Source: an uncultured Ilumatobacter sp. (GTDB lineage: Bacteria > Actinomycetota > Acidimicrobiia > Acidimicrobiales > Ilumatobacteraceae). From it: 57,187 nucleotides of DNA. Below, one piece after another: positions 1 to 57,187 of this stretch. Within the stretch, counting starts at the first letter, position 1. The number at the start of each line of letters is the position of its first letter. Location: NCBI GenBank assembly GCA_937919625.1, contig CALFRK010000141.1, forward strand, positions 1-57,187. Reading direction: 5' to 3'. Under the pieces are notes generated by a model. That model made no database searches. It was not told where the DNA came from and saw nothing but the letters and a program-made list of their open reading frames with translations. Position numbers and translations under genes: made by a program.

Positions 1-55
1 CCATCGTACCAATATTCACATGCGGCTTATTACGCTCGAACTTCGCCTTACTCAT
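1..55 (-). CDS. tuf: Elongation factor Tu, 5' end only (truncated by window edge)
   Basis: The minus strand from 55 reads MSKAKFERNKPHVNIGTM, the conserved N-terminus of EF-Tu, just before its first GTP-binding loop. Only 18 codons are inside the window. EF-Tu is the GTPase that delivers aminoacyl-tRNA to the ribosome. The gene follows tRNA-Thr and tRNA-Met on the same strand, an arrangement like the E. coli tRNA-tufB operon. The leader between tRNA-Met and the start codon carries a 35-bp tandem repeat. Confidence 0.9.
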   Translation of the reverse strand, partial: MSKAKFERNKPHVNIGTM

Positions 56-98
56 TGCTCTGTCCCTTTGTCTCCGGGTTGTTTGGATAACTTGTCTT

Positions 99-234
99 GT
101 CGGGCTCGCTGTTGCTCGCCCTCTTGTAGTTTCGTCGGGCTCGCTGTCGCTCGCCCTCTTGTAGTTTCGTCGGGCTCGCTGTCGCTCGCCCTCTTGTAGT
201 TTCGTCGGGCTCGCTGTCGCTCGCCCTCTTGTAG
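99..234. repeat. 35-bp tandem repeat, four copies, in the tuf leader
   Basis: Four head-to-tail copies start at 99, 134, 169 and 204 (period exactly 35 bp). Each begins GTCGGGCTCGCTGTCGCTCG on the plus strand and continues with CCCTCTTGTAG and a short spacer TTTC; the last copy lacks the spacer. Copy 1 differs by one base (GTTG instead of GTCG). The array ends on the 3' terminus of tRNA-Met and lies in the presumed 5' leader of tuf. GGGC and GCCC ends inside each unit could form an imperfect hairpin. It is not CRISPR: there are no variable spacers. Confidence 0.9.
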
Positions 235-305
235 CGCCGATCGGGATCGAACCGATGACCTTCCGATTATGAGCCGGATGCTCTGACCAACTGAGCTACG
301 GCGCC
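232..305 (-). tRNA. tRNA-Met(CAU), elongator type
   Basis: The minus strand folds as a standard cloverleaf: acceptor GGCGCCG paired with CGGCGCT, D-arm GCTCAGTTGGTCAGAGC, anticodon arm with loop CTCATAA and anticodon CAT, and T-arm GGTTCGATCC. The discriminator is A and no CCA is encoded. The start lacks initiator-tRNA features, so elongator Met is the best call. A lysidine-modified tRNA-Ile2 (also CAU) is not excluded by eye. Confidence 0.9.
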
Positions 306-348
306 CTGGCCTTGGCCCCCGGGCGGGTTTGCCCCGACCGATTGGTCG

Positions 349-421
349 AGCCCTCTGTGGGAATCGAACCCACGACACCAGCCTTACCATGGCTGTGCTC
401 TACCGACTGAGCTAAGAGGGC
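349..421 (-). tRNA. tRNA-Thr(GGU)
   Basis: Cloverleaf on the minus strand: acceptor GCCCTCT with AGAGGGC, D-arm GCTCAGTCGGTAGAGC, anticodon stem CAGCC/GGCTG around loop ATGGTAA (anticodon GGT), and T-arm GTGGGTTCGATTCCCAC. The discriminator is T and no CCA is encoded. It lies 43 bp upstream of tRNA-Met on the same strand, so the two are probably cotranscribed with tuf. Confidence 0.93.
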
Positions 422-467
422 GCTCTTCTATGTTTCGGCCCGCGGCAGAGCCGCGAACCGACCTCGC

Positions 468-473
468 AGTGTA
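468..473 (-). promoter_or_regulatory. Possible -10 element for the tRNA-Thr/tRNA-Met/tuf unit
   Basis: The minus strand has TACACT 47 bp upstream of tRNA-Thr. It resembles an actinobacterial housekeeping -10 (TANNNT). I see no convincing -35 box at 16-18 bp, so this is a weak call based on position. Confidence 0.3.
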
Positions 474-579
474 CCGGCCATGATGAGGATCACACCGCCC
501 GCCCGAACGCGATTTTGAACCCACGACCGCCCGAGAACATGCTGCTCACGGCCCCGATCGACTCAGTACGCTGTTGCCG

Positions 580-1104
580 ATGAGCGATGCCAAACCCGCC
601 GATGACCCCGTCATCGTGATTCGGCCCGCCACTCTGGCTGATGCCGGCACGATCGCCGAGATATACAACCGCGAGGTCACCGAGACCACAGCAACGTTTG
701 ATCTCGTGCCGCGGTCGCTCGCAGCCCAGAAAGAGTGGCTTGCCGCCCGCTCCGGTGCGTTTGCCGCGATCGTCGGTATCGACCCCGCCACAAGGCAGGT
801 CGTCAGCTTCGCTTCGTTATCGCCCTATAAGGAGCGGGCCGCCTATCGCACCACGGTCGAGGATTCGATCTATGTTCATCGCGACTACGCAGGCCGAGGG
901 ATCGGAAAGCTGATGCTTGAACGGTTGATCGACGTTGCGCGCCAGTCCGGATTCCACTCCGTGGTCGCCCGGATCGAGGCGTCGAGTGCGGCATCACGGG
1001 CGCTGCACGCGGCATGCGGGTTCGAGCTGGTCGGCGTCGAGCGTGAGGTTGGGCGCAAGTTCAATCGCTGGCTCGACGTCGCGATCATGCAGCGTCTGTT
1101 CTGA
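580..1104 (+). CDS. GNAT-family N-acetyltransferase, phosphinothricin-acetyltransferase-like
   Basis: A 174-residue GNAT protein. The N-terminal part (IRPATLADAGTIAEIYNREV...TTATFD) matches the PAT/Bar branch of GNAT enzymes, which acetylate small amine substrates with acetyl-CoA. The pyrophosphate-binding loop RDYAGRGIGKLML lies near residue 105, and the C-terminal HAACGFELVGVEREVGRKF is typical of this branch. I start at ATG 580; a TTG lies two codons upstream, and neither has a clear ribosome-binding site. It is inserted on the opposite strand between tRNA-Tyr and tRNA-Thr. The true substrate cannot be told from sequence; herbicide resistance should not be assumed. Confidence 0.85.
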   Translation: MSDAKPADDPVIVIRPATLADAGTIAEIYNREVTETTATFDLVPRSLAAQKEWLAARSGAFAAIVGIDPATRQVVSFASLSPYKERAAYRTTVEDSIYVHRDYAGRGIGKLMLERLIDVARQSGFHSVVARIEASSAASRALHAACGFELVGVEREVGRKFNRWLDVAIMQRLF

Positions 1105-1271
1105 CCGCTCCCCTCGCTCAGACCTACTCATCCCAGCAGCGCCGCGCAGCTACGAAGAGCACAGACACACGTGGGCGACAGAACCAGGTCGGCGCCCGCT
1201 CCGGTGAAGGTTCAGGGCGACGACGCGAAGCGCGGCTGGGACAGCGCCACTCGGTTCCGACAAGATGTCGC

Positions 1272-1305
1272 AAACCAAACGACGCCGCCCGAGTAAGGCG
1301 GCGTC
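1272..1305 (-). terminator. Intrinsic terminator downstream of tRNA-Tyr
   Basis: A perfect 9-bp stem, GACGCCGCC and GGCGGCGTC (1281-1289 with 1297-1305), has a 7-nt loop. On the minus strand it is followed by the T-rich run GTTTGGTTT. It lies 51 bp after the 3' end of tRNA-Tyr, so tRNA-Tyr appears to be a separate transcript from tRNA-Thr/tRNA-Met/tuf. Confidence 0.75.
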
Positions 1306-1356
1306 GCAGATGTTCGAGACTGGCCGGCACGACGCCGACAAACTCGACTCGATTGG

Positions 1357-1438
1357 TGGGCCGGGAAGGATTCGAACCTTCGAAGGCGATGCCGACGGGT
1401 TTACAGCCCGTTCCCTTTGGCCACTCGGGCACCGACCC
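1357..1438 (-). tRNA. tRNA-Tyr(GUA)
   Basis: A class II tRNA on the minus strand. Acceptor GGGTCGG pairs with CCGGCCC, the anticodon stem ACGGG/CCCGT surrounds loop CTGTAAA (anticodon GTA), a long variable arm follows, and the T-arm is GAAGGTTCGAATCCTTC. The discriminator is A. No CCA is encoded; the next bases are CCA by chance of context only in part. Confidence 0.92.
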
Positions 1439-1645
1439 AATTGTACGACCCGGCGATCAAGCCGAACCGACACGCGATCGTATCGGCCGAGAGTGCGAAT
1501 GCGACAGCACCGGGGGGCCAAACCGATACGTCAAGCGAAGCGACAAACTGTTCACAGCACTTGTTTCGACGAACGTAGCGAGGTGTGGTACGACCGCAAG
1601 CCGTTACAACGTGCCCTGTCCCCTGCGAGTCCCTAGCCTGTCGGT

Positions 1646-2134
1646 ATGCCCAGTTTTGACGTCGTCTCCGAAGTGGACCGCCAGGAAGTACGAAATGCGA
1701 TCGATCAAGCCCAACGCGAGATCGCCAATCGTTTCGACTTCAAGAATACGAACTCTTCGATCGAGTTGGCCGACTTGGTGGTCACGCTGGCAACCGTCAG
1801 TGAAGATCGCCTGAACGCTCTCCGTGTCGTGCTCGAAGAAAAGCTGGTCAAACGCGGAGTGTCACTGCGCGGGGTCGACTATGGCGATGTTCAGGAGGCC
1901 ACCCACAACACGGTCCGCCAGGTCGTGACGATCAAGGTTGGCATCTCGTCCGACAAGGCCAGAGAAATCAACAAGCTGATCAAGGCTGAGGGCCCGAAGG
2001 GCGTTCAGACCCAGACGCAAGGCGAGTCGGTTCGCGTCTCCAGCAAGAAGCGTGATCACTTACAAGACGTGATGCAGCTGTTGAAGGGCGATCATCTCGA
2101 GATCCCGCTGCAGTTCAACAACTTCCGCGATTAG
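1646..2134 (+). CDS. yajQ: YajQ-family nucleotide-binding protein (UPF0234)
   Basis: A 162-residue full-length YajQ homologue: MPSFDVVSEVDRQEVRNAID at the N-terminus, RFDFKNTNSSIEL near residue 30, and the C-terminal HLQDVMQLLKGDHLEIPLQF. Members of the family bind cyclic di-GMP or other nucleotides in some bacteria; the role in actinobacteria is not settled. There is no Shine-Dalgarno sequence. A TAGCCT hexamer sits six bases before the ATG, which fits a leaderless transcript, common in actinobacteria. The gene stands alone and converges on the next minus-strand operon. Confidence 0.93.
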   Translation: MPSFDVVSEVDRQEVRNAIDQAQREIANRFDFKNTNSSIELADLVVTLATVSEDRLNALRVVLEEKLVKRGVSLRGVDYGDVQEATHNTVRQVVTIKVGISSDKAREINKLIKAEGPKGVQTQTQGESVRVSSKKRDHLQDVMQLLKGDHLEIPLQFNNFRD

Positions 2135-2159
2135 GGCGGCGCCGTTTGGCGAGGCCGCC
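2135..2159. terminator. Possible bidirectional terminator between convergent genes
   Basis: GGCGGC (2135-2140) can pair with GCCGCC (2154-2159) directly after the yajQ stop and just before the stop of the convergent gene. There is no T-run on either side, so it may be a weak or Rho-assisted terminator. Confidence 0.35.
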
Positions 2160-2163
2160 AGGA

Positions 2164-4167
2164 TCAACCGCCCAGGCGTTCGCTCTGTTGCGCGATCAGT
2201 CCATCGACAGTGTCGGTACTGGTGGTGATCAAGGTGCCGGCCCCAGGGTCACAGGCTTCCAGTTGCACCCGCGCAGGACCGAGCCGCGTTGTGAGCGCGT
2301 GCGATCCCACCGGAACGCGTAGTGCCCAAAGCTGCATCGCCGAGAATAGCGAGGCGCCGTTGGCCTCTGTGGCAGTTTGAAGCACGGCGACGAAGCATGT
2401 GGTGCCGTTGCGATCGATCGGCCGATACGAATCCGATGTGACGATCGTGGCGAGCCGATCGGCCGTCACTGCTGGCAGTTGGCTGCCCCATACCAGCGAC
2501 CAATCGTCGATACCGAGCGCGATCGCATCGGCAAGCGGCTGTTCCCCGGCCTGTAACGGCACCGACGGGGCGCTGATCGGGCTGTCGCCGAGCACACCGT
2601 AGATCGCATCGGGGTAGGCGGCGCCGAGTTGCAGAGCTGCCGGATCGATCCCTGCGGCTGTCAGGATCGACTCACCAAGACGCTCGACAGCGGCTAGTTC
2701 GTAGGCGATCGGAGTTGGGAGATCTGCCTCTGTGGCGACCTCGGCCGTTGGAGTGAACACCTCGCCGACGGTGCGGCGGATCAGATACGCATCGACGGCG
2801 CGGCGCGCCAGCGTCCGTGTGGGCGAGACCCCGGTCAGACCCGACGCGCTCGTCTCGACAACACCGTCGACGGGCGCCCGGAGCTGGTGCTGAAACGCCG
2901 CCAGCAGCGCATTCTCCAGCGCTGGCCCGATCTCTTCTTCAGGTTGACCCTCAGCCTGAAAAATCGAGTCAGCACCAGGGTCGAAGTAGGCCGCCTGACG
3001 ATTGGCAAGTTGGGCCGCGACGGTTGGCGCAGTGACATCACCGTTGGCAAGCCCAAGTGCGCGCCATTCCGAAACGCTGGTCACCCAGCCGCTTCCCAGC
3101 GTGGACTCGAGCAGGCCGGCGGCGTACTCGTCGTTCGGTTGCACGATCAAAGGAATCGTGTGATCAAACTCGATACCGGTTGTTTCCTGGATGTCGTCGA
3201 CGATCGGCGTGAGGGCTGCATCCCACTCAGTTGGGAACAGATACGACGGGCCGTAGATCAAGGCCGCCGCAAGCAGAGCTCCGATCGCTACAAACGCCAG
3301 CAGCGACCTGCCGAACACCTTGCCCTGACGTTGTTGACGGTCGACCCGAAGTTGCGCCGAGCGAAGGGCGTTGATGTCGGGTGTGGACGGAGCTGTATCG
3401 ATCGGCGCGACGAGCGGCGGTGGTGCCACCGGATTGGCGGCGGGAAGCGTTGGCAACGCGCCGGTGACAGGCGGCGTGACAGGTGCGATTCGATAAGCCG
3501 ACGGAGCCCGATCGGTCGGCGGGGTGATCGGCGTCGAACGCGGCGGCAGCACCGGCGCAGGCGTGCCGCCAAATATCGACCCGTGAGTGGACGAACGTGT
3601 CGGCAAGGGCTGCTCGGCGAGCGGCTCTGGTGCCGCGATCGGTCCGAATTCGGGGACCTGAGGTGACGCAACCGGTGTATCGGCGCCGCCGGACGAGCGG
3701 AAGCGCGAGCGCCGCGGAAGCGGCTGATCGTCAAAATCTGGGATCGGGTCCGGCATGACTCGGCCGGACTGCATCGGGGTGGCGCCGCCGCTCGAGGGCG
3801 ACGACACCTCGACAGCGGGAGCAGGATCGGCGGCCGGGCCTGGTTTGAACACAGGTGCCGACTTGAACTCAGGCACTGGCTGAGTCGCCGGTTGTGGCGC
3901 TTTACCGGGCTCGGGCGGCTCGCCGTCGCCAAGCCGTGCGAGTGCGCCTCCGAGATCAAACTGAAATCCGGAATCCTTGTCGACGGCCTCATCTTCGACG
4001 CGGGGCGACCCCCCTGAGTCGGTCACCGGGTTCCAGTTCCAGCGCGTGCCTGGACCAATTCCATCTTCCACAGATGAAGTATCGGCAGCGTCTCCAGCCT
4101 CCTTGAGGATCTCCAGAGACTCAAGATCGTCGGGTACCAGGGCAGAGTCGTCGTCAGGTTCAGTCAT
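2164..4167 (-). CDS. Uncharacterised proline-rich single-pass membrane protein
   Basis: I do not recognise a family. The 667-residue protein starts at ATG 4167, which overlaps the acs stop by 8 bp, so translation is probably coupled to acs. The N-terminal ~285 residues are acidic then very rich in Pro, Ala and Ser, with several short basic patches such as [10 protein letters not shown], and look disordered and cytoplasmic. One transmembrane helix ([19 protein letters not shown]) is near residues 286-308. About 360 residues follow outside the membrane, with no haem, metal or hydrolase motif that I can see. It is probably a sensor, scaffold or secreted-domain anchor; function unknown. Confidence 0.8.
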
Positions 4168-6115
4168 CGCCACCACCGTCTGCGGCTCGCCGCTGCAGTT
4201 CGTCGACGACGGTAGCATCCGCGAGCGTGGTGGTGTCGCCGAGATTTCGCCCATCGGCCACGTCACGGAGCAATCTGCGCATGATCTTGCCCGATCGGGT
4301 CTTGGGCAGGTCGGGGGTGATAAAGATCGCCTTGGGCTTGGCGATCGCCCCGATCTCGCCGGCGACATGGTCGCGCAGGTCGGCGATTGACACGTCGGCG
4401 CCGTGGCGCAGGATTACATACGCGAATATGGCCTGTCCTGTGGTCGGGTCATTGGCTCCCACGACAGCCGCCTCGGCAACGGCAGGATGCGAAACGAGCG
4501 CCGACTCGACCTCCGTGGTGGATATGCGGTGGCCCGACACGTTCATCACATCGTCGACGCGACCGAGCAACCACAGATAGCCGTCGTCGTCGAGCTTGGC
4601 GCCGTCACCGGCGAAATACCGGCCCTCGAACCGAGTCCAGTAGGTGTCCTCGTAGCGTTGCGGGTCGCCCCAGATCCCGCGCAGCATGCCTGGCCATGGG
4701 CGCGTCAGGGTGAGGTAGCCGCCGCCGTTGGTGACGACATTGGCATCGTCGTCGACCAGTTCGGCCGACACTCCCGGAATCGGAAACGTCGCAGAGCCCG
4801 GCTTGGTGGTGGTGGCACCTGGAAGCGGGCTGATCATGATGCCGCCCGTCTCTGTTTGCCACCATGTGTCGACGATCGGGCAACGCTCTTTGCCGATGTG
4901 CTCGTGATACCACATCCATGCCTCGGGATTGATTGGTTCGCCAACCGTTCCGATCAACTTGAGCGACGAAAGGTCGTGCTTGGCCGGCTCGTCGTCGCCC
5001 CACTTCATGAAAGTTCGGATCGCCGTCGGGGCGGTATAGAACTTCGTCACCTGGTACTTCTCGATGATTTCCCAGAAACGATCGTTGGCCGGATAGTTGG
5101 GCACACCCTCGTACATCACCTGCGTGCAGCCGTTGGAGAGGGGGCCATAGACGATGTAGCTATGGCCGGTAATCCAGCCCACGTCGGCGGTACACCAGAA
5201 CACATCGGTCTCGGGATCGAGGTCGAAGACGTACTTGTGGGTGTAGGTGACGTGTGTGAGGTAGCCGCCCGTCGTGTGCATGATGCCCTTCGGCTTGCCC
5301 GTGGTACCGCTGGTGTACAGCAGAAACAGCAGGTCTTCGGAGTCCATCGGCTCGGCCGGGCAGTCGGCAGATGCGCCCTCCATCAGCTCGTGGTACCAGT
5401 GGTCGCGGCCCTCGACCATGATGACGTCGTTGCCGCCACGCTTGACGACGACGACGTGCTCGATCGTCGACGTGTTGGCGACCGCCTCGTCACACGCCTG
5501 CTTGAGCGGGAACACCTCGCCTCGCCGATACCCACCATCGGCGGTGATCAACACTTTGGCGGCGGCGTCGTCGATGCGGTCGGCGAGCGATTGTGCCGAA
5601 AATCCGCCGAATACCACGCTGTGCGGCGCACCGATTCGGGCGCACGCCAGCATCGCCACTGCGGCCTCCGGGATCATCGGCATATAGATATTGATTCGAT
5701 CGCCCTTCTGGACGCCGAGGCCCTTGAGAACATTGGCGAACCGCGAGACCTCGGTCAGCAGCTGAACGTAGGTGATGGAGCGGGTGTCGCCCGGCTCACC
5801 CTCCCAGTGGATCGCCACCTTGTCACCGTTGCCAGCCTCGACGTGACGGTCGAGGCAGTTATCGGCGACGTTAAGTTCGCCGCCGATGAACCACTTGGAG
5901 TACGGCAACTGCCAGTCGAGGATCGTGTCCCAAGGCCTCGACCAGCGCACCAGATCGGCCGCCTGCCGCGCCCAAAACCCCTCGTCGTCGATCGCCGCTT
6001 CGTCATACAACGACGTGTCGCTCACCAGCGCCGCCGCCCGGAACGCTTCCGGCGGCGGAAACTTGCGGTTCTCGGCCATCAGTGCGTCGATCGTGTCGTG
6101 CTGCTCGTCGTTCAT
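4160..6115 (-). CDS. acs: Acetyl-CoA synthetase (AMP-forming)
   Basis: A 651-residue enzyme that makes acetyl-CoA from acetate, ATP and CoA via acetyl-AMP. The AMP-binding P-loop [11 protein letters not shown], the WWQTETGG motif, the [14 protein letters not shown] hinge region and the C-terminal [11 protein letters not shown] are all present. Lys610 in that last motif is the catalytic lysine that protein acetyltransferases can modify in this family. The length is normal. I start at ATG 6115, preceded by GGGTGG; an upstream in-frame GTG would add 19 residues not typical of the family. It is followed by the coupled unknown membrane protein and preceded 44 bp upstream by the methyltransferase gene. 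Confidence 0.97.
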
Positions 6116-6132
6116 GACCACCCATCGTAGAT

Positions 6133-6157
6133 CACCCCGCCCAGACTGTTCGGGGTG
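6133..6157 (-). terminator. Hairpin between methyltransferase gene and acs
   Basis: CACCCCG (6133-6139) pairs with CGGGGTG (6151-6157) around an 11-nt loop, just after the methyltransferase stop. No T-run follows on the minus strand, so it may slow or attenuate transcription, or protect an RNA 3' end, rather than stop transcription fully. Confidence 0.4.
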
Positions 6158-6159
6158 TG

Positions 6160-7137
6160 TCAGGCGCGCCACTCGAGCACGGTGAAGGCACCGAGGCCGG
6201 TTGGATCAAGCAGGGCTTCGGCCTCGCTGACGCGGCTGCGCATCTTGATCGCCGCCAGATCGGGACGGGCCGCATGCGCCTCCCAGTATCGCTTGCCCTC
6301 CTCCACCAACTCGATGATGCCGTGCAGCTGAAGCCACTGGGCTTGGCTGCGAACAGCGTCGGGCTCGGGAAGCTGGTCGATCGCCACCTCGGTGGTGATG
6401 TCTTGGCTGCCGGGTTCGGTGAGATAGTGCTCGCCGCGGGCGTGCCCCCGATAGGTGCGCAGCCAGTCACGCCAGGGGCGCAGGGCCATCCCCGCTGTCG
6501 TGACCGAGGCGTAGTCGATGGCGATCAAGGTTCCACGCCCGAGGCGAGAACAAGCATCGGCGACCCAGTCGTGGGCATCGTTTTGGATCGGGGCACGCGC
6601 CCCGAGCGACGCCACGCCAGGCAATACCGACGGCACCGGATCGAACCGAGCGCTCAGCTGCTCCACAAGGCGGCCGTCTGGCAGCTCGACCACGAACGCC
6701 TCACGCCACCCGTCATCGTGAACCGCCAACCCGAACGGCAGGTTGTCGAGCAGTTCGTTGGCGATGATCACCCCGTCGAACGGAGCATCGGGCATCGTGG
6801 CCATCGACTCGATGCCGTCGGGGTGCTGAACTCGCTGTGCGTCCGACACGTCGACGGCGACATAACGCATCGCCGCCGAGCACTCAGGAGTAGCCGCCAA
6901 GACCGAGCGGGCCAAGGTGCCTGGGCCAGCGCCCGCGTCGACAACAGTGAACGGGTCGGGGCAACCAAGACGCTGCCACTCGGTGTCCAAGAAGCGGGCG
7001 ACAACCACCCCGAACAGTGGACCCACCTCTGGCGACGTGATGAAGTCGCCACGTCGTCCGGCACGCCCACCGGTGGTGTAGAAACCGGTCAGGCCGTACA
7101 GCGCGTCGGCCATGAACTCCGAAAACGGAATCGCCAT
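6160..7137 (-). CDS. MidA/NDUFAF7-family SAM-dependent methyltransferase
   Basis: A 325-residue member of the DUF185/MidA family. The N-terminal [20 protein letters not shown], the [14 protein letters not shown] block, the SAM-binding [16 protein letters not shown] and the [12 protein letters not shown] block are hallmark features. Mitochondrial NDUFAF7, of the same family, dimethylates an Arg of NDUFS2 (the NuoD homologue) during complex I assembly. Here the gene sits 69 bp downstream of nuoN of the 11-subunit nuo operon, on the same strand, which supports a complex I role. I choose ATG 7137 because GGGG precedes it at 5 bp; an in-frame ATG at 7182 is the alternative. Confidence 0.88.
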
Positions 7138-7206
7138 GCTCACCCCGTTCTGGTCATGAAACTGCCGACCTGGTCCGTCCATCTGCTGACCAGAATGGGG
7201 TGGTGG

Positions 7207-8739
7207 TCAGCCACCGCCGAGGGCGCCGGTGAGGTCTTGCAGGTCGGCGAAGCGCAGCACGAGGCCGGGCAGGATGCCGAGCACGACCGTGCCAGCGGCG
7301 CAGATCGTGAGCGCTGCCCATATCGGCTGTGGCGTATTGATCGGCGTGGTGTCGCCGTCGGGCGCCGGCTTCATCCACATCTCGCGCAGAACCTTCATGT
7401 AGTACGCCGCCGCGATCACGGTGTTGACGGCGGCGATCACGGCCAGCGTGTAGGCGGCGGTGCCGCCGGCGTCGAGCACGGTCTTGAAGGCCTGCAGCTT
7501 GGCGATCCAGATGCCGAATGGAGGGATCCCGGCCAGCGACGCCAGGAACAGTGTCATCAAGAGGCCCATCCCTGGGGCGTAGCTCATCAGACCACCGAAC
7601 GACGAAATCTCGCCGCTTCGCGTCTTGCGGCTGACAGCGAGGATTACGGCGAAGGCCCCAAGGTTTGAGAAGGCGTAGATCAGCAGATAGATGACGACCG
7701 ACTTCAGCGCCGACTCGGCGGCGTCACCGGTTGCCAGCACGGCGAGCGGCATCAGGATGAAGCCACCTTGGCTGACCGACGAGTACGCCAGCATCCGAAC
7801 GATATTGGTCTGGCGCAGCGCGAGCACATTGCCGACCGACATGGTGAGCGCAGCCAAAATCCAGAGAAACGGCTGATATACCCCGTCGGCGGCAAACATG
7901 GCGACGTATAACATCGTCACGAGGCCAACGAATCCGGCCGCCTTGGAAGCCACCGACAAGAACGCCGTGACCGGCAGTGGGGCACCCTCGTAGGTGTCGG
8001 GCGCCCAAGTGTGGAACGGTACGGCCGACACCTTGAACCCGAACCCGACGATGATGAACGCGACAGCGACCACCTGCATGGCGATCAATCCGGGGCCGGC
8101 ATCGGCTTCGGCCAACGCAGCACCGATCTCGGTCAGCTTGGTGGTGCCCGTGGTGCCGTACAGATAGCTCATGCCGTACAGCAGCACGCCTGACGCAAAC
8201 ACGCCGAGCAGGTAGTACTTGACACCGGCCTCGTTCGATTTGGTGTCGCGTTTACGCCACGCCGCCATCATGTAGGCGGGAATCGACAGCAGTTCGAGCG
8301 CGACGAAAATCGACACGAGGTCGCGGCTGGATGTCATCATCACCATGCCGAGCACGCTGACCAGCAGCATCAGATAGAACTCGCCCTGGTAGTAGCCGCC
8401 CTCCTCGAGTTCGTTTTGGCTGATCAGCACGACCACATACCCGATCAACAGGAACATCGCCTTGAGGATCAACGCGTATTCGTCGACCACGTACCGATCG
8501 AAGAACATCGAGCGCACATCGTCGCCGATAACCGCCAGAGTGACCACGGGAATGAAGGCCGCCAGCAGGACAAAACCGGTGAGCGTAGCCATCATCCACT
8601 TCTTGGCGTCGTCCAACCAGAGGTCGATCAACAGCACCAGATTGATGCCGACCACGAGCACGATCTCGGGCGCCAGCGCATGCCAGTCGGCATGTGGCCG
8701 GATCCAATCGGTTCCCTGGGCGAGAATCGACGCGATCAC
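7207..8739 (-). CDS. nuoN: NADH-quinone oxidoreductase subunit N (11-subunit operon)
   Basis: A 510-residue antiporter-like proton-pumping subunit of the membrane arm. It has many hydrophobic helices and the family blocks VKYYLLGVFASGVLLYGMSYLYG and FHTWAPDTYEGAP. GTG 8739 overlaps the nuoM stop in a GTGA junction, so it is coupled to nuoM. It is the last structural gene of the operon; the methyltransferase gene follows after 69 bp. Confidence 0.95.
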   Translation of the reverse strand: MIASILAQGTDWIRPHADWHALAPEIVLVVGINLVLLIDLWLDDAKKWMMATLTGFVLLAAFIPVVTLAVIGDDVRSMFFDRYVVDEYALILKAMFLLIGYVVVLISQNELEEGGYYQGEFYLMLLVSVLGMVMMTSSRDLVSIFVALELLSIPAYMMAAWRKRDTKSNEAGVKYYLLGVFASGVLLYGMSYLYGTTGTTKLTEIGAALAEADAGPGLIAMQVVAVAFIIVGFGFKVSAVPFHTWAPDTYEGAPLPVTAFLSVASKAAGFVGLVTMLYVAMFAADGVYQPFLWILAALTMSVGNVLALRQTNIVRMLAYSSVSQGGFILMPLAVLATGDAAESALKSVVIYLLIYAFSNLGAFAVILAVSRKTRSGEISSFGGLMSYAPGMGLLMTLFLASLAGIPPFGIWIAKLQAFKTVLDAGGTAAYTLAVIAAVNTVIAAAYYMKVLREMWMKPAPDGDTTPINTPQPIWAALTICAAGTVVLGILPGLVLRFADLQDLTGALGGG

Positions 8740-10328
8740 GGAATCCCGTTCCCCACCCGCTCGACCAGCTGGATGACTGCCGGGTCCATGACCTTGAACA
8801 TCAGCTGCGGGTACACACCGAACACGACGATCGCCACCAGGAACGGCATCCAAGCGATCCACTCGACGATCGTGACATCGTGAATCTCGTCGTGGTGATC
8901 AGCGTCGGCACCATGGTTGGCGGCAGCGCTGAGCGACTGAGCCGGCTCGTCATGCGAAACGAACTCGGGGTTCGGGTCGCCCATCGCCGTGCGCTGGAAC
9001 AGCCACAACAGGTAGCCGGCGGCCAGCACGGTGCCCATCGCGGCAATCACCATCAGCGTGCGGAACAGCGCTTCGTTGACACCGAAAGCTGGGCTGTAGG
9101 CCGCCAGGATCACCGGGAACTCACCCCAGAAACCGGCCAGGCCAGGCAGACCGAGCGACGCCATGGCGGCGAACCCGAGGATCCAGCCCATCTTGGGCAT
9201 CTGGATCAACAGGCCGGAGAGACGCTTGATCTCGAGCGTGTGGTAACGATGCTTGATCGATCCGGCGACGAAGAACAACATGCCAGTGATCAGACCGTGG
9301 GCGACCATACCGAACAGGGCGGCGTTAATGCCAAAGGTGGTAAGCGTCGAGATACCGAGCATCACGAAGCCCATGTGGGCCACCGACGAGAATGCGATCA
9401 AGCGCTTCATGTCGGTTTGGGCCAAACATCCGAGGGCGCCGTAGATGATGCCGATCACGGCCAGGATGCCAATCACCGGCGCCCATTCGTGGGCACCCTG
9501 CGGCAGCATCGGAAGCGCGATCCGCACGAAACCGTACGTGCCAAGTTTCAGGAGGATGGCGGCCAAGATCACCGAACCCTGGGTTGGTGCCTGGGTGTGG
9601 GCGTCCGGGAGCCAGGTATGGAACGGAAACATCGGCACCTTGACGGCGAACCCGATGAACATGCCGGCGAAGATCCAGACCTGCACATCGTGATCGATCA
9701 GCGCACCGGCAGCCATCAGATGTTCAAAGCTGAAGCTTTCGGCGCCGGTCTGGAAGAAAAGCGCCAGGAAGGCGACCAGCATCAGGGCCGAACCGAACAT
9801 CGTGTAGAGGAAGAACTTCAGCGAGGCGTACTGGCGATCCTCGCCACCCCACACACCGATCATGAAGTACATGGGCAGCAGCACGAGCTCGAAGAACACA
9901 AAGAACAGAATCAGATCCTGGGCTATGAACGAGCCGGCCATGCCGACCTGCAACACCAGCATCAGCATCAGGAACGCCTTGGGGTTGCCGGCGTCGGGCA
10001 CATTGTTCCAGGTGTAGACCGCCACCAGGAATGTGACCGCCATCGACAACACGTAGAGCGGCAGACTGATGCCGTCGAGACCGATTATGTAGTTCGACTT
10101 GATGACCTCGATCCACTCTTCGTTCACCGCGAACTGCAGAGTCGCCGAGTTGCCATAGTCGAACTGGATCAGCGTGTAGATGCCGACGGCCAACGTGGCA
10201 CCCGACGTGATGATCGCGATCTGCTTGTGAGCGCGCTCATCGGAGCCGGGGATGAACATCATGATCAGCACGCCCACGAGTGGGAGGAAGGTGCCGATCG
10301 TGAGGAGAGCGTTGTTGCTGTAATCCAT
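8736..10328 (-). CDS. nuoM: NADH-quinone oxidoreductase subunit M (11-subunit operon)
   Basis: A 530-residue antiporter-like subunit. The conserved GLDGISLPLYVLS, LPMYFMIGVWGGEDRQYASLKFF (with the key Glu-Asp pair) and FHTWLPDAHTQAPT blocks are present. ATG 10328 is 11 bp after the nuoL stop, with GAGG upstream. It couples to nuoN through a 4-bp overlap. The N-terminus is short before the first helix, as usual. Confidence 0.95.
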   Translation of the reverse strand: MDYSNNALLTIGTFLPLVGVLIMMFIPGSDERAHKQIAIITSGATLAVGIYTLIQFDYGNSATLQFAVNEEWIEVIKSNYIIGLDGISLPLYVLSMAVTFLVAVYTWNNVPDAGNPKAFLMLMLVLQVGMAGSFIAQDLILFFVFFELVLLPMYFMIGVWGGEDRQYASLKFFLYTMFGSALMLVAFLALFFQTGAESFSFEHLMAAGALIDHDVQVWIFAGMFIGFAVKVPMFPFHTWLPDAHTQAPTQGSVILAAILLKLGTYGFVRIALPMLPQGAHEWAPVIGILAVIGIIYGALGCLAQTDMKRLIAFSSVAHMGFVMLGISTLTTFGINAALFGMVAHGLITGMLFFVAGSIKHRYHTLEIKRLSGLLIQMPKMGWILGFAAMASLGLPGLAGFWGEFPVILAAYSPAFGVNEALFRTLMVIAAMGTVLAAGYLLWLFQRTAMGDPNPEFVSHDEPAQSLSAAANHGADADHHDEIHDVTIVEWIAWMPFLVAIVVFGVYPQLMFKVMDPAVIQLVERVGNGIP

Positions 10329-10339
10329 GAAGTTGAGCC

Positions 10340-12691
10340 TCAGACGTTGAGCAGGATGAGCACGATTGCGCCAACCGCCGCGGCGCCGAAGAGCAGCGCG
10401 CCGTAATGGTTGACCTTGCCGGATTGGACTGGTTGGAGGGCGTGGCCGGACTCGTTGGCGACCATGCCTGATGCGTTGACCGCACCGTCGACCAGACGTT
10501 GGTCGATATTTCGGTAGACCCATTCACCGGTGCGTTTGGTGGAACGGCCCGCCCCGTCGACGACGCCGTCGATGATGTTTTGGTTGAACCAATACGCCGC
10601 CTTGGAAACCGGGTAGGCGACGCCATGCACGATCACCTTCTCATACAGGTGATCGAGGTAGAGCTTGTTGACGAGGAACCGGTGGCCCGCCCCGAACAGC
10701 TTGTTGCGCTCGGTGATGCCGACCAGTGGCGATAGCACATTCTTGCGTTTGCCGAACACGGCCAAGCTGAGGAACAGGCTGACCAGGAACCCCGCCAGCA
10801 CGAGCAGCAGCCCGGGGGCAGCGGCACCCCACGCGAACTTGGGCGGCTCGGGAACGCTATAGATCGCGCTGTCGGCGGCGTGTTCGGCCGCACCAACATC
10901 TTCGGCACCGACAGATTCGTCGACGGCATGTTCGCTGGAAACTTGCTCAGCATTGTCGCCATCGGCCTCGTGCTCGGCGAGCGGGAGACCGATCGAGGAC
11001 TCGGTCTGGTGCTCGAACCAGTGCACGCCGACAGCCGGGGCGTTGAGATACCCGGATCCGACGGCCAGGGTGCCCAGGATCAGCAGTGGAGCGGTGATCT
11101 TCCATGGTGAGTCGTACTTGGCAAACGGGAACGGCCGCCCGCGGACGGGCTCGGGATGGTCGTCGTGACCGTGGTCGGATTGGTCGGCGTGGTCGTCGCT
11201 GTGGTCGTCATGGCCGAGCGTTTCGTGGGCGTGGTCGTCACGGTGTTCGAGGCCGTGTTCGACGCCCATGAAGTGGGCTGCCCCGCCGCGGGGTGTGCCG
11301 AAGAAGACCAGGTAGGTCGCCCGCGTCATGTAGGCGATGGTCATGAAGGCGCCAACGATGCCGACGAGATAGAAGATCGTGTAGTCGGCATGCTTGGCCG
11401 AATCGATGATCTCGTCCTTTGAGAAGAACCCGCTGAAGAACGGAATCCCGGCCAGAGCTGCCGTGCTGACCATCCAGGCGCCGAAAGTGATCGGCATCTT
11501 CTTCCACAATCCGCCCATGTCTTTCTTCATGTCGAAGCTGTGGTGGCTGGCGGTGTAGCTGATCGAACCGGCCGCCAAGAACAGGCAGCACTTGAAGAAG
11601 GCGTGGGTGAAGATGTGGAACACCGAAGCGGTCCAGGCGCCGACGCCGAGCCCCATCATCATGTAGCCGAGCTGTGAGACGGTCGAGTAGGCGAGCACCT
11701 TCTTGATGTCGTTCTGCACGAACGCAAGCGCCGCCGCCACGATCACCGTGATGCCGCCGATCACGGCGATCAGGTTGAACGTCTGTCCGACCGCATTGAT
11801 CTCGAGACCAACATGGAAGACCGGATAGAGGCGGGCGACGAGGTAGACGCCGGCGACGACCATGGTCGAGCTGTGCAGCAGCGAACTGACGGGCGTCGGG
11901 CCCGCCATCGCGTCGGGCAGCCAGGTATGCAGCGGAAACTGACCGGACTTGCCGATACATGCGATGAACAGGGCGATCGCCGCCCACATCAGGGCGTTGT
12001 GGCTGCCGAACTGGCCTGCCGCCGCGGAATCGTTGATGCCCTTGATATCGAGCGTGCCAAAAATGCCGAGCAATACAGCCGTACCGACCAGCAGCCCGAC
12101 GTCGCCCACGCGGACCGTCCAAAACGCCTTGAGGGCGGCCTCGCTGTTGGCCTTTTCCTCCCACCAGTGGCCGATCAGGAGGAATGAGGTGAGCCCCATG
12201 ATCTCCCAGCCGAGGATCAGCTGAACCATGTTGGGGGCCAGCACCATGATCAGCATCCCTGCCGAAAACAGTGTGATGCTGGCGAAGTAGTGGGTGTAGC
12301 GCCGATCGCCCTTGACGTACTCGGTTGAATAGATCTGCACCAGCGTCGAGATGAACGCAACCAGCAACAAGACCACGATTGCCAGTCCGTCGATGTGCTC
12401 ACCGATTCCGAACCTGGTTCCGCCACTCTGCCACCAGACCCACTGCCTGATGACCGGCTCGACCTCTTCGCCGTGCGATGAGTCGACACGATCGATCCAC
12501 TGATAGGCGGCGCCTGCCGCCACGACCAACGCGGCGACCATGCTGGCGATGCCGACCTCGCTGCCACCCCTCGGCATTTTCTTGCCGAACAGCAGGATCA
12601 CGAAGAAGGCGACGAACGGGATCAGCGGGATCAGCCAGGCGTTCTCGAGGAACCAGCCTGCTGCTGCGGTCTCTTGTGCTGCAAGCAACAT
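10340..12691 (-). CDS. nuoL: NADH-quinone oxidoreductase subunit L, with His-rich insert (11-subunit operon)
   Basis: A 783-residue distal antiporter-like subunit, longer than the usual 610-680. Core blocks include WEIMGLTSFLLIGHWWEEKANSEAALKAF and LHTWLPDAMAGPTPVSSLLHSSTMVVAG. Extra length comes from a loop at about residues 475-517 with some eleven His alternating with Asp, and a second acidic, His-containing stretch near 555-610. The C-terminal long lateral helix region is present. The start overlaps the nuoK stop as TGATG. The matching loop in the other NuoL of this window is much shorter and poorer in His. Confidence 0.95.
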   Translation of the reverse strand: MLLAAQETAAAGWFLENAWLIPLIPFVAFFVILLFGKKMPRGGSEVGIASMVAALVVAAGAAYQWIDRVDSSHGEEVEPVIRQWVWWQSGGTRFGIGEHIDGLAIVVLLLVAFISTLVQIYSTEYVKGDRRYTHYFASITLFSAGMLIMVLAPNMVQLILGWEIMGLTSFLLIGHWWEEKANSEAALKAFWTVRVGDVGLLVGTAVLLGIFGTLDIKGINDSAAAGQFGSHNALMWAAIALFIACIGKSGQFPLHTWLPDAMAGPTPVSSLLHSSTMVVAGVYLVARLYPVFHVGLEINAVGQTFNLIAVIGGITVIVAAALAFVQNDIKKVLAYSTVSQLGYMMMGLGVGAWTASVFHIFTHAFFKCCLFLAAGSISYTASHHSFDMKKDMGGLWKKMPITFGAWMVSTAALAGIPFFSGFFSKDEIIDSAKHADYTIFYLVGIVGAFMTIAYMTRATYLVFFGTPRGGAAHFMGVEHGLEHRDDHAHETLGHDDHSDDHADQSDHGHDDHPEPVRGRPFPFAKYDSPWKITAPLLILGTLAVGSGYLNAPAVGVHWFEHQTESSIGLPLAEHEADGDNAEQVSSEHAVDESVGAEDVGAAEHAADSAIYSVPEPPKFAWGAAAPGLLLVLAGFLVSLFLSLAVFGKRKNVLSPLVGITERNKLFGAGHRFLVNKLYLDHLYEKVIVHGVAYPVSKAAYWFNQNIIDGVVDGAGRSTKRTGEWVYRNIDQRLVDGAVNASGMVANESGHALQPVQSGKVNHYGALLFGAAAVGAIVLILLNV

Positions 12692-12990
12692 CAGCCGTGC
12701 ATCTCCGACAGTTCGTCAAGGGCGATCGAGCGCCGGTTGCGATAGATCATCAGCACCATCCCAAGGCCGACGCCGACTTCGGCCGCCGCAACGGCGATCA
12801 CGAAAAGGGCGAAGATGTGCCCGTCGATGTCTTTGTTGATGAGTGCGAAGGCGACCAGGTTGAGATTGACCGAGTTGAGGATCAACTCGATCGACATCAG
12901 CACCATCACAGCGTTGCGACGAGCAATCACACCGAACACGCCAATCGAAAACAAGGCGGCGCTCAGGAGCAGGAAGTTGACGGCATACAT
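12691..12990 (-). CDS. nuoK: NADH-quinone oxidoreductase subunit K (11-subunit operon)
   Basis: A 99-residue, three-helix MrpC-like subunit. It carries the conserved membrane Glu in VLMSIELILNSVNLNLVAF and the second in AAAEVGVGLGM, both part of the proton path. An AGGAGG ribosome-binding site lies 8 bp before ATG 12990. It overlaps nuoL by one base. Confidence 0.96.
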   Translation of the reverse strand: MYAVNFLLLSAALFSIGVFGVIARRNAVMVLMSIELILNSVNLNLVAFALINKDIDGHIFALFVIAVAAAEVGVGLGMVLMIYRNRRSIALDELSEMHG

Positions 12991-13003
12991 TTGTCGTTCC
13001 TCC

Positions 13004-13537
13004 TCAATCCTTCCTGGCCAGGACGATCGCGCCGACGGCGGCGGCGAGCAGCACGAACGAGAGGGCGATCAGCGGAATCAGGTAGTCGCCGAGGTACCCG
13101 TCGGAGATCAATGTGGTCGATGAGGCGATCTGTGCGGCGGACGGTTCGACGATCACGGTGCCTTCGAAGGCGTCGACCACCGTGTAGACGAGTACGCCGA
13201 AAAACACCAGGCCGACCGGGATGCCGAGCTTCCAGTCCTTGTTGTTGACGTCGGTGTCGGCCCCGATCGAGGCCCGCGTGAGCATGATGCCGAACAGGAA
13301 CAGAACCATCACGGCGCCGATATAGACCATCACCTGCGACACGGCCACGAACTCGGCGGCAGCCAGGATGTACTGGGCTGCGACGCCACCGAGCACCACC
13401 ACCAACCACAGCGCGGCGTGGACAACATTCTTGGTGCTGACCACAGAGAACGCTGCGTACAGCATGATCGCGGCGATGATGTAGAACCCGATGTTCTGAG
13501 CGACGTTGACGTCGGCGGCGAGCAGCAAGGCGTTCAT
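13004..13537 (-). CDS. nuoJ: NADH-quinone oxidoreductase subunit J (11-subunit operon)
   Basis: A 177-residue five-helix subunit. The conserved VSQVMVYIGAVMVLFLFGIMLTR block forms the pi-bulged helix 3 region that gates quinone-coupled proton pumping. I start at ATG 13537, ten bases after the nuoI stop; upstream in-frame sequence overlaps nuoI and is not family-like. Confidence 0.94.
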   Translation of the reverse strand: MNALLLAADVNVAQNIGFYIIAAIMLYAAFSVVSTKNVVHAALWLVVVLGGVAAQYILAAAEFVAVSQVMVYIGAVMVLFLFGIMLTRASIGADTDVNNKDWKLGIPVGLVFFGVLVYTVVDAFEGTVIVEPSAAQIASSTTLISDGYLGDYLIPLIALSFVLLAAAVGAIVLARKD

Positions 13538-13547
13538 TTCTGACCAC

Positions 13548-14039
13548 TCATTTCTTCTGCGCCCCGACTTCGAGTTCGGGTGCCTCTGGCACGGTTTCCA
13601 TCCACTCGCCGAGCTTTGTCTTGTCGTGCAGCAGGTCGGCGATACGCGGCTCGGAGTACTCGTACTCGGGGCTCCAGAACAAGGCATCGAACGGGCACAC
13701 ATCGACACAGATACCGCAGTACATGCACAGCGCATAATCGATGTCGAACCGGTCGAGGTGGTTGACTTGGCGCGGTTTGCCACCGGCCCGACGCGGCGGA
13801 GCGAGCTGTTTGTGGCCCTCGATATAGATACACCAGTCGGGGCACGAGCGAGAGCACAGCATGCACGCCGTGCAGTTGTCCTCGTGCAGGGCGATCACTC
13901 CGCGAGCGCGGGTCGGGGGCGTCTCTTTTTCGTGCGGGTACTGAACTGTGTTGGCACCGTCTTTGAGAGTGCGAAACATGGTGCTCATCGTGACGCCGAG
14001 ACCCTTGATCAGGCCAGGAACCTTTGGCTTGGAAGGCAT
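13548..14039 (-). CDS. nuoI: NADH-quinone oxidoreductase subunit I, 2[4Fe-4S] (11-subunit operon)
   Basis: A 163-residue peripheral-arm ferredoxin-like subunit. Two intact cluster motifs, CTACMLCSRSCP (Cys56, 59, 62, 66) and CMYCGICVDVCP (Cys105, 108, 111, 115), bind clusters N6a and N6b that lead electrons to NuoB. In complexes lacking NuoEFG, this subunit is near where an external donor would dock. The start overlaps the nuoH stop as TGATG. Confidence 0.95.
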   Translation of the reverse strand: MPSKPKVPGLIKGLGVTMSTMFRTLKDGANTVQYPHEKETPPTRARGVIALHEDNCTACMLCSRSCPDWCIYIEGHKQLAPPRRAGGKPRQVNHLDRFDIDYALCMYCGICVDVCPFDALFWSPEYEYSEPRIADLLHDKTKLGEWMETVPEAPELEVGAQKK

Positions 14040-15097
14040 CAGACAGCCACCTTCAGGATCGCCGTGACGGCGATGTTGGCGAGTGAAACAGGAATCAAGA
14101 CCTTCCAGGCAAAGCGCTGGAGCTGGTCTTCACGGAAACGTGGGTAGCTGAAGCGAACCCACATGATGATGCCGACGAGCAGTGTCATCTTGGAGAACAT
14201 GATCAGCGGGCCGACGACATTCATCCAGTTGTCGACCGAGTCGATCGTGTCCCAGCCAAACCAGCTGAACGGAACACCCCATCCACCGAGGAACAGAATC
14301 GAGGCGATGAATGCGAACACGCCGGCGGTGGCGAACTCACCTATGAAGAAGATCAAAAACCGAAAGCCCGAATACTCGGTCATGTAACCCGACACCAGCT
14401 CGGATTCGGCGATCGGCATGTCGAACGGGGCCTGCGTGAGCTCGGCCTGCACGGCGATCATGAAGATCAAAAAGCCGACAAACTGGGTGAGCACGAATGG
14501 AAACCCGATCCAGTCGAGCCCGAAGATCTCTTGGGTGTTCTGGGCCACCACGATCTGCTGGAGGTTCATCGAACCCGCCTGGATGACAACGCCGACGACG
14601 GCCAGCACCATCGGGAGTTCGTAGGCGATCAGCTGACCGGCAGCCCGCAAGCCGCCGAGATACGAGTACTTGTTGGCGCTGGAGTAGCCGGCGATCAGGA
14701 TCCCGATCACCGACACCGAGCCGATCGCCAAGGCGTAGAACACACCCGCTTGGAAGTTCGTCATCCACGCGTCGGGGCCGAACGGCACCACGACGACCAG
14801 CAGGAATGTCGACGCCAACACGATGATCGGAGCGATCTTGAAGATCTTCGCATCAGCGTTCTCAGGGATGATGTCCTCTTTTTGCAGCCACTTGCTGACC
14901 TCAGCCAGCAGCTGCATCGAGCCGTACGGCCCGGCCTCCATCGGTCCGAGGCGGCTCTGCATGAACGACATCATCTTGAACAAGAAGACGTACACGATCA
15001 TGCCGGCAGGCAGCAGTACGGCGACCAGTCCACCGAGCACACGCAACAGCGACTGACCCCAGTACGGAATCTCGACCGCCAACAACGACGAAATCAC
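14039..15097 (-). CDS. nuoH: NADH-quinone oxidoreductase subunit H, divergent (11-subunit operon)
   Basis: A 352-residue subunit forming the quinone-entry channel. The first-loop motif reads SRLGPMEAGPYGSMQLLAEV and continues with SKWLQKED, where the usual form is RIGPNxxGxxGxLQxxADxxKL; the Asn is Met here. I start at GTG 15097, with AGGATGG upstream; no ATG gives a family-like N-terminus. This leaves a 94-bp spacer after nuoD, unusual in an operon where the other junctions overlap or nearly touch. Confidence 0.9.
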   Translation of the reverse strand: MISSLLAVEIPYWGQSLLRVLGGLVAVLLPAGMIVYVFLFKMMSFMQSRLGPMEAGPYGSMQLLAEVSKWLQKEDIIPENADAKIFKIAPIIVLASTFLLVVVVPFGPDAWMTNFQAGVFYALAIGSVSVIGILIAGYSSANKYSYLGGLRAAGQLIAYELPMVLAVVGVVIQAGSMNLQQIVVAQNTQEIFGLDWIGFPFVLTQFVGFLIFMIAVQAELTQAPFDMPIAESELVSGYMTEYSGFRFLIFFIGEFATAGVFAFIASILFLGGWGVPFSWFGWDTIDSVDNWMNVVGPLIMFSKMTLLVGIIMWVRFSYPRFREDQLQRFAWKVLIPVSLANIAVTAILKVAV

Positions 15098-15189
15098 GAA
15101 ACCACCATCCTGCAGGACGCCGGTGAGCGAAGCGCCAGCGACGAGCCGGAACGGTGTGAGGGGTAGCGAAGCAACGACGAAGCAGCCAT
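15094..15189 (-). other. Possible 31-codon leader ORF in the nuoD-nuoH spacer
   Basis: The spacer holds an ATG-initiated 31-codon frame that starts 2 bp after the nuoD stop and ends in a TGA overlapping the nuoH GTG as GTGA. The peptide begins MAASSLLRYPSHRSGSSLAL and is Ser/Arg-rich with no recognisable domain. Its geometry could pass ribosomes from nuoD to nuoH. The DNA itself looks like a short GC-rich repeat-type insertion, so the frame may be accidental. Confidence 0.3.
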
Positions 15190-15191
15190 GA

Positions 15192-16364
15192 TCAGCGGTC
15201 GATGTCTCCGAGAATGAAGTACAGCGACGCCAGGATCGTGATGATGTCGGGCACGTACACACCCTTCAATACCCATGGCGTGATCGAGATGTTGTTGAAG
15301 CTTGCCGAGCGGATCTTGACCCGGAACGGCCCAAGGTCACCCTTGCTGACCACGTAGTAGCCCATCTCACCGAGCGGGTTCTCGGTCGACACCCATGCCT
15401 CGCCTGCCGGCACCTTGATGATCCGCGGCACCTTGGTCATCACCGGACCGGCAGGGATGTTGTCGATCAACTGGTCGACGATCTTGGTCGCCTCGCGAGT
15501 TTCCTGAAGGCGGATCCAGCAGCGCGCCCACGAGTCACCATCTGGATGGGTCCAGACCTTGAAGTCGGCTTGGTCCCACACCATCGCGTTCTTCTGGTCG
15601 CGGCGCAGATCCCAGTCGACGCCGGAGGCACGCAGGTTGGCTCCGGTCATTCCGTACGACTTGGCGACATCGGCGGGGATGATGCCGACACCGCGGGTGC
15701 GGCTCTGGAAGATCTCGTTGCCGAACAGCAGGTCTTCGATCTCGTCACAGAACGTCCGCAGCTTCTTCATTACCTGCTTGGTCTCGGCGATCCAGCCCTT
15801 CGGCAGATCGTCTTTGAGGCCGCCGATTCGGTCGAAGTTGGGATGGAACCGACCGCCCGTGGCGCCCTCGATCAGGTTCAGCACGTACTCACGGTCACGA
15901 AACGCCATGAAAACCGGCGTGATCGCACCCATCTGCACTCCGAGGTCGCCGAGGAACAGGCTGACATTGGCAATCCGGCTGAGCTCGAACAGGATCGTGC
16001 GGATGTATTGCGCCCGCGGTGGCGCCTCGATCTCCATCAGCTGCTCGGCGGCGAGGATGAACGGCACCTCGTTGGCGAAGCTACCCAACCAGTCAATGCG
16101 GTTGATCAGTGCAGTGACCTGCGGAAACGTGCGAACCTCGGTGAGCTTTTCGTAGCCACGGTGCATATAGCCGGCCACCGGCTCGGCCCAGACGACCTGC
16201 TCGCCGTCGAGGCGGGCGATGATCCGAAGCGTGCCGTGTGTGGCGGGGTGCTGCGGGCCGATGTTGAGGGTCATACCCTCGGTTTCGAGCTCGACATTGA
16301 GGCGCGCGTCGGCGGCCTGAGCGGCGATGTACGACAACTGCTGACGCTCATTGAGGACGGTCAC
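15192..16364 (-). CDS. nuoD: NADH-quinone oxidoreductase subunit D, divergent quinone site (11-subunit operon)
   Basis: A 390-residue 49-kDa-type subunit that shapes the quinone headgroup site with NuoB. The loop GPQHPATHGTL keeps the quinone-proximal His43. The partner Tyr of canonical enzymes (Thermus Nqo4 Tyr87) is Trp92 here, in NRIDWLGSFANE, at the same 49-residue distance from the His. Arg69 in YMHRGYEK matches the Arg methylated by NDUFAF7 in mammals. The GTG start at 16364 overlaps nuoC as GTGA. Confidence 0.95.
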   Translation of the reverse strand: MTVLNERQQLSYIAAQAADARLNVELETEGMTLNIGPQHPATHGTLRIIARLDGEQVVWAEPVAGYMHRGYEKLTEVRTFPQVTALINRIDWLGSFANEVPFILAAEQLMEIEAPPRAQYIRTILFELSRIANVSLFLGDLGVQMGAITPVFMAFRDREYVLNLIEGATGGRFHPNFDRIGGLKDDLPKGWIAETKQVMKKLRTFCDEIEDLLFGNEIFQSRTRGVGIIPADVAKSYGMTGANLRASGVDWDLRRDQKNAMVWDQADFKVWTHPDGDSWARCWIRLQETREATKIVDQLIDNIPAGPVMTKVPRIIKVPAGEAWVSTENPLGEMGYYVVSKGDLGPFRVKIRSASFNNISITPWVLKGVYVPDIITILASLYFILGDIDR

Positions 16365-17017
16365 GATTCGCCGTCACCCTCTTGCGCTGCTACAGGCATC
16401 GGCTCGACGTCGACGATGCCGGGCCACGGCTTGACCATCCGCGACAACAGCGGAAAGTCTTTGCGCAGCGGAAACCCCTCGAACTCGCCGGGCAGATAAA
16501 GATTGCGCAGGTCGGGGTGGCCTTCGAAGCCGATCCCAAACATCTCGTGGGTCTCGCGCTCGTGCCAGTTGGCCCCCGCAAAATGTGGCAGCCAGGTCGG
16601 CACCGACATCGACTCGGGTACATCTGCTTTGATCGTGACGCCGACATGGCGTTTGATGTCGGTCAACCTGGCGAATACTTGGAAACGAGTCTCTCCGCCG
16701 GTGTAGCCCTGCACGAGCTCGGTACTGATCGCGACCGGCTCGGCGTCGGGATCGTCCTCGCCCTTGCCGAACGGCGACGGCAGCCAGTCGAGTGCCGACA
16801 GGAAGCAAAAATGGTCGAAACCCTGCGCCTTGAGGGCTGCAGCTGTCTGACCCCATGCCTCGGCGCTGACGCGCACCCATAGATCTGTGTGGGGAATCAG
16901 GTAAGTGTCGAGCAGGTGCTCACCAAGGTCGGAACGCAGACGATCGACGATGCCTTCGCGAAGACCGTCGCCGGGCAGCGCCGCCGTCTCGTCGGTACCG
17001 GTCGCGGTGTCACTCAA
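16361..17017 (-). CDS. nuoC: NADH-quinone oxidoreductase subunit C (11-subunit operon)
   Basis: A 218-residue 30-kDa-type subunit. The signature [20 protein letters not shown] and the C-terminal [19 protein letters not shown] are clear. I start at TTG 17017 because GGAGGT lies at ideal spacing upstream and it overlaps the nuoB stop; a GTG three codons earlier is possible. It remains separate from nuoD, unlike the NuoCD fusion of E. coli. Confidence 0.93.
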
Positions 17018-17588
17018 TCGGACCACCTCCGACGACGATCGGCTCGGGAGCCGGCTGCGACTTGGCCTTCTCGAGGGCGGCGGTCTTCTGCAGCGTCGTA
17101 AACTCTTCATTGCGCCACTTGGCGGCCATGTCTTCGTTCTTGATTCGCTGCTGCAGCAACACAATGCCCTCGAGTAACGCCTCGGGCCGGGGAGGACAAC
17201 CCGGCACATAGACATCGACAGGGATGATCTGATCGACGCCCTTGGTGACCGAATACGAATCCCAGTAGGGCCCTCCGCAGTTGGCGCACGAACCCATCGA
17301 GATCACATACTTCGGCTCAGGCATCTGCTCGTAGAGACGCTTCACAGCCGGGGCCATCTTGTCGGTGACCGTGCCGGACACGACAACGAGGTCTGCCTGG
17401 CGCGGGCTGGCCGGCAACGGGATCACACCGAGCCGCATCACGTCGTAACGGGGCGACCCGAAGGCAGCGCCCATTTCGATCGCGCAACACGCAAGGCCCC
17501 ACTGGTACACCCACATCGAATACGAGCGGCCCATGTTGAACAGCTTCGTCAGCGGGGCGGGCATCCGCCCGCGATCCACTAGACCCAT
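17010..17588 (-). CDS. nuoB: NADH-quinone oxidoreductase subunit B, cluster N2 (11-subunit operon)
   Basis: A 192-residue PSST-type subunit holding the terminal [4Fe-4S] cluster N2. The ligand pattern is complete: tandem Cys34-Cys35 ([10 protein letters not shown]), Cys101 (MGSCANCGG) and Cys131 (VPGCPPRP). The ATG at 17588 overlaps nuoA by 10 bp and has GAGGA upstream; ATG 17564 is the alternative. The C-terminal ~30 residues are a charged, Ala-rich extension. Confidence 0.94.
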
Positions 17589-17944
17589 CGGAGCAGTCCT
17601 CGTTTCCAGGCGTAAACCAAGCCGTCGAGCAACAACACGATGAAGATCAGCATGGTGATCAGACCGAACCAGCCGTAGCGCTCGACGGCGGTGGCCCACG
17701 GGAAGATGAATACGGCCTCGACGTCGAAAATGACGAATAACAGGGCGAAGACGTAATAACGAATCTGGCTTTGCGACCATCCCATACCGACAGGATCGAC
17801 ACCTGACTCGTACGCGATCAGCTTCTCTTTGCTGGGGCGCGACGGCCTGACGGCAGCAGCGACGCCAAGCAGCAGACCAGCCAGCAAGATCGCGGCAAGT
17901 CCGAACCAGACGACGGTGAGGTAATCGCGCAGAAACAGCGACAT
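17579..17944 (-). CDS. nuoA: NADH-quinone oxidoreductase subunit A (11-subunit operon)
   Basis: A 121-residue three-helix subunit. [15 protein letters not shown] in the loop replaces the usual PYECGxxP; the Cys of the canonical motif is Ser here. The downstream [22 protein letters not shown] block is typical. It is the first gene of the 11-gene operon; I see no strong ribosome-binding site, so translation may be leaderless or weak. Confidence 0.93.
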
Positions 17945-18107
17945 CGGGCAGCGACGTTACCAGGCAGATTGAGCGCATTCCCAAAACCCACTCACTCGAT
18001 TCGGGGGTTACCGGTTTCAACGCCGATCCACGGGTGGTGCCGACCACCCACGCCGGTTCACCAAGAGCGCGCCTGACTCGGGCGCACCCGGGTGCCAACT
18101 GCCATCG

Positions 18108-18158
18108 CCGGCGGGCATCACCAAACACGGTGCCAACACAGTTGGTGAAGCTCGCCGG
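18108..18158. terminator. Composite hairpin between the response regulator and nuoA
   Basis: CCGGCG (18108-18113) pairs with CGCCGG (18153-18158), and inside it TCACCAA (18118-18124) pairs with TTGGTGA (18142-18148). A direct repeat GGTGCCAAC flanks and enters the loop. It lies after the response-regulator stop and upstream of nuoA, so it could end the regulator transcript or act in nuoA control. No T-run is present. Confidence 0.4.
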
Positions 18159-18177
18159 CCAACTGGGGCGCTTCGCG

Positions 18178-18846
18178 TCAGGCGCGGAGGTAGGTCAGCA
18201 CGGCGAGGACCCGGCGATGGTTGCCATCCTCGATGTCGAGGCCGAGTTTCATGAACACATTCGAGATGTGCTTCTCGACGGCACCGTTAGACACGATCAG
18301 ACGCTCGGCGATGCCGGCGTTAGACAATCCCTCCGCCATCAGGTTCAGCACTTCACGTTCGCGAGGTGTCAGACGGTCGAGCTCGTTGGTTCGCCGTGAC
18401 CGGCCAAGGATCTGACTGATCACCTCAGCGTCGACCGCGCTTCCCCCGGCGGCAACGCGCCGCAGCGACACGAGGAAGTCGTCGACGTCGATAACACGAT
18501 CCTTCAGCAGGTAACCAACACCGGACACATTGCCCTCCAGCAACTCGCCGGCGTAGCGCTCTTCGACGTACTGCGACAGCACGAGCACTGCGATCTGTGG
18601 GTAGCGCCGGCGGATCTCGATCGCCGCCCGAAGGCCCTCGTCGGTGTGGGTCGGCGGCATTCGCACGTCGACCAGACACAGATCGGGCTGGTGCTCGGTG
18701 ACGGCGTCGATCAGCGCATCGCCGTCGCCGACTGCGGCCACCACGTCGATGTTTGAATCGGTGAGCAGCCGGACGATTCCGTCGCGCAGCAACACCGAGT
18801 CGTCGGCGACGATTGCTCTGATTCTGGTCTCGGTGTTAATGGCCAT
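18178..18846 (-). CDS. NarL/FixJ-family response regulator
   Basis: A 222-residue two-component regulator. The receiver domain has the acidic pair Asp15-Asp16, phospho-acceptor Asp60 ([10 protein letters not shown]) and Lys116 (YLLKDRV). A LuxR-type helix-turn-helix follows near residues 150-215 ([20 protein letters not shown]). ATG 18846 overlaps the histidine kinase stop by one base, with GGAGGT just upstream. It is the last gene of a four-gene operon with the kinase and an ABC exporter, so it most likely controls that exporter or related stress genes. Confidence 0.95.
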
Positions 18847-20342
18847 CACCTCCGGTTGGGAATCTCGACACTCAGCGTGGTGGGGCCGCCCTCGGGCGAC
18901 GTGATCGTCAGCGTGCCATCGACGGCGTGAACCCGAGCGCGAATGCCGGCAATGCCGGTGCCCTTCGACGGATCGACACCGCCGACACCGTCGTCGTGCA
19001 CGACGATCCTGACAGTGGTCCCGACCTTGGTGACGTGCACCGAGCCGACCCGCGCCTTGGCGTGCTTGAGCACATTGGCGATCGCCTCGTTGGCGACGAA
19101 GTACGCCGTCTCGGCGACATCCTTCGACAACTTGACCTCGGGGTCGACGTGAACCGAGATCGGGATCGGTGAACCGCTGACCACGGCCGACAGCGCGGCG
19201 TCGATGCCACGGTCCTCGAGGATCGCTGGGTGCAACCCTCGGCCGAGCTGACGCAGCTCACCGATCGAACCCTGCACCTTCTGGCGAGCGCTCTCGATCA
19301 GCTCTTTGGCACGCTCTGGATCGCGCTCGATATGGGTACCCGCCATGCCGAGATCGAGACCGATCGCGACCAGTTGCTGTTGCACGCCGTCGTGAAGATT
19401 TCGTTCGATCCGACGCCGCTCGCTGGCGACTGCGGCGAGGATGTCTTGACGCTGGTCCGACAGCGTGCTGACCCGCAGTTCGGCCATCGCCAACTTGTCG
19501 GTGCCCAGGAACCAGCTGTCGATTTGGGCCTTGAGGCTGGCCATCCAGATCGAAACACGGGGGATCGCTCCGGCGAAAAACGCCGCCAGCGGTAGGGCCA
19601 GGATGCCGGCCGCCCCGATGTCGAGGCCGGTGCCCAGGCTGAAGCCCGGGCCATTGATGATTCCATCGCCGAACACGGCTTGCGCCACGAACGACACTGG
19701 AAATGCACCGATCGCGAACAGTACCGGCGCCAGCACGACGTTGAGAGCGATGAACCCGACGTGGCGCCAGCGAACCGGATCGGTGATCGCACGCTTGAAG
19801 TTGCGCGGCCGGGCACCCTTGAGCGGCTGCGCCTCCAGTAGCTCGATTCTGTGGCCCGCAAGACCGGCGAAGTACTGCTCGACCAGCGTGAACTGTTCGA
19901 CCATCAAGAAAAATGGTACGACAAGCAGCAGCCCGACCAGAATAAACGACAGGCCGAAGGCGATCGATGCCACGGCGACCATCGCCCCGAACAAAAATGG
20001 TGCTGCCAGGGTGCTGAAAAACAGATAGCCGAGAGCCCACCAACCCTGCGGGTCGGTGAGTGGGCGAAACCAGGCTTCGGCCATCTCCTTGGCGCGGTCC
20101 CAGTCCCATCCGGAACCGCCTCCTGTGGCCGGCCGCGGCGGCTGCGCGTCCAAGGCGACGCCGGCGGGCGGCGACGCACTACCACCCGGAGGCGGCGGCG
20201 GAGGCGGAGGAAAATCGCTCACCCCGTCAGTCTCGCGCCCGGAGGCGGCGTTCGACGACGGGTCGCACAGATCGACGTCGGTCGAGCTGTACAGGGCGCC
20301 CGAAGCGCCGAGCCCGGCGTTGGGAGGCGGGAATCTGTTCAT
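18846..20342 (-). CDS. NarL-type sensor histidine kinase
   Basis: A 498-residue membrane kinase. The N-terminal ~95 residues are Pro-rich, with eight consecutive Pro at 45-52, likely needing EF-P. Helical membrane segments lie at about 103-148 and 195-265. The HisKA_3 box is RRIERNLHDGVQQQ with His317, followed by an HATPase domain with NEAIANVLKHA, DDGVGG and GTGIAGIRARVHAVDG. There is no large external sensor domain, so it may sense through its membrane part or the ABC permease. The start overlaps the permease stop as ATGA. Confidence 0.94.
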   Translation of the reverse strand: MNRFPPPNAGLGASGALYSSTDVDLCDPSSNAASGRETDGVSDFPPPPPPPPGGSASPPAGVALDAQPPRPATGGGSGWDWDRAKEMAEAWFRPLTDPQGWWALGYLFFSTLAAPFLFGAMVAVASIAFGLSFILVGLLLVVPFFLMVEQFTLVEQYFAGLAGHRIELLEAQPLKGARPRNFKRAITDPVRWRHVGFIALNVVLAPVLFAIGAFPVSFVAQAVFGDGIINGPGFSLGTGLDIGAAGILALPLAAFFAGAIPRVSIWMASLKAQIDSWFLGTDKLAMAELRVSTLSDQRQDILAAVASERRRIERNLHDGVQQQLVAIGLDLGMAGTHIERDPERAKELIESARQKVQGSIGELRQLGRGLHPAILEDRGIDAALSAVVSGSPIPISVHVDPEVKLSKDVAETAYFVANEAIANVLKHAKARVGSVHVTKVGTTVRIVVHDDGVGGVDPSKGTGIAGIRARVHAVDGTLTITSPEGGPTTLSVEIPNRR

Positions 20343-22546
20343 GCCGCACCGCGCAGCGTGACGGCCACGGGGCGACGAGCGGCGCTACGGACGGTGGCCA
20401 GGGCCAAAAGCACCAGCGCTGCAAACGTTCCAGCTGCGATCAAGGGGACCGATCCGAGTGCGTCGACTACACCGATGTCGACGGCATTGCTGGCCTCGAA
20501 CGACATGATGATGCCACGAGTCCCAAGCGCTCCCAAGATGATTCCGCCGAGCACGCCGATCGCACCGAGCGGCAGCAGTTCACGGATCAGCAGACCCCGC
20601 AGGCGGCGGCGGCTGGCGCCGAGCGCTTGCATCGCTGCCAGCTCGTGGCGTCGTTCGAACAGGCTGACGGTCATAGACGACAGCACGGCGAGCGCCGCCA
20701 CCCCTGCAACGATCACGCCAATCGCACTGAAGATCGTCACGATCGCGGCGCGGCCGGCATTGTCATCGGCGTCGAGGTCCGCCGCCGTCGACGTACGAGT
20801 TGCGGCTGGGAGGGTGATGTCGAGGTGATCCCGCATCGACCAAACGGTATTCACCATGCCGGGCTCGCCGAGGTCGGCAGCCAGATCCGTGCGATCGAGA
20901 TAGGCGGTTCGACTGAAATCGTTTGCAAGCCCGACCAGGTGGTATTCGAACTCGCCACTCGCAAGCTCGATCATCAGCGTGTCACCGACCTGCAAGTCGT
21001 TGCGCTTGGCGAATCCGGCGCTGAGCACCGCTTCGCGGCTTTCCGGGCTGATCCAACGCCCACTCGTCAGCATCGGGTCGAACATTTCGGTGTCCGGCTC
21101 CAGCCCGTACAAGTCGATCTGCCACTCCTCGAGCTCACCCTCGACATAGATGCCGGACTCGGCGTCAGCGCTTTCCGCAACGACCGATGCAGAGAACGGC
21201 AGGCCCGCATCGCGGGCCTGCGTCGTTGACTCCCAGGCCCAAGGCTCATGGGTCGCCGAGTTGAACTCGTTGACCGAGTTCGCCAGGCTGGGAATCAGGA
21301 ACGCAGCACCGACCGCAGCAGAGATCTGAATAACGACAGCCAACGTGCGTGCCGGGCGGTGTACCGATTGGCGAGTGGCGATCCGTGAGAACAGGCCCCC
21401 TGTCGGGATTCGGGTCGCCAGGCGATGCGTCCAGCGGTTACCGAACGGCGCGCCTTCGCGGTCGCGGAGTGCCTCGGCCAGCGGCAGTTTGGTCACGCCG
21501 CGGGCAGCCCGGGCGGCGACCAATCGCGCACCGAGCAGAACACCGATCGCGCTCCCGGCGATGACTCGCCAGTCGATTGCGAAGTCGGGCGTAATCCCAA
21601 CGAACTCCTCGAGCACCATCCGGGCGATGAAGTTGCTAATCAGCACGCCGAGCGGCAGCCCGATCACCAGCGCCATTCCGGTGATGCCGAACGAGATCCG
21701 ACGCAGGCGGCGGCGAAGCGGACGCGAGCGCCCGCCGAGCGCCCTCATCACAGCCACCTCGCGAGTGCGCTCGGTGATCAGGGTGTTGGTGGTCGAGGCC
21801 AGCAACACCAGTGCCACCAAACCGGCCACGATGCCGAGCAGGCCGATCAGTGTGCTGACCTGTTCGATGTCCTGATCGATCGGCGTCGAGCCGTCGGGCA
21901 GGTAGGTCGGGAACGTCGTATAGGTGTCGCCTCGGGGTTGGAGTACGAGGCGAACCTCGTCGCCGATCGCCCTCAGATCATCGATGCCATCATCGACTGC
22001 GGTGATAACGAGCCGGTTGGTGCCGCCATCTTCGGTGAGCGCGGTCACTGTGTCGAGCTGGGCGTAGAGCACATCGCTGTCCGACCACCACAAGGTTCCA
22101 CCGTGCCCGACGATCTCGTAGGACGAGCCGTCGGCAACCAGATGATCTCCGATCGCGCCGAGCGACTTACTGGTGACCACTTCGTCGACGGCGCCCGGTA
22201 GGCGGCCGTCGGTGAGTTGCACGATGTCCATCGTCTGTGTGTCGAAGTCGAGCCCGACCAGGCGGGTAAGGAACCCATCGGACAACCGCACAGCGACCGT
22301 TGCCTGGCCTTCGGCAACAGCAACGTTGTCGATCTCGTTGATGAGCGCCAGCTGCGACTGGTCGAGCGATGTCGTGTCGACGACGATGTCGGCCAAACCC
22401 TGTCCCCCGGCGGCCTGGCGGAGCGTGGCGCCCGAGACGGTCGGGATCGCGAGCACGCCGATCGCTCCGACGGCCAGCGCCAGTGCAAAGACGCTCGCAA
22501 GAATTCGGCCAGGGGCCCGGCGGAACTGTCGAAGCATCGATTTCAT
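20339..22546 (-). CDS. ABC transporter permease, FtsX/MacB type
   Basis: A 735-residue permease with two FtsX-type domains. The N-terminal helix is near residues 15-37, a helix cluster lies at about 232-345, another helix near 400-420, and the last three near 600-722. Large extracytoplasmic segments follow the first helix and the ~420 helix. Proteins of this shape export lipids, peptides or antibiotics, or work mechanically on the envelope. It overlaps the ATPase and the kinase genes as ATGA on both sides. Confidence 0.93.
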   Translation of the reverse strand: MKSMLRQFRRAPGRILASVFALALAVGAIGVLAIPTVSGATLRQAAGGQGLADIVVDTTSLDQSQLALINEIDNVAVAEGQATVAVRLSDGFLTRLVGLDFDTQTMDIVQLTDGRLPGAVDEVVTSKSLGAIGDHLVADGSSYEIVGHGGTLWWSDSDVLYAQLDTVTALTEDGGTNRLVITAVDDGIDDLRAIGDEVRLVLQPRGDTYTTFPTYLPDGSTPIDQDIEQVSTLIGLLGIVAGLVALVLLASTTNTLITERTREVAVMRALGGRSRPLRRRLRRISFGITGMALVIGLPLGVLISNFIARMVLEEFVGITPDFAIDWRVIAGSAIGVLLGARLVAARAARGVTKLPLAEALRDREGAPFGNRWTHRLATRIPTGGLFSRIATRQSVHRPARTLAVVIQISAAVGAAFLIPSLANSVNEFNSATHEPWAWESTTQARDAGLPFSASVVAESADAESGIYVEGELEEWQIDLYGLEPDTEMFDPMLTSGRWISPESREAVLSAGFAKRNDLQVGDTLMIELASGEFEYHLVGLANDFSRTAYLDRTDLAADLGEPGMVNTVWSMRDHLDITLPAATRTSTAADLDADDNAGRAAIVTIFSAIGVIVAGVAALAVLSSMTVSLFERRHELAAMQALGASRRRLRGLLIRELLPLGAIGVLGGIILGALGTRGIIMSFEASNAVDIGVVDALGSVPLIAAGTFAALVLLALATVRSAARRPVAVTLRGAA

Positions 22547-23292
22547 GACGCCGCTCCCTGTTCGGTCACCGATTCGACTCGGCCGTCGATCATCGACACG
22601 ATCCGATCGGCGGCACCGGCGAGGCTGAGGTCATGGGTGATAAAGATCACCGTGGTGCCCATGCGGGCCAATCCGGCCAACAGCTCGAAGACTGCATGGC
22701 CGTTGGCCTGATCGAGGGCGCCGGTCGGCTCGTCGGCGACGATCAGCGACGCACGCGTCACCGTGGCGCGAGCGATGCCGACCCGCTGCTGCTCGCCACC
22801 GCTCATCTGGGCCGGCAGCTTTTTGGCATGCCCGGCCAACCCGACTTGATCGAGGGCGGTGAGGGCAATCTTGTGGCGTTGACGGCGGCCGATGTCGGTG
22901 CCGAGGTCGAGCGCCAGCTCGACGTTCTCGACAGCTGTCAGCGTCGGCAGAAGGTGGAAGTCCTGGAACACGATCCCGACGTTGCCGCCGCGCCAGGCGG
23001 CCAACCGGTCGGTCTTCATTCGATCGATCCGGGTTCCGTTCACCACCAGCGAGCCGGAGGTTGGCTTGTCGATCCCGGCGATCAGAGCACCGAGCGTGCT
23101 CTTGCCCGAACCGGAGGGCCCGATCACTGCCACCAGCTCGCCGGATCGAATGTCGAGATCTACTCCACTGACACCGATCTGGGCAGCATCACCCTTTCCC
23201 CAGATTCGAGTGAGATCACGGGCTTCGACCAGTGAGGCGTCGGCTGTGGCGGGCGCCGACGGCGGCCGTACGAGGACAGAGGTTGTGTGCAT
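22543..23292 (-). CDS. ABC transporter ATP-binding protein (LolD/MacB type)
   Basis: A 249-residue ATPase partner of the FtsX-type permease. Walker A is GPSGSGKST, the Q-loop is in FQDFHLLP, the signature is [14 protein letters not shown], Walker B ends in [12 protein letters not shown], and the H-loop is ITHD. I start at ATG 23292 after GGGA; an in-frame ATG 12 codons upstream is possible. First gene of the exporter/two-component operon. Confidence 0.95.
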
Positions 23293-23452
23293 GTCCCAAT
23301 TGTCGAGATTTACATGCTCCGACAACATGTGGCGACCCGGCGAATGCGAGGTGGGGTTATCCCCCTGTCGTGCCGTCAGTTGTTGACTCAGTTCGTGTTT
23401 GCGACCGTCAGGAACACACCGAGTGGAGTCCTCGCTGCCCGCCTAACAGTGT

Positions 23453-24112
23453 TCATGCGCCGGTCGAGGTGCGGGCACGGAACGCCAGGAATACCAATGC
23501 CAACACGGCGACGCCCAGGGCGATTGCGACCAGCGGCCTCGAGTTCGACGATCCGTCGACTCCGTCCGATTCGTCCGACGGCGCGACGGTGGTCGACTCG
23601 GGCGGGGCGATGACCTCGTCCGAGGCCGTCTCGGTAGCAGGTGGCCCCGTGGGCGGTACTTCAGTGACGGCGACAACTTCGGGGGCGGTAGCCGGGGGCA
23701 ACGTCGGTGCGGCGGTCGTGGGCGGGGGCAGATCGACGCTGACCGTGAAGACGAACGAGCCCGACAACACATGGCCATCCTCGGTGGCCACCGTGTACTC
23801 GATCCCGACCTGTCCTCCGGCCAGCGGCGGATCGAACTGCAGTCGGAACACCTTGTTGTCGTCGGTGACGGCGAACGGCAGCAGCAAATTCTCCTGCGGA
23901 TCGAATGCCTCGAAGCCGTTGCCGATCAACGTGACCGGCAGTGTGAAGGCAACCGTGACTTCGCTCACCGGATCGCCGACCGATGCCCCATCGGTCGGAA
24001 CGGAGTAGTCAAAATCGGTGTGCGCCACGGCCGGTTGGGCGAACACGACGGTCGCAACGACAGCCACCGCGCTGCCGAACAGGCGCGTCGCTGCGGCGAG
24101 GGTGAAACGCAT
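23453..24112 (-). CDS. CopC-domain secreted protein with C-terminal membrane anchor
   Basis: A 219-residue exported protein. A signal peptide ends near AQPAVA-H31, so the mature N-terminus begins with His, as in CopC copper-binding proteins. The CopC fold carries TEDGHVLSGSFVF, whose Asp and His match the other Cu(II) ligands. A Thr/Pro/Glu-rich linker then leads to a C-terminal helix (VAIALGVAVLALVFLAF) and short basic tail. The methionine-rich Cu(I) site of some CopC proteins is not seen. Role: probably periplasmic copper binding or delivery; no copper ATPase is nearby. Confidence 0.88.
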   Translation of the reverse strand: MRFTLAAATRLFGSAVAVVATVVFAQPAVAHTDFDYSVPTDGASVGDPVSEVTVAFTLPVTLIGNGFEAFDPQENLLLPFAVTDDNKVFRLQFDPPLAGGQVGIEYTVATEDGHVLSGSFVFTVSVDLPPPTTAAPTLPPATAPEVVAVTEVPPTGPPATETASDEVIAPPESTTVAPSDESDGVDGSSNSRPLVAIALGVAVLALVFLAFRARTSTGA

Positions 24113-24156
24113 TTGCTTGATCGTACCTGTACGCCTTTCGCCTACGCTGTCGCCCC

Positions 24157-24918
24157 GTGGGCCAGCATTCGCCGTTCTCGCTCGACACATTCGAGCCAAC
24201 CTTCATAGACCCAGCCGCCGGGCGAACCCATCGCAAACGGCGACTCGCCCTGGCGTACCGATTGTTCGGCGCCCTGCACTGGGGTGAACAGGGTGACGGT
24301 CACATCTCCGCCCGCGACCCCGAGCGCACCGATTGTTTTTGGCTGCTGCGCTACGGCGTGGCCTTCGGCAAGGCGACGGTCGGCGATCTGGTGCTGGTTG
24401 GTCCCGACGGCTCGCTCGTCGAAGGCGATGGCGAGATCAACCCGCCCGCTTACTACATCCACATGCCGGTCCACGAGGCTCGTCCCGACATCGTCAGCGC
24501 AGTTCACACGCACACGCCCTACGGCACGCCGTGGTCAGCTTGCGCCGAGCCATTCTCGATGATCTGCCAGGAGGCGACTGCCTTTTACGAAGACCAGGTC
24601 GTGTTCGACGACGGCGAGGCCGATATCCAGAACCTCGAGGGAGGCAAGCGGGTCGCAGATGCGCTCGGAGCAAACAAGCTGGCGATCCTGCGCAATCACG
24701 GCACACTCACGGTCGGAGCCAGCATCGACGAAGCGATGGGCTGGTACCTGATGGCCGAGCGTGTCGCCGAGGTGCACTGCAAGGCCCCTCGGCCTCAGCC
24801 GATCAGCAACGACGACGCCCGCCGAGTGGCGACCACGATCAATACGCCCGGACAAGGCTGGAGAGCCTTCAACTGGACCCTCCGCGCCAGAATCCCAGAC
24901 CCCACCGTCGTCGACTGA
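24157..24918 (+). CDS. Class II aldolase/adducin-fold protein
   Basis: A 253-residue protein of the fuculose-1-phosphate aldolase fold. Metal ligands His117 and His119 (AVHTHTPYG) and a third His in LRNHGTL are conserved. The catalytic Glu of FucA, 19 residues before the first metal His, is Ala98 here (INPPAYY). So it keeps the metal site but may not be an aldolase. GTG 24157 starts 44 bp from the divergent CopC gene, so the two share a promoter region; no good ribosome-binding site is visible, which suggests a leaderless transcript. Confidence 0.85.
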   Translation: MGQHSPFSLDTFEPTFIDPAAGRTHRKRRLALAYRLFGALHWGEQGDGHISARDPERTDCFWLLRYGVAFGKATVGDLVLVGPDGSLVEGDGEINPPAYYIHMPVHEARPDIVSAVHTHTPYGTPWSACAEPFSMICQEATAFYEDQVVFDDGEADIQNLEGGKRVADALGANKLAILRNHGTLTVGASIDEAMGWYLMAERVAEVHCKAPRPQPISNDDARRVATTINTPGQGWRAFNWTLRARIPDPTVVD

Positions 24919-24956
24919 TCGCAAAGGTGTCAGACAACACTCCGATCACCTTCCGA

Positions 24957-26471
24957 TCACTTGGCGTAGGTAGTGACGCTTTCGGCTGCGTCGAGCAGCC
25001 AGCCTGGCCAAACGCCGATCAGCAAGGTGAATGCAGCCGCTGAGAATACGGCGACCCCCGTCGAGAACGGGACCGCCTCACGTTCGGTCGACTCCGCCCC
25101 GGTTTCGAGCCACGTGCTGACCATGATCCGCAGGTACAGGAACGCCGCCACTACAGCCGCCACCATGGCGATGATCGCGATCGCGTAGCTCTCTTCTTCG
25201 ACTGCAGCCTGGATGACACCCCACTTGGCGATGAAGCCGGACGTGAGCGGAACACCGGCCTGAGCGAGCAGGAACACCGTGAGTGCCAGTGCAATCGTCG
25301 GACGCCGCTGGGCGAGGCCCTTGAAGGCGTCGAGCGACGTGTCTCCCCCATTGTTGCGAGCCACCAGCGACACGACGGCAAACGAACCGACCGTCAGCAC
25401 GGAGTACAGCAACAGATAGGTGAGCACGCTCGGCATCCCGTCGCCAGGCGCCAGCTCGCCGGCATTATGACCGGCCGCCTCGACCCCGACCAGGATGAAC
25501 CCCGCATGGCTGATCGACGAGTAGGCGAGCATCCGCTTGACATCGGTCTGAACGACCGCCAGTACCGACCCGATCACGAGCGACAGCACCGCCAACACCC
25601 AGATCGCGGGGCGCCAGTCGTCGCGGTGGAACGGGAGGGCGATGACGAGCACACGCAGCATCGCCGCGAACGCTCCGGCCTTGCCGACCGAGGCCATGAA
25701 GGCCGTGACATTGGTCGGTGCCCCCTGATACACGTCGGGCGTCCACATGTGAAACGGAACCGCAGCAACCTTGAAGCCGAGCCCGACGATCAACAGGGCG
25801 ATGCCGGCCAGCACCAGCGTGTCCTTGCCGTCGAGCAGTACCGAGGTCTGGAATGACCCGATGATCTCGCCGATGTTCGTCGACTGGGTTCCGCCGTAAA
25901 TCAAGGCGATGCCATACAGGAAAAACGCCGAGGCGAATCCACCGAGCACGAAGTACTTGATGCCGGCCTCTTGGCTGGTGGGACGCTCTCGATCGGAGGC
26001 AGCCAGCACGTACAAGGCGAGCGACAGTGTTTCGAGCCCCAGGAACAGCAGGATCAGATCATTGGCCGAACCCATCACGACCGCCCCCGTGGCGGCGATC
26101 AGAAACAGGGCGTAGACCTCGGGGCCGTCTTTGCCAGCGCGCCGCAGTTCGTCGTCGGTGACGAGCGCCACCAACAGAGTGGCGGCGCAAACCGTGATCG
26201 TGATCATCTGGGCAAACGTGTCGAAGGCCAACGCACCGCCGACCAGCGTCGAAACGCCGTCGTCGGTGATGTCGTTCCAGTTGAAGACTGCCAGCCCACC
26301 GGCGACAGCTGCCGTGAGCGCCGTGACATAGGCGTACAGCCCCCGCGGCCACCGAGGGGTCAACGCACCAACGACCAGCAGTACCAGTGCGCCACTCACG
26401 AGCGCTATCACAGGGCCGAGATGGAACCACTCGATCCCAGGGGCGAGGAAGAAATCATCCTGAGCGAGCAT
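24957..26471 (-). CDS. nuoN: NADH-quinone oxidoreductase subunit N (14-subunit operon)
   Basis: A 504-residue antiporter-like subunit. It has the blocks AGIKYFVLGGFASAFFLYGIALIYG and FHMWTPDVYQGAPTNV. ATG 26471 has GGAGGG upstream and overlaps the nuoM stop as TGATG; a GTG one codon earlier also fits. It is the last gene of the long minus-strand run that begins at 45540. It differs clearly from the nuoN at 7207-8739. Confidence 0.96.
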   Translation of the reverse strand: MLAQDDFFLAPGIEWFHLGPVIALVSGALVLLVVGALTPRWPRGLYAYVTALTAAVAGGLAVFNWNDITDDGVSTLVGGALAFDTFAQMITITVCAATLLVALVTDDELRRAGKDGPEVYALFLIAATGAVVMGSANDLILLFLGLETLSLALYVLAASDRERPTSQEAGIKYFVLGGFASAFFLYGIALIYGGTQSTNIGEIIGSFQTSVLLDGKDTLVLAGIALLIVGLGFKVAAVPFHMWTPDVYQGAPTNVTAFMASVGKAGAFAAMLRVLVIALPFHRDDWRPAIWVLAVLSLVIGSVLAVVQTDVKRMLAYSSISHAGFILVGVEAAGHNAGELAPGDGMPSVLTYLLLYSVLTVGSFAVVSLVARNNGGDTSLDAFKGLAQRRPTIALALTVFLLAQAGVPLTSGFIAKWGVIQAAVEEESYAIAIIAMVAAVVAAFLYLRIMVSTWLETGAESTEREAVPFSTGVAVFSAAAFTLLIGVWPGWLLDAAESVTTYAK

Positions 26472-28036
26472 CACTCACCCTCCTCACTGATGGTCGCAAC
26501 GGCGGCTGGCTGCGGTGACTCGTAGCCGGTCTTGTCCTCGACGTGGGTGATCAACGCATCGACGGCCGGCTCGATCCGCTCGAGGATTGGTTTCGGATAC
26601 ACGCCAGCGAACACGATCACGGCGATGAATGGCAGCAGCACGGCAGCTTCCTTGAGCTTCAGCTCGGCAAACGTTTTGTTGGCCTCGTCTGGCTCGCCGT
26701 GGAACACACGCTGATAGGCCCACAGCAGGTAAAGGGCGGCGAGGATCACTCCGGTGGAGGCGACAACCACATACCAGCGGGCCGACATGAAAGACCCGAT
26801 CAGAATCAGGTACTCGCCCACAAAACCGTTCAAACCCGGGACACCGATCGACGAAAGCATCACGATCATGAAGGCCGCCGCGAATATCGGTGCGACACTT
26901 TGGATGCCCTTCAGGTCAGCGATCTGACGGGTGTGACGGCGCTCGTAGATCATCCCGACCAGGAGAAACAGCGCCCCGGTCGAAACACCGTGGTTGACCA
27001 TCTGCATCACCGCACCTGTAATCGACTGCGACGTGACGGCGAAGATACCGAGCACGATGAAGCCGAGGTGGGCGACCGACGAGTACGCCACCAAACGCTT
27101 GAGGTCTTTTTGCATCGTGGCTGCAATGGCGCCGTAAATAATGCCGATCACCGCAAGGCTGAGCCACAGGTGGCGGCTCCAGAGTGACGCCTCGGGAAAC
27201 AGGTAGAGGCCGAACCGCAACAACCCGTAGGTGCCGAGCTTCAACATCACACCTGCAAGCACGACCGAACCGGCGGTCGGCGCCTGAGTGTGGGCGTCGG
27301 GCAGCCAGGTGTGAAGCGGGAAAATCGGCACTTTCACGGCGAACGCAACGGCGAAGCCAAAGAACAACCAGCGTCCGGTCGAGGCCGCGAACTCGGCGTG
27401 CTCGGCGATCTCTACGAGGTCGAACGTGACGTGGCCGACACCGTTGCGGCTGGCGATGAAGACAGTTGCCATGATCGACACCAGCATGAACGCCGACCCG
27501 ATCATCGTGTACAAGAAGAATTTGGTCGCCGCCTGGACACGGCCTTCGTAGCCCCAGCCGCCGATCAGGAAATACATCGGCACCAGCACGATCTCGAAGA
27601 ACACGAAGAACAAGAACAGGTCGAGGCTCATGAACGAGCCCATCACGCCGGCCTCGAGCAGCAGCAGCCACGCCAGGTACGGCTTGTTCTTGGCGGGGTC
27701 GTCGTTGTGCGGGTCGATGCCCAGGATCGCCAGCGGGAACAGCACGCCGGTCAGCAAGATCAAGAACAGCGAGATGCCGTCGACACCGAGGTGCCACGAA
27801 ATCCCCCACTGCTCGATCCACGAATGCTTCGACACGAACTGGAAGCCGCTCTCGTGACCGTTGAACTCGGCCGTGAGCCAGATGCTCATGGCTCCGGTCG
27901 CGACCGAACTGACGGCGGCCACGAGCTTCATGTACTCGGGGCGACGCTTCGACAGCAGGGTGATGATCACGGCCCCGGCGACCGGCATGAACACGAGCAT
28001 CGACAGGATCGGGAAATCGAGGGCTTCGCCGTTCAT
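26471..28036 (-). CDS. nuoM: NADH-quinone oxidoreductase subunit M (14-subunit operon)
   Basis: A 521-residue antiporter-like subunit. GVDGISLFLILLTG, LVPMYFLIGGWGYEGRVQAATKFF and LHTWLPDAHTQAPT are family blocks. The start overlaps nuoL (TGATG). A cytoplasmic C-terminal tail of about 20 residues follows the last helix. Confidence 0.96.
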   Translation of the reverse strand: MNGEALDFPILSMLVFMPVAGAVIITLLSKRRPEYMKLVAAVSSVATGAMSIWLTAEFNGHESGFQFVSKHSWIEQWGISWHLGVDGISLFLILLTGVLFPLAILGIDPHNDDPAKNKPYLAWLLLLEAGVMGSFMSLDLFLFFVFFEIVLVPMYFLIGGWGYEGRVQAATKFFLYTMIGSAFMLVSIMATVFIASRNGVGHVTFDLVEIAEHAEFAASTGRWLFFGFAVAFAVKVPIFPLHTWLPDAHTQAPTAGSVVLAGVMLKLGTYGLLRFGLYLFPEASLWSRHLWLSLAVIGIIYGAIAATMQKDLKRLVAYSSVAHLGFIVLGIFAVTSQSITGAVMQMVNHGVSTGALFLLVGMIYERRHTRQIADLKGIQSVAPIFAAAFMIVMLSSIGVPGLNGFVGEYLILIGSFMSARWYVVVASTGVILAALYLLWAYQRVFHGEPDEANKTFAELKLKEAAVLLPFIAVIVFAGVYPKPILERIEPAVDALITHVEDKTGYESPQPAAVATISEEGE

Positions 28037-30009
28037 CACAGCACCCCCCGGCCGATCACAAACCAGGCCAGAAGCAAAACGACGCCAACCCCCACGATGC
28101 CGGCGTAGTTACGCACGTTGCCGGTCTGCGTCTTGCGGATCTGGCCACCGGCGCCGCCGACGAGCTTGGCAACACCGTGAACCGCTCCGTCGACGACATT
28201 CTTGTCGAACCACGCGATCGCCTCGAACGCCTTGCGGCCGGGGCCGCCCATGAAGGCGCTCACGCCCGAGTCGTACTTCCAGCCGTCGGCGAGCAGCTGA
28301 GGCTCGACGGGCTTGACCAGCTTCTTGGCGTAGATGGCTACCGCCACACCGATGCCAATCAGGGCACAGGCGATCGCCAACAACGCCAGCAACTCCTTGT
28401 TGTCGTAGGCGCTCGTGCCGGCTATGTGCGCCTCACCGGCCTCGACCACCGGCTCGAGCCAGTGTTCCAGCTTGTGCTGCCAGCCGTCTGGGATGAAGCC
28501 GAATGCCGGCAGCTGGATCAGGCCGCCAACGGCAGCCAGCCCAGCCAGCACGACCAACGGAAACAGCATGATCGGGGGTGACTCGTGCGGCTTGAATTCG
28601 CCATGCGCCCCATGCGTCATTTCGTCCTCACCCTCGGGTGCCTCGGCAGCGTTGGCGTGGCTTTCCCACTTGGCCTCACCGAAGAAGACCATGATGACTT
28701 GGCGTGTCATGTAGAACGCCGTCAGCACGGCAGTGACCAGGCCGACCACGTACAGGATCGGGCCCCACGTGCCGCCCTTGGCGAGCGCAAACAACAAGAT
28801 CTCGTCCTTCGACCAGAAGCCGGCGAACGGCGGCACTCCGGCGATTGCCAACCACCCGACGATGAAGGTGGCGGCCGTGATCGGCATCAGCTTTCGGAGG
28901 GCCCCCATCTTGCGCATGTCCTGCTCGTGGTGCATACCGTGGATCACCGAACCCGACCCGAGGAACATCAGCGCCTTGAAGAAGGCGTGCGTGACCATGT
29001 GAAAGATGGCTGCCACAAAGGCTCCCGAACCGACCGCCAGGAACATATAGCCGAGCTGGCTGACCGTCGAGTACGCCAGCACCTTCTTGATGTCGGTCTG
29101 GGCAACGGCGATCGTTGCGGCGAACAGTGCCGTCAAGGCACCGACGACAGCGATGATCGTGGATGCTTCAGGCGCAGCTGCGGCGAGCATCGGGTTCATG
29201 CGGGTCATCAAGAACACGCCTGCGGTGACCATCGTGGCTGCGTGGATCAGAGCCGATACGGGGGTTGGGCCCTCCATCGCGTCGGGCAACCAGATGTACA
29301 GCGGCAGCTGGGCCGACTTGCCGACCGCGCCGACGAACAACAACAAGGCGATGCCCGTGGCGGTCGACGTTGCCAGCGAGCCCGCCTCTGCGGCGCCGTT
29401 GAGGGCGTGGTAGCTGACCGAACCAACGGCCTCGAACCCGAGGAACATCGCCAGCATGAAACCCCAGTCGCCGACGCGGTTGGTAACGAACGCCTTCTTG
29501 CCTGCGGTCGCCGCCGATTCGCGCTGATGCCAGAACGAGATCAGAAGGTAGGAGCAGGTGCCGACCCCCTCCCAACCGAGGAAGGTGACCAACAGGTTCT
29601 CGCCGAGCACCAGAATCGTCATCGAGAGCACGAACAAGTTGAGGTATAAGAAGAACTTCGAAAAGTTCGGGTCCCCGTGCATGTAACCGACCGCGAACAG
29701 ATGGATCAGGAAGCCGATGCCCGTGACGAACAGGCACATCGTGATCGACAACGGATCGGCAAGGAACGCCATGTCGATCTGCAGCGACGACACGGGGACC
29801 CATGAGAACAGCGTCTCGATGTGGGCGCGCTCGTGGGAATCCATCGAGAGCAGGTCGAAGTAGGCACCGACCGATACGACGAATGAGGCGAGCACCATCG
29901 CTGAGGCGAGATAGCCACTTTTGGGCTCGCCAAGACGGCGACCAAACAGCAGGATCAGCAAGAACCCGGCGAGCGGGAATGCGGGTATCAACCAAATGAC
30001 ATCGAGCAT
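28036..30009 (-). CDS. nuoL: NADH-quinone oxidoreductase subunit L (14-subunit operon)
   Basis: A 657-residue distal antiporter-like subunit of normal length. WEGVGTCSYLLISFWHQRESAATAGKKAF and LYIWLPDAMEGPTPVSALIHAATMVTAG blocks are clear. It lacks the His-rich insert of the other NuoL: only a few His occur in the matching loop (about residues 460-490). ATG 30009 is 3 bp after the nuoK stop. Confidence 0.96.
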   Translation of the reverse strand: MLDVIWLIPAFPLAGFLLILLFGRRLGEPKSGYLASAMVLASFVVSVGAYFDLLSMDSHERAHIETLFSWVPVSSLQIDMAFLADPLSITMCLFVTGIGFLIHLFAVGYMHGDPNFSKFFLYLNLFVLSMTILVLGENLLVTFLGWEGVGTCSYLLISFWHQRESAATAGKKAFVTNRVGDWGFMLAMFLGFEAVGSVSYHALNGAAEAGSLATSTATGIALLLFVGAVGKSAQLPLYIWLPDAMEGPTPVSALIHAATMVTAGVFLMTRMNPMLAAAAPEASTIIAVVGALTALFAATIAVAQTDIKKVLAYSTVSQLGYMFLAVGSGAFVAAIFHMVTHAFFKALMFLGSGSVIHGMHHEQDMRKMGALRKLMPITAATFIVGWLAIAGVPPFAGFWSKDEILLFALAKGGTWGPILYVVGLVTAVLTAFYMTRQVIMVFFGEAKWESHANAAEAPEGEDEMTHGAHGEFKPHESPPIMLFPLVVLAGLAAVGGLIQLPAFGFIPDGWQHKLEHWLEPVVEAGEAHIAGTSAYDNKELLALLAIACALIGIGVAVAIYAKKLVKPVEPQLLADGWKYDSGVSAFMGGPGRKAFEAIAWFDKNVVDGAVHGVAKLVGGAGGQIRKTQTGNVRNYAGIVGVGVVLLLAWFVIGRGVL

Positions 30010-30012
30010 GGG

Positions 30013-30342
30013 TTATCCCTTGAGCTCCGCGAGGTCGTCGGCCGTCGCACCGGGGCGGCGGCGCAGGATCGAGATGATGATGCCGAGGCCTACGACCACT
30101 TCGGCGGCAGCGACAACCAGCACGAAGAACACGGCGGTCTGGCCATCGATGTTGCCGAATCGAACGGCGAGGGCAACAAAGGTGACGTTGACAGCGTTGA
30201 GCATGAGCTCGATGCACATGAACATGATCAGAGGGTTACGTCGCACCAGCAATCCGGTGGCACCGATCCCGAACAACGCCGCGCTCAGCACCAGATAATA
30301 CGTAGTGGTAGGCACCACAGCCGCAAGCACAACAGCCTGCAT
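30013..30342 (-). CDS. nuoK: NADH-quinone oxidoreductase subunit K (14-subunit operon)
   Basis: A 109-residue three-helix subunit. Conserved membrane Glu residues occur in [19 protein letters not shown] and [10 protein letters not shown]. It starts about ten residues earlier than the other NuoK. The start overlaps nuoJ as TGATG. Confidence 0.96.
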
Positions 30343-30860
30343 CAGGCGCTCCCCTTCTTCTCTTTGCGGGTCAGCAAGACGGTGCCTGCAACCGCCACGA
30401 TCAACAGCACCGACGTGAACTCGAATGCGAACACGTGGTCGCTGAACAGGTTGCGGGCCAGCGCCCGGATGTTCTGGTCACCGTCGGCACCGAGCGGAGT
30501 GCCCTCGGGAATGGTGTCCTTAGCTCCGACGATGGCGGCGACCAAGAGTCCAGAAACACCGGCTCCGACCACGGCCGCCAGTGGGCGCTGGATCGGGAAT
30601 GGCTCGATCGAGAGGTCCTCGGCCTTGTCGACGCCGAGCAGCATGATGACAAACAAGAACAGCACGACGATTGCCCCGGCGTACACGATCACCTGCACGG
30701 CAGCAAGGAAATGCGCCCCTAGCGCCACAAAGTGCACGGCGACGCCAAACAGCGTCAGCACCAGCGACAAAGCTGCATGCACCGGATTGGGGCGCAATAC
30801 CACGCCAAGCGCGCCGGCGATCACCATCGCACTGGCCAGGATGAAGACAACAAAGTCCAT
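30342..30860 (-). CDS. nuoJ: NADH-quinone oxidoreductase subunit J (14-subunit operon)
   Basis: A 172-residue five-helix subunit. [20 protein letters not shown] and [23 protein letters not shown] are the conserved helix 2-3 blocks. ATG 30860 overlaps the nuoI stop by one base. Confidence 0.96.
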
Positions 30861-31519
30861 TACTGATCAGCCTCTGCTTGGGGAGCTTCGGGGGGGCGCT
30901 CGCCGTGGCCGAGCTCGTTGCTCCAGCCGACGACGCCCTGGAACGTGGCATCGCCCGAGGGCGAGGTGGCGCGCATCCAGCCGGAGGTCAGCTTGTCGTC
31001 GCCGTCACGCCAATCTTCCCATGGCATGTGCTTGGGCTGACCGTCGTCACCGACGAGCAGTTCTTTCTTGGTGTAGATCGCGTCCTGACGATTGGTAAAG
31101 CTGAACTCGAACAACTTCGTCTCGGTGATCGCCTCGGTCGGGCACGCCTCGACACACAAGTCGCAGTGGATGCAACGCAAATAGTTGATCTCATACACGA
31201 ATCCGAATCGCTCGCCAGGTGAAGTGGGGTTCACCGGATCGTTGTCGGCGCCGCGCACATAGATGCACTTGGCAGGGCACACCCCAGCGCACAGCTCGCA
31301 CCCGATGCACTTCTCCATGCCGTCTTCGTACCTGTTGAGTACGTGGCGGCCGTGCAGCCGCTCGGGCTTGTCGATCTTCTTGTCGTTGCCGACATCGGGG
31401 TCGCTGGCGTGACCCTTGCGCTTGGCCGCCCGGCCACCCGAGTACTCGGTGGTGACCTGCTTGCCGCCGAACAACCGGTGCTGGCGAATGGTGACTGCAA
31501 ATCCGTCCAAATAGCCCAT
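30860..31519 (-). CDS. nuoI: NADH-quinone oxidoreductase subunit I, 2[4Fe-4S] (14-subunit operon)
   Basis: A 219-residue subunit with two cluster motifs: [12 protein letters not shown] (Cys71, 74, 77, 81) and [12 protein letters not shown] (Cys116, 119, 122, 126). Its C-terminal extension of about 80 residues is typical of actinobacterial NuoI. TGATG overlap with nuoH upstream. Confidence 0.96.
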
Positions 31520-32763
31520 CAGTACGCAACCCCCTCACGTTCTCGGTTGCGTTTGCTCACCACGAGCGCCGCATTGAACAGTAGGTAGGCGACAAACAGC
31601 ACAGCGACGCCGAGTGCCGCCGCCAACAGCACCGGGCCGAGCCCGTCGTACTTGTCGCGGGTCATCTGCAGCGCGGCCAGCACCAGGAACCAGCCGAGTG
31701 CGGCCGGGATCAAGAGCTTCCAACCGAAGTCCATCAGCTGGTCATAGCGCAGGCGAGGCAGTGTGGCCCTGAACCAGACATAGGTGTACAAGAAGGCGAG
31801 TGTCTTGAGGATCACCCACAGGGTGCCGCCAAACGGACCCGCAAAGCCGAGCATGTCGACGCCGCCCAGCGTGAGCGGCTGCGGTCCACCGAGAAACAGG
31901 GTGACGATAATGGCGCTCATCGTGATGACGTTCATGAATTCGGCCAGAAAAAACAGGCCGAACCGGATCGACGAGTATTCGGTATTGAAACCGCCGACCA
32001 GTTCTTGTTCGGCCTCGACGAGGTCGAACGGGGGCCGGCTGAGCTCGGCTGTCATGGCGATCATGAAGATCACGAACGGGATGAAGCCGGTGGCGACGAT
32101 GTTCCAGTTGCCGATCCCGTCCTGCCCGCCGACGATGCCCGAGGTCGACAGCGTGCCAGACATCAACAACACAGCACCAAGACTGAGACCGAGCGCTGCT
32201 TCGTACGAGATCATCTGGGCAGTGGCCCGCACCGATCCGAGCAATGGGTATTTTGAGCCCGACGCCCAGCCGGCGAGCATGATGCCGTAGACGCCGATCG
32301 AGCTGAGGGCGAGCACGATCAGAATTCCGACAGGCGGGTCGATCAGCTGCACACGGGTGGTTTCGCCGAACCAGGTGACCGTTCCATCCTTGCCGTCGGT
32401 GAAGTCGCCCCCGAGGGGGATCACCGACCACAACAAGAACGCCGGCACAAACGCCAGGAAGGGCGCCACGCGGAACACCCACTTGTCAGCCTTGTCGGGC
32501 AGCAGGTCCTCCTTGAAGAACAGCTTCATGCCATCGGCGAGCGTTTGCAGAATCCCGAACGGGCCCGCCTTGTTGGGGCCGATCCGGTTCTGCATGCCCG
32601 ACACGATCTTGCGTTCGAACCAGACCATCAGCATCGTGCCGATCAGACCGATCACGAAGATCGCCAACACCTTGGCGGCGACGATGGCAAGCACCTTCCA
32701 CCACCACTTGTCGGTGTCGAGCAACGGATCGACAGCGAGCAACGAGGCAACCATCAAGTTCAT
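31519..32763 (-). CDS. nuoH: NADH-quinone oxidoreductase subunit H (14-subunit operon)
   Basis: A 414-residue quinone-channel subunit. The first loop is canonical: [20 protein letters not shown] then MKLFFKED. The [18 protein letters not shown] block with its conserved acidic residues is intact. ATG 32763 overlaps the nuoG stop as ATGA. Confidence 0.96.
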
Positions 32764-35177
32764 GTGAGGCGCTCGATTCGTACGTCGGTGACAGCTGTCG
32801 AGCTGTCGACGATGTCGGTGATATCGGCGCCGGCCTGATTGAACGGCGCCCAGATCGTGCCACGCTGCACCGTGTCATCTGAGACCAGCGGCAGAACGAC
32901 CGATCCCGAGGCACTGACAAGCCTGACCTCAGCGCCATCGGGTTCGCCGACACGATCGTGGTCGGCCGGGTGCAGGTGGGCACCGGCCCCGATCGGCAGT
33001 TTGGCCAGCGACGGCGACATCGTGGTCGAGACCGCCCGGTCGTACAGCTTGCGACTGACCACGAGCCGGTAGTCGTAACCACTCGGTTGAGCCTCGGTCG
33101 CTTCGACGCTCGGGAGCCCGCCGCCGGTGTTGACGGCCAGCACGCCGTCGGCACTATCGATCGCAGTAGGGGTTGCCGATGCATAGGCCGGCACGGTGGC
33201 GGCGATCGCTGCGGTCACGTCATCGATCGACGTAAACCCGAGGTCGTGGCCCAGTACCGACGCCAACTCGGAGGCGATCATCCAATCGGGGCGAGCGGTG
33301 CCATGCACGGTGACCTTTTGATTAAGCCGCGAAACGCGACCCTCGAGATTGGTCGTGGTACCACGCTGCTCGGCAAACGCCGCGGCAGGGAATACCAGGT
33401 CGGCCTGCTGGGTCGACTCGGACGGCAGCGTGTCGATCGAGATGACGTGTCGGGCGCCGGCGATCGCTCGCCGCGCCAGGTCGGCATCGGGGCAGTCGTT
33501 GATCGGATCGGCACCAAGCAGCACCAGCAGATCGAGATGGCCGGCGGCGGCAAGTCGAAGTGTGGCGAGCGCGTCGTGGTCGACGTCGACCGGCGCCAGC
33601 CCGAGCTGCAATGCGCCGACGACATTGCCGCGTCGTAGCGCAGGGAGCACCGTCGCGTTAGGCACCGCAGAGAGCACCGCCTGAACTGCAGCAAGGGCCG
33701 TGGCTTCCGACACTGCCATATTGCTTCGCCCTGCGACGAGCACGACATCTCCAGAGGCGATCTGGGCAGCGATCGTCGGATCGGCCAAGGTTTTGGCAAT
33801 CTCGACCGGGCCAAGGCCAGGGGCATGCCGGATGCTGCGCCAGGCGTAGCGGGTGATACCGGTCGACTGCGACGAAAACTCGATGATCTTCGTGTGCCCA
33901 TGAACGGCGGCATCACGTAGCCGCAGGTACAGGACCGGCAGCTCTTCTTTGAGGTCGGGGCCGACCAAGATCACGGTGTTGGCGGCGGCGGCCTGGTTGA
34001 TCGTGGCGCGTGGAACACCCAGCAATTCAGCCGACAACCCGTCGCCGAGCTGTGCATCACGATGGGCGATACCGACAGCGTCGGCGAGCTGCGCCCAGGC
34101 AAAGGCGCCCTCGTTGGTGCCGCGGGCGCCGCCCAGCAGACCGATCGAACTGGCGCCGTCGATCAGCTGACGAGCCAACTCGAGCGCCGAGTTCCAGGAG
34201 GTGTCGACGAGACCAGCCTCGCTACGCACCAGTGGAACGCCGAGCCGATGGCCAGCCTCGATCGACTCGAAGTTGAAGCGACCGCGGTCACACATCCAGC
34301 CCCAGTTGACCGAATCCGAATCAGCACCGGTGTCGACACCCTGGAATCGCAATAACTCATCACGGCTGGAATGCACCGAAATACGACAGCCAACCGAGCA
34401 GCTTGTACAGGTCGACTCGACCTGTTCGAGATCCCAGGGGCGGGCCTTGAAGCGGTACGGCTTGGCCGTCAACGCACCGACCGGGCAGATCTGCACGGTG
34501 TTGCCCGAGAAGTAGGACGAGAAAGGCTCGTCGGGGAAGGTGCTGACCTGTGTGGCGTTGCCGCGCTCGATGAACTGGATCAGCTTGTCGCCGGCGACCT
34601 CGTCGGCAAAACGGGTGCAGCGATCGCACAGGATGCAGCGTTCGCGGTCGAGCAACACGTGCTCGCTGAGGGCGATCGGCTTTTCGTAGTGGCGCTTCTC
34701 TTCGACGAAGCGGCTCTCGCCCGGGCCGTGGCTCAGGGTTTGATCCTGGAGCGGGCACTCGCCGCCTTTGTCGCACACCGGACAGTCGAGCGGATGGTTG
34801 ATCAGCAACAGCTCGAGGATGCCCTCTTGAGCGCGCTTCGCCATCGGGGTATTCGTTTCGACCTTCATCTCGGGCAACACCGTGATCATGCACGACGGCT
34901 GCAGCATCGGGCCGCGACCGGTATCGACTTCGACCATGCACTGACGACACATACCGACGGAACTCATGCGCGGGTGATAACAGAATCGTGGGATGTACTC
35001 ACCCTCACGATCGGCTGCGGCGATGATCGTCTCACCCTTGCGGGCCACGATCTCACGCCCATTCAGCGTGATCGCAACCGCGTTCGGGTCCGGCTCGGGG
35101 ATCGTCTCGACCGCTGTGTCGGCAGCCACGAGGTCGTCCTCGTTGGTCAGGTCGTTGTCAGGTTCGTCGCTCATCAT
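32760..35177 (-). CDS. nuoG: NADH-quinone oxidoreductase subunit G
   Basis: An 805-residue peripheral-arm subunit. The N-terminal 2Fe-2S domain carries CYHPRMSSVGMCRQC. Then come HPLDCPVCDKGGECPLQ and ERCILCDRCTRF for 4Fe-4S clusters. The extra cluster motif CTSCSVGC with a later Cys in WMCDRGRF matches N7 as in E. coli. The C-terminal molybdopterin-oxidoreductase-like domain has no need of Mo in complex I. The first ~30 residues are an acidic extension. ATG 35177 overlaps nuoF as ATGA. Confidence 0.96.
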   Translation of the reverse strand: MMSDEPDNDLTNEDDLVAADTAVETIPEPDPNAVAITLNGREIVARKGETIIAAADREGEYIPRFCYHPRMSSVGMCRQCMVEVDTGRGPMLQPSCMITVLPEMKVETNTPMAKRAQEGILELLLINHPLDCPVCDKGGECPLQDQTLSHGPGESRFVEEKRHYEKPIALSEHVLLDRERCILCDRCTRFADEVAGDKLIQFIERGNATQVSTFPDEPFSSYFSGNTVQICPVGALTAKPYRFKARPWDLEQVESTCTSCSVGCRISVHSSRDELLRFQGVDTGADSDSVNWGWMCDRGRFNFESIEAGHRLGVPLVRSEAGLVDTSWNSALELARQLIDGASSIGLLGGARGTNEGAFAWAQLADAVGIAHRDAQLGDGLSAELLGVPRATINQAAAANTVILVGPDLKEELPVLYLRLRDAAVHGHTKIIEFSSQSTGITRYAWRSIRHAPGLGPVEIAKTLADPTIAAQIASGDVVLVAGRSNMAVSEATALAAVQAVLSAVPNATVLPALRRGNVVGALQLGLAPVDVDHDALATLRLAAAGHLDLLVLLGADPINDCPDADLARRAIAGARHVISIDTLPSESTQQADLVFPAAAFAEQRGTTTNLEGRVSRLNQKVTVHGTARPDWMIASELASVLGHDLGFTSIDDVTAAIAATVPAYASATPTAIDSADGVLAVNTGGGLPSVEATEAQPSGYDYRLVVSRKLYDRAVSTTMSPSLAKLPIGAGAHLHPADHDRVGEPDGAEVRLVSASGSVVLPLVSDDTVQRGTIWAPFNQAGADITDIVDSSTAVTDVRIERLT

Positions 35178-36595
35178 TCGCCTCCCACCGGGGCCGCCGT
35201 GACTGGAATCATCGAGCGCACTTCACGTTTCGTCACCAATACAGCGAACTCCTCGGGAAACAGGGTCATCGCCGAGTGCACGGGCACATACGCCGACGGG
35301 CCGACGAAGCAGATCGTGGTCATCTTGTACGGAAACGGCACGGCATCGAGACCGAGCCGCTCGCTGGCGGCGTGCGGCATCTCGCCGGGACAAATCGACT
35401 GTCCGACCTCGCGGATCGTGTCGAGATCGGCATCGGTGCCGTTGCCGGCGACGATCCGCTCGAGAATGCGGTACAGCCAGGTGCCTCCTTCGCGGCACGG
35501 AACACACTTGCCACATGATTCGTGGGCGTAGAACTTCACGAGCGTCAGCGCCGCCGCTGGAATGTCGGTGGTGTCGTCCATCACGATCACGGCGCCCGAC
35601 CCGAGCATCGAACCGGCACTGCTGGCCTGGCGTCCCTCGAACGGGATGTCGAGCTGATCGGCGACGAACCACGGGGCCGATCCGCCTCCCGGCACAAATG
35701 CCTTGAGCTCGTTGCCATCACGAATGCCCTGGCCGAAGTTCTCGCCATAGATCAGGTCGCGGAACGTGGTAGTTCCGTTGATAATTTCATACACGCCTGG
35801 GCGCTTGACGTGACCCGATACGGCGATCATGCGCGTGCCTGGTGATGTCTCGGTGCCGATCGCCGTGTATGCGGCGGAACCGTTGGCGGCAATAAACGGC
35901 AAGTTCGCCAGCGTCTCGACATTGTTGACGATCGTCGGCTGACCGTACAGGCCGATCGCGGCCGGGAAGTACGGGGGCTTCACACGAGGCATACCGCGCT
36001 CGCCTTCGAGCGACTCGATCAACGCTGTCTCTTCGCCGACGACATACGCACCGGCACCCCAGTGCAGCACGATGTCGACGCTGAAACTGTTGCCGAGAAT
36101 GTTCTTGCCGATGTACCCGGCGCGATACGCATCGTCGAGTGCCTTGGCGACGCGCTCATGGGCCAGTGCCATCTCGCCACGGATGTAGAGGAAGCACTGC
36201 GACAGGCCGGCCGCGTAGCAGGCGATCAGGCAACCTTCGATCAGCTGATGCGGATCGAGCTCCATCAGTAGCCGATCCTTGTAGGTGCCTGGCTCGCTCT
36301 CGTCACCGTTGACCACGAGATACCGCGGCCACACGCCGGCAGGCGTGAAACCCCACTTGACACCGGCAGGGAACCCAGCGCCACCGCGGCCCAACAGGGT
36401 CGACTTCTTGACCTCGTCGGCCATTTCGGCCGGTTGCATCTCGAGCGCCTTGCGGAGCCCTTGGTAACCACCGCTCTCGTGATAACGATCAAGGGTGTAC
36501 GAGTCGTCGTACTTGAACCGCGATGTGACGATCTGGGGACGATCACCGTCGTCGAAGTACCCGGCTGCCCAGGCGTACGTGCCGTGTGCACCCAT
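35174..36595 (-). CDS. nuoF: NADH-quinone oxidoreductase subunit F (NADH and FMN site)
   Basis: A 473-residue subunit that oxidises NADH. The nucleotide-binding GRGGAGFPAGVKWGF, the FMN-site region and the N3 cluster motif ESCGKCVPCREGG with the distal Cys in SICPGE are intact. ATG 36595 overlaps nuoE as TGATG. No second copy exists for the 11-subunit operon. Confidence 0.97.
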   Translation of the reverse strand: MGAHGTYAWAAGYFDDGDRPQIVTSRFKYDDSYTLDRYHESGGYQGLRKALEMQPAEMADEVKKSTLLGRGGAGFPAGVKWGFTPAGVWPRYLVVNGDESEPGTYKDRLLMELDPHQLIEGCLIACYAAGLSQCFLYIRGEMALAHERVAKALDDAYRAGYIGKNILGNSFSVDIVLHWGAGAYVVGEETALIESLEGERGMPRVKPPYFPAAIGLYGQPTIVNNVETLANLPFIAANGSAAYTAIGTETSPGTRMIAVSGHVKRPGVYEIINGTTTFRDLIYGENFGQGIRDGNELKAFVPGGGSAPWFVADQLDIPFEGRQASSAGSMLGSGAVIVMDDTTDIPAAALTLVKFYAHESCGKCVPCREGGTWLYRILERIVAGNGTDADLDTIREVGQSICPGEMPHAASERLGLDAVPFPYKMTTICFVGPSAYVPVHSAMTLFPEEFAVLVTKREVRSMIPVTAAPVGGE

Positions 36596-37215
36596 CACTC
36601 ACCACCTGCCGGAACGATCTCGATCCATGCAGGGCCCGACGTCACGTCGTCTGGATGCTGCGCACCCACTGCCCGGTCGGCGGGAATTTGCTGACGGTTA
36701 CGGCCCAACGTGCCGTGCGGCGGAATCTCGTTGTCGAGCTTGCCGGCACGCAGATCGTCGACGAGTTGATCGAAGTCGGCGGGAGTGACACGAAATCGAT
36801 GCCGATAGTTGACCTGCAACGTGGGCGCCTCGGTACACGCTGCTTGGCATTCGGCGTGCTGCAGCGTGATCAGCCCGTCGGGCGTGGTGCTGCCGGCCTT
36901 GATACCGAGTGTGTGCTCGGCGTGGTGCAGCAGTTGCTTGGCACCCAGCAGGGCGCACGACAGCGTGCCGCACATATTGATGAGGTACTTGCCAGTGGGT
37001 TCGAACCGAAACATCTCGTAGAACGAGGCGGTGCCGTACACCTCGGCAGGCGTGACATTGATCAGTTCGGCAATGTGACGCATCGCTTCTTCTGTGACGT
37101 ACCCGTTCTGTTGTTGCGACAGATGCACGAGCGGAATCAACGCCGACTTCTGCTTGGGATAGCGAGCGATGATCTCACGCGCCAGCGCCACATTCGAATC
37201 ATTCAAGCGACTCAT
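36595..37215 (-). CDS. nuoE: NADH-quinone oxidoreductase subunit E, 2Fe-2S
   Basis: A 206-residue thioredoxin-like subunit. The N1a cluster ligands are Cys82 and Cys87 (CGTLSC) and Cys123 and Cys127 (CQAAC). The C-terminal ~45 residues extend beyond the core domain. GAGGTG precedes ATG 37215. Confidence 0.96.
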   Translation of the reverse strand: MSRLNDSNVALAREIIARYPKQKSALIPLVHLSQQQNGYVTEEAMRHIAELINVTPAEVYGTASFYEMFRFEPTGKYLINMCGTLSCALLGAKQLLHHAEHTLGIKAGSTTPDGLITLQHAECQAACTEAPTLQVNYRHRFRVTPADFDQLVDDLRAGKLDNEIPPHGTLGRNRQQIPADRAVGAQHPDDVTSGPAWIEIVPAGGE

Positions 37216-37237
37216 AGTTCACCTCGGTCACGGAGTG

Positions 37238-38560
37238 TCATCGGTCGACCTCGCCGAGGACTGGGTCGACGCTGGAGATCACGGCGACAGCATCGGCGAC
37301 AAGGCCGCCACGCATCATGTGCGGCAGGCACTGAACGTTCACGAATGATGGGGCCCGCACATGCATTCGGTACGGAGTTGGCGAACCATCGCTGGCGATG
37401 TAGCAGCCGACCTCACCGCGCGGGCTCTCGATCCCCACATACACCTCGCCCTCAGGCACCTTGAAGCCCTCGGTAAAGATCTTGAAGTGATGAATCAGCG
37501 CCTCCATCGACTCGTCGATCCGGGCGCGCGGCGGCGGTGTGACCTTCTTGTTCTGGATGCGATAGTCACCGATCGGCATCATGTCGAGGATCTGGCGAAC
37601 GATCTTCATCGACTCACGGATCTCGTTCAGGCGAATCGCATAGCGGTCGAACGCGTCGCCATACGACCCGACGATCACATCGAACTCGACCTGGTCGTAG
37701 TGCAGATAAGGCATATCGCGACGCAGGTCCCAAGCGACACCGGTCGAGCGCAGGATCGGCCCTGTGGCACCCAGCGCCAACGCTTCGTCGGGGGTGATGA
37801 CACCGACCCCTTGTAACCGTTCGCGCCAGATCGGCTGACCGGTCATGAGAATGTCGTATTCGTCAAGGCGCTCGGGAATCAGGTCGAGCAGTCGCAGCAC
37901 ATCGTCGCGCCATCCCGCAGGCAGGTCGGCGGCCACACCGCCAGGACGGATGAAGTTGTGGTTCATCCGCAGCCCGGTGACCTTCTGGAAGAAGCGCAGC
38001 ACTTCTTCGCGTTCACGCCAGCCGTAGATCATCATCGACACGGCACCGAGGTCCATGCCGTTGCTGGCCATGAACAACAGGTGGCTACTCATGCGATTGA
38101 GCTCGCTGAGCAGCATCCGCATCCAAACTGCGCGCTCAGGAATCTCGCCGTCGATGCCGAGCAGCTGCTCGGTGGCCATCGAGAACACCAGCTCGTTGTT
38201 GAACGGGCTGAGATAGTCCATTCGGGTGACGTTGGTGCCACCTTGCATGAACGTGAGCTGCTCGCCGGTCTTCTCCATACCGGTGTGCAGGTAGCCGATT
38301 ATCGGCTTGCAGCGCAGCACGGTCTCACCCTTCAGCTCGAGCATCAGTCGCAACACGCCGTGCGTCGACGGGTGCTGCGGACCCATGTTGAGGATCATCG
38401 TCTGATCCTCATCAGGATCATCCGGCATGTCGCCGAGCTTGGCGACCTCGGCCTCGCTCATACGCAACACCGAACCAACTTCGCGCATAAGTTCGCGGGC
38501 GGTCAGCTCTGACCGCCCCCGCATCTCCTGTGCGCCCTCGTCGCGGATCGTGGCCGTCAT
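37238..38560 (-). CDS. nuoD: NADH-quinone oxidoreductase subunit D, canonical (14-subunit operon)
   Basis: A 440-residue 49-kDa-type subunit. GPQHPSTHGVL keeps quinone-site His67, and Tyr116 in TRMDYLSPFNNE is the canonical quinone ligand. The residue matching the NDUFAF7-methylated Arg is Thr93 (YLHTGMEK). The N-terminal ~50 residues are an extension not seen in the other NuoD. ATGA overlap with nuoC. Confidence 0.97.
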   Translation of the reverse strand: MTATIRDEGAQEMRGRSELTARELMREVGSVLRMSEAEVAKLGDMPDDPDEDQTMILNMGPQHPSTHGVLRLMLELKGETVLRCKPIIGYLHTGMEKTGEQLTFMQGGTNVTRMDYLSPFNNELVFSMATEQLLGIDGEIPERAVWMRMLLSELNRMSSHLLFMASNGMDLGAVSMMIYGWREREEVLRFFQKVTGLRMNHNFIRPGGVAADLPAGWRDDVLRLLDLIPERLDEYDILMTGQPIWRERLQGVGVITPDEALALGATGPILRSTGVAWDLRRDMPYLHYDQVEFDVIVGSYGDAFDRYAIRLNEIRESMKIVRQILDMMPIGDYRIQNKKVTPPPRARIDESMEALIHHFKIFTEGFKVPEGEVYVGIESPRGEVGCYIASDGSPTPYRMHVRAPSFVNVQCLPHMMRGGLVADAVAVISSVDPVLGEVDR

Positions 38561-39081
38561 GAGTTGGCCCCCTTGAATTGCACGGGGATCTTGCCGATTT
38601 CGTAGTCCTTGCGGAGCGGGTGGCCGATCCAGTCCTCTGGCATCAGGATCCGGGACGGGTCGGGGTGATCGGTGAACTCGATGCCGAACATGTCGTACAC
38701 CTCACGCTCCATCGCCTCGCTGCCGGGATGGACGTCGAACAGAGTCGCGATGACGGCATCGTCGGCTGGCACCTGCAGACGCAGCCGGATCCGGCGACGA
38801 TTTGTGATGTCGAGCAAGTTGACGACGACCTCGAATCGCTCGGGCGTGACGCCAGCGGGAAGCGGTCGGCGCATGTAGTCGAGATAATCGACCGCGGTAA
38901 GATCGGCGCACATCGCATAGCCCTCGTCGGCGAGCGCCTTGACGACACCGACATACTGCTGGCGGGTGGGGTGGATGACCACCTGGCCACGGCTGTCGCT
39001 AACGGGGCAGCCGTGCATCTCGGCAGCCGCCGCGACCATATCGCCAGCCGCGTCGGTGGTGGGATCGGCGGTGTCGCTCAT
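38557..39081 (-). CDS. nuoC: NADH-quinone oxidoreductase subunit C (14-subunit operon)
   Basis: A 174-residue 30-kDa-type subunit. The signature is EREVYDMFGIEFTDHPDPSR followed by WIGHPLRKDY. I start at ATG 39081, one base after the nuoB stop, rather than at upstream codons that lie inside nuoB. Confidence 0.95.
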   Translation of the reverse strand: MSDTADPTTDAAGDMVAAAAEMHGCPVSDSRGQVVIHPTRQQYVGVVKALADEGYAMCADLTAVDYLDYMRRPLPAGVTPERFEVVVNLLDITNRRRIRLRLQVPADDAVIATLFDVHPGSEAMEREVYDMFGIEFTDHPDPSRILMPEDWIGHPLRKDYEIGKIPVQFKGANS

Positions 39082-39082
39082 G

Positions 39083-39664
39083 TCACTTGAATCCGAGCAA
39101 AACCGGAGTAGAGGTGCGGGCGATCTGTTCGACATGCAGGTTGGCGCCAGCACCGGTCTCGCTACGGCGGCGAAGGATCTCGCCGTCCTCGATCTTCTGA
39201 TGCAGGGTCTCGATCGCATGGATCAGCGTCTCGGGTGTTGGAGGACAACCCGGGGCGTACACGTCGACGGGCACGATCTGATCGACGCCCTGAACGATCG
39301 CATAGTTGTTGAACATGCCACCGGAACTGGCGCACACACCCATCGAGATGACCCACTTCGGTTCCATCATCTGGTCGTACACCTGGCGCAGCACCGGGGC
39401 CATCTTCTGGCTGACCCGGCCGGCGACGATCATGATGTCGGCCTGCCGCGGCGATGCGCGGAAAACCTCCATGCCGAAGCGCGATATGTCGTAATGCGCA
39501 CCACCGGTTGCCATCATCTCGATCGCACAGCAAGCCAGGCCAAACGAGGCCGGCCATGACGAGCGTGAACGGGCCCAGTTGACGAGGTCTTCCAGGCGAC
39601 CGGTGATGACGTTATGACTCAACCCGCCAATTCCTTCAGCGAGTACATCGTCGACGACTCTCAC
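39083..39664 (-). CDS. nuoB: NADH-quinone oxidoreductase subunit B, cluster N2 (14-subunit operon)
   Basis: A 193-residue N2-cluster subunit. Ligands are Cys45-Cys46 (GLACCAIEM), Cys111 (MGVCASSGG) and Cys140 (APGCPPTP). GTG 39664 has AGGAGG upstream at good spacing. Confidence 0.96.
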
Positions 39665-39672
39665 GGGGCCTC

Positions 39673-40170
39673 CTAGGCGGCTTCCTCGGTGTTCGCTCCC
39701 CCAGCGGTCACCCGATCGACTCGGCCTTCGAGGCCGACCCGTCGAATAGTGGATGATGAATCACGAGCGGCCGACACCATCGCCGCGTCTTGCTCGAGGC
39801 TGCGATAGCCGTGGAGTGGTCCCCATTCCAATCCACCCCGGGCTACCTCATACACAAAGGTCAAAAAGAAAATCACCGAGAAGACGACGACCGCCCAGAA
39901 TCCAAACTCGCCGACCGTGGCGCGCTCGACGGCATATGGGTAGATGAAGATGATCTCGATGTCGAACATGATGAACAACATGGCGACGATGTAAAAGCTG
40001 ACCGGAAAGCGGTCAGGTGGTTGGCGGCTTGGAACAATTCCGCACTCGTATGGCGCCTGCTTGGCGGCTGACGGGCGACGGGGCGCCAACAACCGCGAAG
40101 CGGCGAAGCTCAGGCCACCGAACGCGGTGGCCAGAATCATCAAGACGACGAGCGGCAAGTATTGGCCCAT
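39673..40170 (-). CDS. nuoA: NADH-quinone oxidoreductase subunit A (14-subunit operon)
   Basis: A 165-residue subunit. The canonical loop [14 protein letters not shown] includes the Cys missing in the other Nuo[23 protein letters not shown] is typical. A C-terminal hydrophilic tail of about 45 residues follows the third helix. It begins 2 bp after the preceding membrane-protein gene, tying nuo to the bc-complex genes. Confidence 0.96.
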
Positions 40171-40172
40171 AG

Positions 40173-41006
40173 CTATGCGACCACCATCGCCTTGCGCTCT
40201 AGATTTTCGACCACGAACCGGTCACGACGATGCAGCAGGAAGCACATCGCCAGGAACATGATCGTCGATCCGATCGCGATGTAGGCGGCGGGCTGCCGCA
40301 GCGAACCGAGGTCGCGGACCATATAGACATACTGGCGCTGGCGAGTGGTGTCGACCTCGGAGGCTGTCGGAGCGCGACCCGGCTCGCCGAGCAACGGCGA
40401 AAACGGTGCCACTTCGACCAGGGTGTAGTACGGCTTGTGGAAGAAGGCGATCTGATCGAACTCGCCGTTCGGTCCGAGCTTGGGATACGCCGACTCTTCA
40501 GGAGGGTCGACCTCGTATACGGCGGTCACGTCGAACTCGCCGGGACCAAACGCTCCCTCTTCTTCGAGGAACACGCCGGCTGAGGCCTCGGCCTGACCAA
40601 ACTCGGGGGCGGAATCCTCCACCCTGGTCCAACCTTGGCTGAGAAGCCGAGTTTCGACGGCCGCCGCTGCTTCGGCCGGGTCGGTCTGCGAGGTCACCGA
40701 GATTGGCTCGTCGAGCACACCTGCCTGATAAAGCAGGTCGACTTCTTGAATAACGGTGCGGCCCTGGACCTGTGTCCACGCCGGCGCATCACCCTTGAGG
40801 CCGATGCCGTAGATCCACCAGACGATGCCCATCAGGGCGATCCAGCCGACGAGCCCGGTGAGGGTGATCAAGAAGCCAAGCCGGGCACCGAGGTTGGTGC
40901 CGAGGATCAGGTAGATCGATCCCATCCACACGATGGTCCCGATGATGACGGTGAGAATGCCGCGGAGTTCGGGCTCCCAGTTGATAGCGAGGATTGTTGA
41001 CAGCAT
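40173..41006 (-). CDS. Uncharacterised membrane protein of the bc/nuo operon
   Basis: A 277-residue protein I cannot place in a named family. Two N-terminal helices (about residues 16-36 and 43-66) are followed by about 170 polar, acidic residues and a C-terminal helix (about 240-262) with a short basic tail. No Cys-based cofactor motif is present. ATG 41006 overlaps the cytochrome c stop by one base and nuoA follows after 2 bp, so it is embedded between complex III and complex I genes. It could be an accessory or linking subunit; that is inference from position. Confidence 0.85.
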   Translation of the reverse strand: MLSTILAINWEPELRGILTVIIGTIVWMGSIYLILGTNLGARLGFLITLTGLVGWIALMGIVWWIYGIGLKGDAPAWTQVQGRTVIQEVDLLYQAGVLDEPISVTSQTDPAEAAAAVETRLLSQGWTRVEDSAPEFGQAEASAGVFLEEEGAFGPGEFDVTAVYEVDPPEESAYPKLGPNGEFDQIAFFHKPYYTLVEVAPFSPLLGEPGRAPTASEVDTTRQRQYVYMVRDLGSLRQPAAYIAIGSTIMFLAMCFLLHRRDRFVVENLERKAMVVA

Positions 41007-42067
41007 CAGAGACTCCGCACGTATTCGACGATGGCCTGGATCTGCTCGCTGGTCAGCATCGCCCCGAACCCTGGCATACGTCCACTGCCCTGCGAAGCAA
41101 CGCCGTACTTGGCGCCGAGGGTCGATCCGTTGGACACGAAGTCGATCATGTCGGCCTCGTTCGGAAAGCGGGCGTTCGTGGAACCTCCGGTGAGGTTCCA
41201 GCCGAACGAACCCTGACCCGGCTCGCCGGGATCGCCCCAGCTCCAGCCCAGGGTGTGACAACGGGCGCAACTGTAGGCACCGCTGGCTAGATCGAGATTG
41301 AACAACGCTTCGCCGTATGACGAGTACGTGCCGTCGGCGACGGCCTTGTTGGCGAGCGTGTCGATGTCGTTCTGGGTTGCGGCGGGAAGGTTGCCGGACG
41401 GGCAGGTCTTGATGTCGTCCTCGCCCAGCCCGCAGCCCTCACGATCGATTTGGATGCTGTGCATATAGGCCAGCAGCGTGTCGATCTGCTGATCGTTCAT
41501 GGGGCCGCCACCGGCGACACCCCATGGCGACATCGGCGAGAACGGGCGGCCGTAAACCAAGATGAACCGTACCTCTTCCTCGGAGAAACGGTAGAAGATC
41601 GTGTTGAGCGCCGGTGCGTTCCAGGCGACCGAAGTGACCTGTTGGGTGGCCGGGTCGGTGAGGTTGTACGGGGCAGATCCTCCGTTGCCGCTCATGCCTC
41701 CGTGGCAACCCGAGCAGTTGAAGCCGCCATCAGCGGTCGGGGCGAACAAGCGCGAGCCCCACTCGACGAAGATCTCCTCTTTGGCGTCTTGGGCGCCGGC
41801 CAAACGGGCCGGCTCGAGAATCCAGTACAGCGGCAATCCGATCACGATCACCACCAGCAGGATCACACCGGTGCCAAGCACGCGGGTCAGCCGCGGACCC
41901 TCGAGGATTTCGTCTTCGTAGAACTTCTGGCGGTTGGCTGCGACCTCTTGCTCGGAGCCGAGTTCGTCGCGCGACTGGCGCAGGTTCAAGAAGGCATAGA
42001 CCACCCACCCGCCGAGAATGACAGCGAACAGCAACCAGGCGATCGAGGTCGTGGTAAGTGCGATCAT
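41006..42067 (-). CDS. Membrane-bound dihaem cytochrome c of the bc complex
   Basis: A 353-residue protein with two N-terminal helices (about 8-26 and 66-84) and two c-type haem sites: CSGCH (118-122) and CARCH (267-271). GRMPGFGAML near 336 likely supplies the axial Met of the second haem. It plays the role of QcrC in actinobacterial bc complexes, which also bear two haems, passing electrons from the Rieske protein towards an oxidase. It overlaps the Rieske gene stop as TGATG. Confidence 0.93.
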   Translation of the reverse strand: MIALTTTSIAWLLFAVILGGWVVYAFLNLRQSRDELGSEQEVAANRQKFYEDEILEGPRLTRVLGTGVILLVVIVIGLPLYWILEPARLAGAQDAKEEIFVEWGSRLFAPTADGGFNCSGCHGGMSGNGGSAPYNLTDPATQQVTSVAWNAPALNTIFYRFSEEEVRFILVYGRPFSPMSPWGVAGGGPMNDQQIDTLLAYMHSIQIDREGCGLGEDDIKTCPSGNLPAATQNDIDTLANKAVADGTYSSYGEALFNLDLASGAYSCARCHTLGWSWGDPGEPGQGSFGWNLTGGSTNARFPNEADMIDFVSNGSTLGAKYGVASQGSGRMPGFGAMLTSEQIQAIVEYVRSL

Positions 42068-42942
42068 CAGTGCTCCGATATTCCGACGCAGTGCGGACCC
42101 TCGGCCTCTTGGCCAGTGGTGTTGGTGCCGATCGGCTGGCCCCTCACAATGATGCCGGTGTTGACCGTGACATCACCGGCGACCGAAAATTCGAGTGGGA
42201 AGTGGTCCATGCCACGCGGCGCAGGGCCGCCCTTCTTCTCGCCGACACGGTTGTACTGCGATCCGTGACAACCGCACTCGAACCACTGGCTCGACAAACA
42301 TTGCGGAACGCGGCAGCCGAGGTGTGGGCACTTCTGGTAGGAAGCAATCAAGCCCTGTTCGAGGCCAGGTATCAAACTCGAGGCATACAGGCCCTCGGCC
42401 TTGGGGATCGCGTCGACCGGATACTCGGTGATCCAGGCCCGAGCCTCTGGCGCATAGAAGAAGCCATTGCCGGCGCGGATCCCAGCGACGATGTCGTCAA
42501 ACCGGCCGACCGAGACCTTGCTGCCGAACCCGCCGACCTTGGTGGGCCAGAGGAAGGCGACGAAGCTGGCCGCCCCAAACGTACCGAGCCCTGCCGCCAT
42601 CAACGAGATCGTGGCGCGGTTGAAAAACTGGCGGCGACTGACGCCGAGCGCATCAGGGTCGGGCGGCACCCAAGCGGTGAGGCCGGAGTCGTGCTGGACC
42701 GGGGCAAGCCCGCCTTCGACGCGTGCGGCTACTCCGGCAGCCTCTACGTCGGCCGCCCGCGAAGTGTTCGACTCGGCGGCAGAGGTGGCAGCCGCCCGAG
42801 CGACGCGGTCGCGCTTGGTCGTTTCGGCAGACAGTGCGCCTGCCCCTCGTACGTCGGTGCGGCGTGCGAGCGTGATGAAGGCCAGCGCGCCCAGCACTAC
42901 GGCGGCGGCGATCGCAATGATGATGACGGCGGTTGCGTTCAT
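42067..42942 (-). CDS. Rieske 2Fe-2S protein of the bc complex
   Basis: A 291-residue protein. Box 1 CPHLGC gives ligands Cys205 and His207; box 2 CGCHGS gives Cys223 and His226; Cys210 and Cys225 form the usual disulfide. An N-terminal helix (2-26), a charged Ala-rich linker, and a second helix (about 111-132) after SRRQFFNRA, a Tat-like signal-anchor motif, precede the soluble domain. It oxidises quinol at the Qo site and reduces cytochrome c. Confidence 0.94.
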   Translation of the reverse strand: MNATAVIIIAIAAAVVLGALAFITLARRTDVRGAGALSAETTKRDRVARAAATSAAESNTSRAADVEAAGVAARVEGGLAPVQHDSGLTAWVPPDPDALGVSRRQFFNRATISLMAAGLGTFGAASFVAFLWPTKVGGFGSKVSVGRFDDIVAGIRAGNGFFYAPEARAWITEYPVDAIPKAEGLYASSLIPGLEQGLIASYQKCPHLGCRVPQCLSSQWFECGCHGSQYNRVGEKKGGPAPRGMDHFPLEFSVAGDVTVNTGIIVRGQPIGTNTTGQEAEGPHCVGISEH

Positions 42943-42961
42943 GATGTGTGCCTCCTCTGCG

Positions 42962-43741
42962 TCACAGCTCGAAGAACAAGCCGTCGCGCCATGGCAGGGT
43001 GAAGTTGAAGCCAGGGCCTCGGAAGAACGACCCGATCATGACGAGCACGGCCCAGAACATGATGTGCACGGTCATCAACGAGATCGCAAACTTGCGATCC
43101 TCTGGCTTGTTCGATGGGTTCTTGTCGATGTACGGAGCGAAGATCAGCACGATCAGGCCGACCCCTGGGATGGTGACACCGGCGATCATCGGGTGGAACA
43201 TCGTGAGCAACTCTTGCAGGCCCAGGAAGTACCACGGCGCCTTCGACGGGTTGGGAGTCTGGTTGGGATTCGAGTGCTGAAGCAGCGGGGCGTTGACCCA
43301 AACCGCGAACAGGAAAAGGAAGGCGGTGCAGGCCAGGGCGGCGACGAACTCGATTGCCAGAAGGTGCGGCCAGGTGTGGACCTTGTCGACCGGCTGAGAC
43401 TTGACATCTTGGATCGAGCCCGACTTGACGACCGTCAACAGACGCTGCGTGTGACCACCGGGTCCGGCTCCGACAGGGACACCGCCACCGCCAGGGGCAG
43501 CGGCGACGGCAGCTGCCACCTTGTCCTGCACTGCGACGCCACCACCCGGGGCTGCGTCTTCGCCCGATGTCTTGGACTTGGCGGCGCGGCTGCGTTCGAG
43601 CAGGTGAGCCGGAATTCGCGAATCGCTCGCGGCCGCGGCGGGCTGCTCGCCGCCAGCAGGGGTTGCCGGGGCGGCCTCCGAGGCAGATTTGTCGCGGGCC
43701 GCCTGGGCCCGCTTCAAGAGATGTTCGGGGATCTCAGTCAT
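42962..43741 (-). CDS. Cytochrome b C-terminal subunit (subunit IV/PetD-like)
   Basis: A 259-residue protein with about three membrane helices in its C-terminal half, matching the C-terminal part of cytochrome b. The Qo motif reads KAPWYFLGLQE (Ala168-Pro-Trp-Tyr) in place of PEWY, so the usual catalytic Glu is not in its normal place. The N-terminal ~100 residues are Ala/Gly/Pro-rich and carry EIPEHLLKRA (3-12) and RIPAHLLERSR (42-52). The first motif recurs at the start of the cytochrome c at 46031. It is encoded 62 bp after the b6-like half. Confidence 0.92.
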   Translation of the reverse strand: MTEIPEHLLKRAQAARDKSASEAAPATPAGGEQPAAAASDSRIPAHLLERSRAAKSKTSGEDAAPGGGVAVQDKVAAAVAAAPGGGGVPVGAGPGGHTQRLLTVVKSGSIQDVKSQPVDKVHTWPHLLAIEFVAALACTAFLFLFAVWVNAPLLQHSNPNQTPNPSKAPWYFLGLQELLTMFHPMIAGVTIPGVGLIVLIFAPYIDKNPSNKPEDRKFAISLMTVHIMFWAVLVMIGSFFRGPGFNFTLPWRDGLFFEL

Positions 43742-43753
43742 CTGCCACTCCTC

Positions 43754-43810
43754 CGATCACAACTGCCCACTACGGCGATCACAACAGGCCATCACAACGG
43801 CGATCACAAC
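43754..43810. repeat. Four copies of a 10-bp repeat between the two cytochrome b genes
   Basis: On the minus strand the sequence GTTGTGATCG (one copy GTTGTGATGG) occurs at 43810, 43798, 43785 and 43763 (5' ends), with spacings of 12, 13 and 22 bp. The first copy overlaps the stop codon of the b6-like gene and the last runs into the GGAGGAG ribosome-binding site of the next gene. Confidence 0.75.
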
Positions 43811-44589
43811 GGCCCACTGATTCCGCCGTCCTTGCGGACTCGCCAGAAATGGATCGCCATAAAGATGACAATCACGAACGGAAGGAACAACACGTGCAGC
43901 ACATACCATCGCAGCAGTGTCTCCGAGCTGATCTCGGCACCGCCCAACAAGACGAATCTGACGTCCTGACCGAAGACCGGCGTGTAGCCCATCATGTTGG
44001 TGCCCACGTTGACCGCCCAATAGGCGAGCTGGTCCCACGGCAGCAGGTAGCCGGTGAACGACAGCAACAAAGTGAGCTTGAGCAGCATCACGCCGATCAC
44101 CCAGTTGAACTCGCGCGGCGGCTTGTAGGCGCCGTGATAGAAGACGCGGGCCATGTGTAAAAACACAGAGATCACCATCAGGTGCGCGCCCCATCGATGC
44201 ATGTTGCGTACCAGCAGGCCAAACGTGACCGAGGTCTGAAGGTTGGAGATGTCGTTCCACGCCGACGTGGCCTCCGGACGGTAGAAGAACATCAAGAAAA
44301 TGCCCGTGACCGTGAGATGGATGAACAAGAAGAAGCTGAGCCCACCGAGGCACAGCGTGTAGCTGACCTTGACGGCGTGACGCTTTACCTTGACTGGGTG
44401 CAAGTGGTACAGCACCGAGTTCATGATGACGTAACTGCGGTTGCGAGGGCTGTCGCTGTAGCCCTTGCGAAAGATCGAGCCGGGCCGGAAGATGCTCGAC
44501 CAGACCTGACCGCCCTGCACGCCGTCGACGGCCCGCTGGGCGCGTTCCTTGGCGGTGGGCTTCGGCGTGTCGTCAATGATCTTTGCCAT
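43804..44589 (-). CDS. Cytochrome b6-like subunit (cytochrome b N-terminal half)
   Basis: A 261-residue subunit closely resembling cytochrome b6. Haem ligands are His131/His232 and His145/His247, with 14- and 15-residue spacings as in b6. TGYLLPWDQLAYWAV and the end GGISGPL also match b6. Cys80 in CLGG lies 51 residues before His131, as Cys35 does before His86 in b6; in b6f and Bacillus-type complexes this Cys holds an extra haem (c_n). A cytoplasmic N-terminus of about 75 residues precedes the first helix. Confidence 0.94.
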   Translation of the reverse strand: MAKIIDDTPKPTAKERAQRAVDGVQGGQVWSSIFRPGSIFRKGYSDSPRNRSYVIMNSVLYHLHPVKVKRHAVKVSYTLCLGGLSFFLFIHLTVTGIFLMFFYRPEATSAWNDISNLQTSVTFGLLVRNMHRWGAHLMVISVFLHMARVFYHGAYKPPREFNWVIGVMLLKLTLLLSFTGYLLPWDQLAYWAVNVGTNMMGYTPVFGQDVRFVLLGGAEISSETLLRWYVLHVLFLPFVIVIFMAIHFWRVRKDGGISGPL

Positions 44590-44612
44590 ATTGATGTCTC
44601 GCTATGTCTCGC

Positions 44613-45026
44613 TCAGAGCCTCATGCCATAGCCGTAGCCATGGCTGTTGTTGCGGGCATGGAAATCGCCGGCGGCGGTCGGCTGGCCGATCTTGCCGAGA
44701 ATGATTACGCCGGTTGGGCAGCGGTCGACGCACAGGGCGCACCGCGTGCATACGTCGTCGTCGATAATGAACACGAATGCGTCCGACGGATCGAGACCAG
44801 GCTGCTCGGTGCCTTCCGCCTCGACCACGGCGTCGGTGTTGATCATGTGGATGCACTTCCACGGGCAGATGTCGACACATCCTTCGCAGGAGATGCACTC
44901 GCTCTGATCGATGTGGATGAACTGCTTGGGCTTGACGGCGCGGGCGAGATAGTCAGCGTCGACCTCGACGAGTGTGTACTCGTCGGTGTACGGCATCATC
45001 GGTGGATTTGCGTCGGTCTTGGCCAT
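44613..45026 (-). CDS. 2[4Fe-4S] ferredoxin-like protein of the bc operon
   Basis: A 137-residue soluble protein. Motifs CISCEGCVDICP (Cys44, 47, 50, 54) and CTRCALCVDRCP (Cys93, 96, 99, 103) each predict a [4Fe-4S] cluster; Cys58 is extra. About 40 residues separate the motifs, longer than in small ferredoxins. There is no signal peptide or helix, so it should be cytoplasmic. It lies 23 bp before the b6-like gene and is likely cotranslated with the bc complex, which normally has no such subunit. Confidence 0.92.
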   Translation of the reverse strand: MAKTDANPPMMPYTDEYTLVEVDADYLARAVKPKQFIHIDQSECISCEGCVDICPWKCIHMINTDAVVEAEGTEQPGLDPSDAFVFIIDDDVCTRCALCVDRCPTGVIILGKIGQPTAAGDFHARNNSHGYGYGMRL

Positions 45027-45045
45027 TTCAGTGTTCCCGGCCGGG

Positions 45046-45540
45046 TCAGCCCTTCTTCACGAGCGGGCGGCCATAGGTGCTGGTCTCGAGTTGCTTCGTG
45101 ACAGTGTCGCCACGCTTTTGCCACCAACTCCAGATGAACAACATCAGCCCGAAGAAGTAGAGGTGGATCAAGACGACAATGATGTCTCGAACTGCTTCGT
45201 ACTGGAGGGTGATCGGGTTCCACCCCCCCAGCGGCTCGGGCTTCAAAATGTCGAATGGCCCGTAGATGATGTTGGTTCGGTTCCAGCCGAGGTTCTTGTC
45301 GGCATGGTCGATCCATTGGTGCGGCACAACACCGAACGACAAGAACATCACACCGAAGGCGTAGACCGAGCCGAGCATCGCCTCGCCCCACGAGAACGGG
45401 GTGCCCTTGGGACGCCGCTTACCGTACGGGATCGCCAAAAGGGTGAGCACGGTGGCGGCCAACAACGACAACAAAAAAGCGGTGTTCACACCCGGGATCG
45501 CCTTGCCCTCCAAGGGATTCCACCAGTTGAAGGCGATCAT
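45046..45540 (-). CDS. Uncharacterised three-helix membrane protein, first gene of the bc/nuo run
   Basis: A 164-residue protein with helices at about 19-39, 57-77 and 115-142. Trp-rich ends (IAFNWWNP, IWSWWQKRG) and a polar loop with GWNRTNIIYGPFDI are notable. No cofactor motif is visible and I recognise no family. As first gene of the operon, 19 bp before the ferredoxin-like gene, it may be a small subunit or assembly factor of the bc complex. Confidence 0.82.
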   Translation of the reverse strand: MIAFNWWNPLEGKAIPGVNTAFLLSLLAATVLTLLAIPYGKRRPKGTPFSWGEAMLGSVYAFGVMFLSFGVVPHQWIDHADKNLGWNRTNIIYGPFDILKPEPLGGWNPITLQYEAVRDIIVVLIHLYFFGLMLFIWSWWQKRGDTVTKQLETSTYGRPLVKKG

Positions 45541-45751
45541 CGGGATCGTGGTTCCCTTTCGCTTGTGGGTCGTGTTGTCATCGTGGTCGTGTTGTCCTGT
45601 TTACCTGGTCGCGTGACGGCTCGGAACACTACCGGGGCAACCCGGTAGATGGTTCGTTAGCGATGGCACAAAGTCGCTTGCCGCACTGTAGTCGCCCGAC
45701 GTGTCGCAGTTACATCTCGTGCGCCGAACAGTCTGGCGCGGCGGGGAGGTT

Positions 45752-45820
45752 GTGCAAAAGTGCACGCGACCGACGACCGGTCGTTGCCGATTGTTCCGCG
45801 ATCGATCCAACATCGATCGC
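45752..45820. promoter_or_regulatory. Cluster of three inverted repeats (candidate operators)
   Basis: Three perfect inverted repeats occur within 69 bp: GTGCA-AAAG-TGCAC (45752-45765), the 12-bp palindrome ACGACCGGTCGT (45773-45784), and GCGATCGAT-CCAAC-ATCGATCGC (45798-45820) with 9-bp arms. None is followed by a T-run, and they sit in the middle of a divergent region, so binding sites for dimeric regulators are more likely than terminators. Confidence 0.55.
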
Positions 45821-45962
45821 CACGTCGATCCCGACATTCATGATGGAGAAATTCAGGAAAGGGTGGTTGCCGCGTCTATCGTTTCGGAAGTTCGACACGA
45901 TGTTGCGCCCGGCCGGGTCGTGGCGTCGCGAGCGTGACCAAGAATCTGTTATCAGAGATCGC

Positions 45963-46018
45963 GACCAAGACATCGTGACCAAGACATCGTGACCAAGACA
46001 TCGTGACCAAGACATCGT
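45963..46018. repeat. 14-bp tandem repeat, four copies
   Basis: Four exact copies of GACCAAGACATCGT start at 45963, 45977, 45991 and 46005, ending 12 bp before the cytochrome c start codon. A partial copy (GTGACCAAGA) lies at about 45935. The period of 14 is not a multiple of three, so it is not a coding repeat. Confidence 0.9.
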
Positions 46019-46030
46019 GAGAGGACGAGC

Positions 46031-46861
46031 GTGACCGAAATCCCCGAGCACCTGCTGAAGCGAAGCCGCGAGCGCCGCGCCGCGGGCGGTGCCGGCGACG
46101 AGGTCGCAGCTGCGACGCCTGCCACTACAACACCGGCCACCACTGCCAGCTCTGCTCCGGCATCTGCGCCCGGATCCGTCGCCCGCGCCGCCGCCCCTAC
46201 CCCAGCGGGGCCTCCGCCACCCAAGCCCGACAGTGCCGTGGTCGCCGCCTACAAGGCACGCCGTCGCATCCCGTTCTGGGCGATGGTCGCCCTCAGCGCC
46301 CTGCCAGTGTGGGCATTCCTCTATGTCCGAGCCCTGACACAATCACCTGTCGAGGCGGCCGGTCCACTCGGCCTCGGCGCCGAGGTGTATGGCGGTTGCG
46401 CAGCGTGCCACGGCGCCGACGGCGGAGGGCTTGTCGGCTACGCCTTCACCGGCGGTGAAGTACTCGACACATTCCCCCACATCGAGGACCAGCTGCGCTT
46501 CGTCTACTTCGGAACAGCCAACTACAACATCGCCGGAGTCGATGTGTACGGCAACCCCGAGCGCCAGGGAGGCGTCCACGTCACCGGCGAGAAGGGCCCG
46601 ATGCCACCTCAGGGCGAGGCGGGCGGCGGCGGTCTGCTCGACTTCGAGATCCTTAGTGTTGTGTGCCACGAGCGCTACGCCCTGGGCGGTGCCGACCCGA
46701 CCGGCGAATACGCTGCCGAGTTCGCTCAGTGGTGTGCGGGAGATTCAGAGATCTTCGTCGACCTCGAAGCTGGCGGAAATCTCGCCACGCTGCACGAACG
46801 GTTCGACGCCATCTTGCCGATCGGCGACGCACCAGCGGCGGGTTCTGCTGCGACCGGGTGA
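46031..46861 (+). CDS. Membrane-anchored monohaem cytochrome c
   Basis: A 276-residue protein. It starts with EIPEHLLKRSRERR (3-16), nearly the same as the start of the cytochrome b C-terminal subunit on the other strand. An Ala/Pro/Thr-rich linker leads to a membrane helix (about 82-100) and a haem site CAACH (123-127). The order cytoplasmic tail, helix, haem domain puts the haem outside. Later Cys residues (VVCHERY, QWCAGD) may form a disulfide; the first reads CH but lacks the CxxCH pattern. GTG 46031 is preceded by AGAGG. It may carry electrons from the bc complex to an oxidase. Confidence 0.88.
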   Translation: MTEIPEHLLKRSRERRAAGGAGDEVAAATPATTTPATTASSAPASAPGSVARAAAPTPAGPPPPKPDSAVVAAYKARRRIPFWAMVALSALPVWAFLYVRALTQSPVEAAGPLGLGAEVYGGCAACHGADGGGLVGYAFTGGEVLDTFPHIEDQLRFVYFGTANYNIAGVDVYGNPERQGGVHVTGEKGPMPPQGEAGGGGLLDFEILSVVCHERYALGGADPTGEYAAEFAQWCAGDSEIFVDLEAGGNLATLHERFDAILPIGDAPAAGSAATG

Positions 46862-46885
46862 AATTGCCATGAGCGGTTGCCCTCT

Positions 46886-48136
46886 ATGACCGCTCACCCC
46901 TCGGCCACCGCTGACGTCCTGGTAATCGGCGGAGGACCCGGCGGGTCGGCTGCCGCCGCACTGCTGGCCCAGCGCGGTCACCGCGTGATCGTGATCGAGC
47001 GCAAAGTGTTTCCACACGCCGATCGTTCCGGCGCCTTGCTCACACCCCGCTCGTTGACAGCGCTGCGCCAGTTCGAGCTGCCTCAACTCGAGCAATTCCA
47101 CCGCGTCCGGCACGTCCGAATCACCAGTGAGGGCCGATCCACGTCGACCACCTGGCCGAACCATCCCCAGTACCCGCAATATGCGGCGGTGGCATCGCGT
47201 TCGGCGTTCAACCAGCAGCTGATTCGAGCCGCCGTCGCAGAGGGCGCCACCGTGCTCGCCGGACACGATGCGACCGACCCGATCGTCGAACGCGGGTTCG
47301 CCCGTGGCGCCAATGTCACCGCACCCGACGGCACGACATTCGAAGCGAGGTCTGAATACACGATCGTTGCCGACGGCGCGAACAGCCGCTTCGGTCGAGC
47401 GCTGGGTACCTTCCGCAGGCCGACTTGGCCGTACGCACTCGGCCACCGAGCGACCTATCTGTCACCGCTGCACGACGCCAGCGAAATCGAACTGGTGGTC
47501 GACCTGCGCGACCGGTCTGGCACGCCGATCACCGGCTATGGCTGGATGCTGCCGGCTGGAGACGGCCACGTCACGGTCGGGGTCATGATGATGTCGACGT
47601 CGCCCTCATTTCAGGTCGTCAACCCTGCCCATCTGCTCGCGCGGGTGATCACCGACCACGGTGCCCGCTGGCACCTTGCCACCGAACCGGTCGCCCCCGG
47701 CAGCGGTGGCCGAGTTCCGCTGGGGATGTCGGTTCAGCCATCGGCCGGTCCGACCTACCTCTTGATCGGCGATGCCGCGGGAGCCGCAAATCCGCTGTCA
47801 GGGGCGGGTATCGAAGCGGCACTCGAAACCGGGGCGTTGGCGGCAGGCGTCGTCGACGAAGCGTTGCAGACCGGAACATCGGCGGCCCTGCAGCAGTACT
47901 CGCAGCTGCTCTCGCAGCATTACGAATCGTTCTACAAGGTCGGTCGGCTGACAACCAGGGTGCTCGGTCAGCCCACGATGTCGCGCCGCATCAATCGACT
48001 TGCTGCAACACGACGACCCGCCGCCGATGCATTTCTGCGGCTTGCCACCGGCGAGCTGCGTCCGGGCCGAGCAGGCATCGCCGAGCTCGCCTACCGAGTC
48101 GGGCGCACGATCAGTATCGTCGCCCCGGACGCATGA
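46886..48136 (+). CDS. Geranylgeranyl-reductase-family FAD-dependent oxidoreductase
   Basis: A 416-residue flavoprotein. The N-terminal dinucleotide fold has VIGGGPGGSAAAALLAQRG; the second FAD motif is LIGDAAGAANPLSGAGIEAALETG. This family reduces isoprenoid chains, for example the menaquinone tail in actinobacteria (MenJ) or archaeal-type lipids. I start at ATG 46886; a TTG three codons upstream is less likely. It is 24 bp after the cytochrome c gene, so probably cotranscribed, which favours a quinone-tail role over chlorophyll or lipid roles. Confidence 0.88.
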   Translation: MTAHPSATADVLVIGGGPGGSAAAALLAQRGHRVIVIERKVFPHADRSGALLTPRSLTALRQFELPQLEQFHRVRHVRITSEGRSTSTTWPNHPQYPQYAAVASRSAFNQQLIRAAVAEGATVLAGHDATDPIVERGFARGANVTAPDGTTFEARSEYTIVADGANSRFGRALGTFRRPTWPYALGHRATYLSPLHDASEIELVVDLRDRSGTPITGYGWMLPAGDGHVTVGVMMMSTSPSFQVVNPAHLLARVITDHGARWHLATEPVAPGSGGRVPLGMSVQPSAGPTYLLIGDAAGAANPLSGAGIEAALETGALAAGVVDEALQTGTSAALQQYSQLLSQHYESFYKVGRLTTRVLGQPTMSRRINRLAATRRPAADAFLRLATGELRPGRAGIAELAYRVGRTISIVAPDA

Positions 48137-48154
48137 CCGTTCAGATCCTGCCTA

Positions 48155-49669
48155 CTAAATACTGAGGGTGCGGTGCCGGCGCCGCAGCGTGACCACCGAC
48201 AGCGCCAGGATCACCGGGTAGATCTCAAGGCGACCGAGCAACATCTGGCCCATCGTCACCCACCGCGCCAGGCGCGGCAGTTCCAAAAAATCGTGGGCGG
48301 GTCCGACGTCGCCGAGGCCCGGGCCCACGTTTCCGAACGCGGTTCCGGCCGCCGAGAACGAGGTCACGATGTCGGGGCCCGTGAGAGCGATCACCAGCGC
48401 CCCGCCGCCGAATGTGGCGAGTGCCAGCACCATAAATCCGACGATCTTGTTGGCGGTACGGTCTGGGACGATCGCACCCCCGATCCGTACCGGACGCACA
48501 AGACGCGGGTGCAAGTGACGCAGCGCCTCGCGATGGGCGTAGCTGGCGATCGCCAGCACGCGGATCAACTTGACCCCGCCGGCCGTAGACCCGGCCATGG
48601 CGCCGATCGGGAGCAGCATGATGATCACTGCCTGGGCGGCCTGCGACCAGCCGCCGTAGTCATCGGTCGCGTATCCAGTGGTAGACACGACCGAGGTCGT
48701 TGCGAAGAAGGCCCCACGGATCCGGTCGGCGATCGAGCCGGGTGCGTCGTTGACGACGAACAGGATGGCGGCGACGGCGATCACGATCACCGTGTACAAG
48801 TGAAACTCTTTCGATCGCAACAACGGACCCGCGCTCCCCCGGATCAGCCGGTACAACAAGGTGAAGCTCGATCCGGCGAAGAACATCGCCACGATCGCGA
48901 TCCATTCGATCGCTACAGAATTGAAATGCCCGATCGACGCGTTGTACGGCGAGTACCCACCGGTCGACACCGTAGTGAAGCTGTGGGCCACGCCGTCGAA
49001 CAGATTCATACCAGCGACCATGTAGGCGAGCGCCAACACGACCGTGAACCCGATGTAGACCCCCCAGAGGCGGCGCGCCGTCTGACGTACCCGAGGCGTC
49101 AGGCGTTCGCCGGTGGGTCCCGGCGCCTCTGCCTCGAGCAGGCTCATCCCGCCCGACCCGACGGTCGGCAACACAGCCACCACCAGCACGATCACGCCCA
49201 TCCCCCCAATCCACTGGGTGGTCGCCCGCCAGAACAACACCCCCGGACCGGTGCTCTCGATCGGGCGCAGCACGGTTGCTCCGGTGGTGGTGAACCCCGA
49301 GATCGACTCGAACATGGCGTCGTCAAAATCGGGAATCCATCCCGTGAGTACGAACGGCAAGGCACCCACGACCATCAGCACCACCCAAGCTAGAGTGACG
49401 GTGACGAACACGTCGAGGATCCGGATCTGGCGCGGCAACTTGGTGAACCGCCATGCCGCAAACCCGACAGTCGTGACCACAGTCCCAATCACCAGCAGCA
49501 CCGCGACGTCGGGGCCGTCGCGCCAGATGTCGACGACACCCGACGCGAGAATCCCCATCCCGGCGACGGCCAGCGTGAGCCCAACGACATGGCCGATCAG
49601 AGTCTCGTACGAGCGGCCCCACCGCTCGGTGATGTCGCTGACCGCGGCAGACTTCCTTCGCTGGCTCAC
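48155..49669 (-). CDS. trkH: Trk-type potassium uptake protein TrkH
   Basis: A 504-residue membrane transporter. The four filter-like segments are seen as SISGFTTTGATVL, FTTVSTGGYSPYNAS, SVVSTTGYATDDYGGW and GTAFGNVGPGLGDVG. It forms the K+ translocating dimer, gated by TrkA. I start at GTG 49669, preceded by GGAG; this is 16 bp after the trkA stop. It converges on the flavoprotein gene with 18 bp between stops. Confidence 0.94.
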   Translation of the reverse strand: MSQRRKSAAVSDITERWGRSYETLIGHVVGLTLAVAGMGILASGVVDIWRDGPDVAVLLVIGTVVTTVGFAAWRFTKLPRQIRILDVFVTVTLAWVVLMVVGALPFVLTGWIPDFDDAMFESISGFTTTGATVLRPIESTGPGVLFWRATTQWIGGMGVIVLVVAVLPTVGSGGMSLLEAEAPGPTGERLTPRVRQTARRLWGVYIGFTVVLALAYMVAGMNLFDGVAHSFTTVSTGGYSPYNASIGHFNSVAIEWIAIVAMFFAGSSFTLLYRLIRGSAGPLLRSKEFHLYTVIVIAVAAILFVVNDAPGSIADRIRGAFFATTSVVSTTGYATDDYGGWSQAAQAVIIMLLPIGAMAGSTAGGVKLIRVLAIASYAHREALRHLHPRLVRPVRIGGAIVPDRTANKIVGFMVLALATFGGGALVIALTGPDIVTSFSAAGTAFGNVGPGLGDVGPAHDFLELPRLARWVTMGQMLLGRLEIYPVILALSVVTLRRRHRTLSI

Positions 49670-49685
49670 CGATGCCGCTCCAGGA

Positions 49686-51026
49686 TCATGTGGCGAACAC
49701 CCGCCGCACGTCGTTGAGCGCCGACGGACGGGCAAACAGCACCACGCTCTCCCCCGCATGCAGCTCGGTGTTGCCGCGGACGATTTCGCTAGTTCCGTCG
49801 ACGCGCACGACCGCTCCGAGCAGCACGGATCGCGGCAGGTGCAGGTTGCGGACGACCGCCCCGTCTCCTGGGCTACCGGCGCCGATCACGAACTCGTCGA
49901 CCTCGACATCGCTCTCGAGGAAAGTCGCGACCGACGATGCCCCACCGCGCATCTGGCGCAGTACGGCGTTGGCCGACGCGGTACGCGGGCTGAGAGCGGC
50001 GTCGATCCCGAACTGGCGAACCAACGGCAGCAGCGCAAGTCGGTGCAACACCGCCACGGTAAACGCCTCGCTCTCGGCCGCCGCGAACGCACAGGCGAGC
50101 ACGTTGGAAGTGTCTTCTCCAGTCGCCGCGATAACGACGTCCATGGTCGACAACGATTCTTCGGTCAGCAGGTTCGTGTCGGTGATGTCGCCCTCGATGA
50201 TCGTCACTTTGCGCAATCGCTCGGCGAGCGCTGTCGCCCGCGCATGATCACGTTCGATGAGCGTGACTTCTGCGCTGCGCGTCAGATGTTCGGCCACCCG
50301 GGCGCCGACCGCGCCACCGCCCAAAACCATCACGCGGCGGACGCGCCGGCCAGCGGCGTCGAGCGCCTGGAGCACTTCATATTGACGGCTCTCGTGGGTG
50401 AGCAGCCGCACGTGGTCGCCGGCACGCACGGCCAGATCGCCGCGCGGGATGATCGTTTCACCGTCGCGCGTTACAGCACCGAACAAAAACCGCCAATGGT
50501 CGACCGACGCAATGTCGGCAAGCGTTTGATCGACCATGCTCGACTTCTCGCCGACCACGACACCGAGCACGACGAGATTGCCCCGTTCCATCGGGTACAC
50601 CTCGTCGGCACCCGACACGCTGACGAGCCGCAGGATCTCCTCGGCCGTGTCGGCATCGGGGTCGATGATCAGGTCGGCGTCGATGAGCTCACGAAGTTGC
50701 GCCCCGTCGGGGCCGCGTAGCTCGTCGGTCTGGAGACGCACGACGGTTTGCTGGGCGCCGAGCTGCTTGGCGAGCGCCGAGGCGATCATGTTGGCCTCGT
50801 CGTCCTGTGTGACAGCGGCGACCAACTGGGCTCTGTCGACACGGGCGGCGCGGAGCACCGATGGGTGCGTGCCGCTGCCAACGATCGTTTGTACATCCAG
50901 TTCTTCACCGAGGGCGCGGGCGATCACTTCGTTCTGCTCGATAACCACAACGTCGTGGTTTTCGGCCCCGAGTCGCTGCGCCAGATACCAGCCGACTTCC
51001 CCTGCTCCGATGATCACGACATGCAC
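49686..51026 (-). CDS. trkA: Trk system regulatory subunit TrkA
   Basis: A 446-residue cytosolic protein with two RCK units. Each starts with a Rossmann NAD(H)-binding motif, VVIIGAGEVGWYLAQRL and VMVLGGGAVGARVAEHL, and each ends in a TrkA-C domain. It forms the ring that gates TrkH in response to nucleotides. Full length; operon with trkH. Confidence 0.95.
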   Translation of the reverse strand: MHVVIIGAGEVGWYLAQRLGAENHDVVVIEQNEVIARALGEELDVQTIVGSGTHPSVLRAARVDRAQLVAAVTQDDEANMIASALAKQLGAQQTVVRLQTDELRGPDGAQLRELIDADLIIDPDADTAEEILRLVSVSGADEVYPMERGNLVVLGVVVGEKSSMVDQTLADIASVDHWRFLFGAVTRDGETIIPRGDLAVRAGDHVRLLTHESRQYEVLQALDAAGRRVRRVMVLGGGAVGARVAEHLTRSAEVTLIERDHARATALAERLRKVTIIEGDITDTNLLTEESLSTMDVVIAATGEDTSNVLACAFAAAESEAFTVAVLHRLALLPLVRQFGIDAALSPRTASANAVLRQMRGGASSVATFLESDVEVDEFVIGAGSPGDGAVVRNLHLPRSVLLGAVVRVDGTSEIVRGNTELHAGESVVLFARPSALNDVRRVFAT

Positions 51027-51121
51027 AACGAACTAGCTTGCCCGATCCGGCGGGCGCTGCGCGCTTTCCTGAAGGAAAGATGTCGTGCCAGTAGAAATAT
51101 GGTCGCGAAGGTCGATGCCCG

Positions 51122-52123
51122 TCAGCCGGCGGAGTTGCTGAGCACAGTTGCCAGTAATGCGCCGGGAGCTTGGCGCAGGGCGCCGACCGCCGGCCCATCG
51201 CCGAGCTGGTCGCACGCCGCAGCAGCTGTGTCGACGAACTGGCATGCAGTGGCGATCGCGCTCTCGATCCCATCGTCACTACGAACGATGCCGAGTGCCT
51301 TGTCGCGTTCGGCTGAAGTGAGCGGCTTGCCGAGTAAACCACGGAGCTCATCGGCCGAGCTGCGGCCACTCGCCAGGGTACGCAACACGGGGAGCGTGTA
51401 GACACCCTCTTCCATGTCGTGTCCGGCCGGCTTGCCGAGCTGTTCGGCGGTTGCCGTGAGGTCGAGTACGTCGTCGACGATCTGGAACACCATTCCGTAG
51501 GCGTTGCCGTATTCGGTGAGTGCATCGATCGTGGGGCGGTCGAGCCCGGCGACGATGCCGCCGATCCGTGCCGCCGTGCCGTACAACGAGGCGGTCTTGC
51601 CCTGGATCGAAGCGAGATAGCTCTGCTCGGGGCGATCGACGGAATAGGTGTGGCGCAGCTCCTCGATCTGACCCTCGCACAGCCATCCGATCGTTCGAGC
51701 CAGAAGTCCCGCCACCTCTGTGCCTAGTGAGGCGGCGATCTCGGAGGCCCGCGACAGCAAGAAGTCGCCGGCCAAGATCGCCTGCAGGTTGCCCCACCGG
51801 GCGTTGACCGTTTCGACCCCTCGACGTGTTTCGGCTTCGTCCATCACGTCGTCGTGATACAGCGAACCGAGATGCACTAGCTCGCAGGCGACGCCGCCCT
51901 GCACGACGTCGTCGTTGGCACTGCCACCGCCGAGCTGACCAGCGACGAGCGAGAGCACTGGGCGAAGCCGCTTGCCGCCGGCCACGATCAGGTGCGAAGC
52001 GATCTCGGTGAGATACGGATCGGAAGTGACGACCGCAGCCCTCATCGCCGCCTCGATACGGGCGCGATCGGCATCCATGCCGGGCATGAAGAACAAGGGA
52101 GACGTCGCGGGGCCGTCGGACAC
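51122..52123 (-). CDS. Polyprenyl diphosphate synthase (long-chain type likely)
   Basis: A 333-residue trans-prenyltransferase. The first Asp-rich motif is HDDVMDEAETRRG and the second QIVDDVLDLTATAEQLGKPAGHD. Small residues (Gly, Ser) 4-5 positions before the first DDxxD suggest an open pocket and a long product, suited to the menaquinone tail. GTG 52123 is the start. It lies 95 bp upstream of trkA on the same strand and near the geranylgeranyl-reductase-type gene. Product length cannot be fixed by eye. Confidence 0.92.
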   Translation of the reverse strand: MSDGPATSPLFFMPGMDADRARIEAAMRAAVVTSDPYLTEIASHLIVAGGKRLRPVLSLVAGQLGGGSANDDVVQGGVACELVHLGSLYHDDVMDEAETRRGVETVNARWGNLQAILAGDFLLSRASEIAASLGTEVAGLLARTIGWLCEGQIEELRHTYSVDRPEQSYLASIQGKTASLYGTAARIGGIVAGLDRPTIDALTEYGNAYGMVFQIVDDVLDLTATAEQLGKPAGHDMEEGVYTLPVLRTLASGRSSADELRGLLGKPLTSAERDKALGIVRSDDGIESAIATACQFVDTAAAACDQLGDGPAVGALRQAPGALLATVLSNSAG

Positions 52124-52305
52124 GAGACGCAGGCTAGGCCCTATACACCTCGCTCAGAAACACAACCGACAGCTTCCTGGTGGATCGGGAGCTTCCGTCG
52201 CTGTTCGAGACAACTGTATTGCAGTCGCGAAAACACGTCCAGCTAGGTCGCCAGACGGCCGATAGAGTGGACACACGTATTCGCCAATTCACCGAAAGGC
52301 GACAC

Positions 52306-54906
52306 ATGTTCGAACGATTTACCGACCGGGCTCGCCGGGTCGTGGTCCTCGCCCAAGAGGAAGCGCGCCTGTTGAACCACAGCTACATCGGCACCGAGCA
52401 CATTCTGCTCGGGCTGATCCATGAGGGTGAAGGCGTCGCCGCCAAAGCGCTCGAGTCATTGAGCATCTCGCTCGAGGCCGTACGCAACCAGGTCGAGGAG
52501 ATCATCGGCCAGGGCGGCTCGTCGCCATCAGGCCACATTCCGTTCACGCCGCGCGCCAAAAAGGTGCTCGAGCTGTCGCTGCGCGAGGCACTCCAGCTCG
52601 GCCACAACTACATCGGCACCGAGCACATCCTGCTCGGCCTGATCCGTGAGGGTGAGGGCGTCGCAGCCCAGGTGCTCGTCAAGCTGGGCGCAGACCTCAG
52701 CCGCGTTCGCCAGCAGGTGATTCAGTTGCTGTCGGGTTATCAGGGGCCGACGGGTGGCTCGAGCGAGGGCAGCGCCAGCGGTCGCGCCGGCGCCGACCAG
52801 GGCGGGGCCGGCGCTAATGTCGGCGGGTCCGGCAAGGGTGGCGACGACGACAAGAACAGCCAGATTCTCGATCAGTTCGGTCGCAACCTCACCCAGATGG
52901 CTCGTGAGCACAAGCTCGACCCGGTGATCGGGCGTACCCGCGAACTCGAGCGCGTGATGCAAATTCTGTCGCGCCGCACCAAGAACAACCCGGTGCTCGT
53001 CGGCGAGCCGGGCGTCGGCAAGACGGCAATCGTCGAGGGCCTGGCCCAGATGATCGTCAACAACGATGTCCCCGACACATTGCACGGCAAGCAGCTCTAC
53101 ACGCTCGATCTCGGTGCGCTCGTGGCCGGTTCTCGCTATCGCGGCGATTTCGAAGAGCGCTTGAAGAAGGTGCTCAAGGAGATCAAGACCCGCGGCGACA
53201 TCATCTTGTTCATCGACGAGATCCACACCCTCGTCGGCGCCGGTGCTGCGGAGGGCGCGATCGATGCCGCCTCGATCCTCAAGCCAATGCTGGCACGAGG
53301 TGAGCTGCAGACCGTTGGCGCCACGACGCTCGACGAGTACCGCAAGCATGTCGAGAAAGACGCTGCACTCGAGCGCCGTTTCCAGCCGGTCAAGGTCGAA
53401 GAACCCACACTCGCCCACACGATCGAGATCCTCAAGGGCATCCGCGAGCAATACGAGTCGCATCACCGTGTCACCATCACCGATCAGGCACTGGTTGCGG
53501 CTGCCAACCTGGCCGATCGCTATATTGCCGATCGGTTCCTGCCTGACAAGGCGATCGATCTGATCGACGAGGCCGGATCGCGCCTTCGCATCAAACGCAT
53601 GAAAACTCCTCCCGACCTGCGCGAGCTCGAGCGCAAGCTCGACGAGGTGCAAGAGGCCAAGAAGCGGGCAGTCGAAGACCAGCAGTTCGAAGAGGCCGGG
53701 CGCCTCCGCGACCAAGAAAAGGCCCTGCTCGAAGAAAAGGCTGCGAAAGAGATCGAGGTCAAGGCCGAGGGTGTCGATCTGTTCGACGAGGTCGATGAAG
53801 AAGCCGTTGCCGAGGTGCTGTCTTTGTGGACAGGGATCCCGGTCTACAAGCTCACCGAGGAAGAGACCGAGCGCCTGATCCACATGGAAGACGAACTGCA
53901 CAAGCGGATCATCGGCCAGGAAAACGCCGTTTCCGCTGTGTCGCAGTCCATCCGACGTACCCGCGCCGGGCTCAAAGACCCCAAGCGTCCAAGTGGCTCG
54001 TTCATCTTCCTCGGCCCCACCGGCGTCGGCAAGACCGAACTCGCCAAGACACTCGCCGACTTCTTGTTTGGGGACGACTCGGCACTGATCACGCTCGACA
54101 TGTCCGAGTACATGGAAAAGCACACGGTCAGCCGCCTCGTCGGTTCGCCCCCCGGCTATGTCGGGTATGAAGAGGGCGGCCAACTCACCGAGGCCGTGCG
54201 CCGCAAGCCATTCTCGGTCGTGCTGTTCGACGAGATCGAAAAGGCCCACCCCGACGTGTTCAACACGCTCCTCCAAATCCTCGAGGAAGGCCGTCTCACC
54301 GATAGCCAGGGCCGCTCGGTCGACTTCCGCAACACGGTCTTGATCATGACGTCCAACCTCGGCACGGCGGATCTACGCAAGGCCAATGTTGGCTTCACCA
54401 GCGGCGATTCGGCGATGAGTTACGATCGCATGAAAGAGAAGGTCAACGATGCTCTCAAGACGCATTTCCGGCCAGAGTTCCTGAACCGCATCGACGAAAC
54501 GATCGTGTTCCACGAGCACTCGCTCGAGGCCGTCGTCGAGATGGTCGACCTGATGCTCAAGCGCCTGGTCGGTCAGCTCGAGGGGCAGGGGCTCGGCATC
54601 GAGGTCACCCAGGCTGCCAAGGTCGAGTTGGCCACGATTGGCTACGACCCGCAACTCGGCGCCCGTCCGCTGCGCCGTGCGATTCAGCGCCAGATCGAGG
54701 ACACCCTGTCCGAGATGATCCTCTACAAGACCTTCTCGGCCGGCGAAATCATCGTTGTCGATGTCGAACCCGACCCCGACAAAGAGGGTAAGCAGCGCTT
54801 CACCTTCAATGCTGTCGAGGGGTTCGTGCCGCCCGCCACCGTCGAATTGGCCACCACGGCCACCAAGGACGACCCGGCCGTCGAGCCACCGCCACCAGAA
54901 TCCTGA
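52306..54906 (+). CDS. clpC: ATP-dependent Clp protease ATP-binding subunit ClpC
   Basis: An 866-residue AAA+ unfoldase. Two Clp_N repeats (each with [12 protein letters not shown]) are followed by a Gly-rich linker, AAA-1 ([19 protein letters not shown]), a UVR-type coiled middle domain (residues ~440-480), and AAA-2 ([20 protein letters not shown]). A VGF tripeptide in KANVGFTSG is the ClpP-docking loop. AAAGG precedes ATG 52306. It delivers damaged or adaptor-bound proteins to ClpP. The 180-bp divergent region upstream shows no operator that I recognise. Confidence 0.97.
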
Positions 54907-54947
54907 TCAGAGTTGAGACGGTTTGATTTCTGCGATGATGGGCCCTC

Positions 54948-55748
54948 GTGACCCGTCGACTCGCACTCATCTTGCTGAGCCTGTTGGCGCTCACGTCGTG
55001 CCGGCTCGACGTCTCGGTTTCGGTCGAGATGCAGCCAGACGGCACGGGCCTCGTCACGCTCGTGGCGGTCGCCGACGCCGACCTCGTGCAACGGGTTCCC
55101 GAACTGGTTGACGATCTTCGTCTCGACGACGCGACCGACAACGGTTGGACCATCGACGGGCCCGACGGGGTCGAGGGTGGAGGGCTTTCGATTACACTCA
55201 CCCACGAGTTCCACTCGGCAGAAGAACTCGCCAACGTGATGACCAGCATCGGCCCACCGCTGACTCAGATGGCCGCCGCTCGCACGCCAGCCGAAGGCCA
55301 GACAACCAACGCCATCAACGGTGAGCTCGTGTTGTCGAACGGGTTCGAGACATTCGCTGACGCCGATCTCATGCAGGCCGTTGGTGGCCTGCCGTTTGGC
55401 GAAGAATTCGCCGCCGCCGGCCTCACGCCGAGCGAGGCGATGTCATTCACGTTTCGGGTTGCGCTGCCGGGCGAGTTGATCTCCGCCGAAACCGGCACCG
55501 AGACGGAAGGGGGCGTGATCGAGTGGACGGCCCCGCTCGACGGCACTTCCGTCAACCTGTACACGGCGACCGTGCAACGACCGGCCAGCGCCGCCACCAA
55601 CTGGGCAGGGCCACTGTCGAGCGTGGCCCTGATCACCCTGATCGCCTGGGTGATTGCGGCCGCGCTATTGATCACCTTCGTCGTGGTGGCTCGCGGCGCC
55701 AAAAGGCGGCGCCGCTCACAAGCACTTCGCCACCTCGACAACCGCTGA
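54948..55748 (+). CDS. LppM-like lipoprotein with C-terminal membrane helix
   Basis: A 266-residue protein. A signal peptide ends in lipobox LTSC with Cys18 as lipidation site. The next ~200 residues start LDVSVSVEMQPDGTGLVTL, typical of the DUF3153/LppM family of actinobacteria. A helix near residues 222-246 and a basic tail end the protein. LppM in mycobacteria affects the cell surface; the role here is unknown. GTG 54948 is 41 bp after clpC, so partial cotranscription is possible. Confidence 0.88.
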   Translation: MTRRLALILLSLLALTSCRLDVSVSVEMQPDGTGLVTLVAVADADLVQRVPELVDDLRLDDATDNGWTIDGPDGVEGGGLSITLTHEFHSAEELANVMTSIGPPLTQMAAARTPAEGQTTNAINGELVLSNGFETFADADLMQAVGGLPFGEEFAAAGLTPSEAMSFTFRVALPGELISAETGTETEGGVIEWTAPLDGTSVNLYTATVQRPASAATNWAGPLSSVALITLIAWVIAAALLITFVVVARGAKRRRRSQALRHLDNR

Positions 55749-55774
55749 GCGGTCGACCAGAACCGAACGTTCGG
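55742..55774. terminator. Small inverted repeats between convergent genes
   Basis: CCGC-TGA-GCGG overlaps the lipoprotein stop codon (55742-55752), and the perfect palindrome CCGAACGTTCGG lies at 55763-55774. They may help to end the converging transcripts, but no T-run is present. Confidence 0.3.
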
Positions 55775-55811
55775 AGTGGGCCTGACACACTTCCAAGGTC
55801 GTGAAGCTGGT

Positions 55812-57187
55812 TCAGTTGCGGGCGTTGTAGTCGGAGATCAGCAGGTTGGCGCGTTCGGCTGCCGAAGAGAGCGCAGTTTGGACGTCACCGCCTTCGAGGA
55901 TCTCGGCGACGGCCACCGCTGTCACGACTCGTACATCGCGCTGCGGGCCCAGGATCGGGCCCTGCAAGGCCGGCTCGTCGGGTGATCCGATCAACTGGTC
56001 GTAGGCGACACGGAACCGCGGATCATCGATATAGGTCGAGGCGATCGGCTCGAGCTCGAGAGCGTCCGTACGGATCGGCACGTAGCCGGTCTGAACAGCC
56101 CACTCCGACTGCGACTGCGCCGACACGAGATACATAATGAAGTCCCACGCCGCGGCGGCGGTCTGATCGCCGTGATCGGCGACGATGTAGAGGGCGGCGC
56201 CTCCGACCAGTGCCGTCGGCGTTCCCGACGGCCCCGGTAGCGGGCCGATCCCGACGTCGTCACCGGTCAGTCCAGGGATCAGGCCACCGTCTAGGGCGTC
56301 GAATACGGTGCCGAGCGCGGCCGAGGTGCCGATCGTCATCGCCGCCGGCTCGGACTGGTCAGCGAGCTTGAGGAAGTTGTCCTGACCGCTGCCGTTGCCG
56401 CCGACGTAGAACGCCAGGCCGTCCTGCACCATGTCTTGGATGAAGGTCATCAGCTCGACACCCGTCGGACCGTCGTATAGCACGCGGGTGGCTGGCGCCG
56501 AGCGGCCGTTGTCGTTGTCGGCGTACAGTTCGCCGGCGTTGGCGAACCACTGCTCGATAAACCAACCGCCCCCCGAGTCGGTGCCGCTGTCGATCGCCAC
56601 GCCATAGCTGGCCGCCCCAGAATCGACGATCGCCTGTGAGTACTGGCGCAGCTCTTCCAGCGACTGCGGTGGGTCGGTGGGATCGAGGCCCGCCTCGACA
56701 AACATCGATCGGTTGAAGTAGAGCACCGGGTTCGAGACATTGAACGGCATCGCCCATTGCACTCCAGCGGTCGTGTACGCCTTGAGCGCTGCGGCTTGGA
56801 ACATGCTGGTGTCGAATTCGGACGCCCGGATGCACGACTCGATCGGGATCACCGAATCGGAGTCGATCGTTTGCTGCACGACGTATTCGGGCAACATCAC
56901 CAGATCGGGCCGGCTGCCCTGGCTGGTCTGCACATACTTGTCGATCGTCGAGTCGTAGCTGCCCTGCGGCTCGAGCTTTACCCGCACCTTCGATTGGCTG
57001 GCGTTGTATTCGGCGGCGAGAAACTCGATCCCGTCGTTTGTCGCACCCGTCAGCCCATGCCACATCAGCACCTCGACCGGGCCGTCGGCGGCGGCGAGTG
57101 CATCGACAGCACACGGTGTTAGGTCTGGTGCTGCGATCGTTGTGGTGGTCACGGCCACCACCGGCTCCTGCGGGGTCGTGTCTCCGG
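55812..57187 (-). CDS. ABC transporter sugar-binding protein, UgpB-like (5' end missing)
   Basis: At least 458 residues of an extracellular solute-binding protein family 1 member. Typical parts are VEVLMWHGLTGATNDGIEFLAAEYNAS near the start, VLYFNRSMFVEAGLDP in the middle, and AAWDFIMYLVSAQSQSEWAVQTGYVPI near the end. The frame stays open to the window edge, and no signal peptide or lipobox is inside, so the true start lies beyond. It probably binds a glycerol-3-phosphate-type or sugar ligand; the transport genes are not in the window. Confidence 0.9.
   Translation of the reverse strand, partial: GDTTPQEPVVAVTTTTIAAPDLTPCAVDALAAADGPVEVLMWHGLTGATNDGIEFLAAEYNASQSKVRVKLEPQGSYDSTIDKYVQTSQGSRPDLVMLPEYVVQQTIDSDSVIPIESCIRASEFDTSMFQAAALKAYTTAGVQWAMPFNVSNPVLYFNRSMFVEAGLDPTDPPQSLEELRQYSQAIVDSGAASYGVAIDSGTDSGGGWFIEQWFANAGELYADNDNGRSAPATRVLYDGPTGVELMTFIQDMVQDGLAFYVGGNGSGQDNFLKLADQSEPAAMTIGTSAALGTVFDALDGGLIPGLTGDDVGIGPLPGPSGTPTALVGGAALYIVADHGDQTAAAAWDFIMYLVSAQSQSEWAVQTGYVPIRTDALELEPIASTYIDDPRFRVAYDQLIGSPDEPALQGPILGPQRDVRVVTAVAVAEILEGGDVQTALSSAAERANLLISDYNARN

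Follow-up and report, generated by a model that had tools for sequence, protein, structure and literature searches.

Our results suggest that the small iron-sulphur protein encoded within a Rieske/cytochrome b operon of this organism, hereafter FD, probably serves a b6-type menaquinol:cytochrome c oxidoreductase as a dedicated two-cluster subunit or partner that transfers electrons on the cytoplasmic (N) side. We propose that electrons would pass through FD, which would link a low-potential carrier in the cytoplasm to the complex, at its inner quinone site or close by. FD is viewed as such an N-side port because its gene stands next to that of the b6-type subunit in nearly all sampled members of the phylum that have this subunit, and because its domain is kin to those of oxidoreductases encoded beside Rieske/cytochrome b genes. 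Taken alone, the adjacency could be that of a soluble protein under common regulation.

The FD gene and its operon

FD is encoded on the minus strand at 44613-45026 of the window, the whole 57,187-nucleotide stretch of DNA that was analysed. The open reading frame specifies 137 amino acids made up of cluster domains only, with Fer4-type matches in Pfam, and contains two 4Fe-4S motifs, CISCEGCVDICPWKC and CTRCALCVDRCP. The first motif and a ninth cysteine occupy residues 44-58 (44853-44897, minus strand) and the second motif residues 93-103 (44718-44750, minus strand), both read from the sequence and alignment A2. The eight cluster cysteines (residues 44, 47, 50, 54, 93, 96, 99 and 103) and the ninth, Cys58 in CPWKC, are invariant in the 19 rows of that alignment. 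The peak 19-residue hydropathy of FD, 1.32, falls below the crude cut of 1.6 for a membrane span, so that none is predicted; four out-of-class homologues (L140, L142, L143 and L156) exceed this cut. The FD stop lies at 44613 and the b6-like frame starts at 44589, leaving 23 bp between them. Open reading frame, motifs, Pfam matches and hydropathy thus agree with the initial annotation, which had described a cytoplasmic 2[4Fe-4S] protein 23 bp before a b6-like gene. Internal stops in some FD rows are read as the normal stop of shorter FDs that have no C-terminal tail, as checked in the six rows opened (L144-L148 and L158). One apparent FD-b6 fusion, L058 in genome G127, was rejected; it runs out of frame past CP (CPHRRDHPRQ) and was taken for a frameshift.

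On the minus strand the operon reads MEM164, FD, b6, subunit IV, Rieske protein, dihaem cytochrome c and MEM276, followed by nuoA. The cytochrome b6-type subunit (43804-44589, 261 amino acids) was identified by Pfam, by the NCBIfam model ExtP and by alignment to a solved cytochrome b6. It is followed by a subunit IV-like protein (42962-43741, Pfam Cytochrom_B_C), a Rieske [2Fe-2S] protein (42067-42942, Pfam Rieske), a cytochrome c with two CxxCH motifs (41006-42067, Pfam and sequence) and MEM276 (about 40173-41003), a membrane protein with a provisional start codon and no Pfam match. The split of b6 and subunit IV into separate reading frames and the Rieske gene in the same operon are those of a b6-type Rieske/cytochrome b complex. 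At the head of the operon, 19 bp before FD, stands MEM164 (45046-45540), a 164-residue membrane protein that matches no Pfam or NCBIfam family. Its structure model (pLDDT 85.9) predicts about three long helices; Foldseek returned no match to this fold at E <= 0.001, and the best VIA match, a designed channel at Z 9.6, is within the range common for helical bundles.

The b6 protein scores 308.8 bits against ExtP (NF040969) of the Geobacter selenite/tellurite cluster, above the cut-off of 290, whereas subunit IV scores 50 bits against ExtQ (NF040970), far under its cut-off of 150. None of the nine open reading frames scanned at 40173-48136 encodes an ext-type multihaem cytochrome, porin or rhodanese, judged by the part of the ext cluster description used for comparison (PMC5877670), and the nuo genes come next. 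The name ExtP would thus mislead for 43804-44589, a gene above the cut-off with no ext-type neighbours among those scanned. The same nine frames hold no NAD(P)-oxidoreductase-type flavoprotein, their sole flavoprotein being a MenJ-like reductase beside the operon. The geranylgeranyl/menaquinone reductase-like protein at 46877-48136 adjoins this operon, as it does in many relatives of the class. Facing the operon is a divergently oriented gene at 46031-46861; its 276-residue product has one CxxCH and a weak resemblance to actinobacterial QcrC (E 0.003), and many relatives retain the gene beside their operon. The window also carries two complex I clusters on the minus strand: an 11-subunit one without nuoEFG at 7207-17944 (11/11 subunits matched in NCBIfam) and, directly downstream of the bc operon, a full nuoA-N cluster at 24957-40170 (14/14 matched), which the initial annotation had left out.

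Conservation of the FD-b6 gene pair

In the class sample of 148 genomes, FD was found in 120 and type-1 b6 in 124 (125 copies). FD lies directly upstream of the orthologous b6, on the same strand, at 119 out of 125 genes of these Acidimicrobiia, with gaps of 4-296 bp measured between the matches. In the rest of the phylum it stands beside 84 of 92 b6 orthologues, one of which is on a G187 contig resembling a contaminant of the class. Since the pair recurs at 203 of the 217 sampled b6 orthologues, the adjacency is not due to chance. Loss of the gene from most b6-like operons of relatives, which would have spoken against placing FD with the bc complex, is therefore not what we see; gene order in relatives, together with domain kin encoded beside other Rieske/cytochrome b genes, upholds that part of the initial annotation.

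The 14 exceptions comprise eight real absences, three cases with FD at a contig end and three in which the contig starts close to or inside b6. The final 41 residues of FD lie between the contig start and b6 in G096 and G111, while in G171 FD lies on a contig that breaks off early in b6, at which point another contig begins; the contig of G084 begins too near b6 to judge, and those of G368 and G160 start inside b6. FD is truly absent from G114, G036 and G018 within the class and from G201, G256, G266, G286 and G305 outside it. Conversely, FD matches away from type-1 b6 were found in 5/124 cases in the class and 14/98 outside. Of these 14, flavoprotein-linked (type-2) complexes account for nine; four (G171, G303, G361 and G476) have FD at a contig end with a b6 fragment after it, and the one in G320 is at a contig edge. 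Within the class, L051 (G107:C1:598000-611000) carries a second FD gene at 6491-6904, apart from the bc genes, whose product equals the operon copy except for the chosen start; the remaining four in-class matches are partial. A search of named records gave at least 80 loci, mostly labelled Acidimicrobiia or Actinomycetota. Five loci labelled Phycisphaeraceae or Bifidobacterium breve (L064, L106, L118, L120 and L121) carry an Acidimicrobiia-type gene, and their label or bin looks wrong.

Kinship of FD, haem c_n and the direction of electron flow

A search with FD in its own genome also picks up NuoI (window 31115-31315, E 3.7e-8), a flavoprotein of contig C46 through its C-terminal domain (E 4.3e-5) and, on contig C37, a further protein (E 7.5e-5). 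The C46 flavoprotein resembles GltD and combines NAD(P)-binding units with Fer4 ones; its gene is directly upstream of a second set of b6, subunit IV, Rieske and cytochrome c genes. This locus, L040 (G000:C46:66000-82000), encodes the second Rieske/cytochrome b complex of the genome, with a dicluster-bearing flavoprotein and a b6 that has no c_n cysteine. In a tree of the dicluster domain, FD (22 rows) and oxidoreductase domains encoded beside Rieske/cytochrome b (23 rows) are separated from NuoI-like rows by a split with support 100/99; the FD group itself has support of 97/82 and the flavoprotein side 94/88. The tree comprises 63 rows over 89 columns with long branches, and the program warned of both; apart from FD and the oxidoreductases encoded beside Rieske genes, it samples only NuoI. 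Nine of the 10 NuoI-like rows checked, out of 17 fetched, match NuoI models. The tenth, L212, matches none; filed as NuoI-like beforehand, it falls among the flavoproteins in the tree. Relative to NuoI, FD thus appears from its sequence to be nearer to the iron-sulphur domains found in NAD(P)-oxidoreductase-like proteins whose genes adjoin Rieske/cytochrome b genes. The ninth cysteine, in CPxxC, was also tried as a signature of this group and rejected: it occurs in 139/139 FD and 18/22 flavoproteins, but also in many NuoI rows.

Profile comparison points the same way. Against an anammox-like flavoprotein, the FD profile gave an hhalign probability of 99.4 (E 5.1e-22); the underlying alignment, A3, also used for a scan of another phylum, has one row out of frame among 23 (L153). 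That scan covered 199 genomes of one phylum, apparently Planctomycetota, and gave 51 matches, 30 of which were opened. These 30 included one standalone FD, on the L064 contig itself, which is likely a binning contaminant. The seven best matches after L064 are flavoproteins with open frames of 567-585 codons, at loci encoding Rieske protein, b6, flavoprotein, subunit IV and a cytochrome with eight CxxCH motifs (one locus has an extra frame before subunit IV). By resemblance to the complexes described in the portion of PMC12954380 that we drew on, these seven may be called anammox-like. In the same phylum as L064, the loci L193-L197 have a flavoprotein gene beside Rieske/cytochrome b genes, the b having no c_n cysteine.

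The material used from PMC12954380 allows a comparison with the anammox Rieske/cytochrome b complexes (Kustd1480-1485 and Kuste4569-4574), which, like the FD complex, have a b6-type cytochrome b, subunit IV and a Rieske protein, together with a dicluster domain that is homologous to FD. A c_n-type cysteine is likewise shared by the seven anammox-like loci read. In contrast, the dicluster of the Actinomycetota is a small separate protein with no flavin or NAD(P) domain, and the P-side partner is a dihaem rather than a six- to eight-haem cytochrome. By tree and profile comparison the operon has a dicluster domain of the anammox lineage, and the frames scanned include no FAD/NAD(P)-binding oxidoreductase subunit. 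The type-2 complexes of the same phylum, such as L040, also have a dicluster-bearing gene directly upstream of b6, but there the dicluster is fused to a GltD-like NAD(P)-binding flavoprotein and, in the ten read, b6 has no c_n cysteine.

We infer that FD would bind the complex physically and contact haem c_n, haem b_H or a quinone, and that this quinone would be menaquinone; on the direction of flow our judgement is split nearly evenly between output and input. AlphaFold2 gave no usable model (pLDDT 55.9, pTM 0.34) for FD and b6 as a single read-through chain. For the anammox complexes, N-side [4Fe-4S] clusters have been modelled, and comigration of all subunits of Kuste4569-4574 is cited, in the part of PMC12954380 that we used.

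As an output, menaquinol would be bifurcated, with one electron taking the branch of the Rieske protein and cytochrome c while the other crosses the b haems, reaches FD and goes on to a biosynthetic reductase. Such menaquinol-driven reduction of FD would be uphill and would need the high-potential branch. We give this reading well short of even chances. It accords with the place of FD in the tree, in one group with iron-sulphur domains from NAD(P)-oxidoreductase-like proteins whose genes adjoin Rieske/cytochrome b genes, with the flavoprotein of that kind attached to the second complex of the genome, and with the NAD(P)H proposal for anammox bacteria and the Rieske potentials that support it, as given in the part of PMC12954380 consulted. 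However, the nine frames scanned hold only the MenJ-like reductase beside the operon and no flavoprotein of the NAD(P)-oxidoreductase type, and a classical inner quinone site would short-circuit the scheme.

As an input, FD would pass electrons from reduced ferredoxin to menaquinone specifically via haem c_n, which would make the bc complex a ferredoxin:quinone reductase; this is the route the initial annotation had suggested. Our comparisons do not support this narrower claim, and we consider it about as unlikely as output. The b6-like protein aligns with solved cytochrome b6 such that Cys80 (codon at 44350-44352, minus strand) corresponds to Cys35, which we take to be the haem c_n ligand. 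Photosynthetic cytochrome b6f further shares with the FD complex the division into b6 and subunit IV and the b haem histidines; to our knowledge it has no built-in dicluster ferredoxin gene. In that complex, access of ferredoxin to c_n is a hypothesis: c_n has been proposed as a conduit for ferredoxin electrons, according to the part of PMC9342900 available to us.

Cys80 is present in 144/144 readable type-1 rows (three are gapped) and in 135/135 readable FD loci (four unreadable), in keeping with input at c_n. However, it is equally kept in 8/8 FD-less loci. The corresponding cysteine is present in 7/7 anammox-like flavoprotein loci and in 0/15 other flavoprotein-linked loci, which have R, Y, W or G instead; a b6 with neither FD nor flavoprotein partner (L056) has G. 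These counts are of loci rather than independent genomes, and named loci partly repeat unnamed ones. Because all eight FD-less complexes keep the cysteine and 15 of the 22 flavoprotein-linked ones are without it, an N-side dicluster partner does not appear to need c_n, nor c_n the partner. This uncoupling, seen in aligned sequences, is the main result against specific input at c_n, although c_n might be used where both are present.

The direction from FD to quinone would be downhill, and the genome has one 2-oxoacid:ferredoxin oxidoreductase above the model cut-off (a second match is below it), which could supply reduced ferredoxin. However, this enzyme does not track FD. TIGR03710 at E 1e-130 has matches in 192 out of the 396 genomes of the phylum sample; at this threshold it hits all seven FD-less b6 genomes of the sample, whereas no hit comes from at least seven in-class genomes with FD, so that such a donor does not explain FD. 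Moreover, the 11-subunit complex I, by analogy with cyanobacterial NDH-1 a candidate ferredoxin:menaquinone oxidoreductase, could run the same reaction with proton pumping. The initial annotation had enlisted this cluster in support of a ferredoxin-to-quinone route; its presence in the window stands, but its bearing on FD cuts both ways, since it may already be a proton-pumping route of that kind. Input through FD would thus be thermodynamically easy, yet would bypass a pumping enzyme encoded nearby. A like argument has been made against NAD(P)H-to-quinone flow in anammox complexes, in the section of PMC12954380 that we used.

Loss of FD and its wider meaning

At the eight loci that truly have no FD, b6 comes directly after MEM164, and the remaining operon is kept where the contig allows. 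MEM164 is thus more constant than FD, and because these loci retain it, FD is an accessory part that the complex can do without. The FD-less loci span five families by code (f9, f11, f24, f37 and f74), so FD was likely lost several times independently; G096 retains it though sharing a genus code with the FD-less G036. The FD-less b6 rows show no excess of change, with 14 conserved columns altered against a control mean of 12.3 (range 4-21), and the rows of subunit IV, Rieske protein and cytochrome c from these loci are at or below controls. Residues 40-47 of b6, before the first helix, and some membrane columns are looser in FD-less rows. Column 44 is Y in 138/139 FD rows and H in 3/8 FD-less rows, a comparison that ignores kinship and that other columns equal or better. 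This looser stretch might be a trace of FD loss, as a hint only.

The dispensability of FD would also suit a redox sensor or gate at the inner face that tunes the inner quinone site, PetP-like in role only; according to the part of PMC9342900 consulted, PetP binds b6f on that face, no more than 16 A from c_n. However, the invariance of the eight cluster cysteines in 19 rows fits electron transfer at least equally, and we think such a role quite improbable. An assembly or maturation factor, as the position of FD before b6 might suggest, is more improbable still, given that the eight FD-less loci have a b6 with Cys80 and, as far as shown, the b haem histidines. That FD is a soluble ferredoxin for the reductase-like protein at 46877-48136, merely transcribed near the bc genes, is hardly credible even though that gene adjoins the operon in so many in-class relatives: it is still present at the FD-less L048, L057 and L167, it occurs in 0/20 out-of-class loci within the stretch read, and the FD gene adjoins b6 at 203 of the 217 sampled orthologues.

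The preferred reading of FD as an electron-transfer subunit or partner thus applies to a known kind of complex in a variant that is real and recurrent. In the parts of the sources that we used, the anammox complexes (PMC12954380) come nearest to it, along with the c_n hypothesis for b6f (PMC9342900). We recognised no description of a dicluster protein in such operons in the openly licensed literature searched. More speculatively, many actinobacterial bc complexes might own a low-potential inner-face two-cluster subunit that exchanges menaquinone electrons with cytoplasmic ferredoxin or NAD(P)H chemistry, in its boldest form by menaquinol bifurcation making reduced FD as the cell respires; we regard this generalization as doubtful at present.

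Photosynthesis research has long left open whether a b6-type complex lets ferredoxin and quinone exchange electrons directly through its inner face. Here a dicluster protein is genetically tied to such a complex in a large group whose examined genes give no hint of photosynthesis. The natural FD-less lineages and the flavoprotein-fused relatives offer pairs with and without the component, which makes the question testable. If true, the proposed role would mean one more redox link in the way that little-studied environmental actinobacteria respire.
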